A program made the position numbers and the translations under genes. Positions 1 to 64,000 of a stretch of 64,000 nt of DNA are shown here, piece by piece (within the stretch, counting starts at the first letter, position 1; each line of letters starts with the position of its first letter). Where the stretch lies: contig NZ_CP086235.1 in the NCBI RefSeq assembly GCF_023612095.1, forward strand, positions 641,001 to 705,000, given 5' to 3'. The DNA comes from Cytobacillus firmus (GTDB lineage Bacteria > Bacillota > Bacilli > Bacillales > Cytobacillaceae). The notes below the pieces were generated by a model. It was not told the DNA's origin. It saw only the letters and a program-made list of their open reading frames with translations, and searched no databases.

Positions 1-16
1 AGGGGGTCTCTTTGAC
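1..16 (+). promoter_or_regulatory. prfB: RF2 programmed +1 frameshift site
   Basis: The sequence AGGGGGTCTCTTTGAC carries the Shine-Dalgarno-like AGGGGG, the slippery CTT and the in-frame stop TGA (13-15) followed by C. Reading AGG GGG TCT CTT stops at TGA. Skipping T13 gives GAC TTA GAA and enters the 14-1054 frame. This is the classical autoregulatory site by which low RF2 activity raises RF2 synthesis. Confidence 0.95.
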
Positions 17-1054
17 TTAGAAAACAAAGAGGCACGCATCGCTGAGCTTGACGATGTCATGCTGCAGCCTGGATTCTGGGATGACCAGCAGGCAGCACAG
101 GTTGTAATCAGCGAATCAAACTCACTAAAAGACCAGGTAGTTGAATTCCACGATTTATACGAAGTATTTGAGAATCTGGAATTAACTTATGAACTCGTAA
201 AAGAAGAGAGCGACGCAGAATTGCAGGCCGATCTAGAGGAAGAGCTTAAGGACCTGGTAAAGCGTCTGAACGACTTTGAGCTTCAGCTTCTTTTAAGCGA
301 AGAATATGATAAAAACAATGCCATTCTTGAACTGCATCCGGGTGCAGGCGGAACTGAATCACAGGACTGGGGCAGTATGCTGCTTCGCATGTACACACGC
401 TGGGCTGAAAAGAAAGGCTTCAAGGTGGAAACGCTTGATTACCTGCCGGGAGATGAAGCGGGGATCAAGAGTGTTACGCTTAGCATCAAGGGACATAATG
501 CTTATGGATACTTGAAAGCAGAAAAAGGCGTGCACCGCCTTGTCAGGATCTCACCATTTGATTCATCAGGACGCCGCCATACTTCATTCGTTTCCTGTGA
601 AGTGATGCCGGAATTCAATGATGAAATTGAAATTGATATCCGTACCGAAGATCTCAAAATCGACACATACCGTGCAAGCGGCGCCGGCGGTCAGCATATC
701 AACACAACTGACTCTGCTGTCCGTATCACCCACTTGCCGACAAATGTCGTGGTAACCTGCCAGACAGAGCGTTCCCAGATCAAAAACCGCGAACATGCCA
801 TGAAAATGCTTAAAGCCAAGCTCTACCAGAAGAAAATCGAGGAGCAGGAAGCTGAATTGGCTGAAATCCGCGGTGAGCAAAAAGATATCGGCTGGGGAAG
901 CCAGATCCGTTCCTATGTTTTCCACCCGTATTCAATGGTGAAAGACCACCGCACCAACACGGAGTCAGGTAATGTCCAGGGAGTTATGGACGGAGACCTG
1001 GATACGTTTATTAACGCATACTTGCGGTCAAAATTGATTTTGCCTCAGGATTAA
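1..1054 (+). CDS. prfB: Peptide chain release factor 2 (3' part; 5' end outside window)
   Basis: Class I release factor that recognises UGA/UAA stop codons and triggers peptidyl-tRNA hydrolysis on the ribosome. The window opens inside the gene, at its programmed frameshift site; the frame after the shift reads [14 protein letters not shown] and continues unbroken to TAA at 1052-1054. The GGQ catalytic motif is visible as [10 protein letters not shown] in the second half, and the RF2-type [12 protein letters not shown] segment lies upstream of it. The first ATG in the long frame (position 59) is internal, because coding already runs from position 14 in that frame. A strong intrinsic terminator follows at 1071-1106. 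The last 24 bases are repeated perfectly at 26281-26304, which suggests that this 3' end is the edge of an integrated island. The identity is secure; only the first part of the gene, before the frameshift, is missing. Confidence 0.97.
1028..1051 (+). repeat. Left copy of 24-bp direct repeat (attL-like)
   Basis: This stretch begins TCAAAATTGA and ends CCTCAGGAT, covering the last codons of prfB. It is identical over 24 bases to 26281-26304. The pair brackets the foreign-looking metabolic genes between prfB and yvjA. The arrangement resembles the att repeats left when an element integrates at the 3' end of a gene and restores its end. No integrase is visible between the copies. Confidence 0.7.
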
Positions 1055-1070
1055 TATTAGGAGATAAGAA

Positions 1071-1106
1071 GCCAATGCCGGCAGAGAGACCGGCATTGGC
1101 TTTTTT
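1071..1106 (+). terminator. Intrinsic terminator after prfB
   Basis: Perfect 11-bp stem GCCAATGCCGG (1071-1081) with CCGGCATTGGC (1090-1100), 8-nt loop, then six T. A similar hairpin follows the second copy of the 24-bp repeat at 26315-26354. Confidence 0.95.
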
Positions 1107-1310
1107 GTGCAGAATCAAAATATAAAATCTCTACATCCTGCCTCCCCGGTCTCCAGCCTGATAAAAAATGCAGAAAAATTTTTACTGAAAATGTTTTGTC
1201 AGCATATCATTAAATCCTTTCCCCCTTTAATACTTCATAGCATCATAAACTCCAATCATTTTATTGAAATAGTTTAAATTTCACGACCATTTTTGAATAT
1301 AAAAAATAGT

Positions 1311-1340
1311 TTGACAAATAAAATAAGCTGACGTTAAAAT
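1311..1340 (+). promoter_or_regulatory. Predicted SigA promoter of first TRAP operon
   Basis: TTGACA (1311-1316), 18-bp spacer, TAAAAT (1335-1340), about 190 bases before dctP. The 1107-1531 stretch has no gene; it holds this promoter, a cre-like site at 1433 and an inverted repeat at 1474. Confidence 0.6.
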
Positions 1341-1432
1341 ACAAATATGTTCACGAATACAGAACTGAGTTTTATAATGTAAAACAAAATGATTTGAAGG
1401 AGTGATAAACTTAAAAATATTTAATGGTTTTT

Positions 1433-1446
1433 TGAAAGCGTTTTTA
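1433..1446 (+). promoter_or_regulatory. cre-like site (CcpA) downstream of promoter
   Basis: TGAAAGCGTTTTTA resembles the catabolite-responsive element consensus (TGAAARCGYTTWCA-like) with a mismatch near the 3' end. It lies about 95 bases downstream of the predicted -10, where CcpA would block elongation. That would fit carbon catabolite repression of a sugar-acid operon. Confidence 0.5.
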
Positions 1447-1473
1447 TAAATTAAATATGTTTTTTGAACTTCC

Positions 1474-1505
1474 AATGATAGCGCAAACATAGAGTCACTA
1501 TCATT
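1474..1505 (+). promoter_or_regulatory. 8-bp inverted repeat before dctP (operator or hairpin)
   Basis: AATGATAG (1474-1481) and CTATCATT (1498-1505) are perfect complements separated by 16 bases, just upstream of the ribosome binding site. It could be an operator, perhaps for the IclR protein of the island, or an RNA hairpin. No clean T-run follows. Confidence 0.4.
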
Positions 1506-1531
1506 TTTAAAAATATTGAGGGGGAAGATTG

Positions 1532-2581
1532 ATGAAGAAATTGTCTATTTTATTTTTGAGCATTCTTATGTTCAGTACGATGGTGTTGGCAGCATGCGGA
1601 GGTGGATCAAACTCAACCGGCGCTTCTGAAAAAGGATCCGATAGTGCCAGCGGAGAAGGGGGCAAGCGGACAATCAAAGTGAGTATTGGGGTCAATGACA
1701 AGCATCCGGAATATGAGGCATCCTTGAAATTTAAAGAGCTGGTTGAAGCAGAGTCAGATGATTTAACAGTGGAAGTCTATCATTCCGGCCAGATTGCCGA
1801 TGACCGTTCAGCAATTGAAATGCTTCAGTTCGGTACGCTTGATGTGACCATTCCATCTACTTCACCGCTTGTAAACTTTATACCGGCGTATGGTGTTTTC
1901 GACCTTCCATTCACGGTCCCAAATGAAGAAGTGGCAGATAAGGTTTTGGATGGTCCTTTTGGAGATAAGATGCTTGAAATGGTTGATCAGCAGGGATTAG
2001 TTGGTTTAGCCTGGTGGGAAAATGGTTTCCGTAACTTAACAAACGATGTAAAACCTGTTGCAGGTATGGAGGATGTTAAAGGATTGAAGATCCGCACAAT
2101 GGAAAATGAAATCCACTTAGATGCCTGGAAAGCCCTTGGTGCTAACCCAACTCCAATGGCATTCACTGAATTATTTACAGCTTTACAGCAGGGGACGATC
2201 GACGGACAGGAAAACCCATATCCAACAATATTGTTAAGTAAGTATCCTGAAGTACAAAAGCATGTTTCGAATACAAATCATGTGTACACACCTTTCATTT
2301 TCTTATTCAGCAAAAAGATTTGGGAAGAGCTTTCTGCAGAACAACAGGATATCATCTCGAAAGCAGCAGTAGAAGCAGGTAAGTTTAACCGTGAGCGTAC
2401 ACGTGAAGTAGCGGACGAATCACTTGAAACGCTAAAGAAAGAAATGACTTTTACAGAAATCAAAGAGGGAGAATTTGAAAAGTTCCAGGAAGCTGTGAAG
2501 CCGGTTATTGATAAATACAAAGATAAAATCGGAGCTGAAATTGTAGACGAGTTCCTTGCTGAGATTGATAAGGCAAAATAA
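1532..2581 (+). CDS. TRAP transporter substrate-binding lipoprotein (DctP family), system 1
   Basis: Extracytoplasmic solute receptor of a tripartite ATP-independent periplasmic (TRAP) transporter, which binds organic or sugar acids and delivers them to the DctQM permease. The N-terminus is a lipoprotein signal ending in the lipobox LAAC, followed by a Ser/Gly-rich linker, so it should be lipid-anchored outside the membrane. The family core KIRTMENEIHLDAW and the TIDGQENP segment are visible in the middle of the protein. I prefer ATG 1532 over the in-frame TTG at 1529 because the GAGGGGG ribosome site then sits 7 bases away. It is first in the dctPQM set, with a hairpin between it and dctQ that probably gives more receptor than permease. 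The substrate cannot be read from sequence; sugar-acid neighbours suggest an aldonate or uronate. Confidence 0.92.
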   Translation: MKKLSILFLSILMFSTMVLAACGGGSNSTGASEKGSDSASGEGGKRTIKVSIGVNDKHPEYEASLKFKELVEAESDDLTVEVYHSGQIADDRSAIEMLQFGTLDVTIPSTSPLVNFIPAYGVFDLPFTVPNEEVADKVLDGPFGDKMLEMVDQQGLVGLAWWENGFRNLTNDVKPVAGMEDVKGLKIRTMENEIHLDAWKALGANPTPMAFTELFTALQQGTIDGQENPYPTILLSKYPEVQKHVSNTNHVYTPFIFLFSKKIWEELSAEQQDIISKAAVEAGKFNRERTREVADESLETLKKEMTFTEIKEGEFEKFQEAVKPVIDKYKDKIGAEIVDEFLAEIDKAK

Positions 2582-2591
2582 ATTTGAAACG

Positions 2592-2627
2592 AGCAGCCGG
2601 TTGTCGCTCGATGGCCGGCTGCTTTTT
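2592..2627 (+). terminator. Intercistronic hairpin/attenuator after dctP
   Basis: Stem AGCAGCCGG (2592-2600) with CCGGCTGCT (2615-2623), then TTTTT. It lies between receptor and permease genes and probably lowers permease expression relative to the receptor. Confidence 0.75.
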
Positions 2628-2647
2628 GAAGAAGAGAGGCGATCAGT

Positions 2648-3181
2648 TTGATAAAAGTACTAAGATGGCTGGACGATAACTTTGAAAAATACATACTATT
2701 CGTTTTATCGGCTATCATGGTTTCTGTCATTTTTATACAGGTGTTTATGCGTTATGTGATGTCAAATTCACTGTCATGGTCAGAAGAGCTTGCGCGGTAC
2801 TGCTTTATCTGGCTGATCTATATCGGTATCAGCTATGCTGTCAAGCATCATCGCCATATTAAAGTGGATGCCGCACTCATTCTTTTTAAAGATAAAACGA
2901 AAATTTATTTTTCACTCATCTCTAATATCCTCTTTTTAGTATTCTGCGTATATGTTGTGTTCTATGGTTACGGAATTGCATCCCAACTGCTGATGTTTGG
3001 ACAGACAACACCTGCACTTCAAATTCCGACAGGCATTGTATATCTTGCTCCACCTGTTGGCATGGGGCTTGCGGGCATCCGATTGATTCAAAATATCATA
3101 GGCAATATTATATCGATTAAAAACTATGATAAAACTCATGAACTTCCAAAAGATGCTGAACAAAATATAAATGTGATCTAG
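2648..3181 (+). CDS. TRAP transporter small permease (DctQ family), system 1
   Basis: Small membrane subunit of the TRAP transporter; it pairs with DctM in the cytoplasmic membrane. The 177-residue protein has four hydrophobic segments and the family segment SWSEELARY followed by a Trp-rich helix (FIWLIYIG), typical of DctQ. The start is TTG 2648 with an AGAGGC ribosome site; no better in-frame start is present. It lies 66 bases after dctP and 23 bases before dctM, so the three form one operon. The family assignment is firm. Confidence 0.9.
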   Translation: MIKVLRWLDDNFEKYILFVLSAIMVSVIFIQVFMRYVMSNSLSWSEELARYCFIWLIYIGISYAVKHHRHIKVDAALILFKDKTKIYFSLISNILFLVFCVYVVFYGYGIASQLLMFGQTTPALQIPTGIVYLAPPVGMGLAGIRLIQNIIGNIISIKNYDKTHELPKDAEQNINVI

Positions 3182-3204
3182 ATTTTAAAGGGGGTAGATT
3201 CTGA

Positions 3205-4470
3205 ATGGCGGGGGTATTATTTGGTTCATTTGCCGCATTTCTATTTTTAACTGTTCCAATAGGAATAGCAATCGGATTAGCCGTATTATTCACCATTTTA
3301 TATACCGGCAGTATGCCAGTTGAATTCCTGATGAAGGAATTAACCAACTCAGTTGACTCTTTTCCGCTGCTGGCTGTTCCATACTTTATTATCGCCGGTG
3401 AAATCATGGGGAAGGGAGGAATATCCAAGCGGCTGTTTAATGTAGCTGATTCAATGGTAGGGAATAAGACAGGCGGCATTGCTATGGCAACGATCGTAAC
3501 CTGTATGTTTTTTGCAGCGATATCAGGTTCAGGACCTGCAACTGTTGCGGCGATTGGCGGGATTATGATTCCTGCCATGGTCCAGAAAGGTTATGATAAA
3601 CGCTTTGCAACAGCGGTTGTTGCATCAGCCGGTTCAATTGGCGTAATTATTCCGCCAAGTATTCCTATGGTTATTTATGGTGTATCCGGCAGTGTTTCGA
3701 TTGGAGATATGTTTATTGCCGGAATCATCCCGGGAATTTTGGTGGGAATTGGCTTAATGATCTATTCTTACTTTCATTCAAAAAAAATGGGCTATACTGG
3801 ATCAGACCAAAAGACAACCTTAAAGGGCATTTTAACAGCTCTTTGGGAAGCTAAATGGGCTCTCATGATTCCGATTGTTATTTTAGGTGGTATTTACGGC
3901 GGTATCTTTACGCCAACAGAAGCGGCCGTAGTTGCGGTGGTTTTCGGTTTAATTGTCAGTGTTTTTGTTTACAGAGAATTGAAATTCAAAGATTTGCCTC
4001 AGATTTTTGTGGATTCTGCTTTAACAACAGCTTCTGTGCTTGTAATTGTTGGAGCGGCTACAGCATTTGGGCGGTTATTGACACTTGAACAAATTCCGAA
4101 TCAAATCGCTGAAGCCATGATTTCCATTTCGAGCGAGCCGCTTATCATCATGATGCTCATTACCTTATTGCTCTTAATTGTAGGGTGTTTCATGGACACG
4201 ATTGCAGCGATTATCATCTTAACGCCAATACTCCTGCCAGTTGCCCTTCAGATAGGCTACGATCCGATTCACTTTGGGATTATTATGATCGTAAACCTGG
4301 CTATTGGTTTTATAACACCGCCGCTTGGTGTAAACCTGTTTGTGGGTGCTGGGATCTCAGGCCTGACACTGGAACAGCTATCTAAAGCGATTGTGCCGTT
4401 TTTCTTTGCAATGGTAGTCACACTGCTGATCATTATTGTCATACCGCAGATTTCACTTCTGTTCTTATAA
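3205..4470 (+). CDS. TRAP transporter large permease (DctM family), system 1
   Basis: Large transport subunit of the TRAP system, which drives uptake with an ion gradient. The 421 residues are almost entirely hydrophobic, with about 12 predicted membrane segments. Family signatures include the GSGPATVAAIG stretch near residue 110, the IPPSIPMVIYG stretch near residue 150 and GGIYGGIFTPTEAA near residue 230. Start ATG 3205 has a strong AAAGGGGG ribosome site. It closes the first dctPQM operon and is followed by a weak hairpin with a T-run. The length is usual for the family. Confidence 0.93.
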   Translation: MAGVLFGSFAAFLFLTVPIGIAIGLAVLFTILYTGSMPVEFLMKELTNSVDSFPLLAVPYFIIAGEIMGKGGISKRLFNVADSMVGNKTGGIAMATIVTCMFFAAISGSGPATVAAIGGIMIPAMVQKGYDKRFATAVVASAGSIGVIIPPSIPMVIYGVSGSVSIGDMFIAGIIPGILVGIGLMIYSYFHSKKMGYTGSDQKTTLKGILTALWEAKWALMIPIVILGGIYGGIFTPTEAAVVAVVFGLIVSVFVYRELKFKDLPQIFVDSALTTASVLVIVGAATAFGRLLTLEQIPNQIAEAMISISSEPLIIMMLITLLLLIVGCFMDTIAAIIILTPILLPVALQIGYDPIHFGIIMIVNLAIGFITPPLGVNLFVGAGISGLTLEQLSKAIVPFFFAMVVTLLIIIVIPQISLLFL

Positions 4471-4498
4471 ACGGGCAAATCAGTGCTCAGCGGATATT

Positions 4499-4537
4499 AA
4501 ACAGCATTTTTATAAAGAGAATAGCTGTTTCCTTTTT
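4499..4537 (+). terminator. Weak intrinsic terminator after dctM1
   Basis: AAACAGC (4499-4505) pairs with GCTGTTT (4524-4530), followed by CCTTTTTG. The 7-bp stem has a long loop, so termination may be partial before the second TRAP set. Confidence 0.5.
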
Positions 4538-4623
4538 GTGTATATTACAAAACTCAGTTTTATATTATAGGACAATGAACAACTTTAGATATTTGCAGCA
4601 AAACTAACGAAGGGGAGATGAAG

Positions 4624-5651
4624 ATGAAAAACAAGAAGTTATTTGGATTGGCAGCCACCGCGCTTGCAAGCTTCTTAATCCTCACCGGCTGCGGCGGGGA
4701 GGAAGCAGGAGGAGAAAATGGGGAGGAAAGAAAAAGGTAATCAAAGTTGCACATTACTTTGCTGAGGACCATCCCCAAAATGTGGCATTGAAAGAAAAGT
4801 TTAAAACGATTGTAGAAGAAGAAACCAACGGCGAGCTGGAAGTTCAGCTTTACCCGAACAGTACATTGGGGGCCGAGAAAGAATTCTATGATGGTGTCCG
4901 CAACGGGACAATCGAAATGGGAATTCCAGGTTTGATCATGCAGGCTGATATTCCGAAAATGGCCGCCCCGGAATGGCCATTCTTATTTAAAGATTTCGAC
5001 CATGCAAAAAAGGTATTGAATGGGCCGATTGGTGATGAATTGACAGAAGACCTTGAATCTGAACATGGTGTAAAGCCTCTTGCCTGGAGTGCAAATGGAT
5101 TTAGAATGATTTCCTCAAACAAAACGATTGATAGTTTAAAAGATCTTGACGGAATTCGCTTAAGAATGCCAAATATACCAAACTATATTGAACTGGGAAA
5201 ATTACTTGGCGCTAATGTGACTCCTCTCCCAATCTCTGAAGTATTCACAGCGATGGAGCAAAAAGTAGTTGATGGCCAGGATAATCCAATCGCTACAGTC
5301 AGGGCATCAGGCTGGTATGAAGTGCAAAGCGACATTCTGGAATCAAAGCATATGTTTAGCCCTAACCTATATATCATCAACAGTAATTTTTGGAACGGTT
5401 TGACGGAAGAGCAGCAGAAAATTATCGAAAAGGCCTCAAAAGAAGCTGCAGATTATGAATTTGACCTCCTTGAGAAGAGCTATGAAGAAGATAAGAAATT
5501 CCTCGAAGACAATGGCTTAAAGTTTACAGCTCCTTCAGAAGAGTTTTCAGCTGAGATGGAAGAAGCAGCACAGCCTTTGTATGAAGAGATTTACAGTGAA
5601 TTTGATTGGGCGAAGGATTTAGCTGATCGCATCCGTGCGGAAGCAGAGTAG
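4624..5651 (+). pseudogene. TRAP substrate-binding lipoprotein (DctP family), system 2, interrupted by a 1-base frameshift
   Basis: The coding start is ATG 4624 after an AAGGGGAG ribosome site. It reads a lipoprotein signal ending in LTGC, then a Gly/Glu linker, and stops at TAA 4738-4740. The rest of the receptor continues in another frame from about 4736 (KVIKVAHYFAEDHP) to 5651, with the usual DctP core (LRMPNIPNYIELGKLLGANV, VVDGQDNP). Adding one A to the A5 run at 4731-4735 restores a single frame across the junction. It is therefore either a sequencing indel or a recent mutation. Intact, the protein would be about 342 residues, a normal length. It heads a second dctPQM set of the island; its substrate may differ from that of system 1. 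Confidence 0.85.
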
Positions 5652-5721
5652 CAGGAAGAAGAAGCCTGGAGGATATAACCCTGTTATTCCTCCGAGCTTA
5701 AATTGCAGGGAGGAGTAAGCT

Positions 5722-6273
5722 GTGTTTAGCAAAATTAACTCTTTTTCTACCAAACTATTAAACATTGCGATTGCCTTTTCACTGGCAGCCATGTCCCTCT
5801 CCGTCTTTGGAAATGTTGTTTTGAGATATGTATTCAATTCAGGTCTTACCTGGTCTGAAGAAATGTCCCGCTACTTTTTTGTCTGGATGGTCTTCCTGGG
5901 GGCCATTGCTGCACTGAAGGATAAAATGCACCTTGGCGTGGATATCGTTGTCAATGCCTTGCCAAAGGGACTTCAGAAAGTTGCCTTTCTGATCAGTAAT
6001 GCAATAGTCCTTTACCTGCTATGGCTGATCTTGGAGGGAAGCTGGAAAATGACTCTTCTTAATATGAACAGTACCGGTCCGGCAACAGGCATGCCTCTTT
6101 CTTATTTATATGGAATAGGTGTTGTATCCAGTATTTGGATGATGGTCATCGTTATTGCCAGCCTCTTTAAGGCTATTAGAGGAAAGTCTGAAAACTTTAC
6201 GATCATTCAATCCTCAGACGACGTATTAGCAGAAGTTAACCATGATCAAGAAGAGAAGATCATTGCAAAATAG
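5722..6273 (+). CDS. TRAP transporter small permease (DctQ family), system 2
   Basis: Second small TRAP subunit, 183 residues with four hydrophobic helices. The DctQ signature LTWSEEMSRYFFVWMVFLG is visible near residue 40. Start GTG 5722 has a GGGAGGAG ribosome site 7 bases upstream. It follows the frameshifted receptor gene by 70 bases and precedes its dctM partner by 30 bases. The C-terminal 25 residues are charged and cytoplasmic. It is similar in layout but not identical to the first DctQ (2648-3181), so the two systems are probably old paralogues rather than a recent tandem copy. Confidence 0.9.
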   Translation: MFSKINSFSTKLLNIAIAFSLAAMSLSVFGNVVLRYVFNSGLTWSEEMSRYFFVWMVFLGAIAALKDKMHLGVDIVVNALPKGLQKVAFLISNAIVLYLLWLILEGSWKMTLLNMNSTGPATGMPLSYLYGIGVVSSIWMMVIVIASLFKAIRGKSENFTIIQSSDDVLAEVNHDQEEKIIAK

Positions 6274-6303
6274 CGGCGGATGGAAAGGAGGGGGATATTT
6301 TTC

Positions 6304-7578
6304 ATGATTGGAGTATTTTTAGGGTCTCTGTTTGGGTCACTGACACTAGGAGTGCCAATTGCATTTGCACTGCTTGCCAGCGGAGTTATGCTGATGTTAG
6401 TTATGGGCACATTTGATAGCCAGATTGTTGCCCAAAACCTGATTAATGGAGCTAATAACTTTTCACTAATGGCCATTCCGTTTTTTGTTTTAGCGGGAGA
6501 ACTGATGAATGCAGGAGGAATCTCCAAGCGTATCGTTGATTTTTCCATGGCGCTGGTAGGGCACATCCGTGGCGGACTTGGCTTTGTAGCCATTATTGCA
6601 AGTATTCTTTTTGCGGGATTATCAGGGTCCGCTGTTGCAGATACAGCAGCACTGGGGGCAATTTTAATTCCTATGATGATTGCCAAAGGATATAACGTTA
6701 ACACATCAACAGGCATCATTTGTGCATCAGGTATTATAGCTCCTGTTATACCGCCAAGTATTCCCATGATTTTATTTGGGGTAACTGCGGGTGTATCCAT
6801 TACAGATTTATTCATGGGCGGTATCATTCCTGGAGTGATGATGGGAGTCGGGCTCATGATTGGCTGGTTCTTTATGTCACGGAAGGATACAAGTGAGCTT
6901 CCTCCGCGAAAATCAGCCAAAGAAATTTGGAAAGCGATTCAGGATGCCAGTTTTGCTTTAATGCTTCCAGTCATCATTATTGGCGGTCTGCGCGGCGGGG
7001 TTTTTACACCAACTGAGGCTGCCGTTGTAGCTGCATTTTATGCCTTGTTTGTTGGCTTATTCATTTACCGTGAGCTGAAGCTGGAAGAGCTGTACCATGT
7101 TTTAATTGCTTCAGCAAAGACAACAAGTGTTGTGATGTTTGTGGCCGCTGCTGCCATGGTATCAGCCTGGCTTATTACGGTCGCAAATGTCCCTGCAGAG
7201 ATTGCGGGCTACATGGGATCATTAGTTGAAAGTCCTCTGATCTTAATGATGGTTATTATGATTTTCCTGCTGCTGATTGGCCTTGTGATGGATCTGACAC
7301 CGGCTATTCTTATTTTCACACCAGTGCTGCTGCCGCTTGTTAAGATGGCCGGAATCGATCCAGTCTACTTCGGAATTGTCATGGTTATCAATCTGTGTAT
7401 CGGATTGATTACACCTCCGGTGGGCACTGTTTTATATGTTGGCTGCGGAATCAGCAAAATCAGCCTGGTCGAGTTGACGAAAGGAATTTGGCCATTCCTG
7501 GTTGTTCATGTCATTGTGCTTCTTCTATTGATCCTATTCCCGGAAATTATTACAGTGCCGCTTGCATGGCTGAATTAA
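6304..7578 (+). CDS. TRAP transporter large permease (DctM family), system 2
   Basis: Large membrane subunit of the second TRAP transporter, about 424 residues and mostly hydrophobic. The family signatures are GLSGSAVADTAALGA, VIPPSIPMILFGVTAG and GGLRGGVFTPTEAA. An in-frame ATG at 6280 exists, but the ribosome site AAAGGAGGGGG (about 6283-6294) lies inside that extension, so ATG 6304 is the likely start. It ends 16 bases before the LarA-like gene, so uptake and first metabolic step are probably cotranscribed. Confidence 0.92.
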   Translation: MIGVFLGSLFGSLTLGVPIAFALLASGVMLMLVMGTFDSQIVAQNLINGANNFSLMAIPFFVLAGELMNAGGISKRIVDFSMALVGHIRGGLGFVAIIASILFAGLSGSAVADTAALGAILIPMMIAKGYNVNTSTGIICASGIIAPVIPPSIPMILFGVTAGVSITDLFMGGIIPGVMMGVGLMIGWFFMSRKDTSELPPRKSAKEIWKAIQDASFALMLPVIIIGGLRGGVFTPTEAAVVAAFYALFVGLFIYRELKLEELYHVLIASAKTTSVVMFVAAAAMVSAWLITVANVPAEIAGYMGSLVESPLILMMVIMIFLLLIGLVMDLTPAILIFTPVLLPLVKMAGIDPVYFGIVMVINLCIGLITPPVGTVLYVGCGISKISLVELTKGIWPFLVVHVIVLLLLILFPEIITVPLAWLN

Positions 7579-7594
7579 TGAAGGAGAAAAGGTA

Positions 7595-8845
7595 ATGGAC
7601 ATAATTAAAGAAATCTTAAAGGATATCCCTATTCCCAGAATGGTAAAAGTAAGACAGAATTTCCACGCACCCCAGCTGGAAGATGTGGCGGATGAGGTAC
7701 GGAAAACCCTGAATGACACCAATGTGCTGGCCAGAATTAATGAAGGAGATTCCGTGGCGATTGCGGTTGGAAGCAGGGGACTGGCAGATTTGCCTGTTCT
7801 GGTTCGTGAAACGGTCAGAGAAATTAAACGTGTCGGAGGGAATCCGTTTATCGTACCTGCCATGGGGAGCCATGGAGGTGCTACCTCGGAAGGCCAGATT
7901 GATGTGCTTCACCAATTGGGTGTAACGGAAGGTGCTGTTGAGGCACCGATTAAATCCTCCATGGAAGTTGTCAAGATTGGCGAACTTCCAAATGGGCTTC
8001 CGGTCTATATTGACCGAAACGCCTATGAGGCTGACAAGATTGTTGTCATTAACAGGGTCAAACCTCATACAGCATTCCGCGGACCGGTTGAAAGCGGCCT
8101 TATGAAAATGATTACCATCGGGCTCGGAAAACAAAAAGGGGCAGAAGCCGCTCATGCCTATAGTTTTAAATATATGGCAGAGCATGTGCCGGAAATGGCC
8201 AAAATTTCATTATCAGAAGCTCCAATCATTTTCGGCCTTGCCTCTCTCGAAAATGCTTATGACAAGATTGCAAAGGTTGTTGCAGTTCCGGCAGAAGAAC
8301 TGGAGACAGTGGAACCGGAACTTCTGAAAGAGGCCAAATCTTTAATGCCAAAAATTCATTTTGATGAGTTTGATGTCCTGATTGTCGACGAGCTTGGAAA
8401 AGATATTTCAGGTGACGGGATGGACCCGAATATTACAGGGAATTTCGCTACGCCATATGCAACCGGCGGACCGGATATAAAAAGAACCGTGGTGCTGGGT
8501 TTAACCGAAAAAACGCATGGAAATGCGAATGGCATCGGCATGGCAGACATGACAACGAAAGCAGTAGTAGATGAAATTATATGGGAAAAAGGCTATGCAA
8601 ATGCTCTGACCAGCACCGTGATCGAAGTCATTAAGCTTCCAATGGTGCTTGAAACAAAAGAGCTTGCTGTCAAGGCTGCTATTAAAACCTGCAATGCCTT
8701 TGATTTAAACAAGGTAAAAGCTGTTCGAATCAAGAATACATTAGACATCGGAGAAATCTGGATTTCAGAGAGTTTGATTGAGGAAGCGAAACAAAACAGC
8801 AATTTGAAAATTATTTCCGATCTCCAGGAATTGGTGCTCGATTAA
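7595..8845 (+). CDS. LarA-like nickel-pincer racemase/epimerase (lactate racemase superfamily)
   Basis: Member of the LarA superfamily, which inverts C2 of 2-hydroxyacids with a nickel-pincer nucleotide cofactor; known members include lactate racemase and D-gluconate 2-epimerases. In this 416-residue protein Lys171 and His187 are 16 residues apart, the same spacing as the cofactor-bearing Lys184 and nickel-ligand His200 of Lactobacillus plantarum LarA. His93 (GSHGG) and His158 (KPH) fit the two catalytic histidines. The gene sits between TRAP permease dctM and a sugar-acid dehydratase, and the cofactor genes larB, larC and larE plus a nickel transporter lie in the same island (22.7-26.2 kb). 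A sugar-acid C2 epimerase is therefore the best guess. Substrate is inference. Start ATG 7595 with AAGGAGAAAAGG ribosome site. Confidence 0.82.
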   Translation: MDIIKEILKDIPIPRMVKVRQNFHAPQLEDVADEVRKTLNDTNVLARINEGDSVAIAVGSRGLADLPVLVRETVREIKRVGGNPFIVPAMGSHGGATSEGQIDVLHQLGVTEGAVEAPIKSSMEVVKIGELPNGLPVYIDRNAYEADKIVVINRVKPHTAFRGPVESGLMKMITIGLGKQKGAEAAHAYSFKYMAEHVPEMAKISLSEAPIIFGLASLENAYDKIAKVVAVPAEELETVEPELLKEAKSLMPKIHFDEFDVLIVDELGKDISGDGMDPNITGNFATPYATGGPDIKRTVVLGLTEKTHGNANGIGMADMTTKAVVDEIIWEKGYANALTSTVIEVIKLPMVLETKELAVKAAIKTCNAFDLNKVKAVRIKNTLDIGEIWISESLIEEAKQNSNLKIISDLQELVLD

Positions 8846-8902
8846 TCCGAAGATTACCTGCAAAAAATTATTCTTGCAGATTGATAGATAAGGAGTGTTC
8901 AT

Positions 8903-11113
8903 ATGACACATTTATACCCGCTTATAGATAATCCTGTAAATCCATACCGTGACAATGTACAGGGAAAAGCAAATGAACCGATTACGGTAGCTGGACTTTT
9001 GGACCGGGCAAAACAGACACTTGGTTCTTCCTATGAAGGAGGAAAGCCGGATTGGACACTCGAGGAAATTTACAACCGCCTTGAAGTAAATGCTCCGCGA
9101 ATTGCCATTATCGGAGGTTCATCTGACCATCCCGCTCACATCATGGACTATCAGACCTCTGCACGTGCAGCCATCCGCATCTGGCAGAATGGCGGGGTTC
9201 CCTTTTACTTTTCCACCCCGGTTATGTGTGATGGCACTGCCCAAAGCAATCAGGGGATGAGCTATTCCCTTCAAAGCAGGAACGCTGTTGCCCAAATGGT
9301 CGTCAATCAGCTGGAAGCACATAGTTATCATGGTGCATTCGTCATTCAAGGATGTGATAAGCAGCCGCTGGGCGTTGTCAGTGCGCTGGCACATGTTGAT
9401 CGGGTAAGACGCAGCCGCGGCGAAGCTCCATTTTTTGCAACATTTGCCCCTGCACATGTTCTCGAAGGCGGATCGATTCCGGACGATGTAATCGCAGAGC
9501 TTGAAGAGTTGGCGAAGAAAGCTGAATTGAATGGTGCGGCTGATGTGGCGGCTGATTTGCGTGACACAATGGCATATATCCTGCAATGTTCATCAAATAC
9601 AGCCTTCCAGGGTGTGTTCGAGCGTGCATATGAGAGGGGCATCTTAACAAAGGAACAGCATAAATATTTTGAAATGAGGCTGGCAGTTGCGACATGTGAC
9701 GGACAGGGAGGGGTTTGTGCCTTTAATGGTACCGGTAATAGTTCCAGACATCTTGTAGCTGGACTGGGCCTTGTTCATCCGGCGGTGGAGCTGCTGACAG
9801 ATCCGCCGACACAAAGGCAGATCAATTCGGTTCTTGACAGCTTTGCCACTATGATTAATGAAGAAAAATATGGTGTTTCCAATATTGTGGCTGCCAATAT
9901 CAAGAATGCGATCCGCATTCATAGTGCATCCGGCGGTTCTACTAACCTGATGATGCATATTGTTGCGGGCATGCTCTATGGCGGATACAATTTTAGTCTA
10001 TGGGATTTGGACCGCATACATCATGAGCATCCGATTCCTGATTTGTTTGACTATAGCCTGACAGAAGGCCGTGATATTTACTCGCTCGCCATGCAGTGCT
10101 GCAGCGGAACGAGCAGGGGAATGGAAACGCTTTTTTACGAATTGCTTGAACATGGTGTACCGATGGATCAGAATGCGCCAACAGTTGCAGCCAGATCCTG
10201 GAGAGAGCGTCTCGCCATCACAAGAAGCCTCCAGGCATCAAATGTAAAAGAAAATCCTGTTATATTATCTGCTGAAGAACCGCGCAGGGCATTTAGCGGA
10301 GTGGATGTTTTGCAGGGCAATTTCTTTGAAAGCGCAGTGGTAAAAATCAGCGGAATGCCGACACCGCAGCTTGATCAATTCGATGATAAGCTAGCATTTG
10401 TTCTTTATTTTGAGAATGAAGATGATGCAAACAGAAGCCTGCTTGACTCGAATCTGCTTAACGATATTAAAAAGGATAAGCTATTTGACCATAACCTGCT
10501 GCTTGAAACACTGAAATATAACAACAGAGCGGAATGGGAACTTTTAAAAGAGGAATCATACGAAAAGCTTTTTGACGAGATGGCTGAAAAAGGCATATTG
10601 AAAATTTCAGTTGTCATTGCCGGTCAGGGTCCGGTAGCCTTTGGAATGCCGGAAATGTTTACACCTATGCAGCATATTAATGCCAACCGGGTCATGAAAA
10701 AGGTCGCAACCATTATCAGTGACGGGCGCTATTCCGGCGTTACATACGGTGCTGCAATTGGACATATGACACCGGAAGCATACGAAGGCGGGGGCATCGG
10801 CTTCCTTCAGACAGGTGATGTTGTACATCTTCAGCTTCGGGGAAGGCGCATTGATTTTGTAGATAAAACCCAGCTTTTCGCAGGGAAGGTTGTCCATTCC
10901 TTTACTGACAGCTTAAAAGCAGATCGCCAGTCTCTTGTGGAAGAGAGAAAGCAGCGAATGAAGGCACGCCAGAAGCTGGTTGCAGCAAGCAATCGCATGT
11001 ATGGCCATACGGATGCTGCAAACGGAGTGGTTCCGCTGGCCGTAGCCGAGGATGCAGTTCTGGATTATGAGACAGATGTTTTGCTTCAAGAAGCAGGCAC
11101 TGTTGCAAAATAA
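8903..11113 (+). CDS. IlvD/Edd-family sugar-acid dehydratase (YjhG/YagF type)
   Basis: Iron-sulfur dehydratase of the dihydroxyacid dehydratase/6-phosphogluconate dehydratase family; YjhG and YagF of Escherichia coli are D-xylonate dehydratases. It converts an aldonate to a 2-keto-3-deoxy acid in the cytoplasm. Likely cluster cysteines occur in VMCDGTAQ, IQGCDKQPLG and ATCDGQGGVC. The 736 residues exceed the roughly 650 of YjhG/YagF, the extra length being mainly in the last third. Start ATG 8903 has a TAAGGAG ribosome site. The neighbours (KdaD-like FAH dehydratase and ketoglutarate semialdehyde dehydrogenase) fit a pentonate (Weimberg) route. Family is secure, substrate inferred. Confidence 0.88.
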   Translation: MTHLYPLIDNPVNPYRDNVQGKANEPITVAGLLDRAKQTLGSSYEGGKPDWTLEEIYNRLEVNAPRIAIIGGSSDHPAHIMDYQTSARAAIRIWQNGGVPFYFSTPVMCDGTAQSNQGMSYSLQSRNAVAQMVVNQLEAHSYHGAFVIQGCDKQPLGVVSALAHVDRVRRSRGEAPFFATFAPAHVLEGGSIPDDVIAELEELAKKAELNGAADVAADLRDTMAYILQCSSNTAFQGVFERAYERGILTKEQHKYFEMRLAVATCDGQGGVCAFNGTGNSSRHLVAGLGLVHPAVELLTDPPTQRQINSVLDSFATMINEEKYGVSNIVAANIKNAIRIHSASGGSTNLMMHIVAGMLYGGYNFSLWDLDRIHHEHPIPDLFDYSLTEGRDIYSLAMQCCSGTSRGMETLFYELLEHGVPMDQNAPTVAARSWRERLAITRSLQASNVKENPVILSAEEPRRAFSGVDVLQGNFFESAVVKISGMPTPQLDQFDDKLAFVLYFENEDDANRSLLDSNLLNDIKKDKLFDHNLLLETLKYNNRAEWELLKEESYEKLFDEMAEKGILKISVVIAGQGPVAFGMPEMFTPMQHINANRVMKKVATIISDGRYSGVTYGAAIGHMTPEAYEGGGIGFLQTGDVVHLQLRGRRIDFVDKTQLFAGKVVHSFTDSLKADRQSLVEERKQRMKARQKLVAASNRMYGHTDAANGVVPLAVAEDAVLDYETDVLLQEAGTVAK

Positions 11114-11176
11114 AGAGGCAAGCTCGTCAAAATTCCTGTAAAATTAGGCTAAATAGAACTAGGAGAGTGAGCGGAA

Positions 11177-11944
11177 ATGCCTATTATCCAATCAGTGGAA
11201 CGTGCATTAAAAATTATGGATTTATTTGACGAGCGGGAAAGAGAATTATCCATTACAGAAATAAGCAAAAGAATGAATCTGCATAAAAGCACGGTTCATT
11301 CGCTGCTGAAGACTTTGCAGGAACAGAGATACATCTCCCAGAATGAGGAAAATGGAAAGTATCGTCTGGGACTTAAGCTTTTCGAACGGGGCAATATGGT
11401 CCTGAGTAATCTTGATTTGCGGAAAGTTGCCAGAAAGCATCTTGAAAGGCTATCCGCCATGACGAACTTAACGGTCCATCTGGTCATTCTCGACGGACAG
11501 GATGGAGTTTATATCGATAAGGTTGAAGGAAGCGGAGTTACGGTTCTTTACTCCCGCATCGGACGCCGGGTTCCCGTTCATACAAGCGCGGTAGGCAAAT
11601 CGCTCATTTCAACGAAAACAGATGCCGAACTGGATCAGTTTCTTGAAAACTATCAGTACACAAAACAAACACCTAAATCAATCTCTTCGAAAGAAGAATT
11701 ACTCTCGGAGGTTGCTCATGTCCGCACGGCTGGCTATTCAGTGGATAACGAAGAAAACGAACCGGGCATTGTCTGTTATGCTGTTCCGATCAAAGACTAT
11801 TCCGGTCAGGTTATAGCCGGGATAAGCATGTCCATGCCTGCTTCTAAAGTAACGGATGAAATCCGTGAACACCACGTGGGACTTCTGAAAGAGTGCAGCA
11901 CCAGCATATCGCAGGATCTCGGGTATGAGTACCAAAAAATTTAA
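11177..11944 (+). CDS. IclR family transcriptional regulator
   Basis: DNA-binding regulator of 255 residues. The N-terminal winged helix-turn-helix (residues 1-70) contains SITEISKRMNLHKSTVHSLL, and the C-terminal IclR effector domain has the GRRVPVHTSAVGKSLIS and EENEPGIVCYAVPI segments. IclR proteins such as KdgR and XynR control sugar-acid catabolism by binding a keto-deoxy or related intermediate. This one lies in the middle of the island and is the only evident regulator there, so it probably controls it. Start ATG 11177 has an AGGAGAG ribosome site. Possible operators include the inverted repeat at 1474-1505. Confidence 0.92.
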   Translation: MPIIQSVERALKIMDLFDERERELSITEISKRMNLHKSTVHSLLKTLQEQRYISQNEENGKYRLGLKLFERGNMVLSNLDLRKVARKHLERLSAMTNLTVHLVILDGQDGVYIDKVEGSGVTVLYSRIGRRVPVHTSAVGKSLISTKTDAELDQFLENYQYTKQTPKSISSKEELLSEVAHVRTAGYSVDNEENEPGIVCYAVPIKDYSGQVIAGISMSMPASKVTDEIREHHVGLLKECSTSISQDLGYEYQKI

Positions 11945-11969
11945 GTGAATAAAAGTTTATCATTTTCCT

Positions 11970-12027
11970 TGCCGGCGGGGAGCCTGTTCAGAAGGCTTCC
12001 CAATTGGTTGGCTTTACGCTGCCGGCA
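11970..12027 (+). other. Branched inverted repeat after iclR
   Basis: Outer arms TGCCGGC (11970-11976) and GCCGGCA (12021-12027) enclose a second 8-bp stem, GGGGAGCC (11977-11984) with GGCTTCCC (11994-12001). No T-run follows. It could be a weak terminator or a structured leader for the following gene. Confidence 0.4.
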
Positions 12028-12096
12028 TAGCCTAAATACACATTGAATTAATTAAAAATTTTAAAAATGGCAAATAGTCATTCAGGAGGAGTTAAC

Positions 12097-12993
12097 ATGA
12101 GAATTATCCGCTATCTAAAAGGAAATGAAAAACAACTGGCAGCTGTAACGAATGAGAATGAAGCAGCCGACCTTCCATTCAGCGATTTTATGTCACTGAT
12201 TGCTAAAGCGCGCGAAGATAACAAAACACCGTTTGATATTGTAAAACAGATTGCCGAGGAATCAGAAAAACTGCCGCTGGAAAATCTTCAATTAACCACT
12301 CCAATTGATGCTCCAGAAGTTTGGGCTTCAGGCGTAACCTATAAAAAAAGCAGGGAAGCGCGAAACTATGAAGCCACACAAGGAAAGCTTGACAGAGAAA
12401 CGTTCTATGACAAAGTCTATGATGCGGTGCGTCCGGAAATCTTTTTCAAGTCAACATCTGCAAGAACGGTAGGTCCCAATGATCCTGTATACCTTCGGTC
12501 CGATTCCAACTGGCAAATCCCGGAGCCTGAGCTGGGGCTTGTCATTGATAAAGATGGCAAGGTGCTTGGCTATACGGCTGGAAATGATATGAGCTGCCGG
12601 GATATAGAAGGGGAAAATCCGCTGTACCTGCCGCAGGCAAAGGTTTGGAAGAATTCCTGTTCCATAGGGCCGGCTATTGTATTGGCCGAGACTGTTTCAG
12701 ATCCTTATGAATTTCAGATTATTTGCCGCATCTACCGGGATGAAGAGCTTGTATTTTATGGAGATGCTCAAGTCAGCCAGCTGAAGCGCACCCTGGATGA
12801 GTTGGTCCAATACCTGGTGCTGGATAACCAAATCTTTGACGGAACGGTCCTTCTTACAGGAACCTGCGTTGTGCCGCCAAACGAATTTACTTTAGCGGAA
12901 AATGACAGGATTGAAATTGAAATCCCTGGCATTGGCATCCTGAATAACCCGGTTGTCCAAAGCCAGCAAGTAGGGCAGGCAGCTAAGGGGTGA
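12097..12993 (+). CDS. FAH-family 2-keto-3-deoxy-pentonate dehydratase (KdaD/XylX-like)
   Basis: Fumarylacetoacetate-hydrolase fold enzyme of 298 residues. Segments EIFFKSTSARTVG, NWQIPEPELGLV and GNDMSCRDIEGENPLYLPQ match the subgroup of 2-keto-3-deoxy-D-arabinonate/xylonate dehydratases, which make 2-oxoglutarate semialdehyde. The acidic residues in EPELG and the Asp/Glu of NDMSCRDIEG are the expected metal site. I prefer ATG 12097 to the upstream ATG 12067 because the CAGGAGGAG ribosome site lies between them. The aldehyde dehydrogenase two genes downstream would take the product to 2-oxoglutarate. It ends 4 bases before the UxaA small-domain gene. Assignment by motif memory, not by search. 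Confidence 0.8.
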   Translation: MRIIRYLKGNEKQLAAVTNENEAADLPFSDFMSLIAKAREDNKTPFDIVKQIAEESEKLPLENLQLTTPIDAPEVWASGVTYKKSREARNYEATQGKLDRETFYDKVYDAVRPEIFFKSTSARTVGPNDPVYLRSDSNWQIPEPELGLVIDKDGKVLGYTAGNDMSCRDIEGENPLYLPQAKVWKNSCSIGPAIVLAETVSDPYEFQIICRIYRDEELVFYGDAQVSQLKRTLDELVQYLVLDNQIFDGTVLLTGTCVVPPNEFTLAENDRIEIEIPGIGILNNPVVQSQQVGQAAKG

Positions 12994-12997
12994 GCTG

Positions 12998-13297
12998 ATG
13001 AGTGGGTACAAGACACTGTTTTTAAATGAAAAGGATAGTGTAGCTGTAGCTCTTTCCGATATACCTGCGGGAGCGGAAGTGATTGTTAAAACAGAGGGCA
13101 TCGAAAAAACAGTTAGAATTCTTGAGCCTATCCGTTTTGGCCATAAATTTGCAGTACGGGCCATTTCCCAGGGAGACGACATTATTAAATATGGTGAGGT
13201 AATCGGGGCAGCAGTCGCTCCAATCGATGCAGGGGAACATGTGCATGTTCATAATCTCGAAGGCAAAAGAGGAAGGGGTGACAAAGTTGTTCAATGA
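12998..13297 (+). CDS. UxaA-type dehydratase, SAF-domain small subunit
   Basis: 99-residue SAF domain, equal to the N-terminal part of altronate/galactarate dehydratase (UxaA/GarD) or the small subunit SuyA. The pattern DSVAVALSDIPAGAEV near the start, IRFGHKFAV and ISQGDDIIKYGEVIG is typical. It acts with the catalytic large part encoded next. Start ATG 12998 has a AAGGGGTGAG ribosome site. Stop TGA at 13295-13297 lies in the same frame as the following gene. A split enzyme is common in this family, so I do not read the stop as damage. Confidence 0.85.
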   Translation: MSGYKTLFLNEKDSVAVALSDIPAGAEVIVKTEGIEKTVRILEPIRFGHKFAVRAISQGDDIIKYGEVIGAAVAPIDAGEHVHVHNLEGKRGRGDKVVQ

Positions 13298-13309
13298 GAA
13301 GCTTCAGTT

Positions 13310-14458
13310 TTGGGGTACCGCCGTCCTGATGGCCGTGTTGGAGTAAGAAACCATGTGCTGATCCTGCCAACGATTACTTGTGCAACGCAAACGGCACAGC
13401 GGGTAACAGAGCTTGTAAGCGGAACCGTTACATTTATTCATCAGCATGGCTGTGCACAGGTTGGAACCGATTATGACCAGACGGCCAGAACATATGCCGG
13501 AATGGGAATGAACCCAAATGTTTACGGTGTGATCGTTCTCGGCTTAGGCTGTGAAACCCATCAGGCACACCGTATTGGCGACGAAATTGCCAAATGCGGC
13601 AAGCCGGTCGAGACCGTATCGATACAGGAACATGGCGGCACACTTCAAACCATTGCCGAGGTGGCTAAAATTGCGGTGAAAATGGTTCAGGATGCATCTA
13701 TGGTGCAGCGTGAGCTATGTGATTTCAGCGAATTGATTGTCGGTACAGAATGCGGGGGCTCGGATGCATGCTCCGGCCTTTCGGCAAACCCGGCTGTTGG
13801 GCGTACAAGCGACATGCTTGTTGAACATGGCGGCACCGCCATTTTAGCTGAAACAACCGAATTAATCGGTGCAGAGCATTTGCTGGCCAACCGTGCAGCG
13901 AATGATTCAGTCGCAAAAAAGGCGTATGCCGTCATTAAAATGATGGAAAACCGCTCCATTCAGATGGGTGTTGATATCCGTACCGGCAATCCAAGCCCGG
14001 GCAACATTGAAGGCGGATTGAGCTCACTTGAAGAAAAGTCGCTTGGAGCTGCAACAAAGTCAGGCACGACACGTTTGGAAGAAGTGATTGACTATGCAGA
14101 AAGGCCAACCAAAAAAGGGCTGGTCTGGATGGATACCCCGGGCCATGATATTGAACAGTTAACCGGTATGGTTGCAGGCGGGGCACAAATTGTTCTTTTC
14201 ACAAGCGGTCGCGGAACACCAACCGGATCGCCGATTGCACCTGTTATTAAAATCTCGACAAACACACCAATGTTCGAACGCATGAACGAAAACATGGATC
14301 TTGATGCCGGAACCATCGTTGACGGCAAAGAAACAGTCGGAGGAGTCGGCGGACGGATCATGAAGGAAATCCAGGCTGTCGCAAATGGCAAATTGACAAA
14401 AGCGGAAATCTTGAAGCAGCATGACTTTGGAATTTGGCGTATTGGCCCAACATTTTAA
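13310..14458 (+). CDS. UxaA-type dehydratase, large catalytic subunit (5' end probably frameshifted)
   Basis: C-terminal catalytic part of the altronate/galactarate dehydratase family (382 residues read). The opening [13 protein letters not shown], the [12 protein letters not shown] segment and the Cys-containing [12 protein letters not shown] are family hallmarks of the iron-dependent enzyme. The open frame begins at TTG 13310, which has no ribosome site. If one T is added to T4 at 13308-13311, coding starts earlier at GTG 13278 or TTG 13287, giving [16 protein letters not shown] behind an AGGGGTG ribosome site. I think that is the true start. Likely substrates are altronate, galactarate or another aldarate; (2R)-sulfolactate lyase (SuyB) is a less likely alternative given the sugar-acid context. 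Confidence 0.82.
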
Positions 14459-14477
14459 TAAAAAGGAGATTATAAGC

Positions 14478-15944
14478 ATGAAAACTACAATCGAAACCAA
14501 AACATACAGCAACTTCATTAATAACGAATGGAAAGAATCTGCATCCGGAAATGTCATTGAAAGCATTAACCCTGCTACAAAGGAAGCAGTCGGCTACGTT
14601 CAAAAATCTAATGAAGAAGAGCTGAACCAGGCTGTAGAGGCGGCATTCAAAGCGAAGAAAGCATGGCGCAAGCTTGGCCAGGCAGCAAGAGGACAGCTAT
14701 TGTTCCAGACAGCAAACATCCTTGAATCTAGGCTGGATGAAATTGCGGAAAGCATGACGAGGGAAATGGGAAAGACCCTTCCTGAAGCAAAAGGAGAAAC
14801 AGCCCGAGGCATTGCCATCCTCCGTTATTATGCAGGAGAAGGAATGCGCAAAGAGGGGGACGTGATTCCATCAACTGATAAAGATGCCCTTATGTTCACA
14901 AAGCGTGCTCCCCTTGGAGTTGTAGGAGTTATCACTCCCTGGAACTTCCCGGTTGCGATTCCAATCTGGAAAATCGCGCCTGCACTTGTGTACGGAAATA
15001 CAGTTGTATTCAAGCCTGCGAGCGAAGCGGCTGTCACTGCTGCTAAGGTGGTCGAGTGCTTTGCAGAGGCCGGCTTTCCTGAAGGTGTCTTAAATTTTGT
15101 AACGGGTTCAGGCTCTGAGATCGGCCAGGGATTGATCGATCATCCTAAATTGAATGCCATTACTTTTACAGGGTCAGAGAGTGTTGGACAAAGCGTAGCG
15201 AAAGCAGCTGCTGCGCGCGGAATCAAATTCCAGCTTGAAATGGGCGGAAAGAACCCTGTTATTGTTGCGAAAAATGCCAATCTTGACCAGGCTGTTGAAG
15301 CGGTCATCAGCGGCGGATTCCGCTCATCTGGACAAAAATGTACGGCTTCAAGCCGCGTTATCGTAGAAGCCGATGTTTATAACGAATTCAAGCAAAAGCT
15401 TATCGAAGCTTCTGAAAAAATCACTGTCGGAAACGGCCTTGAAGAAGGCATCTGGATGGGGCCTTGTGCAAGCGAAAGCCAATTCAACACATTTAACAAG
15501 TACATTGAAATCGGAAAAAATGAAGGTGCCAGACTGGTTCATGGCGGCGAAGTGCTGACAGGCGGTGAATATGATAACGGCTTCTTCGTTAAACCGGCTA
15601 TTTTTGAAGAAGTCACAGCTGATATGACGATTGCACAGGAAGAGATCTTTGGGCCGGTCATTGCGCTTATTAGAGCCGTTGACCTGGAAGAAGCAATCGA
15701 AGTGGCAAACAATACTAAATATGGATTGAGTGCATCGATCTTTACTTCAGATATCAGCTCGATTCTGGAATTCATCGATGAAATTGAAGCGGGTCTCGTC
15801 CGGATCAATGCGGAAAGCGCCGGTGTAGAACTTCAGGCGCCATTTGGCGGAATGAAGGCTTCAAGTACAGGCTCACGTGAACAAGGTGAAGCTGCAAAAG
15901 AATTCTATACAGCCATTAAAACAGTTTTCATAAAAGGCTCTTAA
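14478..15944 (+). CDS. 2-Oxoglutarate (alpha-ketoglutaric) semialdehyde dehydrogenase
   Basis: NAD(P)-dependent aldehyde dehydrogenase, 488 residues, the same length as Bacillus GucD/YcbD. It oxidises 2-oxoglutarate semialdehyde, the end product of glucarate, galactarate and pentonate dehydration, to 2-oxoglutarate. Visible motifs are PWNFPVAIP (cofactor binding), [11 protein letters not shown] with the general-base Glu and [10 protein letters not shown] with the catalytic Cys. Start ATG 14478 follows AAAAAGGAGATTATAAGC. An upstream in-frame start at 14421 overlaps the preceding gene and has no ribosome site. A strong terminator follows at 15977-16011, so this closes the first catabolic block. 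Confidence 0.9.
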
Positions 15945-15976
15945 ATCGGCTAAATTGAGGAAAACCATTCAAACCT

Positions 15977-16011
15977 AAAAAGGAGATTTCCAAAATAGAA
16001 ATCTCCTTTTT
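15977..16011 (+). terminator. Strong intrinsic terminator after semialdehyde dehydrogenase
   Basis: Perfect 14-bp stem AAAAAGGAGATTTC (15977-15990) with GAAATCTCCTTTTT (15998-16011). It separates the pentonate block from dgoD, 25 bases downstream. Confidence 0.92.
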
Positions 16012-16035
16012 ATCAAAAAGTTGCGAGGTGCCCAT

Positions 16036-17184
16036 ATGAAAATTACGAAACTTTCATTATATAAAGTTCCGCCGCGCTGGCTGTTTTTAAAAATTGAAAC
16101 AGATGAAGGCATTTCCGGCTGGGGAGAGCCTGTTGTCGAAGGGCGCGCTGAAACAGTAAAGGCAGCCGTCAATGAACTATCAGATTATATTATTGGCCGT
16201 AATCCTAATGACATCGAAGATATATGGCAAACAATGTACCGTGGCGGTTTTTACCGGGGGGGCCCAATTTTGATGAGTGCGATCTCCGGGATCGAGCAGG
16301 CGCTCTGGGATATTAAAGGCAAGTATTACAATATACCAGTCTATGAAATGCTCGGGGGCAAAGCGCGCCAGAAGATTAAAGTGTATTCCTGGATCGGGGG
16401 GGACCGGCCGGCTGAAGTTGCTGCGGAAGCAAAAGTAAAACAGGAACAGGGCTTTCAAGCGATTAAGATGAACGCCTCTGAAGAAATGAATTACATAGAC
16501 AGCTTTTCAAAAGTGGAAGCGGTTATTGAGCGTGTGGCTTCTATTCGTGAGGCACTCGGCAAGGACTTCGGCATAGGGGTTGATTTTCATGGCCGCGTTC
16601 ATAAAACCATGGCCAAAACATTAGTGAAAGAGCTGGAGCCATATCGCCCAATGTTCATTGAAGAACCGGTGCTTCCGGAAAACAATGAGGCTCTGCGTGA
16701 GATTGCCCTGCATACAACCTGTCCAATTGCCACCGGTGAAAGGATGTATACACGCTGGGGATTCAAGCAGCTTCTGCAGGACGGATATGTAGATATTATC
16801 CAGCCTGACCTTTCGCACACAGGCGGTATTCTGGAAGGAAAGAAAATTGCCGCAATGGCTGAGGCGTATGATGTGTCGATTGCACCGCATTGTCCTCTTG
16901 GACCAATGACACTGGCATCTTCGGTTCATCTGGATGCTTCTACTCCAAATTTCATCATCCAGGAACAAAGCCTTGGCATTCACTATAACCAGGGAATGGA
17001 CATTCTCGATTATATTAATAATCCTGAAGTATTCGCCTATAAAGATGGCTATGTAAACATTCCGGATCAGCCTGGACTCGGTATAGAGATTAACGAGGAA
17101 AAAGTAAAGCAGGCAGCAGAAGCCGGACATGATTGGAAAAATCCTATTTGGCGCCATGAAGATGGCAGCATTGCCGAATGGTAA
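16036..17184 (+). CDS. dgoD: D-galactonate dehydratase
   Basis: Enolase-superfamily (mandelate racemase group) enzyme that dehydrates D-galactonate to 2-keto-3-deoxy-D-galactonate. From ATG 16036 the protein has 382 residues, the length of E. coli DgoD, and shares long near-identical segments with it: [48 protein letters not shown] and the C-terminal IWRHEDGS. Metal ligands fit DFHGR (Asp), IEEPV (Glu) and TGERM (Glu); the catalytic His is in APHCP. GAGGTG is the ribosome site. It leads a block with a DapA-family enzyme, KDG kinase and KDPG aldolase, which together would give pyruvate and glyceraldehyde 3-phosphate. Confidence 0.93.
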
Positions 17185-17200
17185 ATGAGGAGGAAATCGA

Positions 17201-18112
17201 ATGAGCTTTCATGGAATTATTCCCCCGGTTGTCACTTTATTTGATGAAGCGGGAAATTTGGATTTGGAGCTGAATAGAAGGTATCTTGATAAGCTGATTT
17301 CTCGGAATACTCATGGGATATTGCTGATGGGCAGCTCAGGTGAGTTTTCTTCTCTTTCCATCGAAGAGCGGAAGCTTTATGTCAGGGAAATGATTAAACA
17401 TATCCATGGGCGCGTAAAAGTTATGGTTGGTGTGGGCCACACAGCTCTTAAGGAAGTCCTTGAACTGACTTCTTATGCAGAGGAACAGGGAGCAGATGGT
17501 GTGCTTGTTGTCAGCCCTTACTATTGGAAGCTTTCGGATGATCAGCTTTATCGCTTTTATTCAACTGTTGCCAATCATACAGAGCTTCCCGTGTTTATTT
17601 ACAATATCCCGCAATTAACCGGCCAAAATTTGCCGGTTGAGCTAATCGTCAAATTGGCCAAAGACTATCCGAACATTTCTGGCATTAAAGAAACTGTCGG
17701 TGATTTTGGCCATATTCGGCAGGTAATTACAGAAGTGAAAAAGGTCCGTCCTGATTTCCTTGTTTTCTCAGCCTTTGACGAGCATATGCTCCCGGCCCTG
17801 ATGATTGGCGCCGCTGGCAGCATCAATGGCAGTGCTGTATTTGCTCCAGAAGTCTCAGTAGATTTATATGAATCTTATCAAAGAGGGGATTTAGCTGAAG
17901 CCCGGAATAACCACCAGCAAATCTCCAGGCTGATGGATGTTTATACGTATTGCCCGACCTTTTTTACAACGATGAAAGAAGCTGTTCATCAGCGCTGGTT
18001 TGAAAAAGCAGCAGGCCATCGTGTTCCGTTTGATGTATACCCTGCCGATCTACGTGAAAATGTTCGAAGTTTATTACAAACTATTAAAACGAAAGAAGGC
18101 GTCCAATTATGA
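17201..18112 (+). CDS. DapA-family aldolase/dehydratase
   Basis: Dihydrodipicolinate synthase/N-acetylneuraminate lyase family protein of 303 residues, a cytoplasmic TIM barrel that forms a Schiff base. The pattern GSSGEFSSLSIEER (residues 44-57), YNIPQLTG with the conserved Tyr, and ISGIKETVGD with the Schiff-base Lys are visible. Members near sugar-acid genes are KDG aldolases, 5-keto-4-deoxyglucarate dehydratases or L-2-keto-3-deoxyarabinonate dehydratases; sequence alone does not choose. Start ATG 17201 has a GAGGAGG ribosome site 17 bases after dgoD. The stop overlaps the next start by 4 bases, which suggests translational coupling. Confidence 0.88.
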   Translation: MSFHGIIPPVVTLFDEAGNLDLELNRRYLDKLISRNTHGILLMGSSGEFSSLSIEERKLYVREMIKHIHGRVKVMVGVGHTALKEVLELTSYAEEQGADGVLVVSPYYWKLSDDQLYRFYSTVANHTELPVFIYNIPQLTGQNLPVELIVKLAKDYPNISGIKETVGDFGHIRQVITEVKKVRPDFLVFSAFDEHMLPALMIGAAGSINGSAVFAPEVSVDLYESYQRGDLAEARNNHQQISRLMDVYTYCPTFFTTMKEAVHQRWFEKAAGHRVPFDVYPADLRENVRSLLQTIKTKEGVQL

Positions 18113-19056
18113 AAGAATCCCGCGAATTGCTTGAACAATTAGGCTATCCATCCAGCGATTTTCAAGAATTGCCGACATCAGCAAAAAGATTCCCGGACGG
18201 TGCACAATACCGGGTTGAGATTCCAAGTGTTGAAGGGCCTGAAGCGTTAAAAGCCACGCTTGAAGAAATCGATCGCCTTGGCTTGACGATTCACCGCGTT
18301 TCTCAGGGAAGCGGCATTATGCTTCAAACAGATGAGGAAATCAAAGAAATGTGCGAACTGACAGCAGAACGAGGAATGGAGTTAAGCTTATTTGTAGGAC
18401 CAAGAGGCACTTGGGATATCAGTGCAGCTCCGTTTACATCGGGGGGCAAATCACAGGCGCTTCGCCATGAGGGAGCGGATCAGCTTGTTTATGCTATGGA
18501 AGATTTAAAGCGCGGTGCTGAACTGGGCTTAAGAGGCGCACTTGTAGCTGATGAGGGGCTTCTTCTATTAACAAAAGAAATGAAGAAAAAGGGCCAGCTT
18601 CCTGAAGACTTCGTTGTAAAGGTATCTGTGCAAATGGGCTCGGCAAACCCTGTTTCAGTAAAACTGATGCAGGATATCGGAGCAGATACGTATAATGTGC
18701 CTTCTGCATTGCCGCTCGCAAAGCTTGCTGCAATCCGCCAGTCCATTGATATTCCAATTGACTTGTACGTGGAGGTTCCGGATAATTTCGGCGGATTCCT
18801 GCGCTACTACGAAATCCCGGAAATCATTCGGGTGCTCGCTCCCGTTTATATTAAATTTGGCCTTCGCAATCACCCGGATGTGTATCCTTCCGGAAAGCAA
18901 TGGGAAAGCACGAATATCTCACTCGTAAAAGAGCGTGTACGCCGTGCTTCCATTGGTATTCAAATGATTGAACGCTACTATCCGGAAGCAGTTACTTCAA
19001 AGCTTGGTGCAGAAGGGCTTGGGGTTCCGAAGGCTGAAAAAACGCTAGCTAAATAA
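18109..19056 (+). CDS. Uncharacterised protein of sugar-acid operon (possible TIM barrel)
   Basis: I do not recognise this 315-residue protein with certainty. It is soluble, without signal peptide or membrane helix. Alternating beta/alpha patterns with Gly-rich turns (VSQGSGIMLQTDEE, LFVGPRGTWDISA, YVEVPDNFGGFLRYYEIPE, VYIKFGLRNHPDVYPSG) suggest a TIM barrel, remotely like U32-peptidase-type proteins. ATG 18109 overlaps the stop of the DapA-family gene by 4 bases, so the two are probably made in fixed ratio and may work on the same intermediate. A terminator follows. It is the best candidate in the island for an undescribed enzyme or assembly factor. Confidence 0.7.
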   Translation: MKESRELLEQLGYPSSDFQELPTSAKRFPDGAQYRVEIPSVEGPEALKATLEEIDRLGLTIHRVSQGSGIMLQTDEEIKEMCELTAERGMELSLFVGPRGTWDISAAPFTSGGKSQALRHEGADQLVYAMEDLKRGAELGLRGALVADEGLLLLTKEMKKKGQLPEDFVVKVSVQMGSANPVSVKLMQDIGADTYNVPSALPLAKLAAIRQSIDIPIDLYVEVPDNFGGFLRYYEIPEIIRVLAPVYIKFGLRNHPDVYPSGKQWESTNISLVKERVRRASIGIQMIERYYPEAVTSKLGAEGLGVPKAEKTLAK

Positions 19057-19061
19057 TTTTC

Positions 19062-19099
19062 AATCCCTGAGCGGTTTCAATCCGTTCCAGGGATTTCTT
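19062..19099 (+). terminator. Terminator-like hairpin before hydroxyacid dehydrogenase
   Basis: AATCCCTG (19062-19069) pairs with CAGGGATT (19088-19095), with an additional CGG/CCG pairing inside, followed by TTCTT. Confidence 0.6.
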
Positions 19100-19123
19100 A
19101 CTATAATTCCAGGGGTGAAAAGG

Positions 19124-20083
19124 ATGGCATTTAAAGTACTTTTAACAGACTATGAATTTGAAAATCTCAAATATGAGGAAGACGTATTTAAAGAAAGCGG
19201 TCTTGATATTGAATTCGTCAAAGCGCAGTGCAAAACGGAAGATGAGGTGGCCGAGCAGGCCAAACATGCTGACGCCATTTTAAATCAATACGCACCAATC
19301 TCAAGACGTGTAATAGAATCCCTTGAAAATACCAAGGTGATTTCCCGCTATGGTGTTGGTGTGAACACGATTGATTTAGATGCAGCCAATGAAAAAGGCA
19401 TTACCGTAGCTAACGTTCCTGATTATGGGATGGAAGAGGTATCAAACCACGCACTGGCTCTTCTTTTATCATGGGCCCGTAAAGTGACTCTATTAAATAA
19501 TGAAGTAAAAAGAGGAAATTGGGATTTCAAAGCTTGTGTCCCTATTCACCGTTTTACCAATCAAACAGTAGGAGTTCTTGGATTCGGGCGCATTCCAAGA
19601 AGATTTATTGAAAAGGTAAAACCTCTTGGCTTTAAATTGGCCGCATATGATCCCTTTGTTTCCGCAGAGGATATGGCATCAGCCGGAGTGCAAAAAATGG
19701 AGCTGGATGAAATCATAAGTGAAGCCGACTATTTATCGGTACATGTTCCGTTAATTAAGGATACCTTCCATTTATTAAATGCAGACCGATTTAGCCAAAT
19801 GAAGAAAAATGCTGTCATCATTAACACTGCACGTGGTCCGATTATTGATGAAAAGGCCCTGATAGAAGCGCTTGAAAATGGCAAAATAGCAGGTGCCGCT
19901 CTCGATGTAGCCGAAGAAGAGCCAATTAGCATCGATAGCCCGCTTCTTCATATGGATAATGTCATTATTACTCCGCACAGCGCATGGTATTCAGAGGAAG
20001 CCATGGTGGAGCTAAGACAAAAGGCTGCGAAAAATATCGTACAGGTTTTAAAAGGTGAAAAAACACCTTATGCCCTTACGTAA
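19124..20083 (+). CDS. D-2-hydroxyacid dehydrogenase (C-terminal-binding-protein family)
   Basis: NAD-dependent D-isomer 2-hydroxyacid dehydrogenase of about 319 residues, related to CtBP and phosphoglycerate dehydrogenase. The Rossmann motif reads VGVLGFGRIPRRF, with Pro where the third Gly is usual. Catalytic residues fit Arg in NTARG, Glu in DVAEEEP and His in TPHSAWYS. It probably reduces a 2-keto acid, or oxidises a D-hydroxyacid, in the sugar-acid pathway; 2-ketoaldonate reductase is one option. ATG 19124 has AGGGGTG 6 bases upstream, so I prefer it to GTG 19115. It precedes a frameshifted FAH gene by 18 bases. Confidence 0.85.
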   Translation: MAFKVLLTDYEFENLKYEEDVFKESGLDIEFVKAQCKTEDEVAEQAKHADAILNQYAPISRRVIESLENTKVISRYGVGVNTIDLDAANEKGITVANVPDYGMEEVSNHALALLLSWARKVTLLNNEVKRGNWDFKACVPIHRFTNQTVGVLGFGRIPRRFIEKVKPLGFKLAAYDPFVSAEDMASAGVQKMELDEIISEADYLSVHVPLIKDTFHLLNADRFSQMKKNAVIINTARGPIIDEKALIEALENGKIAGAALDVAEEEPISIDSPLLHMDNVIITPHSAWYSEEAMVELRQKAAKNIVQVLKGEKTPYALT

Positions 20084-20101
20084 GAAAGGATAGTGCCGAA
20101 T

Positions 20102-20985
20102 ATGAAACTAGCTGCTTTCACGATTAATTCTCAACAGCATATTGGTGTTGTCCAGGGAGAGAAAGCCATCAGCTTAACAATACTTGCCGGAAATCAATTT
20201 CCTTCGTGCCTGAAAACCTTTATAGAAAGAAGTGAAGAACTGCTGCCGCTTGCTGAAAAGCTTATTAGCCAGGGTACCAATGAGGAGGCTGTTTTTCCAA
20301 TATCCGATGTGAAAATCCTTCCGCCGATGCAGGCTCCGGAAAAAATCATTTGCGTTGGCTTGAATTATATTGATCATTGCAGAGAAACCGGAATGGAGCC
20401 GCCTGCTTCACCGGTGATCTTTTCAAAATATGCGAATGCCATCGTCGGCCATCATGACGCGGTGGAGATTCCTATCAATTCAAGTGAAGTTGATTTTGAG
20501 GCAGAGCTTGCTGTTGTCATGGGAAAGGAAGCTAAGCGGGTAACGGAAGAAGAGGCAAACGATTATGTTTTTGGCTACACGATCATGAATGATATTAGCG
20601 CGCGCGATTTGCAATTTAAGGACGGACAGTGGTCCCGGGCAAAACAGCCGACACCTTTGCGCCAACAGGACCAGTGATTGTGACAAAGGATGAAGCAGGG
20701 GATCCGCACAGTCTATCAATCTCACTCGAACTCAATGGGGAAATTATGCAAGATTCCAATACAAGCAACCTGATATTTACCATACCGCAGATTATCTCCT
20801 TCTTATCGCAGTCTATGACGCTAAGACCGGGTGACTTAATTGCAACAGGAACGCCTCCAGGAGTTGGAATGGGCCGGGATCCAAAGGTGTGGCTGAAAGA
20901 CGGTGACAAAATGAGTATTACCATTGAAAACATCGGAACACTTTCCAATTACGTAAAAGGTGATTCACAGAAGAAAGAGGGCTGA
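20102..20985 (+). pseudogene. Fumarylacetoacetate hydrolase family protein, interrupted by a 1-base frameshift
   Basis: FAH-fold hydrolase/isomerase/decarboxylase. Reading starts at ATG 20102 behind AAGAAAGGA and runs through ICVGLNYIDHC, PVIFSKYANAIVG and DFEAELAVVMG, then stops at 20677. The rest, starting [17 protein letters not shown] and including [15 protein letters not shown], lies in another frame to 20985. One extra A in the A4 run at 20641-20644 restores [14 protein letters not shown] and a 294-residue protein of normal length. It differs from the KdaD-like FAH at 12097. Members hydrolyse or decarboxylate short 2,4-diketo acids or acylpyruvates; substrate unknown. Probably an assembly indel, otherwise a recent knockout. 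Confidence 0.85.
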
Positions 20986-20990
20986 TAGAC

Positions 20991-21947
20991 ATGGATGTTG
21001 TAACAATCGGGGAAACGATGGCTCTTTTTACACCGAATGAGGAGGGCATGCTTCGCCATGCCCATTCTTTTTCAATGAAATTTGGCGGGGCAGAATCCAA
21101 TGTCGCCATCGGATTGAGCCGTCTCGGACATCGTTCGAGATGGATCAGCCGTCTTGGGGAGGACGAATTCGGTGATGCTATGCTGTCATTCATCCGCGGC
21201 GAAGGAGTGGATGTTTCCTATGTGACGCGCGATCAAACTGCGCCGACAGGCGTATTTTTTAAAGAGTTCAGGCGCTTGAATGACACGCGTGTCTATTATT
21301 ATAGAAAAGATTCTGCGGCCAGCAGAATGAATGCCGACTGGCTTTTGGATGAGTCCATTTTAGATGCTGAATATCTTCATCTTACAGGCATTACGCCAGG
21401 ACTAAGCCTCTCATGCCGGGAGATGCTTGAAAAGGCAATCCGGATAGCAAAAGGAAATGGGACGAAAATCGTTTTTGATCCAAATCTCCGTTTGAAAATT
21501 TGGCGTGATGAAGAAGAAGCACGGCAATTTTTGAAAAAATATGCTTCTGAAAGTGATATAGTCCTTCCTGGCATTTCGGAAGCAGAGTTTCTGTTCGGCA
21601 CATTTTCACCTGAGGAATATGTAGAGAAATTTCATGATCTTGGGATTGAAACAGTCATTATGAAATTGGGAAAAGAAGGGTCGCTAATATCATCTTCATC
21701 GGGTTTGGTGAAGAAAATCCCAGGCTTTACGGTTGAGCGGGTAATCGATCCTGTTGGAGCGGGTGATGCATTTGCTGCAGGTGTCCTTTCAGGACTGCTG
21801 GACGGAAAATTGCTTGAAGAAGCAGTACTGCAGGGCAACGCGATGGGAGCAATGGTAACAATGGTGAATGGAGATGCAGAAGGCTTGCCAACTCGATCTG
21901 ATCTTGTGTCCTTTATGAAAGGCAATCTGGAAGATGTTACGAGATAA
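20991..21947 (+). CDS. kdgK: 2-Keto-3-deoxygluconate (KDG) kinase, PfkB family
   Basis: PfkB/ribokinase-family sugar kinase of 318 residues. The PfkB signature near the C-terminus reads DPVGAGDAFAAGVLSG, with the catalytic Asp, and an N-terminal GGAESNVAIGLSRLG matches the substrate-binding signature. It phosphorylates 2-keto-3-deoxygluconate or -galactonate to the 6-phosphate. ATG 20991 follows an AGAGGG ribosome site. The KDPG aldolase gene begins 16 bases downstream, and DgoD upstream supplies the substrate, so the kinase-aldolase pair completes the De Ley-Doudoroff-type route. Family is firm; gluconate versus galactonate form is inferred. Confidence 0.9.
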   Translation: MDVVTIGETMALFTPNEEGMLRHAHSFSMKFGGAESNVAIGLSRLGHRSRWISRLGEDEFGDAMLSFIRGEGVDVSYVTRDQTAPTGVFFKEFRRLNDTRVYYYRKDSAASRMNADWLLDESILDAEYLHLTGITPGLSLSCREMLEKAIRIAKGNGTKIVFDPNLRLKIWRDEEEARQFLKKYASESDIVLPGISEAEFLFGTFSPEEYVEKFHDLGIETVIMKLGKEGSLISSSSGLVKKIPGFTVERVIDPVGAGDAFAAGVLSGLLDGKLLEEAVLQGNAMGAMVTMVNGDAEGLPTRSDLVSFMKGNLEDVTR

Positions 21948-21962
21948 AAAGGAGGGAAATCA

Positions 21963-22592
21963 GTGAGCACGTTAGAAGAGTTAAAGAAGAGCAAGATTGT
22001 TGCTGTTATTCGCGGTGCACGTCAGGATCAGATTTTGCCCATTGCTCATGCGCTGCTGGCCGGCGGTGTCAGCACATTTGAGATAACAGTAGAAACACCA
22101 AAAGTATGCTCATTAATAGAAAAAGTAAAAGAAGAGTTTGGAAACCAGACAATTGTAGGGGCAGGGACCGTGCTGGATCCTGAAACAGCGCGTGCAGTCA
22201 TTATGTCTGGAGCGGAGTTCATATTTTCGCCAATCGTTAATAAGGAAACCATTAAACTGGCAAAACGTTACGGTGTCCTCAGTATCCCTGGTGCCCTCAC
22301 CCCAACTGAAATCCTGACAGCCTATGAAAATGGCGGAGATCTTATTAAGGTGTTCCCAGCCGATGTCATGGGTGTCTCTTATTTCAAGAGCCTGCAGGGG
22401 CCGCTTCCGCATATTCCGCTGATGCCAACCGGGGGTATTGATGTCAAAAATATCCGGGAATATTTAAAAGCGGGGGCAGTTGCCGCAGGAGTAGGCAGTT
22501 CGTTAGTAAATGCAAAAAATCTAAATTCGGAAGAGGATTATTTGAAACTGACTGAAAAGGCAAAGGAATTTTCTGAATTAATAAATTTCTAA
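21963..22592 (+). CDS. eda: 2-Dehydro-3-deoxy-6-phosphogluconate aldolase (KDPG/KDPGal/KHG aldolase)
   Basis: Class I aldolase of 209 residues that cleaves KDPG (or its galactonate epimer) to pyruvate and glyceraldehyde 3-phosphate. The segments VAVIRGA, FEITVETP with the catalytic Glu, VGAGTVLDPE and LIKVFPAD with the Schiff-base Lys are visible, as is MPTGGID. GTG 21963 has an AAAGGAGGG ribosome site. It is last in the forward block and meets larC2, coming from the opposite strand, at a bidirectional terminator (22624-22662). Confidence 0.93.
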   Translation: MSTLEELKKSKIVAVIRGARQDQILPIAHALLAGGVSTFEITVETPKVCSLIEKVKEEFGNQTIVGAGTVLDPETARAVIMSGAEFIFSPIVNKETIKLAKRYGVLSIPGALTPTEILTAYENGGDLIKVFPADVMGVSYFKSLQGPLPHIPLMPTGGIDVKNIREYLKAGAVAAGVGSSLVNAKNLNSEEDYLKLTEKAKEFSELINF

Positions 22593-22623
22593 ATCGTTGG
22601 CAGTTTCGGAAGCTAATTCAAAT

Positions 22624-22662
22624 CAAAAGGACCTGCCATTTGGATAGGTGGAGGTCCTTTTG
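22624..22662. terminator. Bidirectional terminator between eda and larC2
   Basis: CAAAAGGACCT (22624-22634) pairs with AGGTCCTTTTG (22652-22662). T-rich on both strands, between two convergent genes. Confidence 0.85.
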
Positions 22663-22690
22663 CCAGATTGCTGGATTAGTTGATTTGGAT

Positions 22691-23146
22691 TTATTTCAGG
22701 TGCTTCCAAACCTCTTGAAAAACCAATTTTAATGGGATTCCGTATTGCTCAGATATAGCTTTGCAATCACTGAATTCCGGGGCTTGCTGAACAATTTCAC
22801 CTTGCATCAGCCCCTCTTTAACAGAGACGGTCCCCCATTGTGTTTCGACCTTACGAAATTTCCGGCCAAGCCGATTTACAGAAAGCGGGTAGTATCGCAC
22901 ACCCAATGTGGTGGTTTCTCTAAAAATGATATTCATCATCTCGGATTTTTTCTTATTTTCACACAAAACCTGGAGCATGGTACCAGGCCGATTTTTCTTC
23001 ATGTATATCGGAATATAAAAGACATCATTGGCCCCGGATTGAAACAATAAATCCATAACATGTCCCAGCCATTCTCCAGGAATGTCGTCCAGATTTACTT
23101 CAATTTTGATCATGTCATGATCAGTATGCTCTTGGCCATGCTGCAT
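22691..23146 (-). CDS. larC2: LarC C-terminal domain protein (nickel insertion, LarC2-like)
   Basis: 151-residue protein corresponding to the C-terminal domain of LarC, the CTP-dependent cyclometallase that inserts nickel into the pincer cofactor. The opening KIEVNLDDIPGEWLGHVMD matches the LarC2 start, and ENKKKSEMMNIIFRETTTLGVR is typical. In L. plantarum the two LarC halves are joined by a programmed frameshift. Here this half is a free gene on the opposite strand, 61 bases from larB, so fusion by frameshifting is impossible and the two halves must associate as separate chains. ATG at 23146 (minus) has an AAAGGAGG ribosome site. Confidence 0.85.
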   Translation of the reverse strand: MQHGQEHTDHDMIKIEVNLDDIPGEWLGHVMDLLFQSGANDVFYIPIYMKKNRPGTMLQVLCENKKKSEMMNIIFRETTTLGVRYYPLSVNRLGRKFRKVETQWGTVSVKEGLMQGEIVQQAPEFSDCKAISEQYGIPLKLVFQEVWKHLK

Positions 23147-23207
23147 TTTTAACGAGCCTCCTTTAGCTGGTATATATTTTAGATGAAGAAAAGAAAGGAA
23201 GAAATGA

Positions 23208-23948
23208 ATGCAATCTTATACTACACATATTTTAGCACAATTAAAAAATGGCCATCTTTCAATTGAGGAAGCTGAGGAACAATTGAAGGGCTTTACAGAT
23301 TACGGATTTGCCAAAGTGGACGATGAGCGTGAATTCAGACAAGGATTTCCTGAGGTTATCTTTGGGGCAGGCAAAACCACAGAACAAATTTTACATATAT
23401 TTAAGCATTTGGTTTATAAGGGGAATACCGTTTTAGCTACAAGGGTTGACCCAAAATCTGCAGAAGAAGTATGCAGGCAGGTGGATGGAGCTGTATATGA
23501 TTCATCCGGCAGAACACTTTTGTATAAGCCTGAGGATTATGAACTGAAGACGGAGAAGAAAATTGGGGTTATCTGTGCAGGGACTTCTGACATTCCTGTG
23601 GCCCGGGAGGCAGAAGTGACGATTGAAGCTATGGGACACCATTACGAAAGTTTTTATGATATTGGAGTAGCGGGGATTCATCGTTTATTTGCGCAAATTG
23701 ACGAGATTAAAAAGTGTGATGTATTGATTGTTGTAGCGGGAATGGAAGGTGCACTTCCCAGTGTAGTCGGGGGATTGGTTTCCACTCCTGTTATAGCGGT
23801 TCCGACCAGCATAGGATATGGTGCACACTTAAATGGCATTACATCTTTGTTAAGCATGCTTAACACATGCGCTTCCGGCGTAACGGTGGTGAATATAGAC
23901 AATGGATTTGGTGCGGGCTACTCAGCTTCTTTGATGCTAAGAGTCTGA
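23208..23948 (+). CDS. larB: Nickel-pincer cofactor biosynthesis protein LarB
   Basis: LarB carboxylates and hydrolyses nicotinic acid adenine dinucleotide, the first step of nickel-pincer nucleotide synthesis. The 246-residue protein has the AIR-carboxylase (PurE-like) C-terminal domain: VICAGTSDIPVAREAEVT, YDIGVAGIHRL, VVAGMEGALPSVVGGLV and PTSIGYGAHLNG. ATG 23208 has an AAAGGAAG ribosome site. The divergent larC2 starts 61 bases upstream, so promoters for both must lie in 23147-23207. larC1, larE and a nickel transporter follow with short gaps, forming the cofactor operon for the LarA-like enzyme at 7595. Confidence 0.93.
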   Translation: MQSYTTHILAQLKNGHLSIEEAEEQLKGFTDYGFAKVDDEREFRQGFPEVIFGAGKTTEQILHIFKHLVYKGNTVLATRVDPKSAEEVCRQVDGAVYDSSGRTLLYKPEDYELKTEKKIGVICAGTSDIPVAREAEVTIEAMGHHYESFYDIGVAGIHRLFAQIDEIKKCDVLIVVAGMEGALPSVVGGLVSTPVIAVPTSIGYGAHLNGITSLLSMLNTCASGVTVVNIDNGFGAGYSASLMLRV

Positions 23949-23975
23949 ACATAAAAACAAAGCGGGGTAAATGTA

Positions 23976-24698
23976 ATGAACATATTATTTATAGATTGCG
24001 GTATTTCTGGCATTGCTGGAGATATGTCTCTGGCAGCCTTCACAGAATTGGGCGTTGAATTATCAAGTGTAGAAAGAAAGCTTAAATCTGTAATTAAGGA
24101 AGAGTTTTCGCTAGGGACAAAAAAGGTTGTAAAGAAGGGGATCTCCAGTACGGAATTAGTCATTCATACAGAAGAAGAAAAACACTCACATCGCCACTAT
24201 ACACACATAAAAAAAGCAATTGAAGAATCTGAGCTTGAAGAGGCAGAAAAAGAAACAGCCTTACAAATGTTTGAAACGATAGGATTAGCAGAGGCAAAAA
24301 TACATGACAGCACTCTCGAAAAGGTGCATTTCCATGAAGTTGGAGGTGTAGACTCGATGATTGATATTATAGGGACCGCAATTGCTTACAATACATTAAA
24401 CATTGAAAAGGTAGTCTGCACTCCGGTTGCTGCAGGAAATGGATATATCAATATTGCGCATGGCCTTTATCCTGTACCAGCCCCGGCTACATTGGAAATT
24501 CTAAAAGATATTCCTTTGCGGAAGACTGACATTCAAAGTGAATTGACGACACCTACTGGTGCTGCCATTGTCCGTACCCTGGCTAATGAGTTCGGGAATA
24601 TGCCTTCCATGAAAGTTCAGAAAATAGGATATGGCGCAGGGTCAAAGGATTTCAAATCCCACCCAAATGTTGTCAGGTTTGTGATCGGAGAACAATAA
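23976..24698 (+). CDS. larC1: LarC N-terminal domain protein (nickel insertion, LarC1-like)
   Basis: 240-residue N-terminal half of LarC. The start ILFIDCGISGIAGDMSLAA, the His-rich KHSHRHYTHIKKAIEES and the segment KVHFHEVGGVDSMIDIIG, then PVPAPATLEIL and ELTTPTGAAI are LarC hallmarks; the His-rich part probably binds nickel. It ends normally at TAA without a LarC2 domain downstream; that half is encoded separately at 22691-23146 on the other strand. ATG 23976 lies 28 bases after larB and larE starts 21 bases after its end. Confidence 0.92.
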   Translation: MNILFIDCGISGIAGDMSLAAFTELGVELSSVERKLKSVIKEEFSLGTKKVVKKGISSTELVIHTEEEKHSHRHYTHIKKAIEESELEEAEKETALQMFETIGLAEAKIHDSTLEKVHFHEVGGVDSMIDIIGTAIAYNTLNIEKVVCTPVAAGNGYINIAHGLYPVPAPATLEILKDIPLRKTDIQSELTTPTGAAIVRTLANEFGNMPSMKVQKIGYGAGSKDFKSHPNVVRFVIGEQ

Positions 24699-24718
24699 CA
24701 GGAGGGGGAAGTGTCCAA

Positions 24719-25543
24719 ATGAATATACATAATAGTTTAGTCAAAGAACAAAAGCTGAAGGAAATACTTTCAAAGATGGAGCGGATTATTATTGCATTTT
24801 CGGGAGGGGTAGATAGTACCTACTTATTAAAGGTGGCTTTAGATACCTTAGGTAAAGAAAATGTGCTTGCTATTACAGCCGACTCGGAATCTTTTCCTCC
24901 TTCCGAGCTGGAAGAAACTATTCGAATCGCCAATGCCATTGATGCCCCACATCAAATTATTAAGATGTCAGAACTCTCCATTCCCGGATATTCGGAAAAT
25001 GATTCAAACAGATGCTATTACTGTAAAAAGGGACTGTTTGAAAATTTGTATCCAATTATGATTGAAAAAGGGTATCATAACTTGACTTTTGGTCTCATTA
25101 AAGATGATTTAGGAGAACATCGCCCTGGTGTAAAGGCTGCTATTGAAAAAAATGTAAGAGGCCCTCTGGCCGAGGCTGATATAACGAAAGAAGATATCAG
25201 GATTCGTTCCAAGGAGCTGGGACTTGATACATGGGACAAACCCTCACTCGCATGTTTATCCTCCAGAATAGCATATGGTGAAAAAATCACAATTGAGAAG
25301 TTGAGAAAAGTTGATGAGGCCGAGCAGTTTATTAAGGGATTTGGAATTAAGCAGGTCCGTGTCAGAGTTCACAATGAAATTGCAAGAATCGAAGTTGATC
25401 CGTCAGATATGAATGAACTCTTAAAGTATCATAAAGAAATCTCTGAGCAATTAAAATTGATTGGATTTAAATATACAGCTATGGACCTGGCTGGATATAA
25501 AAGCGGAAGTATGAATAAATTGCTGGAAGGAACAGCTTTATAA
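24719..25543 (+). CDS. larE: ATP-dependent sacrificial sulfur transferase LarE
   Basis: LarE adds the two sulfurs of the nickel-pincer nucleotide. The 274-residue protein has the ATP PP-loop SGGVDS at residues 28-33. Cys179 (SLACLSSR) corresponds by position to the sacrificial Cys176 of L. plantarum LarE. A CxxC pair (Cys99, Cys102 in NRCYYCKKG) is also present, typical of this PP-loop group; whether a third partner makes an iron-sulfur variant is not clear. ATG 24719 has a GGAGGGGGAAG ribosome site. Third in larB-larC1-larE. Confidence 0.93.
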   Translation: MNIHNSLVKEQKLKEILSKMERIIIAFSGGVDSTYLLKVALDTLGKENVLAITADSESFPPSELEETIRIANAIDAPHQIIKMSELSIPGYSENDSNRCYYCKKGLFENLYPIMIEKGYHNLTFGLIKDDLGEHRPGVKAAIEKNVRGPLAEADITKEDIRIRSKELGLDTWDKPSLACLSSRIAYGEKITIEKLRKVDEAEQFIKGFGIKQVRVRVHNEIARIEVDPSDMNELLKYHKEISEQLKLIGFKYTAMDLAGYKSGSMNKLLEGTAL

Positions 25544-25603
25544 TGAAGGAACTTAACTGTATTGGAGAGGGAAAGGCAGAATTTTGCCGCTGGGGGAATT
25601 TAG

Positions 25604-26227
25604 ATGCTTGAAAGCGGATTACTTTCTATATTATTGCTTGGTTTCACATTAGGAATAAAACATTCAACAGAGCCCGATCACATTATCGCGGTTTCAACAA
25701 TTGCAAGCCAGACAAAGCGCTTGGTTCGCTCTTCGCTCTCAGGTGTTTTCTGGGGGCTGGGCCACACGTTAATGCTCCTGTTATTTGGGGTAACGGTTAT
25801 AGCGCTTAATCAGCATATTCCTGGCCCTCTTGCTCTTTCTCTTGAATTGGCAGTGGGCATAATGCTTATATATCTTGGCTTTACTGGCTTTAAGGACAAT
25901 AAACAGCAAAGGCCGAACACAAAGCATTATCACAAGAAGTCTTTTATCATTGGTGGGATTCATGGTCTGGCTGGCAGTGCAGCTTTAGTTCTATTAACAA
26001 CTGCACAGGCTCAAACAGAGTTGCAAGCTTTTCTTTTTATCCTCATTTTTGGAGCAGGAACAATTATTGGAATGCTTCTCTTTACTACTGTTCTTGGGTT
26101 GCCCTTTTTAATCACTTCTCATGCTCAAAAGAAAATACACTTAAATCTTATAAGGATCTCTTCAGTTGCAAGTGTACTATATGGGATTTATTATATTTTT
26201 GAGGTTGGCAGTGATTTATTCCTTTAG
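25604..26227 (+). CDS. Nickel/cobalt transporter, NiCoT/UreH-like
   Basis: Membrane protein of 207 residues with about six hydrophobic helices. Helix 1 carries KHSTEPDH, matching the H-x4-D-H metal signature of NiCoT permeases, and GVFWGLGHT is a second family motif. It is shorter than full NiCoT proteins (about 330 residues), closer to UreH-like nickel permeases. Being last in the lar operon, it most likely supplies Ni for the pincer cofactor. ATG 25604 has a GGGGGAA ribosome site. The right copy of the 24-bp repeat lies 54 bases downstream, marking the end of the island. Confidence 0.85.
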   Translation: MLESGLLSILLLGFTLGIKHSTEPDHIIAVSTIASQTKRLVRSSLSGVFWGLGHTLMLLLFGVTVIALNQHIPGPLALSLELAVGIMLIYLGFTGFKDNKQQRPNTKHYHKKSFIIGGIHGLAGSAALVLLTTAQAQTELQAFLFILIFGAGTIIGMLLFTTVLGLPFLITSHAQKKIHLNLIRISSVASVLYGIYYIFEVGSDLFL

Positions 26228-26280
26228 AAGTTTTGGTTATAGGGTATTTAACAAGTAATGAGTTATTTATGTTTTTGTGC

Positions 26281-26304
26281 TCAAAATTGATTTTGCCTCA
26301 GGAT
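26281..26304 (+). repeat. Right copy of 24-bp direct repeat (attR-like)
   Basis: Identical over 24 bases to 1028-1051, the 3' end of prfB, and in the same orientation. It is followed within 11 bases by a prfB-like terminator, suggesting that this is the displaced original 3' end of prfB. Confidence 0.7.
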
Positions 26305-26314
26305 AAATGCAAGA

Positions 26315-26354
26315 AAGCCTATGCTGGCATATTACCGGCATAGGCTTATTTTTT
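26315..26354 (+). terminator. Intrinsic terminator, probably the ancestral prfB terminator
   Basis: AAGCCTATGCTGG (26315-26327) pairs with CCGGCATAGGCTT (26335-26347) with one wobble, then ATTTTTTAT. Its layout copies the terminator at 1071-1106. Confidence 0.85.
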
Positions 26355-26394
26355 ATGGGATTTTAACTGAGCAAGCCGGTGAATGGGGAGTGCT

Positions 26395-26850
26395 CTAGGA
26401 GTGGATGCGCTTTTTGAGCTGGTTTATTTCAGTTTCGTGGACTCCGCTTTTTTTACTAAGATGTTCTATATCAATTTTTGTACCCATCAATGTATCTGAA
26501 ATTACATGGAAAGTCTCTTCATGCTGATCCAGCTTTGTTTCAATATGCTTAAAATGGCTTCTGAATTCAGTAGCATTATTTTCGATTTGTTCAGAAAGTA
26601 CTTCAATTCTATTTTCTACATTCGCAAGCCTGTTCTCAACATTCTCCATTCTGCTTTCAACATTCCCAAGCCTGTTCTCAACATTCTCCATTCTGCTTTC
26701 AACATTCCCAAGCCTGTTCTCAACATTCCCAAGTCTGCTTTTGACATCAGAGATTTCATGGTCAATCGAATCGAACCTCTTATCTATTGAATCAAATCTC
26801 TTTGAATGGTCCTTCAATGTACTTAAAATTTCATTAAGAATCTTCTCCAA
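26395..26850 (-). CDS. Coiled-coil protein with heptad tandem repeats
   Basis: Unrecognised cytoplasmic protein of about 151 residues, almost wholly predicted coiled coil. The centre consists of 14-residue repeats (NVENRLGNVESRME), i.e. two heptads, encoded by 42-bp DNA repeats at 26626-26730. No signal or membrane segment is present. Upstream methionines exist to 26907, but AAAGGAGGTGAG sits directly before TTG 26850 (reading LEKILNEIL), which I take as the start. It lies between the island edge and yvjA on the opposite strand. Similar short coiled-coil proteins are scattered in Bacillaceae without known role. Confidence 0.75.
   Translation of the reverse strand: MEKILNEILSTLKDHSKRFDSIDKRFDSIDHEISDVKSRLGNVENRLGNVESRMENVENRLGNVESRMENVENRLANVENRIEVLSEQIENNATEFRSHFKHIETKLDQHEETFHVISDTLMGTKIDIEHLSKKSGVHETEINQLKKRIHS
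26626..26730 (-). repeat. 42-bp tandem repeat inside coiled-coil gene
   Basis: Two identical 42-bp copies (26626-26667, 26668-26709) and a partial third to 26730. Being a multiple of 21 they keep frame and heptad register, so copy number could vary without frameshift. Confidence 0.9.
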
Positions 26851-27042
26851 TTTTCTCACCTCCTTTTCGACATTATACCACATGCCACTGCATTTCATGC
26901 TGATCATAAAGCGGCCTGGGAGTATTCTTCCAAAATGTTCATAAACATTTCACACATTAATAATGCATGATAAATTGAACGCTTTTATCGCAACATAATG
27001 AAAAGGCGGAGCATAGTCCTTTAATACGGCAGTTCAATGGCA

Positions 27043-27071
27043 TTTACAGTCCACAAACTCCATGCTATACT
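27043..27071 (+). promoter_or_regulatory. Predicted SigA promoter of yvjA
   Basis: TTTACA (27043-27048), exact 17-bp spacer, TATACT (27066-27071) with an extended TGC before it. It lies about 60 bases before the yvjA start. Confidence 0.7.
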
Positions 27072-27132
27072 CACTGACGGTAAAAATGGAATGTCAGCTT
27101 GTGCAAAGATCGGGACACCGGAGGGAGAAGAA

Positions 27133-27999
27133 ATGGGCAAATATAGAAGAGGATATACTAATAGTACAAAAGCGGAGAGAATGCTGGAGTATTTATACGT
27201 TTTGATAGGGTCAGGTATTGTAGCGGTCGCGTTTAATGTGTTTTTGCTTCCCAATCGGATTGCATCAGGCGGGGTAAGCGGGATCAGTACGATCCTGGAT
27301 GCGGTTGTTGGCTGGGAGCCTGCTTATGTACAGTGGGCATTTAATATACCGCTTTTTATTGCTGGTGTGCTGCTGCTTGGAAAACAATTTGGAGCAAAGA
27401 CTCTGGCCGGGACAATTTTCCTGCCGTTTGTTGTTTTTCTGACGAAGGAATATGAGCCATGGACATCCGATCCGCTGCTCGCATCTCTGTTTGGCGGAAT
27501 TGGTGTCGGCCTTGGTTTAGGAATTGTTTTCAGGGGTAAAGCATCTACAGGAGGGACAGACCTTGCAGCACAGATTATTAACAAGTATACAGGTTTGTCT
27601 CTTGGTACTTGTGTTGCGATAATCGATGGATTGATCGTATTGTCCGCTGCGATTATTTTTGACATAGAGCAGGGGCTGTATGCCTTGATTGCTTTATATG
27701 TAACAAGCAAAACAATCGATCTCATACAGCTTGGATTCAGCCGGACAAAGATGGCTTTAATCATTACTGAAAAACAAAGTGAAGTTCGTGAAGGAATTTT
27801 GAATAAAATTGACCGTGGTGTGACAAAACTATCAGCATACGGTGGTTATACCGACCATGAACGTCCGGTCCTGATGTGTGTGGTGGATCAGACAGAGTTC
27901 ACAAAATTGAAACAACTGGTTCAAACCATTGATCCTACTGCATTTATCATAGTTACGGATGCTTCTGAGGTGTTGGGCGAGGGTTTCAAACGAGCGTAG
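27133..27999 (+). CDS. yvjA: YitT family membrane protein
   Basis: Membrane protein of 289 residues with about five N-terminal hydrophobic helices (YitT membrane domain, GIVAVAFNVFLLPNRIASGGVSG) and a C-terminal soluble DUF2179 domain (KAYGGY-like segment KLSAYGGYTDHERPVLMCVV). Function unknown. The position between prfB and cccB matches yvjA in B. subtilis. I prefer ATG 27133, with GGAGG 8 bases upstream, over ATG 27037, which lies inside the predicted promoter. Confidence 0.9.
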   Translation: MGKYRRGYTNSTKAERMLEYLYVLIGSGIVAVAFNVFLLPNRIASGGVSGISTILDAVVGWEPAYVQWAFNIPLFIAGVLLLGKQFGAKTLAGTIFLPFVVFLTKEYEPWTSDPLLASLFGGIGVGLGLGIVFRGKASTGGTDLAAQIINKYTGLSLGTCVAIIDGLIVLSAAIIFDIEQGLYALIALYVTSKTIDLIQLGFSRTKMALIITEKQSEVREGILNKIDRGVTKLSAYGGYTDHERPVLMCVVDQTEFTKLKQLVQTIDPTAFIIVTDASEVLGEGFKRA

Positions 28000-28002
28000 A
28001 GT

Positions 28003-28011
28003 TGGTATAAT
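28003..28011 (+). promoter_or_regulatory. Extended -10 promoter of cccB
   Basis: TTGGTATAAT provides TGnTATAAT (28003-28011); the -35 (TTTCAA, 27984) is weak with 16-bp spacing. It overlaps the end of yvjA and lies 40 bases before cccB. Confidence 0.5.
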
Positions 28012-28051
28012 ATAGCTGTACTTAGTATTTTTTCCTGAGGGGGAATTATAG

Positions 28052-28405
28052 GTGAAGAAGAAGCTATTAGCACTACTGATGGGTACATCTTTAGTTCTTG
28101 CAGCCTGCGGCGGCGGAGACGATGCTGCTGAAGACAAGGACACTTCGACAAACGGCGGCGGTGAAACAACAACTGATACGGCTGACGCTGGCGATGCACA
28201 AAAGCTTTATGAACAGAAATGTTCAAGCTGTCACGGTGCAAATCTTGAAGGCGGTGTAGGGCCTGCACTTGATAAGATCGGTGCAAACCTATCACAGGAA
28301 GATATTGAAAACACGATAGCTAACGGTAAAGGAGCTATGCCAAAAGGATTGCTTCAGGGAGAAGAAGCTTCTGCTGTAGCATCTTGGCTGGCAGGCAAGA
28401 AATAA
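28052..28405 (+). CDS. cccB: Membrane-anchored cytochrome c-551
   Basis: Small c-type cytochrome lipoprotein of 117 residues that carries electrons in the respiratory chain outside the membrane. Lipobox LAAC at the end of the signal, then an acidic Gly/Thr linker, then a single haem domain with CSSCH and a Met ligand in AMPKGLL. GTG 28052 has a GAGGGGG ribosome site. Located between yvjA and ftsE as in B. subtilis; own terminator follows. Confidence 0.95.
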   Translation: MKKKLLALLMGTSLVLAACGGGDDAAEDKDTSTNGGGETTTDTADAGDAQKLYEQKCSSCHGANLEGGVGPALDKIGANLSQEDIENTIANGKGAMPKGLLQGEEASAVASWLAGKK

Positions 28406-28417
28406 GAGGATTAAGTA

Positions 28418-28449
28418 AAAACACTCTGATTAGCAGGGTGTTTTTTTTT
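28418..28449 (+). terminator. Terminator after cccB
   Basis: ACACTCTG (28421-28428) pairs with CAGGGTGT (28434-28441) with one wobble, followed by a run of nine T. Confidence 0.9.
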
Positions 28450-28639
28450 CTTATATATAATGAGATTGAACAATTTGCGACAAATATCGAGTAAATGCAA
28501 TATGAAAAAAGAAGGAAAAATCAGTCGATTAAGAGAATAATTTACTAGAATATAAAAGAAAATAAGGAAAAAAGTAACAAAAGTATTCGGATTGAAAAGA
28601 AACTGTAATAATTTTTTCCGTTATTTTGACAACTTATGA

Positions 28640-28648
28640 TGTTATAAT
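28640..28648 (+). promoter_or_regulatory. Candidate ftsEX promoter (extended -10)
   Basis: TGTTATAAT gives an extended -10. A TTGACA at 28626 is only 11 bases upstream, too close for a normal -35. The 28450-28794 gap has no gene; it holds this promoter and a structured leader. Confidence 0.4.
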
Positions 28649-28673
28649 GGGTTGTGTGAGAATTTTAGATGGC

Positions 28674-28759
28674 TAAATAGGCAGTATTTACAAGTATTTT
28701 GTCATCCTCTATGTCGAAAGGATGTCGTTTTTTAGCGAAAAAAGCCGTCTGCTTATTTA
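28674..28759 (+). other. Structured 5' leader of ftsE
   Basis: TAAATAGGCAG (28674-28684) can pair with CTGCTTATTTA (28749-28759), enclosing CATCCT/AGGATG (28703-28708, 28719-28724) followed by TTTTTT. This could be an attenuator controlling ftsEX. I cannot assign it to a riboswitch class. Confidence 0.4.
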
Positions 28760-28794
28760 ATTCTTAATACACACTAGATTGCTAGGTGATATAC

Positions 28795-29481
28795 ATGATT
28801 GAAATGAAAGACGTATATAAGAGATATCCCAATGGCGTTACAGCTGCCAGCGGGATTGATATTCATATTAAGCAAGGTGAGTTTGTTTATGTAGTAGGAC
28901 CGAGTGGAGCCGGTAAATCCACTTTTATCAAAATGATGTACCGGGAAGAAAAGCCTTCGAGCGGAACGATCACCATTGACGGAGTGAATCTGGCTACATT
29001 GAAGAATGCAAAGGTGCCGCTAATGCGCCGTAAAATCGGGGTTGTTTTCCAGGACTTTAAGCTACTCCCAACTTTGACTGTTTATGAGAATGTTGCTTTT
29101 GCTCTTGAGGTTATTGAAGAGCATCCGAAGAATATTAAAAAACAAGTCATGGAAACTTTGGACCTTGTAGGTTTAAAGCATAAGGCAAGAATGCTTCCGA
29201 CTGAACTGTCAGGCGGGGAGCAGCAGCGTGTTTCTATCGCCAGATCAATCGTTAACTCTCCAAAGGTCGTGATAGCGGACGAGCCTACAGGAAACCTTGA
29301 CCCGGATACCTCATGGGAAATCATGAACATCTTTGATGAAATCAACACGAGAGGAACGACTGTGGTCATGGCAACTCATAATAAAGAAATTGTTAACACG
29401 ATTAAGCACCGCGTTATTGCCATTGAAGGCGGAAGAATTGTGCGTGACGAGCAAAGAGGTGATTACGGCTATGAAAGCTAG
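28795..29481 (+). CDS. ftsE: Cell division ATP-binding protein FtsE
   Basis: ABC ATPase of 228 residues that with FtsX controls peptidoglycan hydrolases during elongation and division. Walker A GPSGAGKST near residue 38, signature LSGGEQQRVSIARS and Walker B VVIADEPTGNLD are complete. ATG 28795, with AGGTG upstream, gives MIEMKDVYKRYPNG, matching the family start; the upstream GTG 28786 overlaps the ribosome site. It overlaps ftsX by 11 bases, so the two are translationally coupled. Confidence 0.96.
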   Translation: MIEMKDVYKRYPNGVTAASGIDIHIKQGEFVYVVGPSGAGKSTFIKMMYREEKPSSGTITIDGVNLATLKNAKVPLMRRKIGVVFQDFKLLPTLTVYENVAFALEVIEEHPKNIKKQVMETLDLVGLKHKARMLPTELSGGEQQRVSIARSIVNSPKVVIADEPTGNLDPDTSWEIMNIFDEINTRGTTVVMATHNKEIVNTIKHRVIAIEGGRIVRDEQRGDYGYES

Positions 29482-30364
29482 AACATTGGGCCGGCACTTC
29501 CGCGAAAGTTTTAAAAGTCTCGGGCGAAACGGCTGGATGACATTTGCTTCGGCAAGTGCGGTCACAGTAACCCTCATTTTAGTTGGCGTATTTTTCGTCA
29601 TTATGATGAATCTCAACAAGGTGGCTACAACCATTGAAGAGGACGTGGAAATCCGCGTTCACATCGATGTTGCTGCAAATGAGCAGGATCAGGACGTTTT
29701 ACGGCAAAAAATCGAAGGAATACCCGAAGTCAAAACAGTTGAATATTCAACTAAGGAAAAAGAGCTTGATAGTTTAATAAACAGCCTTGGTGAAGAAGGC
29801 GAAGCCTTCAAACTGTTCGAACAGGATAATCCGCTGAACGATGTATTTATCGTAAAGACGAAAAACCCGGCAGACACAATGAAAGCTGCAAAGCAGATTG
29901 AGAAAATGGAATATGCGGCAAAAGTAAAATATGGGCAGGGACAGGTTGAAAAACTATTCAACTTTATCAATGCCGGACGAAATGTTGGCCTTGTGCTGAT
30001 TATCGGCTTATTATTTACTGCCATGTTCCTGATTTCCAATACCATTAAAATTACGATTATGTCACGAAGAAACGAAATTGAGATTATGAGATTGGTAGGA
30101 GCAACCAACTCGTTCATCAGATGGCCATTCTTCCTTGAAGGTTTATGGCTTGGACTGCTTGGATCCATTATTCCAATTGCGCTTGTTTCATCAGCATACT
30201 ATTACGCCTATGATTACTTAGCGCCAAAGCTTGAAGGACATTTTGTCAAGCTGCTGGAGTTTAGTCCGTTTGTCTATCAGATTTCCGGGCTTCTTATCCT
30301 GATGGGTGCCCTCATTGGTGTATGGGGAAGCCTGATGTCAGTCAGAAAGTTCCTGAAAGTATAA
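29471..30364 (+). CDS. ftsX: Cell division protein FtsX
   Basis: Permease-like partner of FtsE, 297 residues, the B. subtilis length. Four membrane helices: one near residue 30, then three in the C-terminal FtsX domain (LIIGLLFTAMFLISNTI, LGLLGSIIPIALVSSAYYY, ISGLLILMGALIGVWG). The extracellular loop between helices 1 and 2 would bind the hydrolase activator, probably the M23 protein encoded next. ATG 29471 lies inside the end of ftsE; longer in-frame starts would extend far into ftsE and lack a ribosome site. Confidence 0.95.
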   Translation: MKARTLGRHFRESFKSLGRNGWMTFASASAVTVTLILVGVFFVIMMNLNKVATTIEEDVEIRVHIDVAANEQDQDVLRQKIEGIPEVKTVEYSTKEKELDSLINSLGEEGEAFKLFEQDNPLNDVFIVKTKNPADTMKAAKQIEKMEYAAKVKYGQGQVEKLFNFINAGRNVGLVLIIGLLFTAMFLISNTIKITIMSRRNEIEIMRLVGATNSFIRWPFFLEGLWLGLLGSIIPIALVSSAYYYAYDYLAPKLEGHFVKLLEFSPFVYQISGLLILMGALIGVWGSLMSVRKFLKV

Positions 30365-30367
30365 ACC

Positions 30368-30416
30368 AGCTTAGAAGGCCCTGCGGTGGGGGGAACCTGT
30401 CCAGGCGCCTTCAAGC
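30368..30416 (+). other. Inverted repeat between ftsX and M23 gene
   Basis: AGCTTAGAAGGC (30368-30379) pairs imperfectly with GCCTTCAAGCT (30406-30416), with CCTG/CAGG inside. No T-run. Possible transcript-processing or weak termination structure. Confidence 0.4.
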
Positions 30417-30521
30417 TTCATTATATTAGACGATTCAGAGTAGCTAAACGTTTCAGACTTGGATGAAATATAGAACGATTAACCTGTACATATGGTGTTC
30501 ATTGAAAGGAGAAATCGGAAA

Positions 30522-31874
30522 TTGAAGAAATCCATCATCACATTATCATTAGCTGCCGTTCTGGGATTTGGCAGCATAACAGTGGGGATGCCTGTTGAGA
30601 AGGCGTCTGCAGCAAATAAACTAAACGATTTAAACAGTCAAAAGAACAAAATTAACGAACAGCGTTCCGGAGTAGAATCGAAATTAAACGATACAGATAA
30701 TAAGATCAGCGAAAACCAGAGCGAGCAGCAATCTGTACAAAGTGAGATTGAGCGTCTGGATAAGGCGATTAGTGATGCTTTAGCTAAAATTGAAGAAAAG
30801 AATCAAGAAATCGCTGATACTAAAAAGGAAATTGAGAAACTTGAAGCAGAAATTAAAGTATTAGTAGAGCGCATCAAAAAGCGTAATGAGCTATTAAAAG
30901 ACCGTGCACGCAACTACCAGGAAACTGGCGGAATGGTGAGTTATATTGATGTTTTAATGGGTGCGCAGAGCTTTGGAGATTTTGTTGAACGCGTTGGAGC
31001 AGTTGCAACAATCGTAGAAGCTGACCAGGATATTTTACAAGCGCATCAGGCGGATAAAGACGAGCTTGAGAAAAAACAGAATCAGGTAAAAGAAGAGCTA
31101 GCCTCTTTAGAAACAATGCGTGCCGAGCTTGAAGGCATGAAAAAGAGCTTAAACGCTCAAAAAGCAGAGAAAGATAAACTACTTGCATCCCTAAAGCATA
31201 AAGAAGAGGAAATGCATGCCCACAAGCTTGAACTGTCTGAAGAAAATGAGATTCTTGCAGCGCAGGAAGCGGCAATTCAAAGAGCGATCAAGCTTGAGCA
31301 GGAAAGACAGGCAGAAGCAGCAAGACAAGCTGAACTGGCAAAACAAAAGGCGGCAGCAGAAGCGGCTAAAGCAGCTAAAGCGGCCAAGAAGAGCAGTTCT
31401 TCATCAGCAGGAAGCAGCTCATCATCTGACAGCGGTACATCAAACAGCCCGCAGGTATCTGCACCTTCAGTATCTAGCGGTGCATGGACAAGACCTGCAT
31501 CAGGAAGACTTTCTTCCGGTTTTGGTAACCGTTCATTAGGTGACCACTTTGGAGTAGATATTGCTTCAGGCGGTACAGTGCCAATCATGGCGGCAGCTGA
31601 TGGTGTTGTCATCCGTTCATACTATTCCAGCAGCTATGGAAATGCGATTTTCATTGCCCACTCTGTAGGCGGACAAACGTATACTACTGTATATGCCCAC
31701 ATGAGTAGCCGTTCTGTCGGTTCTGGCCAGACTGTTTCTAAAGGCCAGCAAATCGGCATCATGGGTAACACGGGACAATCTTACGGCCAGCATTTGCACT
31801 TCGAACTTCACAGAGGTTCTTGGAATGCAGGCAAAACAAATGCAATCAATCCAATTGGCATCGTGCCTCTATAA
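30522..31874 (+). CDS. EnvC-like coiled-coil M23 peptidoglycan endopeptidase
   Basis: Secreted cell-wall hydrolase of about 450 residues. A Sec signal ends near EKASA-ANKL, followed by about 220 residues of coiled coil, a Lys/Ala then Ser-rich linker and a LytM (M23) domain. Zinc ligands are intact: HFGVD (His, Asp) and HLHFEL (second His of HxH), with YAHMS also present, so it should be an active endopeptidase rather than only an activator. The coiled coil plus LytM layout and position directly after ftsEX match EnvC/PcsB partners of FtsX; in B. subtilis the FtsEX partner is CwlO (NlpC/P60) instead. TTG 30522 has AAAGGAG upstream. Confidence 0.9.
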   Translation: MKKSIITLSLAAVLGFGSITVGMPVEKASAANKLNDLNSQKNKINEQRSGVESKLNDTDNKISENQSEQQSVQSEIERLDKAISDALAKIEEKNQEIADTKKEIEKLEAEIKVLVERIKKRNELLKDRARNYQETGGMVSYIDVLMGAQSFGDFVERVGAVATIVEADQDILQAHQADKDELEKKQNQVKEELASLETMRAELEGMKKSLNAQKAEKDKLLASLKHKEEEMHAHKLELSEENEILAAQEAAIQRAIKLEQERQAEAARQAELAKQKAAAEAAKAAKAAKKSSSSSAGSSSSSDSGTSNSPQVSAPSVSSGAWTRPASGRLSSGFGNRSLGDHFGVDIASGGTVPIMAAADGVVIRSYYSSSYGNAIFIAHSVGGQTYTTVYAHMSSRSVGSGQTVSKGQQIGIMGNTGQSYGQHLHFELHRGSWNAGKTNAINPIGIVPL

Positions 31875-31882
31875 AAATAGTG

Positions 31883-31919
31883 AAAGTGGAAGGAGCCTAG
31901 CTTCTTCCACTTTTCTTTT
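31883..31919 (+). terminator. Terminator after M23 gene
   Basis: AAAGTGGAAG (31883-31892) pairs with CTTCCACTTT (31904-31913), followed by TCTTTT. Confidence 0.85.
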
Positions 31920-32030
31920 ACCCGAAAAGAGGGTCTTTAATCCTATGGGACGTTTGTTTTTAAAAAAGTCTCAAGCAAAAGAAATCATAACTCGTCCACA
32001 CCTAACATAGGATGAAATAAGCGAAGACAT

Positions 32031-32055
32031 CCCGCCCCCTTTGCGGGCTGTTTTT
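32031..32055 (+). terminator. Small GC-rich hairpin with T-run before ctpB
   Basis: CCCGC (32031-32035) pairs with GCGGG (32043-32047), then CTGTTTTTATTT. A second stop after the stronger hairpin at 31883. Confidence 0.6.
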
Positions 32056-32132
32056 ATTTACTTAAAAATCGGGGAAGACCGCAGACGCTGAATATATACA
32101 GGAAACGCAGGAAACTGGAAAGGGAGATGACG

Positions 32133-33584
32133 ATGAGCAGAAAGTGGATCGCCGTGCTGATGACGGGATCATTGCTGACAGGGGCTGGCGGTACATATGC
32201 AGGCATGCAGTGGCTGGCAAAGGAAGCTCCGCAGACAGGAGCCCCAAATCAATTAATAGATTCCAAGGAAAACGGAAAACAAGCTGATCAAGAGAAGGTC
32301 GAAAAGATGGAAACAGCCTATCAGCTGATTTTAAATAGCTATGTGGAAAAAGTAGAGGAAAAGCAGCTTGTGGAAGGAGCTATCCAGGGCATGCTTGCAA
32401 CCCTCGAAGATCCATACTCAGTTTATATGGATGAAGAAACGGCAAAACAATTCAGTGATACATTGGAATCCTCTTTTGAAGGGATCGGTGCAGAAGTCAG
32501 CATGGTGGACGGGAAAATCATTATTGTGGCGCCTTTTAAGGATTCACCGGCTGAAAAAGCGGGGTTAAAGCCAAAAGATGAAATCTTAAAAGTGGATGGG
32601 GAAAGTGTGAAGGGTCTTGATTTATATAAAGCGACCATGAAAATCCGCGGTAAAAAAGGTACGAAAGTAGAGCTTGAAGTTGCACGCCAAGGTCTGAAGG
32701 AGCCTCTCCAGATAAAAGTAAAAAGAGATGAGATTCCTCAAATTACTGTTTACTCAGAAATTAAGAAGGAAAGAGGAAAAGAGGTAGGGTATCTGGAGAT
32801 CACCTCCTTTTCCGAAGATACATCGAAAGAATTTGCGAAACAGCTGAGTGAAATGGAACAGGAAGGGATCGAGGGACTTGTTATCGATGTGCGCGGAAAT
32901 CCCGGCGGCCTCCTGACCTCTGTTCAGGAAATCCTGAAGGAATTAGTTACGGCTGACAAACCCTATTTGCAGATTGAAAAGCGGAATGGGGAGAAAATGA
33001 GATATTTTTCCACACTAGAAAATCCAAAAAGCTATCCGATTGCCGTTCTTGTGGATAAAGGAAGTGCCTCTGCCTCGGAGATTCTGGCCGGCGCCCTGAA
33101 AGAAGCGGAGGATTATGCCATTATCGGTGAGAAATCATTTGGAAAAGGGACTGTTCAGCAGCCTGTTCCGATGGGGGACGGCAGTAATATCAAACTCACT
33201 TTATTTAAATGGCTGACTCCGGACGGAAACTGGATTCATAACAAAGGAATCAAGCCTACCCTTGAGGTGAAACAGCCGGACATCTATCAGACTCATCCTT
33301 TGCAGGTGGAGAAGCCTTTGGCAATCGATATGAATAATGAAATGGTGAAGAATGCACAGGGAATTCTGGCGGGTCTGGGATATGCTCCGGGCAGGACAGA
33401 TGGCTATTTCAATGATTCCACTGAAGCAGCAGTGAAAGTCTTTCAGCAGCAAAAAGAGCTTGAAGCAACCGGCCGAATAGACAAAAAAACCGCAGCAGCG
33501 CTTGAACAGGCCGCCATCGAAGAAATGAAAAAAGAGCAGAACGATCTGCAGCTGCAGACGGCTTTGAGATATGTAGCCAAATAG
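32133..33584 (+). CDS. ctpB: C-terminal processing serine protease CtpB (S41 family)
   Basis: Secreted or membrane-anchored S41 protease, which in B. subtilis cleaves SpoIVFA to trigger pro-sigmaK processing during sporulation. From ATG 32133 it has 483 residues: N-terminal signal anchor, PDZ domain (about residues 110-190, with SPAEKAGLKPKDEILKVDG), S41 core with catalytic Ser in KGSASASE (about residues 309-316) and Lys in GEKSFGKG (about 334), and a C-terminal peptidoglycan-binding domain (LGYAPGRTDGYFNDSTEAAV). The RBS AAAGGGAG favours ATG 32133 over ATG 32127. Its place next to ftsEX and minJ is conserved. Confidence 0.93.
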   Translation: MSRKWIAVLMTGSLLTGAGGTYAGMQWLAKEAPQTGAPNQLIDSKENGKQADQEKVEKMETAYQLILNSYVEKVEEKQLVEGAIQGMLATLEDPYSVYMDEETAKQFSDTLESSFEGIGAEVSMVDGKIIIVAPFKDSPAEKAGLKPKDEILKVDGESVKGLDLYKATMKIRGKKGTKVELEVARQGLKEPLQIKVKRDEIPQITVYSEIKKERGKEVGYLEITSFSEDTSKEFAKQLSEMEQEGIEGLVIDVRGNPGGLLTSVQEILKELVTADKPYLQIEKRNGEKMRYFSTLENPKSYPIAVLVDKGSASASEILAGALKEAEDYAIIGEKSFGKGTVQQPVPMGDGSNIKLTLFKWLTPDGNWIHNKGIKPTLEVKQPDIYQTHPLQVEKPLAIDMNNEMVKNAQGILAGLGYAPGRTDGYFNDSTEAAVKVFQQQKELEATGRIDKKTAAALEQAAIEEMKKEQNDLQLQTALRYVAK

Positions 33585-33615
33585 TGACAGGCACCACCCG
33601 AATTTTGTCGAATGA

Positions 33616-33647
33616 AGCAGGAGGATTTTTCCTTCTGCTATTTTTTA
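33616..33647 (+). terminator. Terminator after ctpB
   Basis: AGCAGGAGGA (33616-33625) pairs with TCCTTCTGCT (33630-33639) with one wobble, followed by ATTTTTTATTT. Just upstream, 33583-33599 carries GTGACAGGCACCACCCG, related to the palindrome at 39779. Confidence 0.9.
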
Positions 33648-33754
33648 TTTAAAGCGAGATTGTAATAGGTTTTGTAAGGTGCTTTTGGTAGAATATAGAG
33701 TAATAGAGTTTTCTGTTGTTTACATAATTCATGAGAATTTAGAAATAGAGGCTG

Positions 33755-34957
33755 GTGGCAATTTTGATAGAAGAGTGGATTTTTGAGTTTCTTAAAGGAA
33801 CGGGAAAGCTGCTGTTGAATCCGGTATTTTATTACCTGTTTTTTGTGGCAGCCTTTTTAGGTATTTCCCGTGTGAAGCGAGAGCGAAAGGACTTTTCGGT
33901 CCGTGCAGAAAATGCCTATTTTGAGTTGAGGCAGCTTCTTCCGCTGGGGATTCTGGCAGGTCTTGCCGTAAGCGTGGTAATGGTGGGAGCGGGAATAGTC
34001 CTGCCGTTGGAGACGATTGTGTTTACCGCCGCACTTACGTTTCTGTGGAGCTTAACGGCAAAAGTGAGATGGATGGCGCCAGTTTATACGCTGGGCTTTG
34101 CCTTTTTCGCCACAATGTTTGCTTTTGAACAGAAGTGGCCATTGCCGTCATTCGCCCAGTCGGAATCAGATGTTGACTCTTCCATCTTCCCATCCATCGC
34201 TGTTCTCCTTGCCCTTTTGGTGATTGCAGAAGGCTTCCTGATTATAAGAAACGGTAGGAAAGGTACATCTCCAAGGCTTGTAAAGAGTAAAAGGGGACAA
34301 ACTATCGGCATACACGAGTCCAAAAGAATCTGGATGGTGCCTGTGTTTCTATTGATTCCGGGAGAGGCGCTGCAGCTGCCGTTTGAGTGGTGGCCAATGC
34401 TGCCAATTGGCGGTGAAACGTATTCACTCCTTCTTGTTCCGTTTTCAATCGGGTTTCATCAGAGAATCCAAGGCACGCTTCCTAAAGAGGCAACAGCCCT
34501 GCTTGGACAAAGAATCAGCGTGTTCGGCATACTTTTATTGCTGATTTCGGCTGCAGGCTACTGGTATCCGCTTGCTGCCGTGGGTGCAGCAGCACTTGCG
34601 ATCATCGGGCGTGAATTTATCTCGCTCCGCCAGAGAATGGCAGAGGATCAGGCGCCGTTTTACTTTTCCAAGCGCAATCAGGGAATCATGGTACTCGGGG
34701 TAGTTCCTGATTCACCAGCTGATAAAATGTCTCTTGGAGTGGGAGAGGTTGTTACAAAAGTCAATGGCGTAAAAATCCATGATGAGAAAGGCTTCTACGA
34801 GGCTCTGCAAAAGAACGGAGCTCATTGCAAGCTTGAGATCTTTGATGTGAACGGGCAGGTTCGTTTCGTTCAGCGTGCTCTCTATGAAGGTGACCATCAT
34901 GAACTGGGGCTGCTGTTTGTTCAGGATGAGAAGAAGTGGGATAGTGAAGCGGTTTAA
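33755..34957 (+). CDS. minJ: PDZ-domain membrane protein, MinJ (division-site topology factor)
   Basis: About 400 residues, with around eight hydrophobic helices in the first 300 and a C-terminal PDZ domain (GIMVLGVVPDSPADKMSLGVGEVVTKVNG). Length, layout and position after ctpB match B. subtilis MinJ (YvjD), which links DivIVA to MinD at poles and septa. GTG 33755 is used here, but TTG 33764 with GGTGG 5 bases upstream is equally possible. The swrA gene that precedes minJ in B. subtilis is absent. Confidence 0.85.
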   Translation: MAILIEEWIFEFLKGTGKLLLNPVFYYLFFVAAFLGISRVKRERKDFSVRAENAYFELRQLLPLGILAGLAVSVVMVGAGIVLPLETIVFTAALTFLWSLTAKVRWMAPVYTLGFAFFATMFAFEQKWPLPSFAQSESDVDSSIFPSIAVLLALLVIAEGFLIIRNGRKGTSPRLVKSKRGQTIGIHESKRIWMVPVFLLIPGEALQLPFEWWPMLPIGGETYSLLLVPFSIGFHQRIQGTLPKEATALLGQRISVFGILLLLISAAGYWYPLAAVGAAALAIIGREFISLRQRMAEDQAPFYFSKRNQGIMVLGVVPDSPADKMSLGVGEVVTKVNGVKIHDEKGFYEALQKNGAHCKLEIFDVNGQVRFVQRALYEGDHHELGLLFVQDEKKWDSEAV

Positions 34958-35028
34958 TTTAAAAATTAAATTGTTACATAAATACACGGAATGATTTCAA
35001 AAGCTTGGGGAAAGTTTCCGGTAAAGAA

Positions 35029-35064
35029 TGGAGTTTTGTTTAAACGAAAAACTTCATCCTTTTT
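35029..35064 (+). terminator. Terminator after minJ
   Basis: TGGAGTTTT (35029-35037) pairs with AAAACTTCA (35048-35056) with one wobble; TCCTTTTTAT follows. Confidence 0.75.
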
Positions 35065-35328
35065 ATATCGAATTTTGATTTAAGGTACATTGAGCTAAAC
35101 AAACGTTAATTGATATAAGGCTGCCAAATTAGGTGGCCTTGTCTTATTAAAAAGGTCAGGTTTCTACAGATATACGTTAGAAAAAAACAATGGTATGAAT
35201 AACAGATTGGAAGGGAGAATGAAAGGATTGTTATAATCATCAGCAACCCAACAGGCAGAAAGTTGAATGCATCCGGTCACATTATTCCGGTATCATGATT
35301 TTGTAGTGTGTGAAGGTGAGGATTGCTG

Positions 35329-35387
35329 GTGTTAAAAAGTTTCATTAATTTATGGCAAAGAATAGAGAGCTGCTGAGCGGCTCTTTT
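35329..35387 (+). other. 15-codon ORF overlapped by a terminator
   Basis: GTG 35329 after AAGGTGAGG reads MLKSFINLWQRIESC and stops at TGA 35374-35376. The stop is the 3-nt loop of a hairpin, AGAGCTGC (35366-35373) with GCGGCTCT (35377-35384), then TTTT. A TATAAT at 35232 with TTGGAA 19 bases before it could be its promoter. It looks like a short independent transcript; the rest of 35065-35328 shows nothing coding. Confidence 0.4.
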
Positions 35388-35401
35388 CATTTTGGGCTCT
35401 G

Positions 35402-35572
35402 TTAAATTTTTTTATGAATAGCTCGCTCAGCAGTTTTGAGAATGTCTATAACTGCACTCTGTATGAGAAGAATATCACTAAGAATTTGATTTTTTATTCT
35501 TGAATTATTACAGCGCTGCATTTCAACTGTCAGCAGATTGAGTTCTTTCTTAAAAATGTCTAATGTGGTCAT
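35402..35572 (-). CDS. Small hypothetical protein (56 residues)
   Basis: Reads MTTLDIFKKELNLLTVEM and continues as a mostly helical amphipathic chain to AERAIHKKI. ATG at 35572 (minus) has AGGAG 11 bases upstream; a GTG at 35584 overlaps that site. No recognised motif. The size and helical nature recall small Spo0E-like regulators, but the SQELD signature is missing, so I do not assign it. Isolated between the short transcript at 35329 and the AI-2E family gene. Confidence 0.4.
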   Translation of the reverse strand: MTTLDIFKKELNLLTVEMQRCNNSRIKNQILSDILLIQSAVIDILKTAERAIHKKI

Positions 35573-35816
35573 ATGTCTGTTCACTCCTGGAATTTATATA
35601 GTTCTTTATACCCTGTTTTATGGGAGTTATAAACCAAAAAATGTTATTTTTTTAATTGATATTCCCTGCTGTGGAAATTTGATAGTCCAGAAGAAATCTC
35701 TCATCTTTTCCGAAACCTTTTCCATCCCTATTCGTAAAAGAAGTAGCATCTTCGTAGGAGTAAACAAGCGAATATGGTATCCTTTATTTAATCTATTCAT
35801 AGAAAAAGGTGACAAT

Positions 35817-36920
35817 GTGGCAAAGAAAAAACTGCATTACTGGACTTTGCAATTACTGATAATTTTAACAATCATCTATGTATCAACAAAAATTTCTTTT
35901 CTGTTTATACCGGTCGGCATCTTTGTATCTACTCTGTTTTTTCCAATCATTATAACGGGATTTCTGTATTTCTTATTGAACCCGCTGGTCAGATTGCTGC
36001 AGCGCTATAAGGTGCCAAGAACGGCAGCTATTCTAATCATTTATGCAGCTGTTATCGGTTTAGTGACGCTTGTGATTGGCAACATTGCACCGCTTATCAG
36101 CAGACAGGTTACTGAATTATTCAATGATCTGCCGGGATATGCGAAAACGACAAGAGACTTTGTTAATTCAATGTCTAACACAGAAGAGTTTAAGTGGTTT
36201 TTGGCACAGGACTACATTTCAATACAAGAAATTGAAGCCCGCATTATGGATTATGCGAATACGCTCCCAAGCCGTTTGACACAGGGAGTAGCCGGCATTG
36301 TCAGCCTGATCACGAATATTGCAATCACGATTGTCACGGTGCCTTTCCTGTTGTTTTATATGTTCAAAGATGGTGATAAGTTTCCTGCCGCCGTTTCGAA
36401 GTTTCTTCCTGTTGCTTACAGAGAAGAAGGGGTTAAAACCCTTAAAGAAACAGGCGAAACCCTTTCTTCTTACATTCAGGGGCAGATTACTGTGGCGCTG
36501 TTTGTAGGGACACTATCATTTATCGGTTATTTAATCATTGATCTGCCTTATGCACTTGTTATGGCGCTGATTGTGGCCATCACTAATATCATTCCTTATG
36601 TCGGACCATTTCTTGGCGGTGCACCTGCCGTAATCGTCGCACTTTTTGACTCGCCGACTAAGGCCCTTCTGGTTGTCGTGGTCATCGTGATTGCCCAGCA
36701 GGTTGAAGGGAACGTGCTGTCGCCGCTGATTCTCGGCAAAACCTTAAACACACATCCGGCCACCATCATTATCCTATTGCTGGTTGCAGGCAATCTTGCC
36801 GGAATTCTTGGCATGATTCTGGCGATTCCTACCTATGCTGTGACTAAAACGATTGTTTTAAATACAATAAGGTTTTTAAGGGCGAGGAAAGCAGCTCGGC
36901 TCGAGGAATCGGTTACGTGA
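35817..36920 (+). CDS. AI-2E family transporter
   Basis: Membrane protein of about 367 residues with seven to eight hydrophobic segments, AI-2E/YdbI-PerM family. Family features are the PRTAAILIIYAAVIG helix, the central soluble stretch LFNDLPGYAKTTRDFV, and the C-terminal NIIPYVGPFLGGAPAVIVAL and GNVLSPLILGKTLNTHP. Such proteins export small molecules or ions; few are true AI-2 exporters. GTG 35817 with AAAGGTGA upstream is taken as start. The upstream in-frame extension to 35538 has no ribosome site and low-quality sequence. Confidence 0.88.
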   Translation: MAKKKLHYWTLQLLIILTIIYVSTKISFLFIPVGIFVSTLFFPIIITGFLYFLLNPLVRLLQRYKVPRTAAILIIYAAVIGLVTLVIGNIAPLISRQVTELFNDLPGYAKTTRDFVNSMSNTEEFKWFLAQDYISIQEIEARIMDYANTLPSRLTQGVAGIVSLITNIAITIVTVPFLLFYMFKDGDKFPAAVSKFLPVAYREEGVKTLKETGETLSSYIQGQITVALFVGTLSFIGYLIIDLPYALVMALIVAITNIIPYVGPFLGGAPAVIVALFDSPTKALLVVVVIVIAQQVEGNVLSPLILGKTLNTHPATIIILLLVAGNLAGILGMILAIPTYAVTKTIVLNTIRFLRARKAARLEESVT

Positions 36921-36928
36921 AGATAGGG

Positions 36929-36957
36929 AAGCTCCTTTGCAGAAAGGGGCTTTTTGC
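36929..36957 (+). terminator. Terminator after AI-2E family gene
   Basis: AAGCTCCTTT (36929-36938) pairs with AAAGGGGCTT (36943-36952) with one wobble, then TTTTGC. Confidence 0.85.
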
Positions 36958-37003
36958 TTTATTTGCATGTGAAGTTTAATAAAAAACGAAAGCAGTGATC
37001 CCT

Positions 37004-37759
37004 ATGTGTCTAATCCTTTTCGCATACAAAGTTCATCCGAAGTATAAGCTGATTGTTGCAGCCAATCGCGACGAATTTTACGAGCGTCCGACTGCGCCTG
37101 CACATTTTTGGGAGGACCATCCCCACATTCTCGCCGGACGCGATTTGAGAAAAATGGGAACGTGGATGGGTGTCACTAAAAATGGCAGATTTGCAGCTCT
37201 GACCAATTACCGTGATCCGAATGAAGTCACAGAAGGCAAGATGTCGAGAGGAGATTTGGTGGCGGATTTTTTGAAGGGCAGTGCTTCGCCTGCTGATTTT
37301 ATGAACAGGGCATCTGAACACCGCATCAGCTATCCGGGCTACAATCTGCTGGCGGGCAATTTGGATGAGCTCTTTTATTATTCGAACGTGGAGGATCGAA
37401 TAGAGCAGCTTCAGCCAGGGGTGTACGGGGTCAGCAACCATGTGCTGGATACCGAGTGGCCGAAGGTAAAAAAAGGGAAGGAGGGCTTATCTGCTCTCTT
37501 AGATAATGCAGAGGGAAACTTAACAGAAGAACTGTTCACACTTCTCCGGAATGCAGACCCTGCCCCGGATGACAGGCTTCCGAAAACAGGAGTTTCTCTT
37601 GAATGGGAACGGATTCTGTCTCCATTATTTATCAAAAGCGATGGCTACGGAACCAGGAGTTCTACTGTGCTGCTGATGTCAGAGGATGAAATTTTTTATA
37701 AGGAAAGGGTTCATAATGGGGATGAGACGCAGGAACAGGAATTTATCTTTAAAAAATAA
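37004..37759 (+). CDS. NRDE (TANGO2-like) family protein
   Basis: 251-residue cytoplasmic protein of the NRDE family, named for the N-terminal Asn-Arg-Asp-Glu motif, here AANRDEFYERP. The start MCLILFAY fits the family habit of Cys at position 2, so ATG 37004 is preferred over GTG 36995. Other conserved parts are AGRDLRKMGTWMGV and YGVSNHVLDTEWPKV. Relatives (mammalian TANGO2, bacterial HtpA-like) are linked to haem handling, but the bacterial role is not settled. It converges on the sensor kinase gene at a shared terminator. Confidence 0.9.
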   Translation: MCLILFAYKVHPKYKLIVAANRDEFYERPTAPAHFWEDHPHILAGRDLRKMGTWMGVTKNGRFAALTNYRDPNEVTEGKMSRGDLVADFLKGSASPADFMNRASEHRISYPGYNLLAGNLDELFYYSNVEDRIEQLQPGVYGVSNHVLDTEWPKVKKGKEGLSALLDNAEGNLTEELFTLLRNADPAPDDRLPKTGVSLEWERILSPLFIKSDGYGTRSSTVLLMSEDEIFYKERVHNGDETQEQEFIFKK

Positions 37760-37790
37760 GAAGCCAGCTCAGGCATCTGGCTTCTTTTTT
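37760..37790. terminator. Bidirectional terminator
   Basis: GAAGCCAG (37760-37767) pairs with CTGGCTTC (37777-37784), then TTTTTT; A-rich on the other side, serving the convergent kinase gene. Confidence 0.85.
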
Positions 37791-39205
37791 CAGGCAAACG
37801 GCAAAGTAATCTGCACCGTTGTGCCTTCATTTTCCCTGCTGTCGATGTAAAGGTTTCCTCCGTGGTTTTTAATGATTTTTTTGCAGATCATGATGCCAAG
37901 ACCTGTCCCTTTTTCTTTTGTGCTGTAAAACGGCTCTCCCAGTTTGGCGAGGCGTTCTTCCGGTATGCCGATTCCTTCATCCTCGACAGTGATGATGACA
38001 GAGTGGTTCTCCTGGCGGATATCGACGTTTATTTTTCCGCCCATTGGCATGGCTTCCATTGAGTTCTTAATGATGTTTATCAGCACCTGTTTAATTTTAT
38101 CTTTTTCACACTTCACAAAGAATTCTCCGGGCGACTGAGTTAATTCGATCAGTATATTTTCCATGACTGCCTGGCTGTTCAATAGAGTAATCACACTTTT
38201 TACTACGTTTGTCAGGCATGTTTCTTCTATTTCGGTTATTTGAGGTTTAGCAAGAACGAGCAGGTCATTGACGATGCCTTCAATACGTTCCAGCTCATTT
38301 AGAATGACTTCTGCGAAATTGTCTTTATGTTCTTCGTATAATAACTGTGTAAAGCCTTTTATGGCTGTGAGCGGGTTGCGGATCTCATGGGCAATGCCTG
38401 CTGCAAGCTGACCGACCACGGAAAGCTTTTCAGCATTCTGCAGCTTTTCTTCTGTCTTCTTTTGTCCGGTTACATCTTTGATAATGATCTGGTAGACCTT
38501 TCTGTTCTTGAAAGTGGTTGGAATCAGCTGGACTTCGGCTTTTCTTATTTGTCCGTCAGTCCGGATCAGATTAAGCTCAAAATTTACGCTCAGCTTTGTT
38601 TGCAGAAAATCATCGAGGGTGGAATGTTCTGAAGGAGGAATGTAGTCGTGGAGGGAGGTGCCGATCATCTCTTTGATGCTCGTGTACCCGAAGAGCTTCT
38701 TCCCTTCATTATTGATATAGGTCCAAATCCCCTTTTGAGTCACCATTCCGATCGTATCCTTGGAGTACTCCACCAGAAAACGGTACTTCTCCTGTGTTTC
38801 AAGAATTTCCTCTTCCATGATAATTCTCTGAGTCATATCCCGAATGATGCACATCATTTCTTTATCATCATTAATGACTGAAAAATTGGCTTCCAGCCAC
38901 AAATAATGTCCTTCCTTATGCCTGAAACGAAAAGTCTCCCGATTATGTGGAAGCTGTGCGAGCTCGGCCAGTGCATCTCTTAGAAGATCCCGGTCATTTG
39001 GATGGCAGTATGTGTAAAGGCTGCTCCGGTAAAAATCCTGCGGTGAATACCCCAGTGTCGGCAGGCAGGAAGGGGAGACATATAAAGCAATGCCTTCTTT
39101 TGTCACTCTTGCAATCACGTCACTGGAATGCTGAATGGCCAGCTGCAGATTCCTCGCTTCGACTTTGTCCGCGAGTAAATCTGCCGGATTCTCGGACATA
39201 ATCAT
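37790..39205 (-). CDS. PAS-domain sensor histidine kinase (sporulation-kinase-like)
   Basis: Soluble kinase of 471 residues. Two PAS domains (about residues 20-130 and 140-255) are followed by the HisKA dimerisation helix with AAGIAHEIRNPLTAIKG (phosphorylated His) and a HATPase domain with N-box INIIKNSMEAM, VEDEGIGIPEE and GTGLGIMICKKIIKNHGG. No membrane helix is present, and no response regulator is adjacent, so an orphan kinase like KinA or KinE feeding the Spo0A phosphorelay is plausible (inference). ATG 39205 (minus) has AAGGAGG upstream. Confidence 0.92.
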   Translation of the reverse strand: MIMSENPADLLADKVEARNLQLAIQHSSDVIARVTKEGIALYVSPSCLPTLGYSPQDFYRSSLYTYCHPNDRDLLRDALAELAQLPHNRETFRFRHKEGHYLWLEANFSVINDDKEMMCIIRDMTQRIIMEEEILETQEKYRFLVEYSKDTIGMVTQKGIWTYINNEGKKLFGYTSIKEMIGTSLHDYIPPSEHSTLDDFLQTKLSVNFELNLIRTDGQIRKAEVQLIPTTFKNRKVYQIIIKDVTGQKKTEEKLQNAEKLSVVGQLAAGIAHEIRNPLTAIKGFTQLLYEEHKDNFAEVILNELERIEGIVNDLLVLAKPQITEIEETCLTNVVKSVITLLNSQAVMENILIELTQSPGEFFVKCEKDKIKQVLINIIKNSMEAMPMGGKINVDIRQENHSVIITVEDEGIGIPEERLAKLGEPFYSTKEKGTGLGIMICKKIIKNHGGNLYIDSRENEGTTVQITLPFA

Positions 39206-39324
39206 TTTGTCCCTCCTTTTTTGAAAAATGGCACTTTTCCATTATTATACATGAGTCAGGGTCTTAGACACATAGGATTTAATTATCATTTTTTTATCCA
39301 AATGAAAATATTTAAAAAATTGTA

Positions 39325-39354
39325 TTGACTTCTTTTTCTTTAAGATGGTAAAGT
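39325..39354 (+). promoter_or_regulatory. Promoter of met riboswitch leader
   Basis: TTGACT (39325-39330), 18-bp spacer, TAAAGT (39349-39354), about 30 bases before the first S-box. Confidence 0.6.
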
Positions 39355-39384
39355 AATAAACATATTACAACCGCATATGAAAAA

Positions 39385-39488
39385 TCTTCTTATCAAGAGA
39401 GGTTGAGGGACTGGCCCTATGACACCTCGGCAGCGGACAAAAGTGTACCGTGCCAAATCCAGCAAGCATTGCTTGAAAGATAAGAAGA
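39385..39488 (+). promoter_or_regulatory. SAM riboswitch (S-box), copy 1
   Basis: P1 arms TCTTCTTATC (39385-39394) and GATAAGAAGA (39479-39488) are perfect. The core AGAGAGG-TTGAGGGACTGGCCCTATGA, CCTCGGCAGC and GTGCCAAATCCAGCA match the S-box consensus. A terminator follows at 39508, and the right P1 arm with GG can instead pair with CCTCTTCTT of that terminator. SAM should therefore stabilise P1 and allow termination. Confidence 0.95.
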
Positions 39489-39507
39489 GGACCATTGATA
39501 AATGCTG

Positions 39508-39541
39508 CCCTCTTCTTTCTTTAGAAGAGGGTTTTTGTTTT
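39508..39541 (+). terminator. S-box 1 expression-platform terminator
   Basis: CCCTCTTCT (39508-39516) pairs with AGAAGAGGG (39523-39531), followed by TTTTTGTTTT. Confidence 0.92.
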
Positions 39542-39586
39542 ATGCGGAAAAATACATCAAGATTCTATTCATAAACATATGAATAA

Positions 39587-39688
39587 TTCTTATCAAGAGA
39601 AGCAGAGGGACCTGGCCCAATGAAGCTTCGGCAACAGGCAGAACGCACTGTGCCAAATCCAGCAGGCAAAAAGCCTGAAAGATAAGGA
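39587..39688 (+). promoter_or_regulatory. SAM riboswitch (S-box), copy 2
   Basis: Second aptamer with P1 arms TTCTTATC (39587-39594) and GATAAGGA (39681-39688), core GAGGGACCTGGCCCAATGAAG, CTTCGGCAAC and TGTGCCAAATCCAGCA. Downstream ACCTCTT/AAGGGGT (39704-39710, 39718-39724) forms a 7-bp hairpin but lacks a T-run, so its output may differ from copy 1. Confidence 0.93.
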
Positions 39689-39778
39689 GGGGACTTTTAA
39701 AAAACCTCTTCTGATGGAAGGGGTAAATTTCAGGGCATAATTCTTAGTTTTCATATAGGAATAGTTGTTTAAAAAGCG

Positions 39779-39827
39779 GTGACAGGTACCTATACCAGTT
39801 TATCAAATTGGTATAGGTACCTGTCAC
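39779..39827. repeat. 49-bp near-perfect palindrome (REP-like)
   Basis: Arms of 19 bases, GTGACAGGTACCTATACCA (39779-39797) and its exact complement (39809-39827), around an 11-nt loop. It sits 5 bases before the metN ribosome site. The GTGACAGG core recurs at 33583 after ctpB, so this is probably a dispersed palindromic element. Confidence 0.85.
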
Positions 39828-39846
39828 ACCAGAGGAGAGATGCAAC

Positions 39847-40878
39847 ATGATAGAGTTTCAAAATTTAAAGAAGGTCTATGAAAGCGGAGGTCAGCAGGTA
39901 GCTGCTCTGGATGGAATAGATTTAAAGATTAATAAGGGTGAGATTTTCGGAGTGATTGGCTTCAGTGGTGCGGGAAAGAGCTCTTTGATCCGCTGTGTCA
40001 ATTGGCTGGAGAAGCCGACTTCAGGGAAGGTCATTGTCAACGGGCATGATTTGACGGCTTTATCTGTAAAAGAAATTCGTGAAGTGAAAAGAAACATCGG
40101 GATGGTCTTTCAGCACTTTAACCTTCTAAACTCGAAAACCGTGTTTGCCAATGTGGCGATGCCGCTTACACTGGCTAAGATCCCTAAGGATGAAATAAAA
40201 AAGCGTGTCCATGAACTATTAGATTTTGTAGGGCTTGCCGATAAGGCGAACAGCTATCCTGATCAGCTATCAGGCGGGCAAAAGCAGCGAATCGGGATTG
40301 CAAGGGCACTGGCGACCCAGCCTTCCATTCTATTATGTGATGAAGCAACGTCAGCTCTGGATCCGCAGACCACCAGCTCGATCCTGCAGCTGCTGAAAAA
40401 AATAAATAAAGAATACAACATTACCATTCTGATCATTACCCATGAAATGTCTGTTATCAGGGAGATCTGTGATCGTGTCGCTGTCATCGAGGCAGGAAAA
40501 ATTATTGAAGAAGGAACCGTCTTCAATGTCTTTTCCTCACCCAAAACTCCAACAGCGAAAAACTTTGTCAGCACGGTTATGAATGATCAAATACCTGACT
40601 CCATTAAGCAAGTAATTGAAAAACAGCAGGGGCTTCAAAAGGTATTCAGAATCAACTTTGTCGGAAATTCTGCCGGGCAGCCGTTGCTTTCTCAGGTTGC
40701 CAAAAAGTTTAATATCGACTTCAACGTCCTGTTTGGAAATATTACTGAACTGCAGGGAACACCATTTGGCAACCTGATTGTCGAATTTCAGGGTCCGGAC
40801 AGTGAAATCAGACGTGCTATTCAGTACATCAGCCAGGAAAAAGTTTCAATAAAGGAAGTGACATCACGTGCTAGTTAA
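39847..40878 (+). CDS. metN: Methionine ABC transporter ATP-binding protein
   Basis: ATPase of the MetNIQ methionine importer, 343 residues. Walker A GFSGAGKSS, signature LSGGQKQRIGIARAL, Walker B LLCDEATSALD and switch His (ITHEMS) are complete. A C-terminal NIL/C2 regulatory domain (about residues 265-343) binds methionine and gives trans-inhibition. The gene follows two SAM riboswitches, so it is repressed when SAM is plentiful. ATG 39847 has AGAGGAGAG upstream. It overlaps metI by 11 bases. Confidence 0.96.
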   Translation: MIEFQNLKKVYESGGQQVAALDGIDLKINKGEIFGVIGFSGAGKSSLIRCVNWLEKPTSGKVIVNGHDLTALSVKEIREVKRNIGMVFQHFNLLNSKTVFANVAMPLTLAKIPKDEIKKRVHELLDFVGLADKANSYPDQLSGGQKQRIGIARALATQPSILLCDEATSALDPQTTSSILQLLKKINKEYNITILIITHEMSVIREICDRVAVIEAGKIIEEGTVFNVFSSPKTPTAKNFVSTVMNDQIPDSIKQVIEKQQGLQKVFRINFVGNSAGQPLLSQVAKKFNIDFNVLFGNITELQGTPFGNLIVEFQGPDSEIRRAIQYISQEKVSIKEVTSRAS

Positions 40879-41518
40879 CCAGGAAAAAATCATCGAAGCC
40901 TTAATCGAAACGGTCCAAATGGTGGCATTCTCATTGCTGTTTTCAGCTCTTATCGGACTGCCGCTTGGCATATTGCTTGTTGTGACAAGAAAAGGGCATC
41001 TGCTGGAAAACACCGTTGTTTTTAACATCATAAACAGCATTATTAATATTTTCAGATCAGTCCCCTTCATCATTTTAATGGTAGCCATCATCCCAATCAC
41101 CAGAATGATTGTCGGAACATCGATTGGAACTGCTGCAGCCGTAGTGCCGCTCGTCTTTTATGCAGGACCATACATTGCGAGATTAATAGAAAATTCATTG
41201 CTTGAGGTTGATCCGGGAGTCATTGAAGCGGCAGAAGCAATGGGAGCGACACCGGGACAGATCATTTTAAAGTTCCTGATTCCGGAAGCACTCAGTTCGC
41301 TGGTATTGGGCTTTACCATTGCGACAATCGGTCTGGTCGGAGCATCTGCCATGGCCGGGGCAGTCGGAGGCGGAGGCCTAGGTGACCTTGCCATTACATA
41401 TGGCTATCAGCGATTCGATACAACCGTCATGCTGATTACCGTTGCAATTTTAGTGGTCATGGTTCAAGGCCTGCAGTCATTCGGAAATATTTTATCCAAA
41501 AAAATCAGAAGAAGATAA
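40868..41518 (+). CDS. metI: Methionine ABC transporter permease
   Basis: Membrane subunit of MetNIQ, 216 residues with five hydrophobic helices and the ABC permease EAA loop (EAAEAMGATPGQIILKFLIPEA). The family ends with QGLQSFGNILSKKI. GTG 40868 overlaps the metN end, giving coupled translation. metQ starts 18 bases after its stop. Confidence 0.95.
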   Translation: MLVNQEKIIEALIETVQMVAFSLLFSALIGLPLGILLVVTRKGHLLENTVVFNIINSIINIFRSVPFIILMVAIIPITRMIVGTSIGTAAAVVPLVFYAGPYIARLIENSLLEVDPGVIEAAEAMGATPGQIILKFLIPEALSSLVLGFTIATIGLVGASAMAGAVGGGGLGDLAITYGYQRFDTTVMLITVAILVVMVQGLQSFGNILSKKIRRR

Positions 41519-41536
41519 CTTAGGAGGAAACACATC

Positions 41537-42364
41537 ATGAAAAAACTATTTTTATCATTCATTATTTTAGCATTGGCTGTGTTCACTGCGGCATGCTCAA
41601 GCACAACTGGCGGAGAAGAAACAAAGAAGGTTAAATTGGGTGTCAGCGGATCAGATACACGCATCTGGGACTTTATTGCAGAAAAAGCTGAAAAGGAAGG
41701 CATTGAAATTGAGGTTGTGACATTCTCAGATTATGTACAGCCAAATGTCGCCCTCGCAGAAGATGATCTTGACGTGAATGCATTCCAGACAGTCGCTTAT
41801 TTCGACACTTTTATTAAAGAGCATAATATGGATCTTACACCGATTGCGACAACTGTTTTAGCACCAATGGGTCTTTATTCTGAGAAAGTAAAATCTGTAG
41901 AAGACATTCCGGAAGGCGGCAAGATCGCCATTCCAAATGATGCTTCAAATGGCGGTAGAGCCCTTCTTTTACTGGAGGAAGCTGGCCTGATCAAATTATC
42001 CGAGGACTATGACGGAAATCTGGACTTGAATAAAATCGTTGAAAACACGAAGAACCTTGAATTTGTAGAAATGGTATCAGCGCAGACGCCGCGTGCCCTT
42101 CCGGATGTCTCGGCTTCAGTCATCAATAACGGAATTGCCGTAGACGCCGGCTTTAAGCCAACTAAGGATTCAGTGTTTATTGAAAGCGAAACCGCTACAC
42201 CTTATGTAAATATCATTGCTGTCAGAACAGAAGACAAGGATAACAAAACGCTTAAGAGAATTGCTGAACTTTACCAGGAAGATGATGTTGCTGATTTCAT
42301 CACGAAAGAATATGACGGAAGCATGATCCCGACTTTCATTCCATTAAGTGATATTGGCTGGTAA
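41537..42364 (+). CDS. metQ: Methionine-binding lipoprotein
   Basis: Substrate-binding lipoprotein of MetNIQ, 275 residues. Signal with lipobox TAAC, then KVKLGVSGSDTRIWDFI, FSDYVQPNVALAEDDLDVNAFQT, IPNDASNGGRALLLLEEAGLI and the C-terminal DGSMIPTF, all NlpA/MetQ features. ATG 41537 has TTAGGAGG upstream. Third gene of the SAM-riboswitch operon. Confidence 0.96.
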   Translation: MKKLFLSFIILALAVFTAACSSTTGGEETKKVKLGVSGSDTRIWDFIAEKAEKEGIEIEVVTFSDYVQPNVALAEDDLDVNAFQTVAYFDTFIKEHNMDLTPIATTVLAPMGLYSEKVKSVEDIPEGGKIAIPNDASNGGRALLLLEEAGLIKLSEDYDGNLDLNKIVENTKNLEFVEMVSAQTPRALPDVSASVINNGIAVDAGFKPTKDSVFIESETATPYVNIIAVRTEDKDNKTLKRIAELYQEDDVADFITKEYDGSMIPTFIPLSDIGW

Positions 42365-42382
42365 TTAAAATATCGCAGTCTA

Positions 42383-42453
42383 ACGGGCAGTAAGACCCCC
42401 ACTTCTAGACTCAGAGGAATCAAAGGAGGATAAGTGGGGGTCAAACTGCCCGT
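42383..42453. repeat. Large nested inverted repeat between metQ and amidohydrolase
   Basis: Two 22-base arms (42383-42404 and 42432-42453) are perfect complements except for an AA/AA internal pair: ACGGGCAGT-AA-GACCCCCACTT against AAGTGGGGGTC-AA-ACTGCCCGT. The 27-nt loop contains CAAAGGAGG. It looks like a mobile intergenic element or structured RNA. Confidence 0.85.
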
Positions 42454-42477
42454 AAAGGCCCGATTGGTTCAACTAAC

Positions 42478-42510
42478 AATCAGTGGGGGATAAGGAAACC
42501 CCCACTGATT
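42478..42510. repeat. Second GTGGGGG/CCCCCAC hairpin
   Basis: AATCAGTGGGGG (42478-42489) pairs perfectly with CCCCCACTGATT (42499-42510), 9-nt loop. It shares the GTGGGGG core with the preceding element, so they may be parts of one composite repeat. Confidence 0.8.
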
Positions 42511-42538
42511 GAAGTTTCACTTTATAAAAGGAGGAACA

Positions 42539-43750
42539 ATGATGACGGCACCTGTAAAAGCACTATCCGAACTGAAAGAAGCGATCAGGAAGAATGTTGA
42601 TGATAACAAGGAACTTTACCTTTCTGCAAGCCACCAGATCCATGCAAACCCGGAAATAGGAAATGAGGAGTTTTTTGCCTCAGGCTTGCTTTCAGGCATT
42701 CTTGAGAAGGAAGGGTTTGAAGTAGAGCGGGCAGTGGCCGGGCATGAAACAGCTTTCCTGGCCCGGAAAAAATCCGATAAACCGGGGCCGTCCATTGCAT
42801 TCCTTGCAGAATATGATGCTCTTCCCGGATTGGGCCATGGATGCGGCCACAATATCATAGGTACGACAAGTGTGGCAGCAGCCATTGCATTGAGCAAGGT
42901 TATTGATGAGACCGGAGGAGAAGCAGTAGTGCTTGGAACCCCGGCAGAAGAAGGCGGGCCAAATGGAAGTGCAAAAGGAAGCTTTGTGAAGCATGGCTTG
43001 CTTGATGGCATTGATGCCGCCCTCATGGTTCATCCGTCAAACCATACCCGTCTGACCAGTTCATCATTGGCAGTTGATCCGCTTGACTTCGAATTTATCG
43101 GAAAGCCTGCCCATGCGGCAGCTTCACCAGAGGAAGGAATCAACGCACTTGATGCAGTTATTCAGCTGTTTAACGGAATAAATGCTCTCCGTCAGCAATT
43201 GAAGGATGATGTGAGGATCCATGGAATTATTACTCATGGCGGCGATGCTCCAAATATTATCCCTGAGTATGCAAAAGCCAGATTCTTCATCCGTGCTTCA
43301 ACCAGAACAAGTTTAAATGAGGTAACACGGAAGGTTAAAGCTGTCGCAGAAGCCGCCGCACTGGCAACAGGAGCAAAGCTGAATGTGATTGCTTTTCAAA
43401 ACGAAGTAGATAACCTGCTGTTAAACAAGACATATGACCAGGTGTTTAAAGAAGTAATTGAAGACTTGGGAGAAACCGTAGTGGAAGGAGACCGGGATGG
43501 AATCGGTTCGACAGATGCCGGCAACATCAGCCAGGTGGTGCCAGCCATTCACCCTTATATTAAAATTGGTGCGGATGATCTCGTTGCTCATACTGTTCCG
43601 TTCCGGGAAGCAGCCGCATCTGCAAAAGGAGATGAAGCGTTGCTTACGGGAGCGAAAGGACTGGCACTCACTGCCTTCCAGCTGATAACGGAACCGGAAC
43701 TGCTTAAATCCATTAAACAGGAATTTCTAGAACGAAAAGCTGCTGAATAA
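42539..43750 (+). CDS. M20 family amidohydrolase/peptidase
   Basis: Zinc-dependent amidohydrolase of about 403 residues (M20/aminoacylase type, like p-aminobenzoyl-glutamate hydrolases). Metal ligands are in GHGCGHN, AEYDALPG and AEEGGPNG; the lid domain starts near FIGKPAHAAASPEEG. It probably hydrolyses an N-acyl or N-aroyl amino acid; the metNIQ neighbourhood suggests salvage of N-acyl-methionine or a related compound (inference). AAAAGGAGG precedes two ATG codons at 42539 and 42542; either may be used. It is separated from metQ by two repeat hairpins, so co-transcription is uncertain. Confidence 0.88.
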   Translation: MMTAPVKALSELKEAIRKNVDDNKELYLSASHQIHANPEIGNEEFFASGLLSGILEKEGFEVERAVAGHETAFLARKKSDKPGPSIAFLAEYDALPGLGHGCGHNIIGTTSVAAAIALSKVIDETGGEAVVLGTPAEEGGPNGSAKGSFVKHGLLDGIDAALMVHPSNHTRLTSSSLAVDPLDFEFIGKPAHAAASPEEGINALDAVIQLFNGINALRQQLKDDVRIHGIITHGGDAPNIIPEYAKARFFIRASTRTSLNEVTRKVKAVAEAAALATGAKLNVIAFQNEVDNLLLNKTYDQVFKEVIEDLGETVVEGDRDGIGSTDAGNISQVVPAIHPYIKIGADDLVAHTVPFREAAASAKGDEALLTGAKGLALTAFQLITEPELLKSIKQEFLERKAAE

Positions 43751-43754
43751 GAAC

Positions 43755-43790
43755 AAAAGCTATCCTTTTGCGGGATAGCTTTTCCTCTTT
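43755..43790 (+). terminator. Terminator after amidohydrolase
   Basis: AAAAGCTATCC (43755-43765) pairs with GGATAGCTTTT (43773-43783), then CCTCTTTA. Confidence 0.85.
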
Positions 43791-43796
43791 ATTGTG

Positions 43797-43901
43797 AGAG
43801 TTTTCCTCATATTTAAGGGGTGTTTCCCTGGTTTGCTGAGTCTTTTCCTCAAATCAAGTGTTCGTTTCCCCAATTTCACCATTCTTTTCCCAAGTTCACA
43901 T
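43797..43901. repeat. Five degenerate repeats with 21-nt period
   Basis: TTTCC starts at 43802, 43823, 43844, 43865 and 43886, exactly 21 bases apart; each is followed by a variable C/T-A-rich half such as CCTCAAATCA or CCCAATTTCA. The array fills the gap between the amidohydrolase terminator and the spore protein gene. Confidence 0.75.
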
Positions 43902-43905
43902 TTGC

Positions 43906-44181
43906 CTACTGTTCCTTCATCCGTTCCTGTGCTATCCGGATAAGTTCCTTCACCATGCTGCCGCCAATCTTTCCTCCAACAGTTCCTGCCTGTTTGGATG
44001 TAAGCCGGCCATTATAGCCTTGCTTCAAAGGCACACCTGCCTCCTCAGCAATTTCATATTTCACTGCGTGAGGATTTTCTCTGTCAACATGATATCCCTG
44101 GTTCGCCATTACCTGATTTTTCAGCTGGTCCAATGCACCTCTTGATTCCGGTACTAGCGGGCGTCTCTTTCTTCTGGCCAT
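43906..44181 (-). CDS. Alpha/beta-type small acid-soluble spore protein
   Basis: DNA-binding protein of the spore core, about 91 residues, protecting DNA from UV. The family core KYEIAEEAGVPLK carries the GPR protease cleavage site (E-IA), followed by GYNGRLTSKQAGTVGGKIGGSMVKELI. The N-terminus MARRKRRPLVPESR is longer and more basic than in classical SspA. ATG 44181 (minus) has GGAGG upstream; an ATG at 44196 precedes the ribosome site and is unlikely. Expected to be expressed in the forespore under sigmaG. Confidence 0.93.
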   Translation of the reverse strand: MARRKRRPLVPESRGALDQLKNQVMANQGYHVDRENPHAVKYEIAEEAGVPLKQGYNGRLTSKQAGTVGGKIGGSMVKELIRIAQERMKEQ

Positions 44182-44332
44182 GAAGCATTCCTCCATAAAA
44201 AATTCTTTTTCTTATTATGTGAAAGAACGCTTGGAATAACACTGAAAAAACTTGTACATCCTCCGGTGAAAAGCTATTCTAATGGTAGAAACCTTGAGTT
44301 TTTTTGTGAAAAACCAAAAGAAGGTGTTTTAA

Positions 44333-44569
44333 ATGGGATTAAAATACTTGTCAGCGCTTCTGCTTCCTGGACTGCTGGTATTGTTTTTTACAAGAGTCAG
44401 CTATAATCGTGTAATCGGGCTGGTGCTGACGGTGGGACTTATTGCTGCTTCTGTATATAAAGGCTACACCAATTCATTTGCCCTAATCGTTATAGACGCA
44501 TTTTCACTGACTGTCGGGTTTTGGTATGCCCAAAAATTAAAGCCGAAAATAAAGCCAAGTGCGGAATAA
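44333..44569 (+). CDS. csbA: CsbA family membrane protein
   Basis: 78-residue membrane protein with three hydrophobic segments (SALLLPGLLVLFFTR, VIGLVLTVGLIAAS, FALIVIDAFSLTVGFWY) and a basic tail. The position directly before uvrB and the length match B. subtilis csbA, a sigmaB-controlled general-stress gene of unknown role. ATG 44333 has AGAAGGTG upstream. I did not find a clean sigmaB promoter. Confidence 0.88.
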   Translation: MGLKYLSALLLPGLLVLFFTRVSYNRVIGLVLTVGLIAASVYKGYTNSFALIVIDAFSLTVGFWYAQKLKPKIKPSAE

Positions 44570-44580
44570 ATTTTGCAGAG

Positions 44581-44612
44581 CCTGTCGAACAAACCTTTCG
44601 ACAGGTTTTTTA
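44581..44612 (+). terminator. Terminator after csbA
   Basis: CCTGTCGA (44581-44588) pairs with TCGACAGG (44598-44605), then TTTTTTAT. Confidence 0.9.
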
Positions 44613-44669
44613 TTTAATTATTTAACAGCTGTTTTTAGGCATCCGTCATATCAGCTTTTAATGGAATTC

Positions 44670-44685
44670 AATCAAACGTTTGATT
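44670..44685. promoter_or_regulatory. Palindromic operator-like site, copy 1
   Basis: AATCAAACGTTTGATT, a perfect 16-bp palindrome. An identical site lies 31 bases further (44701) and a third at 63354. The form suits a TetR-type dimer. The 44613-44963 gap has no gene; it also holds a LexA box and the uvrB promoter. Confidence 0.6.
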
Positions 44686-44700
44686 AAACTTAAAGCAATC

Positions 44701-44716
44701 AATCAAACGTTTGATT
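44701..44716. promoter_or_regulatory. Palindromic operator-like site, copy 2
   Basis: Second AATCAAACGTTTGATT, 31 bases (about three helical turns) from copy 1, so two dimers would sit on the same DNA face. Confidence 0.6.
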
Positions 44717-44790
44717 AACCTTTCTTCGACAATCCCCTCAATATTTCGGCATATTTCCCAAGCAATATTTTCTTAGCAAAAACAGAAAAA

Positions 44791-44804
44791 CGAATATCCG
44801 TTCG
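44791..44804. promoter_or_regulatory. LexA (DinR) box of uvrBA
   Basis: CGAATATCCGTTCG matches the Bacillus SOS box CGAACNNNNGTTCG with one mismatch. It lies about 40 bases upstream of the predicted -10, in the control region of uvrB, a known SOS gene. Confidence 0.8.
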
Positions 44805-44833
44805 CATATTATTGGTTTGTTTTAGGCTCTTTG

Positions 44834-44842
44834 TGGTAGAAT
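44834..44842 (+). promoter_or_regulatory. Predicted uvrB promoter (extended -10)
   Basis: TGGTAGAAT provides TAGAAT (44837-44842) with extended TG; a weak TTGGTT (44812) lies 19 bases upstream. Confidence 0.45.
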
Positions 44843-44963
44843 GATGATATGAGTTTTGAGTAAAAAACTGACAAATCAGCTATGCATCCCGGATTTTAAA
44901 TTATTTCAATGCTGGTTTGTGTTTAATATATAGAAAAAAGCAATTTGAACGGGAGGCTTTTAG

Positions 44964-46943
44964 GTGAAGGATCAATTTGAATTAGTCTCAAAATATTCCC
45001 CGCAGGGCGACCAGCCGGGGGCAATCAAAGAAATAGTGAAGGGAATCAATTCCGGCAAGAAACACCAGACACTTCTGGGTGCGACAGGAACGGGTAAGAC
45101 CTTCACGATTTCGAATGTCATAAAAGAAGTAAACAAGCCAACGCTTGTTATTGCACATAATAAAACACTTGCAGGTCAGCTATACAGTGAATTCAAGGAC
45201 TTTTTTCCAAACAACGCGGTTGAGTATTTTGTCAGCTATTATGACTATTATCAGCCTGAGGCGTATGTGCCTTCGACAGATACTTTTATTGAAAAAGATG
45301 CAAGCATCAATGACGAAATTGATAAGCTTCGCCACTCGGCTACTTCCTCCCTGTTTGAGAGGAATGATGTCATTATTATTGCCAGTGTCTCCTGCATATA
45401 TGGTTTGGGATCGCCTGAAGAATACCGAGAAATGGTGCTGTCCTTAAGAACCGGAATGGAGATTGAGAGGAACCAGCTTCTTCACAGGCTCGTTGACATC
45501 CAGTACGAGCGCAATGATATCGACTTCCAGCGCGGTACCTTCCGTGTACGCGGAGATGTTGTCGAGATTTTCCCGGCATCACGGGATGAGCATTGTATCC
45601 GTGTAGAATTTTTCGGAGACGAAATAGACCGGATCCGTGAAGTGGATGCCCTAACAGGTGAAATAATGGGTGAACGTGAGCATGTGGCGATTTTCCCGGC
45701 ATCCCACTTCGTAACGCGTGAAGAGAAACTGCGAATCGCCATCCAGAACATTGAAAAAGAACTGGAAGTGCGCCTGGCTGAATTAAGAGAAAACGATAAG
45801 CTTCTTGAAGCCCAGCGCCTCGAGCAGCGGACCCGCTATGACCTTGAAATGATGAGGGAGATGGGTTTTTGTTCCGGCATTGAAAACTACTCCCGTCATC
45901 TTACGTTAAGGCCTCCTGGTTCAACACCATATACCCTTCTGGATTACTTTCCGGAAGACTTCCTGATTGTGATTGATGAATCGCACGTAACTCTGCCGCA
46001 AATCCGCGGTATGTTCAATGGTGACCAGGCAAGGAAATCTGTGCTTGTGGACCATGGTTTCCGTTTGCCTTCAGCGATGGATAACAGGCCGCTTACGTTT
46101 ACCGAATTCGAAAAGCATGTGAAGCAGGCTGTCTTTGTTTCGGCAACACCCGGCCCTTATGAGCTTGAGCATACACCGGAAATGATTGAGCAGATCATCC
46201 GCCCAACCGGCTTGCTTGATCCTACAATTGATATCCGTCCAATCGAAGGTCAAATTGATGACCTCATTGGCGAAATCCAGGATCGTGTTGAGAAAAACGA
46301 ACGTGTGCTTGTCACCACTTTAACGAAGAAAATGTCTGAGGATTTAACAGACTACTTAAAGGAAATCGGCATTAAAGTTCAGTACCTGCACTCAGAGGTA
46401 AAAACGCTTGAGCGGATTGAGATTATCCGGGAGCTTCGTCTTGGCAAGTACGATGTGCTGGTCGGGATCAACCTTCTGCGGGAGGGATTGGATATTCCTG
46501 AAGTATCCCTTGTTACCATACTTGACGCTGATAAAGAAGGCTTCCTCCGTTCGGAACGTTCACTCATCCAGACGATGGGGCGTGCAGCACGTAATGCAAA
46601 CGGCCATGTCATCATGTATGCAGACCGGATTACGGACAGCATGGAGAAAGCCATCAGTGAAACAAAGCGCCGCCGTTCCATCCAGGAAGAGTACAATGAG
46701 AAGCATGGCATCACGCCAATGACTATTCAGAAGGATATTCGCGATTCGATCCGTGCAACCCATGCGGCAGAAGAGCAGGAAGAATACCAGCCGTCAGCAA
46801 AGCTCGGCAAGCTGAACAAGAAAGAGCGAGAGAAGCTGATCGGCGATATGGAAAAAGAAATGAAGGAAGCGGCAAAATCCCTCAACTTCGAAAGGGCAGC
46901 CGAGCTTCGTGATTTAATATTAGAGCTGAAAGCGGAAGGATGA
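44964..46943 (+). CDS. uvrB: Excinuclease ABC subunit B
   Basis: DNA helicase-like damage verifier of nucleotide excision repair, 659 residues, the usual length. Walker A GATGTGKT near residue 40, the beta-hairpin region [29 protein letters not shown], and the C-terminal UvrC-binding UVR motif [19 protein letters not shown] are complete. GTG 44964 has a GGGAGG ribosome site. It is 7 bases from uvrA, so the two form an operon under a LexA box. Confidence 0.97.
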
Positions 46944-46950
46944 CGTAAAA

Positions 46951-49827
46951 ATGGCGATGGATAAACTGATTGTAAAGGGTGCCAGAGCCCATAATCTGAA
47001 AAATATAGATGTCACCATTCCAAGAGATAAGCTTGTCGTCCTGACCGGACTTTCAGGTTCAGGTAAGTCCTCTCTGGCCTTTGATACGATTTATGCAGAA
47101 GGGCAGCGCCGCTATGTGGAATCATTATCTGCTTACGCGCGGCAATTCCTCGGCCAGATGGATAAGCCTGATGTGGATGCGATTGAAGGCCTGTCACCTG
47201 CCATTTCAATTGACCAAAAAACGACTAGCCGAAATCCTCGTTCCACAGTGGGAACAGTGACAGAAATTTATGATTATCTGAGATTATTATTTGCACGGGT
47301 GGGACGTCCCACCTGTCCGATTCACAATATTGAAATCTCCTCACAGACCATTGAGCAAATGGTTGACCGGATTATGGAATATCCTGAGAGGACAAAGCTC
47401 CAGGTTATGGCTCCCCTTGTTTCCGGCCGAAAAGGGACCCATGTAAAAGTGTTCGAGGATGTGAAAAAGCAGGGATTCGTCCGTGTACGTGTCGATGGAG
47501 AAATGATGGATCTCGGTGAAGAGATTGAGCTGGAAAAAAACAAAAAGCATTCTATAGAAGTAGTAATCGACCGGATCGTCGTAAAAGAAGGCGTAGCGCC
47601 AAGGCTTGCAGATTCATTGGAAACTGCTTTGAATCTGGGCAATGGCAAGGTGCTTGTGGACGTCATTGGGGAAGAAGAACTGTTATTCAGCGAGAACCAT
47701 GCCTGCCCTCAATGCGGATTCTCAATCGGTGAGCTTGAACCAAGAATGTTCTCATTTAATAGTCCATTTGGTGCCTGTTCGGAATGTGATGGATTAGGCT
47801 CTAAGCTTGAGGTTGATGTTGATCTGGTCATACCCAATAAGGATCTTTCATTAAAACAGAATGCCATTGCGCCATGGGAACCGACAAGCTCTCAATATTA
47901 TCCTCAGCTGCTTGAGGCCGTCTGCAATCATTATGGGATTGATATGGATATGCCGGTGAAGGATATGCCGGAACACTTGCTTGATAAAGTTTTATATGGA
48001 TCCGCCAAGGACAGCATCTATTTCCGATATGAAAACGACTTTGGCCAGGTTAGGGAAAATTATATTCGTTTTGAAGGTGTCATCCGCAATGTGGAGCGCC
48101 GCTATAAAGAAACAAGCTCTGATTATATCCGGGAGCAAATGGAGAAATACATGGCCCAGCACCCATGTCCTTCCTGCAAGGGCTACCGTCTGAAGCCGGA
48201 AACACTTGCTGTGCTTGTATCCGGAAAGCATATTGGTCATGTAACAGAATATTCGATTGAGGAAGCATTCAGCTTCTTTGAGGATCTGACACTGTCTGAA
48301 AAAGAAATGAAGATTGCCAATCTTATTTTCCGTGAGATTAAGGAAAGGCTGGGTTTCCTCCTCAATGTCGGTCTGGATTACCTGACATTAAGCAGAGCAG
48401 CGGGAACTTTATCCGGCGGTGAAGCCCAGCGTATTCGCCTGGCCACACAAATCGGATCGCGACTGACAGGTGTACTCTACATTCTGGATGAGCCTTCCAT
48501 TGGCCTGCATCAGCGGGATAATGACCGTTTGATTGATACGCTCAAAAATATGCGTGATATCGGCAACACCCTGATCGTAGTAGAGCACGATGAAGATACA
48601 ATGGTGGCTGCCGACTATTTAATTGATGTGGGTCCGGGAGCAGGTGTTCATGGAGGGCAGATCGTCTCAGCGGGTACGCCTCAGGAGGTAATGGACGATC
48701 CAAACTCCCTGACAGGTCAATATCTGTCAGGCAAGAAATTCATTCCGCTTCCAATTGAGCGCCGCAAGAACGATGGACGCTTTATCGAAATTAAAGGGGC
48801 TAAAGAAAACAATCTTAAAAATGTGAATGCTAAGTTCCCGCTCGGCACCTTTATTTCTGTTACGGGTGTATCCGGTTCAGGAAAAAGTACGTTAATCAAT
48901 GAGATTCTTCATAAAGGGCTTGCCCAGAAGCTTCATAGAGCCAAAGCGAAGCCTGGTGAGCATAAGGAGATAAAAGGTATTGATCACCTGGATAAAGTCA
49001 TTGATATTGACCAGTCTCCAATCGGGCGTACACCCCGTTCCAACCCGGCAACCTATACTGGCGTGTTTGACGATATTCGCGATGTATTTGCGTCAACCAA
49101 TGAAGCAAAAGTGCGGGGCTATAAAAAGGGGCGCTTCAGCTTTAATGTAAAAGGCGGACGATGTGAAGCATGCCGCGGAGACGGAATCATTAAGATTGAA
49201 ATGCACTTCCTGCCTGATGTGTATGTGCCATGTGAAGTCTGTCATGGCAAGCGCTATAACAGGGAAACACTTGAAGTTAAATACAAAGGGAAGAATATTT
49301 CCGAGATTCTTGATATGACAGTGGAAGATGCACTGGAGTTTTTCGAAAATATTCCGAAGATCCGCCGCAAGCTGCAGACGATTTATGATGTTGGCCTGGG
49401 CTACATCACATTGGGGCAGCCTGCGACCACATTGTCCGGCGGTGAAGCGCAGCGTGTCAAGCTCGCTTCCGAATTGCACCGCCGTTCAACGGGCCGCTCC
49501 CTATATATTCTTGATGAACCGACAACAGGTCTTCATGTTGATGATATCTCCAGACTGCTTGTGGTTCTTCAGCGTCTGGTTGAGAATGGGGATACTGTCC
49601 TGGTTATCGAGCATAATCTCGATGTCATCAAGGCAGCCGACTATATCGTCGACCTAGGGCCAGAGGGCGGAGATAAGGGCGGCACCATTTTAGCCGCAGG
49701 TACCCCGGAGAAAATTGCGGAAGTTCCGGAATCCTATACAGGCAAATATCTTAAGCCGATCTTGGAAAGAGACCGTCAGAGAATGAAACAGCAAATTAAA
49801 GAAAAAGAGGGCGTGACAAACGCTTAA
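46951..49827 (+). CDS. uvrA: Excinuclease ABC subunit A
   Basis: Damage-recognition ATPase of nucleotide excision repair, 958 residues. Two ABC cassettes with Walker [10 protein letters not shown] and GVSGSGKST, signatures [12 protein letters not shown] and [12 protein letters not shown], and zinc-binding CxxC pairs ([31 protein letters not shown]). ATG 46951 is used; ATG 46957 ([16 protein letters not shown]) is an alternative start. Ends at a strong terminator. Confidence 0.97.
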
Positions 49828-49834
49828 TTACAGT

Positions 49835-49867
49835 AAGCAGTACCGTTTTGGTACTGCTTCTTTTTTA
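49835..49867 (+). terminator. Terminator after uvrA
   Basis: AAGCAGTACC (49835-49844) pairs with GGTACTGCTT (49850-49859), then CTTTTTTA. Confidence 0.93.
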
Positions 49868-49958
49868 TGGAAATGAGATTAAACCACCGGGATGCGGGGT
49901 AAAGAACATGAGTCTGTGACAGCCATCAATTATCTCAACTAAGAAAGGAACATACACT

Positions 49959-50672
49959 ATGAAAAATAAAATCTACCTTTTAGCAGGCATTATTCTGTTA
50001 GGGATCGGCGTCTATCTTTCCATCACATTCCTTGGAGATGAGAAAAAAGCGGAAAGCAGCCAAACGATTGTTGCTTTTGGGGATTCACTTACCTATGGAT
50101 ATGGTGATGAAACGGAAGAGGGGTATATTGGGAGGCTGCAGAGCAAACTGGATAAGGAATATCAGGATAAAAATTACCGCATAACAAATCATGGAGTGTA
50201 TGGCTATAAATCTTCTGATGTTCTCCAGCAAATGCTCAAACCGAAAGTGGCAGAGGATATCAAAAATGCAGATATGTTTATTGTATATATAGGCACAAAC
50301 GATTTGCTGAAAAGCAATGGCGGGGATCTGTATCCGCTCCATCACGAAAATCTTGTTGAAGCTAAAGACATATATGAAGATAAACTGAATGGCATACTGG
50401 AAACACTGGAAACCGCCAACAGTGATGCACCTGTTATCCTGATTGGACTATACAATCCTTACCCTGACGGCGACCAAATTGAAAAATATATTGACCATTG
50501 GAACAAATCCATCAGAAAGAAAGCAGAAGAAGATAAACATATCACCTACATTTCCACCAATGAACTGTTCAAGGGAAAAAACAAAAAACAATACTTCGCT
50601 GATTCCCTTCATCCAAACGGAAAGGGATATGAGCTGATTGCTGATAAAATTATAGATAATTACTCATTTTAA
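49959..50672 (+). CDS. SGNH/GDSL-family lipase/esterase, membrane-anchored
   Basis: 237-residue extracytoplasmic hydrolase. An N-terminal hydrophobic helix (YLLAGIILLGIGVYLSITFL) anchors or exports it. SGNH blocks: AFGDSLTYGYGD (catalytic Ser), NHGVYGYKS, YIGTNDLL (Asn) and ADSLHPNGKGY (Asp/His). It resembles B. subtilis YpmR and similar lipases. ATG 49959 has an AAGAAAGGAA ribosome site. Single gene; substrate unknown. Confidence 0.92.
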   Translation: MKNKIYLLAGIILLGIGVYLSITFLGDEKKAESSQTIVAFGDSLTYGYGDETEEGYIGRLQSKLDKEYQDKNYRITNHGVYGYKSSDVLQQMLKPKVAEDIKNADMFIVYIGTNDLLKSNGGDLYPLHHENLVEAKDIYEDKLNGILETLETANSDAPVILIGLYNPYPDGDQIEKYIDHWNKSIRKKAEEDKHITYISTNELFKGKNKKQYFADSLHPNGKGYELIADKIIDNYSF

Positions 50673-50759
50673 GTCTTGTCTTCCATTCTTATAAAAAGTT
50701 TGCTAACGAGACTTTGTTTTCTTATATGCTGTGATAACGCAATATGATATTTCTTGTGT

Positions 50760-50889
50760 GTTGATTGGAGCGGAAGGTGCGAGACTCCAGCGGGAGTAGC
50801 GGGACAGGTGAGACCCCGCAGACGCGGAGCGTCGAGGAGGCTCACCGCCTGCCCCGCGGGTTTGCTGAGTGCCTGCAGCGGAAATCAAC
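50760..50889. repeat. 130-bp GC-rich intergenic repeat of Bacillaceae
   Basis: Bounded by GTTGATT (50760-50766) and AATCAAC (50883-50889), with complementary GC-rich inner parts such as GCGGGACAGGTGAG and CTCACCGCCTGCCCCGC. The form GCGAGACTCC...GGAGTAGCGGGACAGGTGAGA is familiar from intergenic regions of many Bacillus-group genomes. It folds strongly. The rest of 50673-51028 shows no gene; a minus-strand reading frame here is an artefact of the repeat. Confidence 0.85.
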
Positions 50890-51028
50890 ACCACCCACTT
50901 CAACAGACAATATCTCCTTCTTTTAATTGATAACACACTGTAATGTTCCAGCAAAACCAGTGTAACCAAGCAGCGTTATACTCCTATATAAGGGAAACTA
51001 TTGTCTGGAAACAGAAGGGGAGGTCATT

Positions 51029-51373
51029 ATGGAGGATTATTTAGCGAAGTCACTGGAAGAATGGAAAGAAGATATTTCTGAAGTTTTAGACCAGATTAAT
51101 AATGAATACGAGGATGTTAAAAAAGAGCTGAAAGTATATTCCTACAAATACGGAATTACAAAGCAGGTTATCCAGTCTACTGTGAACGAAGAGATCATTG
51201 ATAATATCCGTGAAATGTATCATAAGCCTTTTGAAGAAAAGTATAACGAATTGAAAGAGTACATACGTGATTTGGATGAAAAACGAAAGGTTTTCCAGAT
51301 GTTTGTCAATAAAATCGACGAAGTGAAAAAGAAGGAAGCGCCGCGCACCGACCTGGCAGCTGCCTATAAATAG
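51029..51373 (+). CDS. Hypothetical coiled-coil protein (114 residues)
   Basis: Not recognised. Acidic/basic amphipathic helices throughout (LEEWKEDISEVLDQINNEYEDVKKELK, YNELKEYIRDLDEKRKVFQMFVNKIDE), no signal or membrane segment, so probably a cytoplasmic coiled-coil dimer. ATG 51029 has a GGGGAGG ribosome site, and a perfect terminator follows, so it is a real single-gene unit. It lies between the uvrA region and yvlA. Confidence 0.75.
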   Translation: MEDYLAKSLEEWKEDISEVLDQINNEYEDVKKELKVYSYKYGITKQVIQSTVNEEIIDNIREMYHKPFEEKYNELKEYIRDLDEKRKVFQMFVNKIDEVKKKEAPRTDLAAAYK

Positions 51374-51374
51374 C

Positions 51375-51411
51375 CAAAAAACCGTCTTTGAATAAAAGGC
51401 GGTTTTTTTAT
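51375..51411 (+). terminator. Terminator after hypothetical gene
   Basis: AAAACCGTCTTT pairs with AAAGGCGGTTTT across a GAATA loop, followed by TTTTA. Confidence 0.88.
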
Positions 51412-51570
51412 AAGTAAAGCTATGAGACTTGAGGCCATGGAACCCATCAGCCTGCAGATGTATTTTTAAAAATATGGAGGTAAATGCTCCGTTGATTTTC
51501 TATAATGAAGAGGAAGCTGAAACTTTTACCGCACCAGTTCCGTATTACAGACATAAAGGAGCTGAGAACA

Positions 51571-51885
51571 TTGGAAACAAGAAAGGTTCTGTCTGCTTTA
51601 AGCTATTTTAGCATTATGTTCGCTGGATTTATTTTTCCGCTTATTGTATTTTTCGCTTCAGAGGACAGGGAAGTGAAGCGTCATGCGAAGAGTGCATTCT
51701 TATCACATTTGATCCCGCTAATTCCTGTTCCATTCATTGTTTTTGCAGCGGTTACTCAGTTTACAGTTAATGATCAGGAAATTCCGGTATTTTTTCTTGC
51801 AGCTGTCGGCATCACAATCATTCTGCTATTAATTGTATTTATATGGAATATCATTAAAGGGGTAAAAGTCCTGATACAGGAATAG
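51571..51885 (+). CDS. yvlA: DUF4870 membrane protein (YvlA-like)
   Basis: 104-residue membrane protein with three hydrophobic helices (VLSALSYFSIMFAGFIFPLIVFF, LIPLIPVPFIVFAAV, VFFLAAVGITIILLLIVFIW) and EVKRHAKSAFLSHL between them, the DUF4870 pattern. TTG 51571 is preferred because AAAGGAG sits 9 bases upstream; a longer in-frame start at 51505 lacks one. First of yvlABCD, an operon linked to envelope stress (sigmaW) in B. subtilis. Confidence 0.82.
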   Translation: METRKVLSALSYFSIMFAGFIFPLIVFFASEDREVKRHAKSAFLSHLIPLIPVPFIVFAAVTQFTVNDQEIPVFFLAAVGITIILLLIVFIWNIIKGVKVLIQE

Positions 51886-51908
51886 AACTAATAGAGGAGG
51901 GCCAGAAA

Positions 51909-53018
51909 ATGAAAGAGGAACGCAAACGTATTTTGAAAATGGTCGAGGATGGAAAGCTTACAGTTGATGAAGCTTTAACTCTGCTGGAACAGCTTGAACA
52001 AACAAATCAGACGATGGAGCAGAAGCAGGAGGACTTAATTAAGGAGCTATCTGCTGAGGTTAAGTTTGAAGAAGCTAAAAAAGGCGAGCCATATAGCTCA
52101 AAGCATCAAAGTGCCAAGGAAAAGATCATTGATTTTGTAGATTCAGCATTTAAGAAAGTGAAGGATCTGGATCTAGATTTTAATTTTGGGAAAAGTGTTG
52201 AAATCTCTCATATATTTCAGCATGCAGACGCATACTTAAAAGATCTGGACATTGATGTTGCCAATGGAACAGTTAAGGTAATTCCGTGGGATCAAAGTGA
52301 TGTGCGTGTTGAATGCAAAGCCAAGGTCTATCGTGTGGATAATCAGGATGAAGCCCGCAGGAATTTTTTGAAGGATGTTATTTTTGCCATTGAAGGGCAG
52401 AGGCTGAGATTTTCGACTCAGCAAAAATGGATGAAGCTTGAAGCAGTCATCTATATTCCAAAGTCGGAATATGAAAATGTGAAAATCCGCATGTTTAATG
52501 GGCCGATTGAAAGCCAAAACTTATCAGTGGAAAACTTTAAAGCGAAAACAGCTAATGGAAAAATAACGGTTAGTGATTTGAACAGCCGTAATGTGGAGGC
52601 TGAAACAGCCAACGGGCAGATTACCATTCAAAAAAGCCGGATCGATCATGTGGAAGCCGAAACGTTAAATGGTGCCATTCTGGCTGATGGCGACTTCAAA
52701 AAAGCTGAACTGCAATCCTTTAATGGAAATGTAACATGCAGGGCAGAAAATGAGCGCTGCGAATGGATCGAAGCGAAGGCGGCGACGGGCAGCATTGATC
52801 TGTTTGTTCCGGATTTCGCTGCTGTCAGCGGAGAGCTGCGCACCAATCTGGGCAGTTTTCATCCTGACATTGAGGGTATTGAAGTAATAGAAGAAAAGAG
52901 CGAAGTGATTCAGAAAATGATGCGTTTTAAATCTGTGAAAGAAAGCGGCAGCGGGCTTAAGCTGCGGGCTGACTCCAAAACAGGTGCCATCACAATTAAG
53001 CGGACAACAGCCTGGTAA
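51909..53018 (+). CDS. yvlB: DUF4097 family protein YvlB
   Basis: 369 residues. The first about 50 residues form an SHOCT-like helical pair (RILKMVEDGKLTVDEALTLLEQLEQ), then a beta-helix-like DUF4097 domain with repeats of the kind KAKTANGKITVSDLNSRNVEAETANGQITIQ. No signal or membrane helix. In B. subtilis yvlB lies in the sigmaW-controlled yvlABCD operon and probably works with the PspC-like YvlC. ATG 51909 has GAGGAGGG upstream. Confidence 0.88.
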   Translation: MKEERKRILKMVEDGKLTVDEALTLLEQLEQTNQTMEQKQEDLIKELSAEVKFEEAKKGEPYSSKHQSAKEKIIDFVDSAFKKVKDLDLDFNFGKSVEISHIFQHADAYLKDLDIDVANGTVKVIPWDQSDVRVECKAKVYRVDNQDEARRNFLKDVIFAIEGQRLRFSTQQKWMKLEAVIYIPKSEYENVKIRMFNGPIESQNLSVENFKAKTANGKITVSDLNSRNVEAETANGQITIQKSRIDHVEAETLNGAILADGDFKKAELQSFNGNVTCRAENERCEWIEAKAATGSIDLFVPDFAAVSGELRTNLGSFHPDIEGIEVIEEKSEVIQKMMRFKSVKESGSGLKLRADSKTGAITIKRTTAW

Positions 53019-53067
53019 AACGGGGCGGAAGGGCGCCTTCCGCTTTTCCAGATAGGAGGGATTCTTA

Positions 53068-53262
53068 ATGAACAAATTAATTCGCTCCCGCAGCAACCGG
53101 AAGTTAGCGGGAGTATTGGGCGGCTTATCAAAATCGATCGGGATAGACGCTACCATACTCAGGGTCATTTTCATTGTTTTATTATTTACAACAGGTGTTT
53201 TCCCAATGGCACTCGTTTATGCTCTGCTTGTGTTTGTGCTTCCTAATGAAGAGGTGCTGTAG
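53068..53262 (+). CDS. yvlC: PspC domain protein YvlC
   Basis: 64-residue PspC-domain membrane protein: RSNRKLAGVLGGLSKSIGIDATILRVIF followed by a hydrophobic helix (LLFTTGVFPMALVYALLVFVLP). PspC proteins anchor phage-shock responses at the membrane. ATG 53068 has a TAGGAGGG ribosome site. Third gene of the yvl operon, 3 bases before yvlD. Confidence 0.92.
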   Translation: MNKLIRSRSNRKLAGVLGGLSKSIGIDATILRVIFIVLLFTTGVFPMALVYALLVFVLPNEEVL

Positions 53263-53265
53263 GAC

Positions 53266-53625
53266 ATGAGATGGATCCTGGGAATATTGATAAATGCGGT
53301 CCTGTTTGTAGCGATCGCAGGTTTTTTTAAGGATTCGTTTTACTTGTCGGGATTTGGGGCTGCCGTTGGTGCCAGCTTCATGCTTTCCATCCTGAACATT
53401 CTTGTGAAGCCAATCCTGATTATTTTAACTCTGCCCGTTACTGTTTTAACGCTCGGCTTGTTTCTGTTCGTCATCAATGCTGTCACGCTTATGATAACGG
53501 ATGGATTTATGGGTGATTCATTTGAAATTGCCGGGTTTGGCACAGCGATTCTTGTATCGGTGATTATGTCAATCGTTAACCTGATCATTCAAAAAGCAAT
53601 CCTGGAACCGGCGAGGGAAAAGTAA
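53266..53625 (+). CDS. yvlD: Phage holin family 4 protein YvlD
   Basis: 119-residue membrane protein with four hydrophobic segments and a Gly-rich FYLSGFGAAVGASFML start, typical of the holin-4 (YvlD) family. In B. subtilis it belongs to the envelope-stress yvlABCD operon. ATG 53266 is immediately after yvlC. Its terminator hairpin (arms 53634-53645 and 54956-54966) has been split by an insertion sequence. Confidence 0.92.
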   Translation: MRWILGILINAVLFVAIAGFFKDSFYLSGFGAAVGASFMLSILNILVKPILIILTLPVTVLTLGLFLFVINAVTLMITDGFMGDSFEIAGFGTAILVSVIMSIVNLIIQKAILEPAREK

Positions 53626-53686
53626 ATGCGATAAAAAGCCAGCATGCGTAATGGTCTTGTCCCTGTCAAGTAGACAACATAAAAAG

Positions 53687-54589
53687 CTAAGCAGTGAGCG
53701 CGTGTCGATATTCTATCGGCGCGCGTTTCTTTAGTTTCTTTTGTCTTCGTTTGTAATTGTAATGGTAGATGTAGTCCTCAAGAGCTTGTTCTAGTTCTTC
53801 TCCTGAATTACACTTATTTATATACAGCTTCTCGGTTTTGAGATGTGAGAAGAACGATTCTACACAGGCATTGTCAAGGCAGTTTCCTTTTCGAGAGTGG
53901 CTGCCCTTGATGCCGTAATCCTCTAATCGGCTGCTGTATAGCTTTGACGTATACTGGAAGCCTTGATCTGAATGGAGAACGGCTTCAGCTACGTCTTTTT
54001 TCTTTGTCCATTTTTCTACTGTATTTAACACAAGTTCCAGATCATTTCTCTTAGATAGCTCCCAACTTACTATTTCGTTATTAAAGAGATCCTGTATGAC
54101 CGATAAATAATAAAATTCTTCTCCAACAGACACATATGTTATATCCGTTACCATCTTTTGATTAGGTCCTGCAGCCCTGAAATTCCTTTTAAGGCGATTA
54201 GGGAAGATAATAGAAGGACTGCGACCGTGCCATTTTCTCTTCTTTCGGATGACTGATTGTATGCCCATTTCCGTCATCAGTCTGTAGACCTTCTTGTGGT
54301 TGATTAAATACCCATTTTCATTTAATTCATCTGTCATACGAGGCCGGCCAAATTCAGGATGCATGAAATGAATCCCCAAAATGTGCTCTCGAATATCTTG
54401 TTCATCCTTAGCCTTCTCTTCCCGTTTACCATTCGTTTTTCTCCATTTGTAATAGCTAGCCGGTTTGATATAGGCAATCTCAAGCAGCCAGGAGACCGGA
54501 TAGGTCCCCCTTAACTCATCAACCAGTTCATACTTTATTCTTCTGGGTATGTTTCCTCCTCCTTTACCAGATTTGGATACTGCTTTTTT
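53687..54589 (-). CDS. IS3-family transposase OrfB (DDE integrase), made by -1 frameshift
   Basis: Catalytic part with rve integrase core. DDE residues: VTDITYVS (Asp), LHSDQGFQYTS (Asp) and DNACVESFFSHLKTE (Glu). Its open frame has no good start codon of its own; after -1 slippage at AAAAAAG (54583-54589) reading continues KKAVSKSGKGGGNIPRRIKY and stays open to 53687. The OrfAB fusion would be about 390 residues. It looks intact, so the element may still be active. Confidence 0.88.
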   Translation of the reverse strand, partial: KKAVSKSGKGGGNIPRRIKYELVDELRGTYPVSWLLEIAYIKPASYYKWRKTNGKREEKAKDEQDIREHILGIHFMHPEFGRPRMTDELNENGYLINHKKVYRLMTEMGIQSVIRKKRKWHGRSPSIIFPNRLKRNFRAAGPNQKMVTDITYVSVGEEFYYLSVIQDLFNNEIVSWELSKRNDLELVLNTVEKWTKKKDVAEAVLHSDQGFQYTSKLYSSRLEDYGIKGSHSRKGNCLDNACVESFFSHLKTEKLYINKCNSGEELEQALEDYIYHYNYKRRQKKLKKRAPIEYRHALTA

Positions 54590-54867
54590 AGAAATTCAAC
54601 CTGTGCTTTTAAATAATCTCTTTCCTCTTCAACCGACTTGAATTTAGTCCTAGGCCTGCCTTTTAAAGGGTTAGAGATTCCTTTACGCTCATTAAACGGT
54701 ACTCCAGCTTTCCATTTCTTAACCCACACTTTAAGCTGGCTGCAGTTACGGATTCCCAATTCTTCTGCCAGTACTTTATAACTCTTAGACCCATTCACGT
54801 ATTTCATGACGGCATTATGTTTAAACTCCTCCGAATAGCTATTAAAAGTTTGTCCTTTCTTTGCCAT
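54535..54867 (-). CDS. IS3-family transposase OrfA (DNA-binding part)
   Basis: About 110 residues with an HTH domain (SYSEEFKHNAVMKYVNGSKSYKVLAEELGI) and a leucine-zipper-like tail (VEEERDYLKAQVEFLKKQ). ATG 54867 (minus) has a GGAGGGGA ribosome site. Near its end the heptamer A AAA AAG (54583-54589, minus) lies in the reading register for -1 slippage, which would fuse it with OrfB. Confidence 0.9.
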   Translation of the reverse strand: MAKKGQTFNSYSEEFKHNAVMKYVNGSKSYKVLAEELGIRNCSQLKVWVKKWKAGVPFNERKGISNPLKGRPRTKFKSVEEERDYLKAQVEFLKKQYPNLVKEEETYPEE

Positions 54868-54968
54868 AGAAAAAATCCCCTCCAAGTAGCATTCTTTCCT
54901 CCATGGTAACATGGAGGTTTTTTTGAATGTCTACTTAAAGGGGACATTAACATAATGCTGGCTTTTTT

Positions 54969-55634
54969 CTATTCTATAATCGTGGCATTAAAGCCGTCCT
55001 TCTTCAGGTTCCCGGCGAGATTCTCAGCAAGCTGCTTTTCGGAAAAGGCAACTTGAACTTTGTATTGTTTGATTCTATCATGCTTTCTTAAGCCATATTG
55101 TTCGGCAATTGCTTTTACAATAGCCTGTGCACAGCGTTTTCGGTAGATGGGGGTCCGAAGAAGGGAGGCTTCCTCTTTATTGGTCATAAACCCGCATTCC
55201 ACAAGAACGGCAGTCATTTTTGTCTCACGCAGCACATGGAAATCAGCTGTTTTGACTCCCCGGTCCCGCAAACCTGTAGAACTGATTAAGTTTCGCTGGA
55301 TCTTTTGGGCCAGTGCCAATGCTTCCCGGGGTTTGGAAGGGTAGACATATGTTTCAATTCCGCCTGCGCTGTTCCATTCGCCTGTTCCGTACGCATTGGC
55401 ATGGATGGACACATAGCAGTCAGCGTTTTGATTATTTGCGAGAGAGGTCCTTTCGGCAAGCGGCACGTCCCGTTCATCGGAGTGGGCAAAGTGAACTTCT
55501 GTGTTTTGATACTTTCCCAGCATCTCCTTTGCCAGGCTGGCGACTGCCCGGTTGAATTCAAATTCTCTCATTCCATCAGGGCTCCGTTTGCCGGGGGTGC
55601 TATAGCCATGTCCGGCATCCAATATGATTTTCAT
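54969..55634 (-). CDS. N-acetylmuramoyl-L-alanine amidase (Amidase_3)
   Basis: 221-residue cell-wall amidase without a signal peptide, as in phage or spore-lysis-type enzymes. Zinc ligands: LDAGHGYSTPG (His), REFEFN (Glu) and SIHANAYG (His); catalytic Glu in VLVECGFM. The C-terminal 45 residues (IKQYKVQVAFSEKQLAENLAGNLKKDG) form a SPOR-like domain. ATG 55634 (minus) has AAAGGAG upstream. It converges on yvlD and shared its terminator before the IS entered. Confidence 0.9.
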   Translation of the reverse strand: MKIILDAGHGYSTPGKRSPDGMREFEFNRAVASLAKEMLGKYQNTEVHFAHSDERDVPLAERTSLANNQNADCYVSIHANAYGTGEWNSAGGIETYVYPSKPREALALAQKIQRNLISSTGLRDRGVKTADFHVLRETKMTAVLVECGFMTNKEEASLLRTPIYRKRCAQAIVKAIAEQYGLRKHDRIKQYKVQVAFSEKQLAENLAGNLKKDGFNATIIE

Positions 55635-55710
55635 CTAATCGCTCCTTTCTGTTAAAAATATCTTCATCTATATAATATGGACAAACCTTTCAAAAGGACA
55701 TGGTAAAATG

Positions 55711-55747
55711 AAAATAGGAGAAAACCCTAAGGGCTTTCTCCTATTTT
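55711..55747 (-). terminator. Terminator of nagA-nagB-nagR operon
   Basis: Perfect 13-bp stem AAAATAGGAGAAA (55711-55723) with TTTCTCCTATTTT (55735-55747), overlapping the nagR stop; TTTTCATTTTA follows on the minus strand. Confidence 0.9.
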
Positions 55748-56472
55748 GCAGCGCGCTGCATCGTATGAACAAATTTGTAGCGGTCTGCGCGATATGCTGA
55801 TTTTACAAGCTCAAAAGGCGTGCCATCCTCTAAGAAGGAAGTGCGGGCAATAAGAAGTACAGGAGATCCAGGGTCTACCTGCAGGTGGGTTACCTCCGTT
55901 TCCTTAGCGATTGAGGCTTCAATCTGCTGGGTGGCTTCCCTGATGGTGAGAGACAGTTTTTCTTCAATATGCTGATAAAGTGACTTGTTGATGATTTCTT
56001 CTGTAAGCCCTTTAACGAGATTCGCCGGGAGGTAGGTGGTTTCCAGCGCCATTGGCAGGTTATCTGCCATCCTCACCCGTTTAATTTCATATACCGGTGT
56101 GTTTTCTTTTATATCAAGCTTTCTAGCCAGCTGCGGCTCGGCCGGGATGATTTCAAAGGATATGAGGCGGCTGCTCGGCACCATGCCGCGCTCTTTCATA
56201 TCCTCCGTAAAGCTCGTCAATCCCTGAAGCTTTTGTTCGACCTTCTGTTTGTTGACAAAAGTTCCGCGTCCTTTTTGCCTGTATAGATAACCATCGTTGA
56301 CAAGGTTATTTAATGCCTGTCTGACTGTCATTCGGCTGATCTGATATTGCTCCGAATATTCGCGCTCAGAAGGAATGGCTTCATCAGGCTTTAACTTGCC
56401 GTTATCTATTAAATGTTTAATATACTCTTCCAATTGGTGATATATCGGGATGGGTGATTGCTTATCGATCAT
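55741..56472 (-). CDS. nagR: GntR/HutC-family regulator NagR (YvoA)
   Basis: Repressor of amino-sugar use, 243 residues, the B. subtilis length. N-terminal winged HTH (PSEREYSEQYQISRMTVRQALNNLVNDGYLYRQKGRGTF) and C-terminal UTRA effector domain (ENTPVYEIKRVRMADNLPMALETTYLP). It binds dre sites and releases them with glucosamine-6-phosphate or GlcNAc-6-phosphate. ATG 56472 has a TAGGAGA ribosome site, better than the upstream ATG 56505 inside nagB. dre-like sites lie on the nagA (58482) and murP (62138) promoters. Confidence 0.93.
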   Translation of the reverse strand: MIDKQSPIPIYHQLEEYIKHLIDNGKLKPDEAIPSEREYSEQYQISRMTVRQALNNLVNDGYLYRQKGRGTFVNKQKVEQKLQGLTSFTEDMKERGMVPSSRLISFEIIPAEPQLARKLDIKENTPVYEIKRVRMADNLPMALETTYLPANLVKGLTEEIINKSLYQHIEEKLSLTIREATQQIEASIAKETEVTHLQVDPGSPVLLIARTSFLEDGTPFELVKSAYRADRYKFVHTMQRAAK

Positions 56473-56504
56473 GGAAATTCTCCTATCACTATTAGTACTG
56501 ATCA

Positions 56505-57239
56505 TCAGTCCTGACTGACGAGGCTAAGTGCTTCTTCATCGGCGATGATGGTTACATTCGGATGAAGCTTCAAGGCTGAAGCGGGAAACTGTTCATCAGG
56601 CTCTCCGTTAACCAATTGTCTGATGGCTTCTGCCTTGGCTGAACCTGATGCGAGCAGGATGATTTCCCGGCTATCAAGAATCGAAGCGATTCCCATTGTA
56701 ATGGCCTGGGCTGGAACGTCTTCTATAGAACTGAAAAATCTTGCGTTAGCCTTGCGCGTGCTTTCCGCAAGGTCCACGACTTGCGTACGGCTGTTAAAAG
56801 CAGTGCCAGGTTCATTGAATCCGATATGTCCGTTGCGGCCGATTCCGAGCAGCTGGAGGTCGATATCCACCAGATCCTTGATCAGCTGTTCATACCGTTC
56901 GCATTCCCTGGACATATCTTCTGCGGAACCATTGGGAAGATGCGTGTTTTCGAGCTGGATGTCCAGATGATCAAATAGTTCGCTATTCATGAAATGCCTG
57001 TAGCTATTAGGATCAGTTGGAGGCAGGCCGATATACTCGTCCAAATTAATCGTCGTGATTTTTTCATAAGAAGTGCCATTTTCCTGATGATCTTTAATCA
57101 GTTCGGCATAAACTCCTTTTGGTGTACTTCCGGTAGCAAGCCCTAATGTCATATCAGAATGCCGGCGGACTTTATCAATTATAAGCCTGGCAGCTATTCG
57201 GCTCATATCGTGATAATCGGCTGTTCGAATGATTTTCAA
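56505..57239 (-). CDS. nagB: Glucosamine-6-phosphate deaminase
   Basis: Converts glucosamine-6-phosphate to fructose-6-phosphate and ammonia; 244 residues. Motifs LGLATGSTPKGVYAEL, INLDEYIGLPPTDPNSYRHFM with the catalytic Asp, and LGIGRNGHIGFNEPG with the active-site His are clear. TTG 57239 (minus) follows GAGGTGAAAGGGAA and overlaps the nagA end by 4 bases. Middle gene of nagA-nagB-nagR. Confidence 0.96.
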   Translation of the reverse strand: MKIIRTADYHDMSRIAARLIIDKVRRHSDMTLGLATGSTPKGVYAELIKDHQENGTSYEKITTINLDEYIGLPPTDPNSYRHFMNSELFDHLDIQLENTHLPNGSAEDMSRECERYEQLIKDLVDIDLQLLGIGRNGHIGFNEPGTAFNSRTQVVDLAESTRKANARFFSSIEDVPAQAITMGIASILDSREIILLASGSAKAEAIRQLVNGEPDEQFPASALKLHPNVTIIADEEALSLVSQD

Positions 57240-58426
57240 TTCCCTTTCACCTCACGTTCAAAGGCTTTGACGCCTCGGCAGAAGGTCATGGCAACCTCAA
57301 GGTTCTCATCGAGTACAACCAGGTCCGCATCCTTGCCTTCTGAAATGCTGCCTTTCCGGTCGAAAATATTGAGCTGTCTGGCCGGGTTGGTGCTTGCAAG
57401 CCGGACAGCTTCATGCAGCTGTATATCTGTAAAGTCAATCATGTTTTTTATGGAGTCTTTCATTTTTAAAATGCTTCCGGCCAATGTGCCGTCAGCAAGC
57501 AGTGCCTGGCCATTTTCGACCTTTACATCCTGTCCGCCAAGATCATAATGGCCATTCTTCAGGCATTTGGCTCTCATCGAATCTGTTATCAGGATCATAC
57601 CACCTGTGCCTTTGGCGTTTAGTGCAAGCTTGATCATCTCCGGACGGACATGGATGCCGTCAGCGATCATTTCAACGATCAATTCCTTAAATAAAAGAGC
57701 AGCGCCGGCAACACCAGGTTCACGGTGATGCATGCCTCTCATTCCGTTAAACAGGTGGGTCACCTGTTTAGCTCCAGCCTGAACAGCTTTTTCCATTTCG
57801 GTAAAAACGGCATCACTATGGCCGATTGAAGGGACAACGCCATTTTCACTTAAATAGCGGATAAATTCATAGCCATTTGCTTTTTCCGGTGCTAGTGTGA
57901 TCAGTTTGATCGTCCCGTCCGCTGCTTCCTGCCAGCGCTTAAAGAGTTCAATATCAGGCTCAAGGATATGATCCTTCGGCTGGGCTCCGCCTCTTGCTTC
58001 ATTAATAAACGGGCCTTCGAGATGGATTCCGATTACTTCCGCCTTGCCGGGAGTATTTTGTTCTTTTTGAAAGCGAGCTGCATTGACCAGTGCTGCTTCT
58101 ATTTTTTCTTTTTCCTGTGTGATGGTTGTGGCCAGGAAGCTTGTAGTTCCTTCTTCAGGCAAAACGCCGGCCATCGTGTTCAGCGCTTCAAATGTGGCAT
58201 CCATCGTATCGGCACCGCCAGCGCCATGAATGTGGACATCAATAAACCCCGGACTGATTGTATGCTCAGGGGAAAGCTCTATAATTTCTGTATCCTGGAA
58301 GCTGGCAGGAAGTTCCTCCAAGGTTCCAGTCTGCAGGATTTGCTCATTTTCTATTAAAATAAACCCTTTATCAATCGTGCTGTTCTCCAGAAGAATTCTG
58401 GCATTTTTCAGTAATAGACGGCTCAT
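57236..58426 (-). CDS. nagA: N-acetylglucosamine-6-phosphate deacetylase
   Basis: Metal-dependent amidohydrolase of 396 residues that yields glucosamine-6-phosphate. Metal and active-site segments: GFIDVHIHGAGGADTMDAT, GIHLEGPFINEARGGAQ, SIGHSDA, THLFNGMRGMHHREPG and ILITDSMRAK (catalytic Asp). ATG 58426 (minus) has a CGGAGATG ribosome site. Its promoter carries a NagR-type operator over the -35 box. Confidence 0.96.
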   Translation of the reverse strand: MSRLLLKNARILLENSTIDKGFILIENEQILQTGTLEELPASFQDTEIIELSPEHTISPGFIDVHIHGAGGADTMDATFEALNTMAGVLPEEGTTSFLATTITQEKEKIEAALVNAARFQKEQNTPGKAEVIGIHLEGPFINEARGGAQPKDHILEPDIELFKRWQEAADGTIKLITLAPEKANGYEFIRYLSENGVVPSIGHSDAVFTEMEKAVQAGAKQVTHLFNGMRGMHHREPGVAGAALLFKELIVEMIADGIHVRPEMIKLALNAKGTGGMILITDSMRAKCLKNGHYDLGGQDVKVENGQALLADGTLAGSILKMKDSIKNMIDFTDIQLHEAVRLASTNPARQLNIFDRKGSISEGKDADLVVLDENLEVAMTFCRGVKAFEREVKGN

Positions 58427-58458
58427 TTTCAGTTCATCTCCGTTTGAATGATACTTTT

Positions 58459-58495
58459 ATTATAAAAGGTTTGCGCTAAGATGTCTATACCAGTT
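58459..58495 (-). promoter_or_regulatory. nagA promoter with NagR (dre) operator
   Basis: On the minus strand, TAGACA (58487-58482), exactly 17 bases, TATAAT (58464-58459). The -35 is inside AACTGGTATAGACAT (58495-58481), a NagR/DasR-type dre site, so repressor and polymerase would compete. Confidence 0.8.
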
Positions 58496-58520
58496 AGCGG
58501 ATTTAACTCCCTATAACTTT

Positions 58521-58535
58521 TTGGTCTATACAACC
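58521..58535. promoter_or_regulatory. Second dre-like site upstream of nagA
   Basis: TTGGTCTATACAACC shares the TGGTCTATAC half with dre sites and lies about 35 bases upstream of the first. It may allow cooperative binding. Confidence 0.5.
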
Positions 58536-58572
58536 AAAAAAGGATAGAAGGCGATCGGACGCTTTCTATCCT
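58535..58572 (-). terminator. Terminator of murP-mupG-murQ operon
   Basis: AGGATAGAA (58541-58549) pairs with TTCTATCCT (58564-58572); on the minus strand six T follow. Confidence 0.9.
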
Positions 58573-58611
58573 ATTTATTTGAGTTTTAGAAGAAATACAT
58601 GCAAAAAATGA

Positions 58612-59511
58612 TTATTTTGTATCTGCAGCTGCTTCCCGTAAATAGCCATTATGCTTTTTCAGAAGCTCGGCGGCTGCTTCACCTTTTAATCCTGTTAAAA
58701 TCTGAAGAATGGCTGCCTTTGTATGATAGTTTTGTTCTTTAAGTGCTTCCCGGGCTTCTTCATCTGATGCACCAGTAGCCATTTTAACGATATTTTCCGC
58801 ACGCTTAAACAGCTTCTCGTTTGTCATCTGCACATCTACCATTAAATTGCCGTACACTTTTCCCAGCTTGATCATGGATGCTGTTGTCAGCATGTTCAGG
58901 ACAAGCTTTTGTGCAGTGCCTGCTTTCATTCTTGTAGAGCCTGTAACGACTTCCGGACCTGTGATAGGTGCAATCGTATATTTAGAGATTTTCCCCATTT
59001 CGGAATCCTTGGTGCAGGCAACTGAAACAGTAACAGCACCGACTTCATTTCCGTATTGAAGAGCTCCGATGGTATATGGCGTACGGCCGCTCGCGGCAAT
59101 GCCGACAAGCACATCCTTGTCCGATAATTGAATATCGGCGACATCCTGGCGTCCCTGTTCACTGTCATCCTCAGCGCCTTCAACAGCCTCGGTCATGGCT
59201 TCCTTGCCCCCGGCGATAATGCCGACAACCATTTCAGGGTCAGTTCCATATGTCGGCGGGCATTCTGAAGCATCGATAATCCCAAGGCGTCCTGAGGTGC
59301 CGGCTCCAACATAAATTAAGCGGCCACCTTTTTTGAAGCTCTCCGTAATTTCATCCACCACTTTGACAATGTGAGGGATTTCTCTTGCGATGGCATTAGG
59401 AACAATTGTATCCTCCTGATTGATGATTGTAATAATTTCTTCAGTTGTCATTAAATCGATTTCCATTGTTTTTGGGTTTCGCTGCTCTGTATTCAGCTTT
59501 GTAATATTCAT
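58612..59511 (-). CDS. murQ: N-acetylmuramic acid 6-phosphate etherase
   Basis: SIS-domain lyase of 299 residues that removes lactate from MurNAc-6-phosphate to give GlcNAc-6-phosphate, which NagA then deacetylates. Visible motifs: [25 protein letters not shown], the Glu-rich [26 protein letters not shown] and [17 protein letters not shown] 59511 (minus) overlaps the mupG stop (TAATG). Last gene of the mur operon. Confidence 0.96.
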
Positions 59512-60589
59512 TATTTATCCCTCACTATTAATTGAAATTTCGTTCCTGCCTTAATCTGATCCAGCAGGGGCATATCTTCTTCTATTACTCTGGCGATTAC
59601 ATTCACGCGTTCATCCCGAGGGAGATCTGTCAGTGTAATTTGCATCTCTCCTGCGTATCGGCCATATAGAATATTATCAACTGTGACACTGCCTTTTTTA
59701 CGTTCCAGCTGGTTCACTGGTTCCCATTTATTTGATCCCTGCCCGGCATAGGATCTTGATTCAACCGACCTTACAACATCCCTGGCAGGATCCATCCTAT
59801 TTGTATGAGGTTTATTAAAAAGATCCTCATCGATTTGTCCGCCGATCAGCTCGATCCGGAGAGGCACGGCACCTTCCGCGATTTTCGCCAGCTGTACAAG
59901 AGTCCCATCTTTTGCAGAATGGTCACCAATCAATACCTTGTCTGTCCAGCAGCTGTTCATTAGTTCAGCCGCCGCAGCAGCAGGTGACGAGCCCCGGTGT
60001 TTTTCAAGAGTAGGCAGACCGGCAAAAAGGGGCCCGCGAAGTTCCTCGTCACCAGGCACAAATGCCATGGTAGTTATTCCTATGCCTTTTAGGAGCTTAT
60101 TTCGCTCTATTAAAAAGTCTTTATCCAAACCGGTTTCCGGCCGCGGGTAAAAGTTATGCCAGGCTTCTATATTATTGGAGTTTAATCCCATTTCCATCCA
60201 TTCCCGCAATTCTTCAGCAGAGATGGTACTGGCATTAATTCCAAGTTTCATTTTTTTTGAGAGTTCAACAATCTGTTCAGAAGTGAAGCCGTAATCAGCC
60301 CGGATTCCGGTAAGGCCCCATTCGAGAAGTGTATCAATCGAATCCCAGCCCAATCCTAAATGGCCCAATGACTGGGGGAAACATCTGCGAGGAGTTCCAT
60401 ATGATGCTGCTTTGCCAAGGCCCCAAGATTCTGAAGCAAATGTTTATAAGTACTGTGGTCATCTTCGGGAATATGGAGGGATGTGAAAATGGATGTGAGG
60501 CCATGAGTAGCCGCCCTTTCTATCCATTCCGCATTTTGATATTGGCGCTCTTCTGATAAGTAAACTGATATTCCAAACATCCTGGTCAC
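59511..60589 (-). pseudogene. mupG: 6-phospho-N-acetylmuramidase MupG (DUF871), interrupted by a 1-base frameshift
   Basis: MupG cleaves MurNAc-6-phosphate-GlcNAc taken up by MurP. The N-terminal part (MFGISVYLSEERQYQNAEWI to ELLADVSPS) is read from 60589 and runs into a stop at 60356. The remaining about 280 residues, from LGHLGLGWDSIDTLLEWGLTGIRADYG, lie in another frame to 59511. One extra C in the C5 run (60374-60378 on plus, GGGGG) restores LLADVSPQSLGHLGLGW and a protein of about 360 residues. Intact neighbours and operon make an assembly indel likely. Confidence 0.88.
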
Positions 60590-60632
60590 CTCTACAAATC
60601 TGAATTTTATAAAAATGGGGACTCATAAGTAA

Positions 60633-60656
60633 AGAAGGAGGAATGCTCCTCCTTCT
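60633..60656 (-). terminator. Hairpin between murP and mupG
   Basis: AGAAGGAGGA (60633-60642) pairs perfectly with TCCTCCTTCT (60647-60656), 4-nt loop, TTTAC following on the minus strand. Probably partial termination lowering mupG/murQ relative to murP. Confidence 0.65.
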
Positions 60657-60662
60657 CCTTGT

Positions 60663-62042
60663 TTATATATTTTTAGCCATTTCCTCTTTAAATCCGAACA
60701 GCCATGTGAATAGGAAGCCGAATGCATAGGCAATTAATAGGCCAATCAGATACAGTATGATTTGATGGGTGTGAACGAGGAAGGCAAGCGGTATGCCTGA
60801 AACCCCGATGGCTACTGTAGCAATTTTGAAGAACGCCTGGAAAGCGCCGCCGACAGCAGCTCCAAGACATGCTGTCAGGAATGGGCGCCCCAGCGGCAGA
60901 GTAACCCCGAAAATAAGCGGTTCGCCGATTCCGAGTATTCCAACCGGAAGTCCGCCTTTAATGACTCTTTTCAGACGCGCATTTTTTGTCTTGAAATAAA
61001 TGGCGAATGCCGCACCTACCTGGCCTGCGCCGCCCATTGCAAGAATCGGAAGCAGCGGGTCATCGCCGATTGAGTTAATCAATTCCATGTGAACTGGTGT
61101 TAAACCTTGATGCAAACCAGTTACAACTAAAGGAAGGAATGTTCCGGCAAGTACTAATCCAGCCAGGATGCCGCCGACATCAAGTATGCCAAGCAAGCCT
61201 TTAGTAATGATATCTGACAGGAATCCGCCAACAGGCTGCAGGATGAAGAAGGTTGCAAAGCCTGTAATTAATAATGCGAGCGTCGGTGTTACGATTATAT
61301 CAATAGCTGAAGGAACGACTCTGCGGATTCTTTTTTCCAAGAAGGCCACCAATACAGCAGCGAGCATGACTCCGATAAGTCCTCCGCGGCCTGGCACCAG
61401 CGCTTCACCGAATAAAGTGATATTGGCAAGGCCTGGATTGATTAATAGAATACCGGCCGCACCGCCAAGAGCAGGAGATCCTCCAAACTCCTTAGCCGTG
61501 TTAATACCAACAAACACACCCAGGTAACCGAATAAACCCCAGCCAATCAGATCAAGCATTTGCACAAGAGTAGATTCCGGATCTCCGCCTGATTTGATGA
61601 TTACATTATTGATCCCTGCAATCAAACCGGAAGCAACGATAGCCGGGATCAGCGGGATGAAGATACTTGCAATTTTTCGTAAAAACAGCTTGAAAGGTGT
61701 AGCGTTTTTCTCATTGAGTCCGGCTTTCGTCCGGGCTGCCAGACCCTCCAATGAAGTGTCAATCTCTTCTTCATCATCAACGGAAGAAACATTTTTGCCT
61801 GTCATTCTGGAAACTTCGTCAGCTACTTTGGTGACGATTCCTGGTCCCAGTATGATTTGGAGTGTTTCTGCTTCCACAACACCCATAACGCCGTCAATAT
61901 CCTTGATGCCATTCAGATTGACTTTGCTTTCATCGACCGGCTTCACGCGAAGACGGGTCATGCAGGAGGCCAGTTCCGCAATATTGCCGGTGCCGCCCAA
62001 CTGCTCCGTAATCTCTTTCGCCAAACGTTCTTCTTTACGCAT
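60663..62042 (-). CDS. murP: PTS EIIBC component, N-acetylmuramic-acid type
   Basis: Sugar phosphotransferase permease of 459 residues. The N-terminal EIIB domain has the phosphorylated Cys in ELASCMTRLRVKP; the EIIC domain has about ten hydrophobic helices with GINNVIIKSGG and LGIGEPLIFGVTLPLGRPF. No EIIA domain is fused, as in MurP, which borrows EIIA-Glc. Genes for mupG and murQ follow, pointing to MurNAc or MurNAc-GlcNAc uptake. No MurR (RpiR) regulator is present; its promoter has a NagR-type operator and a cre site. Confidence 0.9.
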   Translation of the reverse strand: MRKEERLAKEITEQLGGTGNIAELASCMTRLRVKPVDESKVNLNGIKDIDGVMGVVEAETLQIILGPGIVTKVADEVSRMTGKNVSSVDDEEEIDTSLEGLAARTKAGLNEKNATPFKLFLRKIASIFIPLIPAIVASGLIAGINNVIIKSGGDPESTLVQMLDLIGWGLFGYLGVFVGINTAKEFGGSPALGGAAGILLINPGLANITLFGEALVPGRGGLIGVMLAAVLVAFLEKRIRRVVPSAIDIIVTPTLALLITGFATFFILQPVGGFLSDIITKGLLGILDVGGILAGLVLAGTFLPLVVTGLHQGLTPVHMELINSIGDDPLLPILAMGGAGQVGAAFAIYFKTKNARLKRVIKGGLPVGILGIGEPLIFGVTLPLGRPFLTACLGAAVGGAFQAFFKIATVAIGVSGIPLAFLVHTHQIILYLIGLLIAYAFGFLFTWLFGFKEEMAKNI

Positions 62043-62098
62043 GAGCTTTTCCCCTCTTTTTTTAAAATGAATAAACGTAATAAGAGCTAAAAAATAAA

Positions 62099-62155
62099 TG
62101 AATTCGCTTACATACTCATATTATCAAGGTTAAGTATAGTTGTCTATACCATTTA
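62099..62155 (-). promoter_or_regulatory. murP promoter with dre operator and cre site
   Basis: Minus strand: TAGACA (62146-62141), 17 bases, TAATAT (62123-62118). The dre-like AAATGGTATAGACAA spans the -35 box, as at nagA. Downstream ATGTAAGCGAATTCA (62113-62099) fits the cre consensus WTGNAANCGNWNNCA, suggesting CcpA repression as well. Confidence 0.8.
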
Positions 62156-62390
62156 TATATTTTATATGGGCATGTCACCATATCTATACGCAGAACAATC
62201 CTGAAAATTGTCTTTTTTAAACAGGATTAAGCATATGGGCCTAGTGTTAAATTTTGAAAAAATCGACTTCAGAAATTTGGTTCTGGGTTAAAAAGTGCTA
62301 AAATGAATAAAGTGAAACTTCATGAACTTAAAGAATTAAAGCATATAAAGAGATCATCCGGCAGTGCCAGCATTAAAGGAGGAACCTATT
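62156..62390 (+). other. Intergenic region before hprK
   Basis: Leader of hprK. It contains a second TATCTATACGC fragment weakly like a half dre site near 62180, and an AAAGGAGG ribosome site at 62376. I see no other gene or strong hairpin here. Confidence 0.4.
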
Positions 62391-63326
62391 TTGGTAAAAG
62401 TGCGCACGAAAGATATTATAGAAAAGTTTGGGCTTGAATTGATTGCCGGAGAGGAAGGCATAAACCGGCCGATTACAACGAGTGATATTTCACGTCCTGG
62501 CTTGGAGATGGCAGGTTATTTTGATTATTATCCGGCTGAACGCGTTCAATTGATCGGAAAAACGGAACTGTCTTTCGTTGAAACGTTAACAAATTCTGAG
62601 CGGGAAATCCGGCTTGAACGCCTCTGTACAGATATTACGCCCGGCATAATCGTGACGAGAGGGCTTGATATCCCGGAAGAACTGATTGAAGCAGCCGAGA
62701 GAGAATCAGTTCCGCTGCTTCGCTCCAAGCAAAAAACGACCCGTTTTTCCAGTCTGCTGACCAATTTTCTGGAAAGCAAGCTTGCTCCAACAACAGCTGT
62801 TCACGGCGTCCTTGTTGATATTTATGGGGTAGGAGTGCTGATAACAGGTAAGAGCGGAGTAGGTAAAAGCGAGACGGCACTTGAATTAGTAAAACGCGGA
62901 CACCGCCTTGTTGCAGATGACTGTGTGGAGATCAGGCAGGAAGATGAAGATTATCTGGTGGGAAATTCACCAGAATTGATCGAACATCTGCTTGAAATCC
63001 GCGGTCTCGGCATCATCAATGTAATGACTCTGTTCGGCGCAGGAGCTGTCCGTAGCTATAAAAAAATCTCTGTGGTTATGAATTTGGAGCTGTGGGACCC
63101 GAAAAAACAGTACGATCGTCTCGGCCTTGATGAAGAAAAAATGAAAATCATCGATACGGAGATTACGAAGCTGACCATTCCGGTAAGACCCGGACGAAAT
63201 CTCGCTGTCATCATTGAGGTGGCTGCCATGAATTTCCGCTTAAAGAGAATGGGAATGAATGCGGCGGAACAGTTCACGAACCGCCTTTCAGATGTGATCG
63301 AGGACGGAGACCATGATGATCGTTAA
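62391..63326 (+). CDS. hprK: HPr kinase/phosphorylase
   Basis: Bifunctional enzyme that phosphorylates Ser46 of HPr and Crh, the signal for CcpA-mediated carbon catabolite repression. 311 residues from TTG 62391, close to B. subtilis HprK. The P-loop GKSGVGKSE and following VADDCVEIR, and the signature [16 protein letters not shown], are clear. TTG 62391 has AAAGGAGG upstream; an earlier in-frame start at 62364 precedes that site. It lies next to lgt as usual in Bacillus. Confidence 0.96.
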
Positions 63327-63350
63327 TCTGTGAAAACAGATCAATCATTT

Positions 63351-63372
63351 TTCAATCAAACGTTTGATTGAA
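63351..63372. promoter_or_regulatory. 22-bp palindrome between hprK and lgt (third AATCAAACGTTTGATT)
   Basis: The 16-bp core AATCAAACGTTTGATT (63354-63369), identical to the two sites before uvrB, is extended by TTC/GAA to a 22-bp perfect palindrome. It may be an operator or a dispersed element. Confidence 0.6.
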
Positions 63373-63448
63373 AGCTGTTAATCCTCACCAGGCTTCAAAA
63401 AAGTATAGATAAAGGGCGCAGCCGCGCTTTTCGAAAGGAAAAGTGATC

Positions 63449-64000
63449 ATGGACAACAATATTCAGCCGTTAGATCCGATTGCCATTTCTCTTGGGCCGA
63501 TTCAGGTCCACTGGTATGGCCTGATTATCGGCCTAGGCATTGCTCTGGCTCTCATTATCGCGATGAGGGAAGGGGAAAAAGGGGACTCCCTAAGGACATC
63601 TTTGCCGATTTAATGCTTTGGGCCATTCCCATTGCGATTATTTCCGCCAGGATCTACTATGTTATTTTTCAATGGGATTTTTATTCGCAGAACCCGGGTG
63701 AAATCATCAAAATATGGAATGGCGGAATTGCCATTCATGGAGCCTTGATTGGTTCTGTCATCACCGCATATGTTTTTGCAAAGAAAAAGAAAATATCGTT
63801 CTGGAAGCTTGCTGATATTGCAGCGCCAAGCATCATTTTGGGGCAGGCAATCGGCCGATGGGGAAACTTTATGAATCAGGAGGCGCACGGGAGGGAAGTC
63901 AGCCGGGCGTTCCTGGAGAATATGCATCTTCCTGAATTTATCATTAACCAAATGTATATTAACGGAGCTTATTATCATCCGACTTTTTTATATGAATCCA
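63449..64000 (+). pseudogene. lgt: Prolipoprotein diacylglyceryl transferase (partial; apparent 1-base frameshift)
   Basis: Membrane enzyme that moves diacylglycerol to the lipobox Cys of prolipoproteins. Reading starts at ATG 63449 behind AAAGGA ([20 protein letters not shown]) and stops at 63611 after LRTSLPI. The correct protein continues in another frame: [29 protein letters not shown], then IHGALIG and the signature [14 protein letters not shown]. One extra base in A5G4 (63576-63584) restores the frame. The gene runs off the window at 64000. The lipoproteins encoded here (DctP, CccB, MetQ) need this enzyme, so an assembly indel is the more likely explanation. Confidence 0.88.

Follow-up and report, generated by a model that had tools for sequence, protein, structure and literature searches.

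The window, a 64,000-nucleotide stretch of DNA from the soil bacterium Cytobacillus firmus, carries at 7595..8845 (+) an open frame of 416 aa for a LarA-superfamily protein of group 22 (hereafter LarAH), which we propose to be a sugar-acid 2-epimerase dependent on the nickel-pincer nucleotide (NPN). The gene is part of a same-strand run in which a TRAP permease is followed after 16 bases by LarAH, after another 57 bases by an IlvD/Edd-type dehydratase and after 63 more by an IclR regulator. Two TRAP transporters (dctP, dctQ, dctM) precede LarAH on the plus strand (1529..4470 and 4782..7578), each with a DctP subunit matching PF03480 and with dctQ and dctM judged from their translations. The second dctP (4500-5651) is broken near its start, with the signal peptide and the mature part in different frames; the gene is a single ORF of 341-378 aa in 7 relatives, and a sequencing error is possible.

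Downstream, all on the plus strand, lie the 736-aa divergent IlvD/Edd-family dehydratase (8903..11113; PF00920/PF24877), the KdgR-like IclR-family regulator (11177..11944; PF01614/PF09339; best NCBIfam model KdgR, 228 bits, under the cut-off of 275) and FAH1, a FAH-family protein (12067..12993) whose closest solved relative is the 2-keto-3-deoxy-D-arabinonate dehydratase 2q18 (239 bits, the next reaching 71). These are followed by the SAF-domain small subunit (12998..13297; PF08666, 36.9 bits) and the large subunit (13310..14458; PF20629/PF04295; 243 bits to galactarate dehydratase 6u7l) of a UxaA/GarD-type dehydratase, an alpha-ketoglutaric semialdehyde dehydrogenase (GucD; 14421..15944; NF042993, 854 bits, cut-off 770), a galactonate dehydratase of the enolase superfamily (DgoD; 16021..17184; NF010624, 686 bits, cut-off 311), a DHDPS-family lyase/dehydratase (17201..18112; PF00701), a U32-like protein of 315 aa (18109..19056; PF01136, 27.3 bits), a member of the D-2-hydroxyacid dehydrogenase family (19115..20083; PF02826), a second FAH-family gene (20093..20985), a PfkB-family sugar-acid kinase resembling KDG/KDGal kinases (20991..21947; PF00294; NF040938, 217 bits, under the cut-off of 400) and a KDPG/KHG aldolase (21963..22592; TIGR01182, 196 bits, cut-off 156). 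The second FAH-family gene is split over two overlapping frames (20093-20677 and 20629-20985, with PF01557 on the first piece) and is either a pseudogene or the product of a sequencing error. The U32-like protein recurs in 41 of the 57 loci with an IlvD-type neighbour (best 80 of 120) and has no solved relatives at E 0.001. Sulfolactate lyase, also a two-part enzyme, was considered for the UxaA-type pair and rejected, as the island protein retains four cysteines that align with galactarate dehydratase. These are presumably the four that, according to the available part of PMC6336799, are conserved in the rest of the superfamily and missing from sulfolactate lyase.

Genes for the NPN cofactor complete the inventory: larC2 (22691..23146, -; NF052512, 150 bits, cut-off 50), larB (23208..23948, +; NF033503, 295 bits, cut-off 175), larC1 (23976..24698, +; TIGR00299, 220 bits, cut-off 90), larE (24719..25543, +; TIGR00268, 349 bits, cut-off 150) and a possible NicO-like nickel permease (25604..26227, +). 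The earlier note had listed larB, two larC halves, larE and a nickel permease; the first four are all over their NCBIfam cut-offs, and the permease is retained as a possibility (PF03824, 28.1 bits against 27.7).

LarAH scores 564 bits against NF052515, the NCBIfam model for 'nickel pincer cofactor-dependent isomerase, group 22' (curated cut-off 400), and 44 bits against Pfam Lar_N (cut-off 23); PF04015 DUF362 matches as well (29.5 bits, cut-off 24). It is neither lactate racemase proper (NF033504, 22.0 bits against a cut-off of 460; residues D72, Y294 and K298 absent) nor malate racemase (38 bits against 500). LarAH resembles solved LarA proteins only weakly in sequence, with a best E of 0.014 for the single sequence and 0.016 for a profile, and the group-22 alignment profile gives two matches to solved structures (E 0.016 and 0.46). 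We conclude that LarAH is very likely a LarA-type enzyme. The group-22 score and the sugar-acid catabolic neighbours bear out the earlier observation of a LarA-type gene in a sugar-acid island. The name group 22, whose number we assume to be that of Desguin 2020, is already public in NCBIfam; our additions are the pairing with the dehydratase, the mannonate context of one clade, the co-occurrence with cofactor genes and the differences in residues, part of which may already stand in published supplements. As a LarA branch, group 22 is widespread: 57 of 398 genomes of the window's class (taken as Bacilli) have a match over cut-off, and relatives with 41-54% identity are among the best plasmid records, including those of alphaproteobacteria and a haloarchaeon.

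The residues R61, H93, H158, K171 and H187 are invariant in all 37 group-22 sequences. K171 and H187 align with the NPN-anchoring lysine K184 and the nickel-ligand histidine H200 of LarA in both reference families, with the Lys position shifted in one hhalign comparison with five lactate racemases. H93 and H158 are the counterparts of the LarA acid-base histidines H108 and H174, and R61 is that of the phosphate-binding arginine R75; the four active-site positions proposed initially (His93, His158, Lys171 and His187) thus stand. The reference rows came from ORFs in 6 of 14 malate-racemase and 5 of 12 lactate-racemase loci, read on the plus strand; among the six malate-racemase ORFs, L134 is short (340 aa) and L138, on a very long tree branch, is probably misread. 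Structure alignments show the two-domain LarA fold for LarAH, at 15-17% identity to the lactate racemase LarA of Lactiplantibacillus plantarum (5huq, 6c1w). LarA D72, Y294 and K298, by contrast, are replaced in all 37 rows by a gap, T/S and A/P/G/H, respectively, and substrate recognition must therefore differ from that of LarA, as does the sugar-acid neighbourhood of the gene. The LarA assignment consequently holds for the superfamily, with its NPN-anchoring and acid-base residues, but not for a close relationship to LarA or to the D-gluconate 2-epimerase GntE. GntE (groups 19 and 20; 4nar, which we take to be the T. maritima enzyme) catalyses the same type of reaction as proposed here; its signature residues are F175, F176, W358 and T359, and the C-terminal alignment is too uncertain to place the last two. 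In LarA Sp and LarA Bw (9q3j, 9q3k) an Asn replaces the second His, whereas group 22 keeps both catalytic histidines.

The most constant partner of LarAH is the 736-aa IlvD/Edd-type dehydratase, which is found at most two ORFs downstream in 57 of 80 loci (55-93% identity, best 80 of 120). Within these 57, FAH1 is present in 54, the semialdehyde dehydrogenase in 46 and the UxaA-type large subunit in 40. L054 was missed by ORF calling and counted as lacking the dehydratase, and its IlvD-type label in the tree is provisional; in L025 the dehydratase lies three ORFs downstream. In a separate draw, the dehydratase occurs in 39 of 398 genomes (E up to 1e-150). In 27 of these, a group-22 match lies no more than 5 kb away on the same strand, as a mere fragment in G052 and G120. 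Two counts speak against the pairing: 6 of the 39 genomes have no group-22 match (two of the six with stops in the dehydratase), and the dehydratase is missing from 28 of the 61 genomes with listed group-22 matches. This comparison comprised 102 group-22 places in the 61 genomes, leaving out G021 and G140, whose matches are under the cut-off, and the weakest further matches. Since neighbouring genes resemble a 2-keto-3-deoxypentonate dehydratase and an alpha-ketoglutarate-semialdehyde dehydrogenase, the substrate of LarAH is likely an aldonate. The conserved pair and its aldonate-type neighbours uphold the sugar-acid context read from the window. The island also holds a candidate six-carbon exit, with DgoD and the KDPG-type aldolase over cut-off and the kinase between them under it. 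As a caution, gene context matched measured activity in some cases only in Desguin 2020 (PMC7583248).

Another branch of group 22 offers independent support for C2 epimerisation. In a sister clade of 12 loci (SH-aLRT 100), no IlvD-type gene is nearby and an SDR follows LarAH directly in all 12. The SDRs tested (two from the sister clade and one from a plasmid) have D-mannonate oxidoreductase as their best model at 267-271 bits, just under the cut-off of 281. Within the limited flanks, UxaC is present in 7 of the 12 loci (one copy cut by the flank) and Gnd in 5, and a gluconokinase-like FGGY kinase is found at 58% or more in 6 and at 40% in one more, with 489 and 469 bits for such kinases, under the gluconokinase cut-off of 649. 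On a Paenibacillus megaplasmid, UxaC, LarAH, SDR, larE, larB, larC1 and larC2 stand in a row. By context, the sister-clade genes spell out a route from hexuronate via fructuronate and D-mannonate to D-gluconate, in which LarAH would supply the missing 2-epimerase; context labels had been put on the tree before the genes of the 12 loci were checked. GntE was proposed on context similar in kind, according to the available part of PMC6978723, where mannonate kinase and phosphomannonate epimerase are given for the same step in Lactobacillus suebicus.

Taken with the dehydratase pairing, this makes it likely, in our estimation, that LarAH is a sugar-acid C2-epimerase of the aldonate class. In the proposed reaction, K171 would hold the NPN, for which PMC12611868 gives a mass of about 449 Da, H187 would be the nickel ligand and R61 would contact the phosphate; H93 or H158 would remove the proton of the C2 hydroxyl while the C2 hydride passes to the cofactor, and return of the hydride to the other face, with reprotonation by the other histidine, would leave C2 inverted. 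Aldonates would enter via the TRAP transporter, and where their C2 configuration does not suit the dehydratases, LarAH would convert them into the usable epimer. The adjoining dehydratase would then form a 2-keto-3-deoxy acid. For five-carbon acids, the FAH protein and semialdehyde dehydrogenase would lead on to alpha-ketoglutarate; for six-carbon acids, the kinase and aldolase would yield pyruvate and a triose phosphate. Conversion of D-mannonate to D-gluconate is, in textbook stereodescriptors, a change from (2S,3S) to (2R,3S), and we infer that this is the most likely direction for LarAH. For the island it predicts one of three conversions, D-lyxonate to D-xylonate, L-ribonate to L-arabinonate or D-talonate to D-galactonate, whose products dehydratases of the IlvD/Edd and DgoD types are known to use. 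The sequence does not single out one pentonate.

LarAH could instead act on aldarates, converting a galactarate or glucarate epimer to the form used by a GarD-like dehydratase, with the semialdehyde dehydrogenase serving an aldarate route. GarD-type genes do recur near group 22 in distant loci: aldarate genes with a GarD of 909 bits in L060; GarD, KdgD, GucD and glucarate dehydratase, all over cut-off, in L063; and proteins of the altronate dehydratase family on Sulfitobacter and Loktanella plasmids, with 365 and 377 bits to the GarD model, under its cut-off. The same Sulfitobacter plasmid carries an L-arabinonate dehydratase gene, and the Loktanella plasmid IlvD/Edd, larB and larC; UxaA-type genes accompany a group-22 relative on a Sporomusa plasmid and a mandelate-racemase-family gene one in Rubrobacter. 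In addition, LarAH32 has promiscuous activity on D-arabinarate, as given in the available part of PMC11770544. In the island itself, however, the UxaA-type protein is a two-part GarD relative under cut-off (249 versus 731 bits), the DHDPS-family protein is not KdgD (90 versus 374 bits), and DgoD and FAH1 point to aldonates. Moreover, L043, L045, L046 and L049 keep LarAH, the IlvD-type dehydratase, FAH1 and the aldehyde dehydrogenase with no UxaA-type genes within their flanks, and we regard an aldarate substrate as unlikely.

Racemisation of lactate, glycerate or another simple 2-hydroxy acid, with sugar-acid neighbours present by chance or co-regulation, appears quite improbable. It would account for the 2-hydroxyacid dehydrogenase (at least 50% identity) in 26 of the 57 IlvD-type loci (best 80 of 120) and for a plasmid-borne Haladaptatus relative (L143:6968-8302, 42% identity) that adjoins an L-lactate permease, a misfit with the sugar-acid reading and possibly a lactate-acting member. 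It fits poorly with the dehydratase pairing in 57 of 80 loci (best 80 of 120), the hexuronate-type genes of the sister clade and the absence of LarA residues Y294 and K298.

Cofactor genes co-occur with group 22 well beyond the window. Among the 398 genomes, group 22 and LarB are both over cut-off in 55, group 22 alone in 2, LarB alone in 47 (102 with LarB in all) and neither in 294; LarB is thus present in 55 of 57 group-22 genomes versus 47 of 341 others (Fisher p ~2e-36, kinship ignored). No other Lar_N match was found in 37 of the 57 group-22 genomes, 36 of which have LarB; in 2 of the 57, Lar_N overlooked even the group-22 protein, so further LarAHs may have escaped it as well, and a weak match in G023 was taken for another LarAH. 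The window's genome, scanned as one contig of 4.38 Mb, has one Lar_N match, LarAH, and one LarC2, and the simplest reading is that its cofactor genes serve this LarAH, which would be loaded with NPN. That LarAH is a DUF362-clan protein with another role and without NPN is very improbable: the PF04015 match, the unconserved D72, Y294 and K298 and the two group-22 genomes without LarB over cut-off would suit it, but the invariant lysine anchor, nickel-ligand histidine, phosphate arginine and acid-base histidines, the LarB co-occurrence, and larB in the flanks of 18 of 80 loci (best 80 of 120) and beside group-22 relatives on plasmids argue against it. If LarAH does epimerise sugar acids, these bacteria would need nickel as a growth factor when living on such acids, and the superfamily would have reached sugar-acid epimerisation another way than with the known LarA substrate residues.

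LarC of L. plantarum is fused by a programmed frameshift. Here the halves are on opposite strands (22691-23146, - and 23976-24698, +) with larB between them, and such a fusion cannot occur, as the sole LarC2 of the genome is not on the strand of larC1. In 20 related genomes, the length of the best-matching open frame indicates a free-standing LarC2 in 14 and a fused one in 6; the halves are about 5 kb apart in L078 and L081.

A broader, more tentative idea is that the island is a funnel for all aldonate diastereomers, in which the C2-epimerase and two dehydratase types would together cover the four C2/C3 configurations; we consider this conceivable but doubtful. The two types would have opposite stereochemical demands: dehydratases of the IlvD/Edd and DgoD type would take (2R,3S) acids and those of the UxaA type (2S,3R) acids, where the IlvD-type demand and all stereodescriptors are presumed from relatives. 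The four D-pentonates would give the same 2-keto-3-deoxy-D-pentonate, for which one FAH dehydratase and one semialdehyde dehydrogenase would be enough, and the nickel enzyme would halve the number of dehydratases required. The UxaA-type demand would follow from the substrates of relatives given in the available part of PMC6336799. The same part of this paper (Watanabe 2019) describes a D-arabinonate cluster of Herbaspirillum huttiense in which, much as proposed for the island, a UxaA-type D-arabinonate dehydratase and a FAH-type KDP dehydratase lead to alpha-ketoglutarate. Unlike the island, the cluster has no LarA homologue mentioned there, and its FAH enzymes are described as only poorly related to the archaeal one that FAH1 resembles.

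The suggestion that the whole set is portable held in part. Seven relatives, none with a group-22 match, are without about 22-26 kb at this site, and their prfB-ftsX gap is 2.0-6.7 kb versus 28.3 kb here; the block therefore differs by gain or loss at the site. Among the best 80 loci (flanks of up to 10 kb), prfB flanks 8 of the Cytobacillus clade (L002-L008, L072) and no other. No mobility gene emerged: no recombinase was seen among the island ORFs scanned with Pfam, and an integrase-core ORF (53687-54379) is far outside. GC runs at 40-47% across the window without a step. The idea of a portable set is also limited by larB, which only 12 of the 57 IlvD-type loci (best 80 of 120) have inside the 10-kb flanks retrieved.

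Group 22 is absent from the tested group numbers in Table 1 of Desguin 2020 (PMC7583248), the available part of the 2024 survey (PMC11770544) names no group-22 activity, and we recognised no published assay of a group-22 enzyme in the literature, supplementary tables aside. That part of the survey reports tests of Sporomusa termitida LarAH62 (malate racemase) and LarAH66 (hydrophobic hydroxyacid racemase), and an S. termitida plasmid also carries a LarAH relative at 47% identity. Among IlvD-type loci, a membrane-like protein of 445-462 aa lies directly downstream of LarAH in L023, L025, L027, L028, L047, L050, L056 and L066, and a distant relative (31-33%) follows the SDR in three sister-clade loci. 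It is possibly a sugar-acid permease; the two examples searched (L023:11295-12638 and L067:12081-13493) have no Pfam or NCBIfam match. Finally, the island copy in L005, a record titled Pseudomonas sp. ISL-84, is 92-98% identical to Cytobacillus genes, and the record is probably mislabelled or contaminated.
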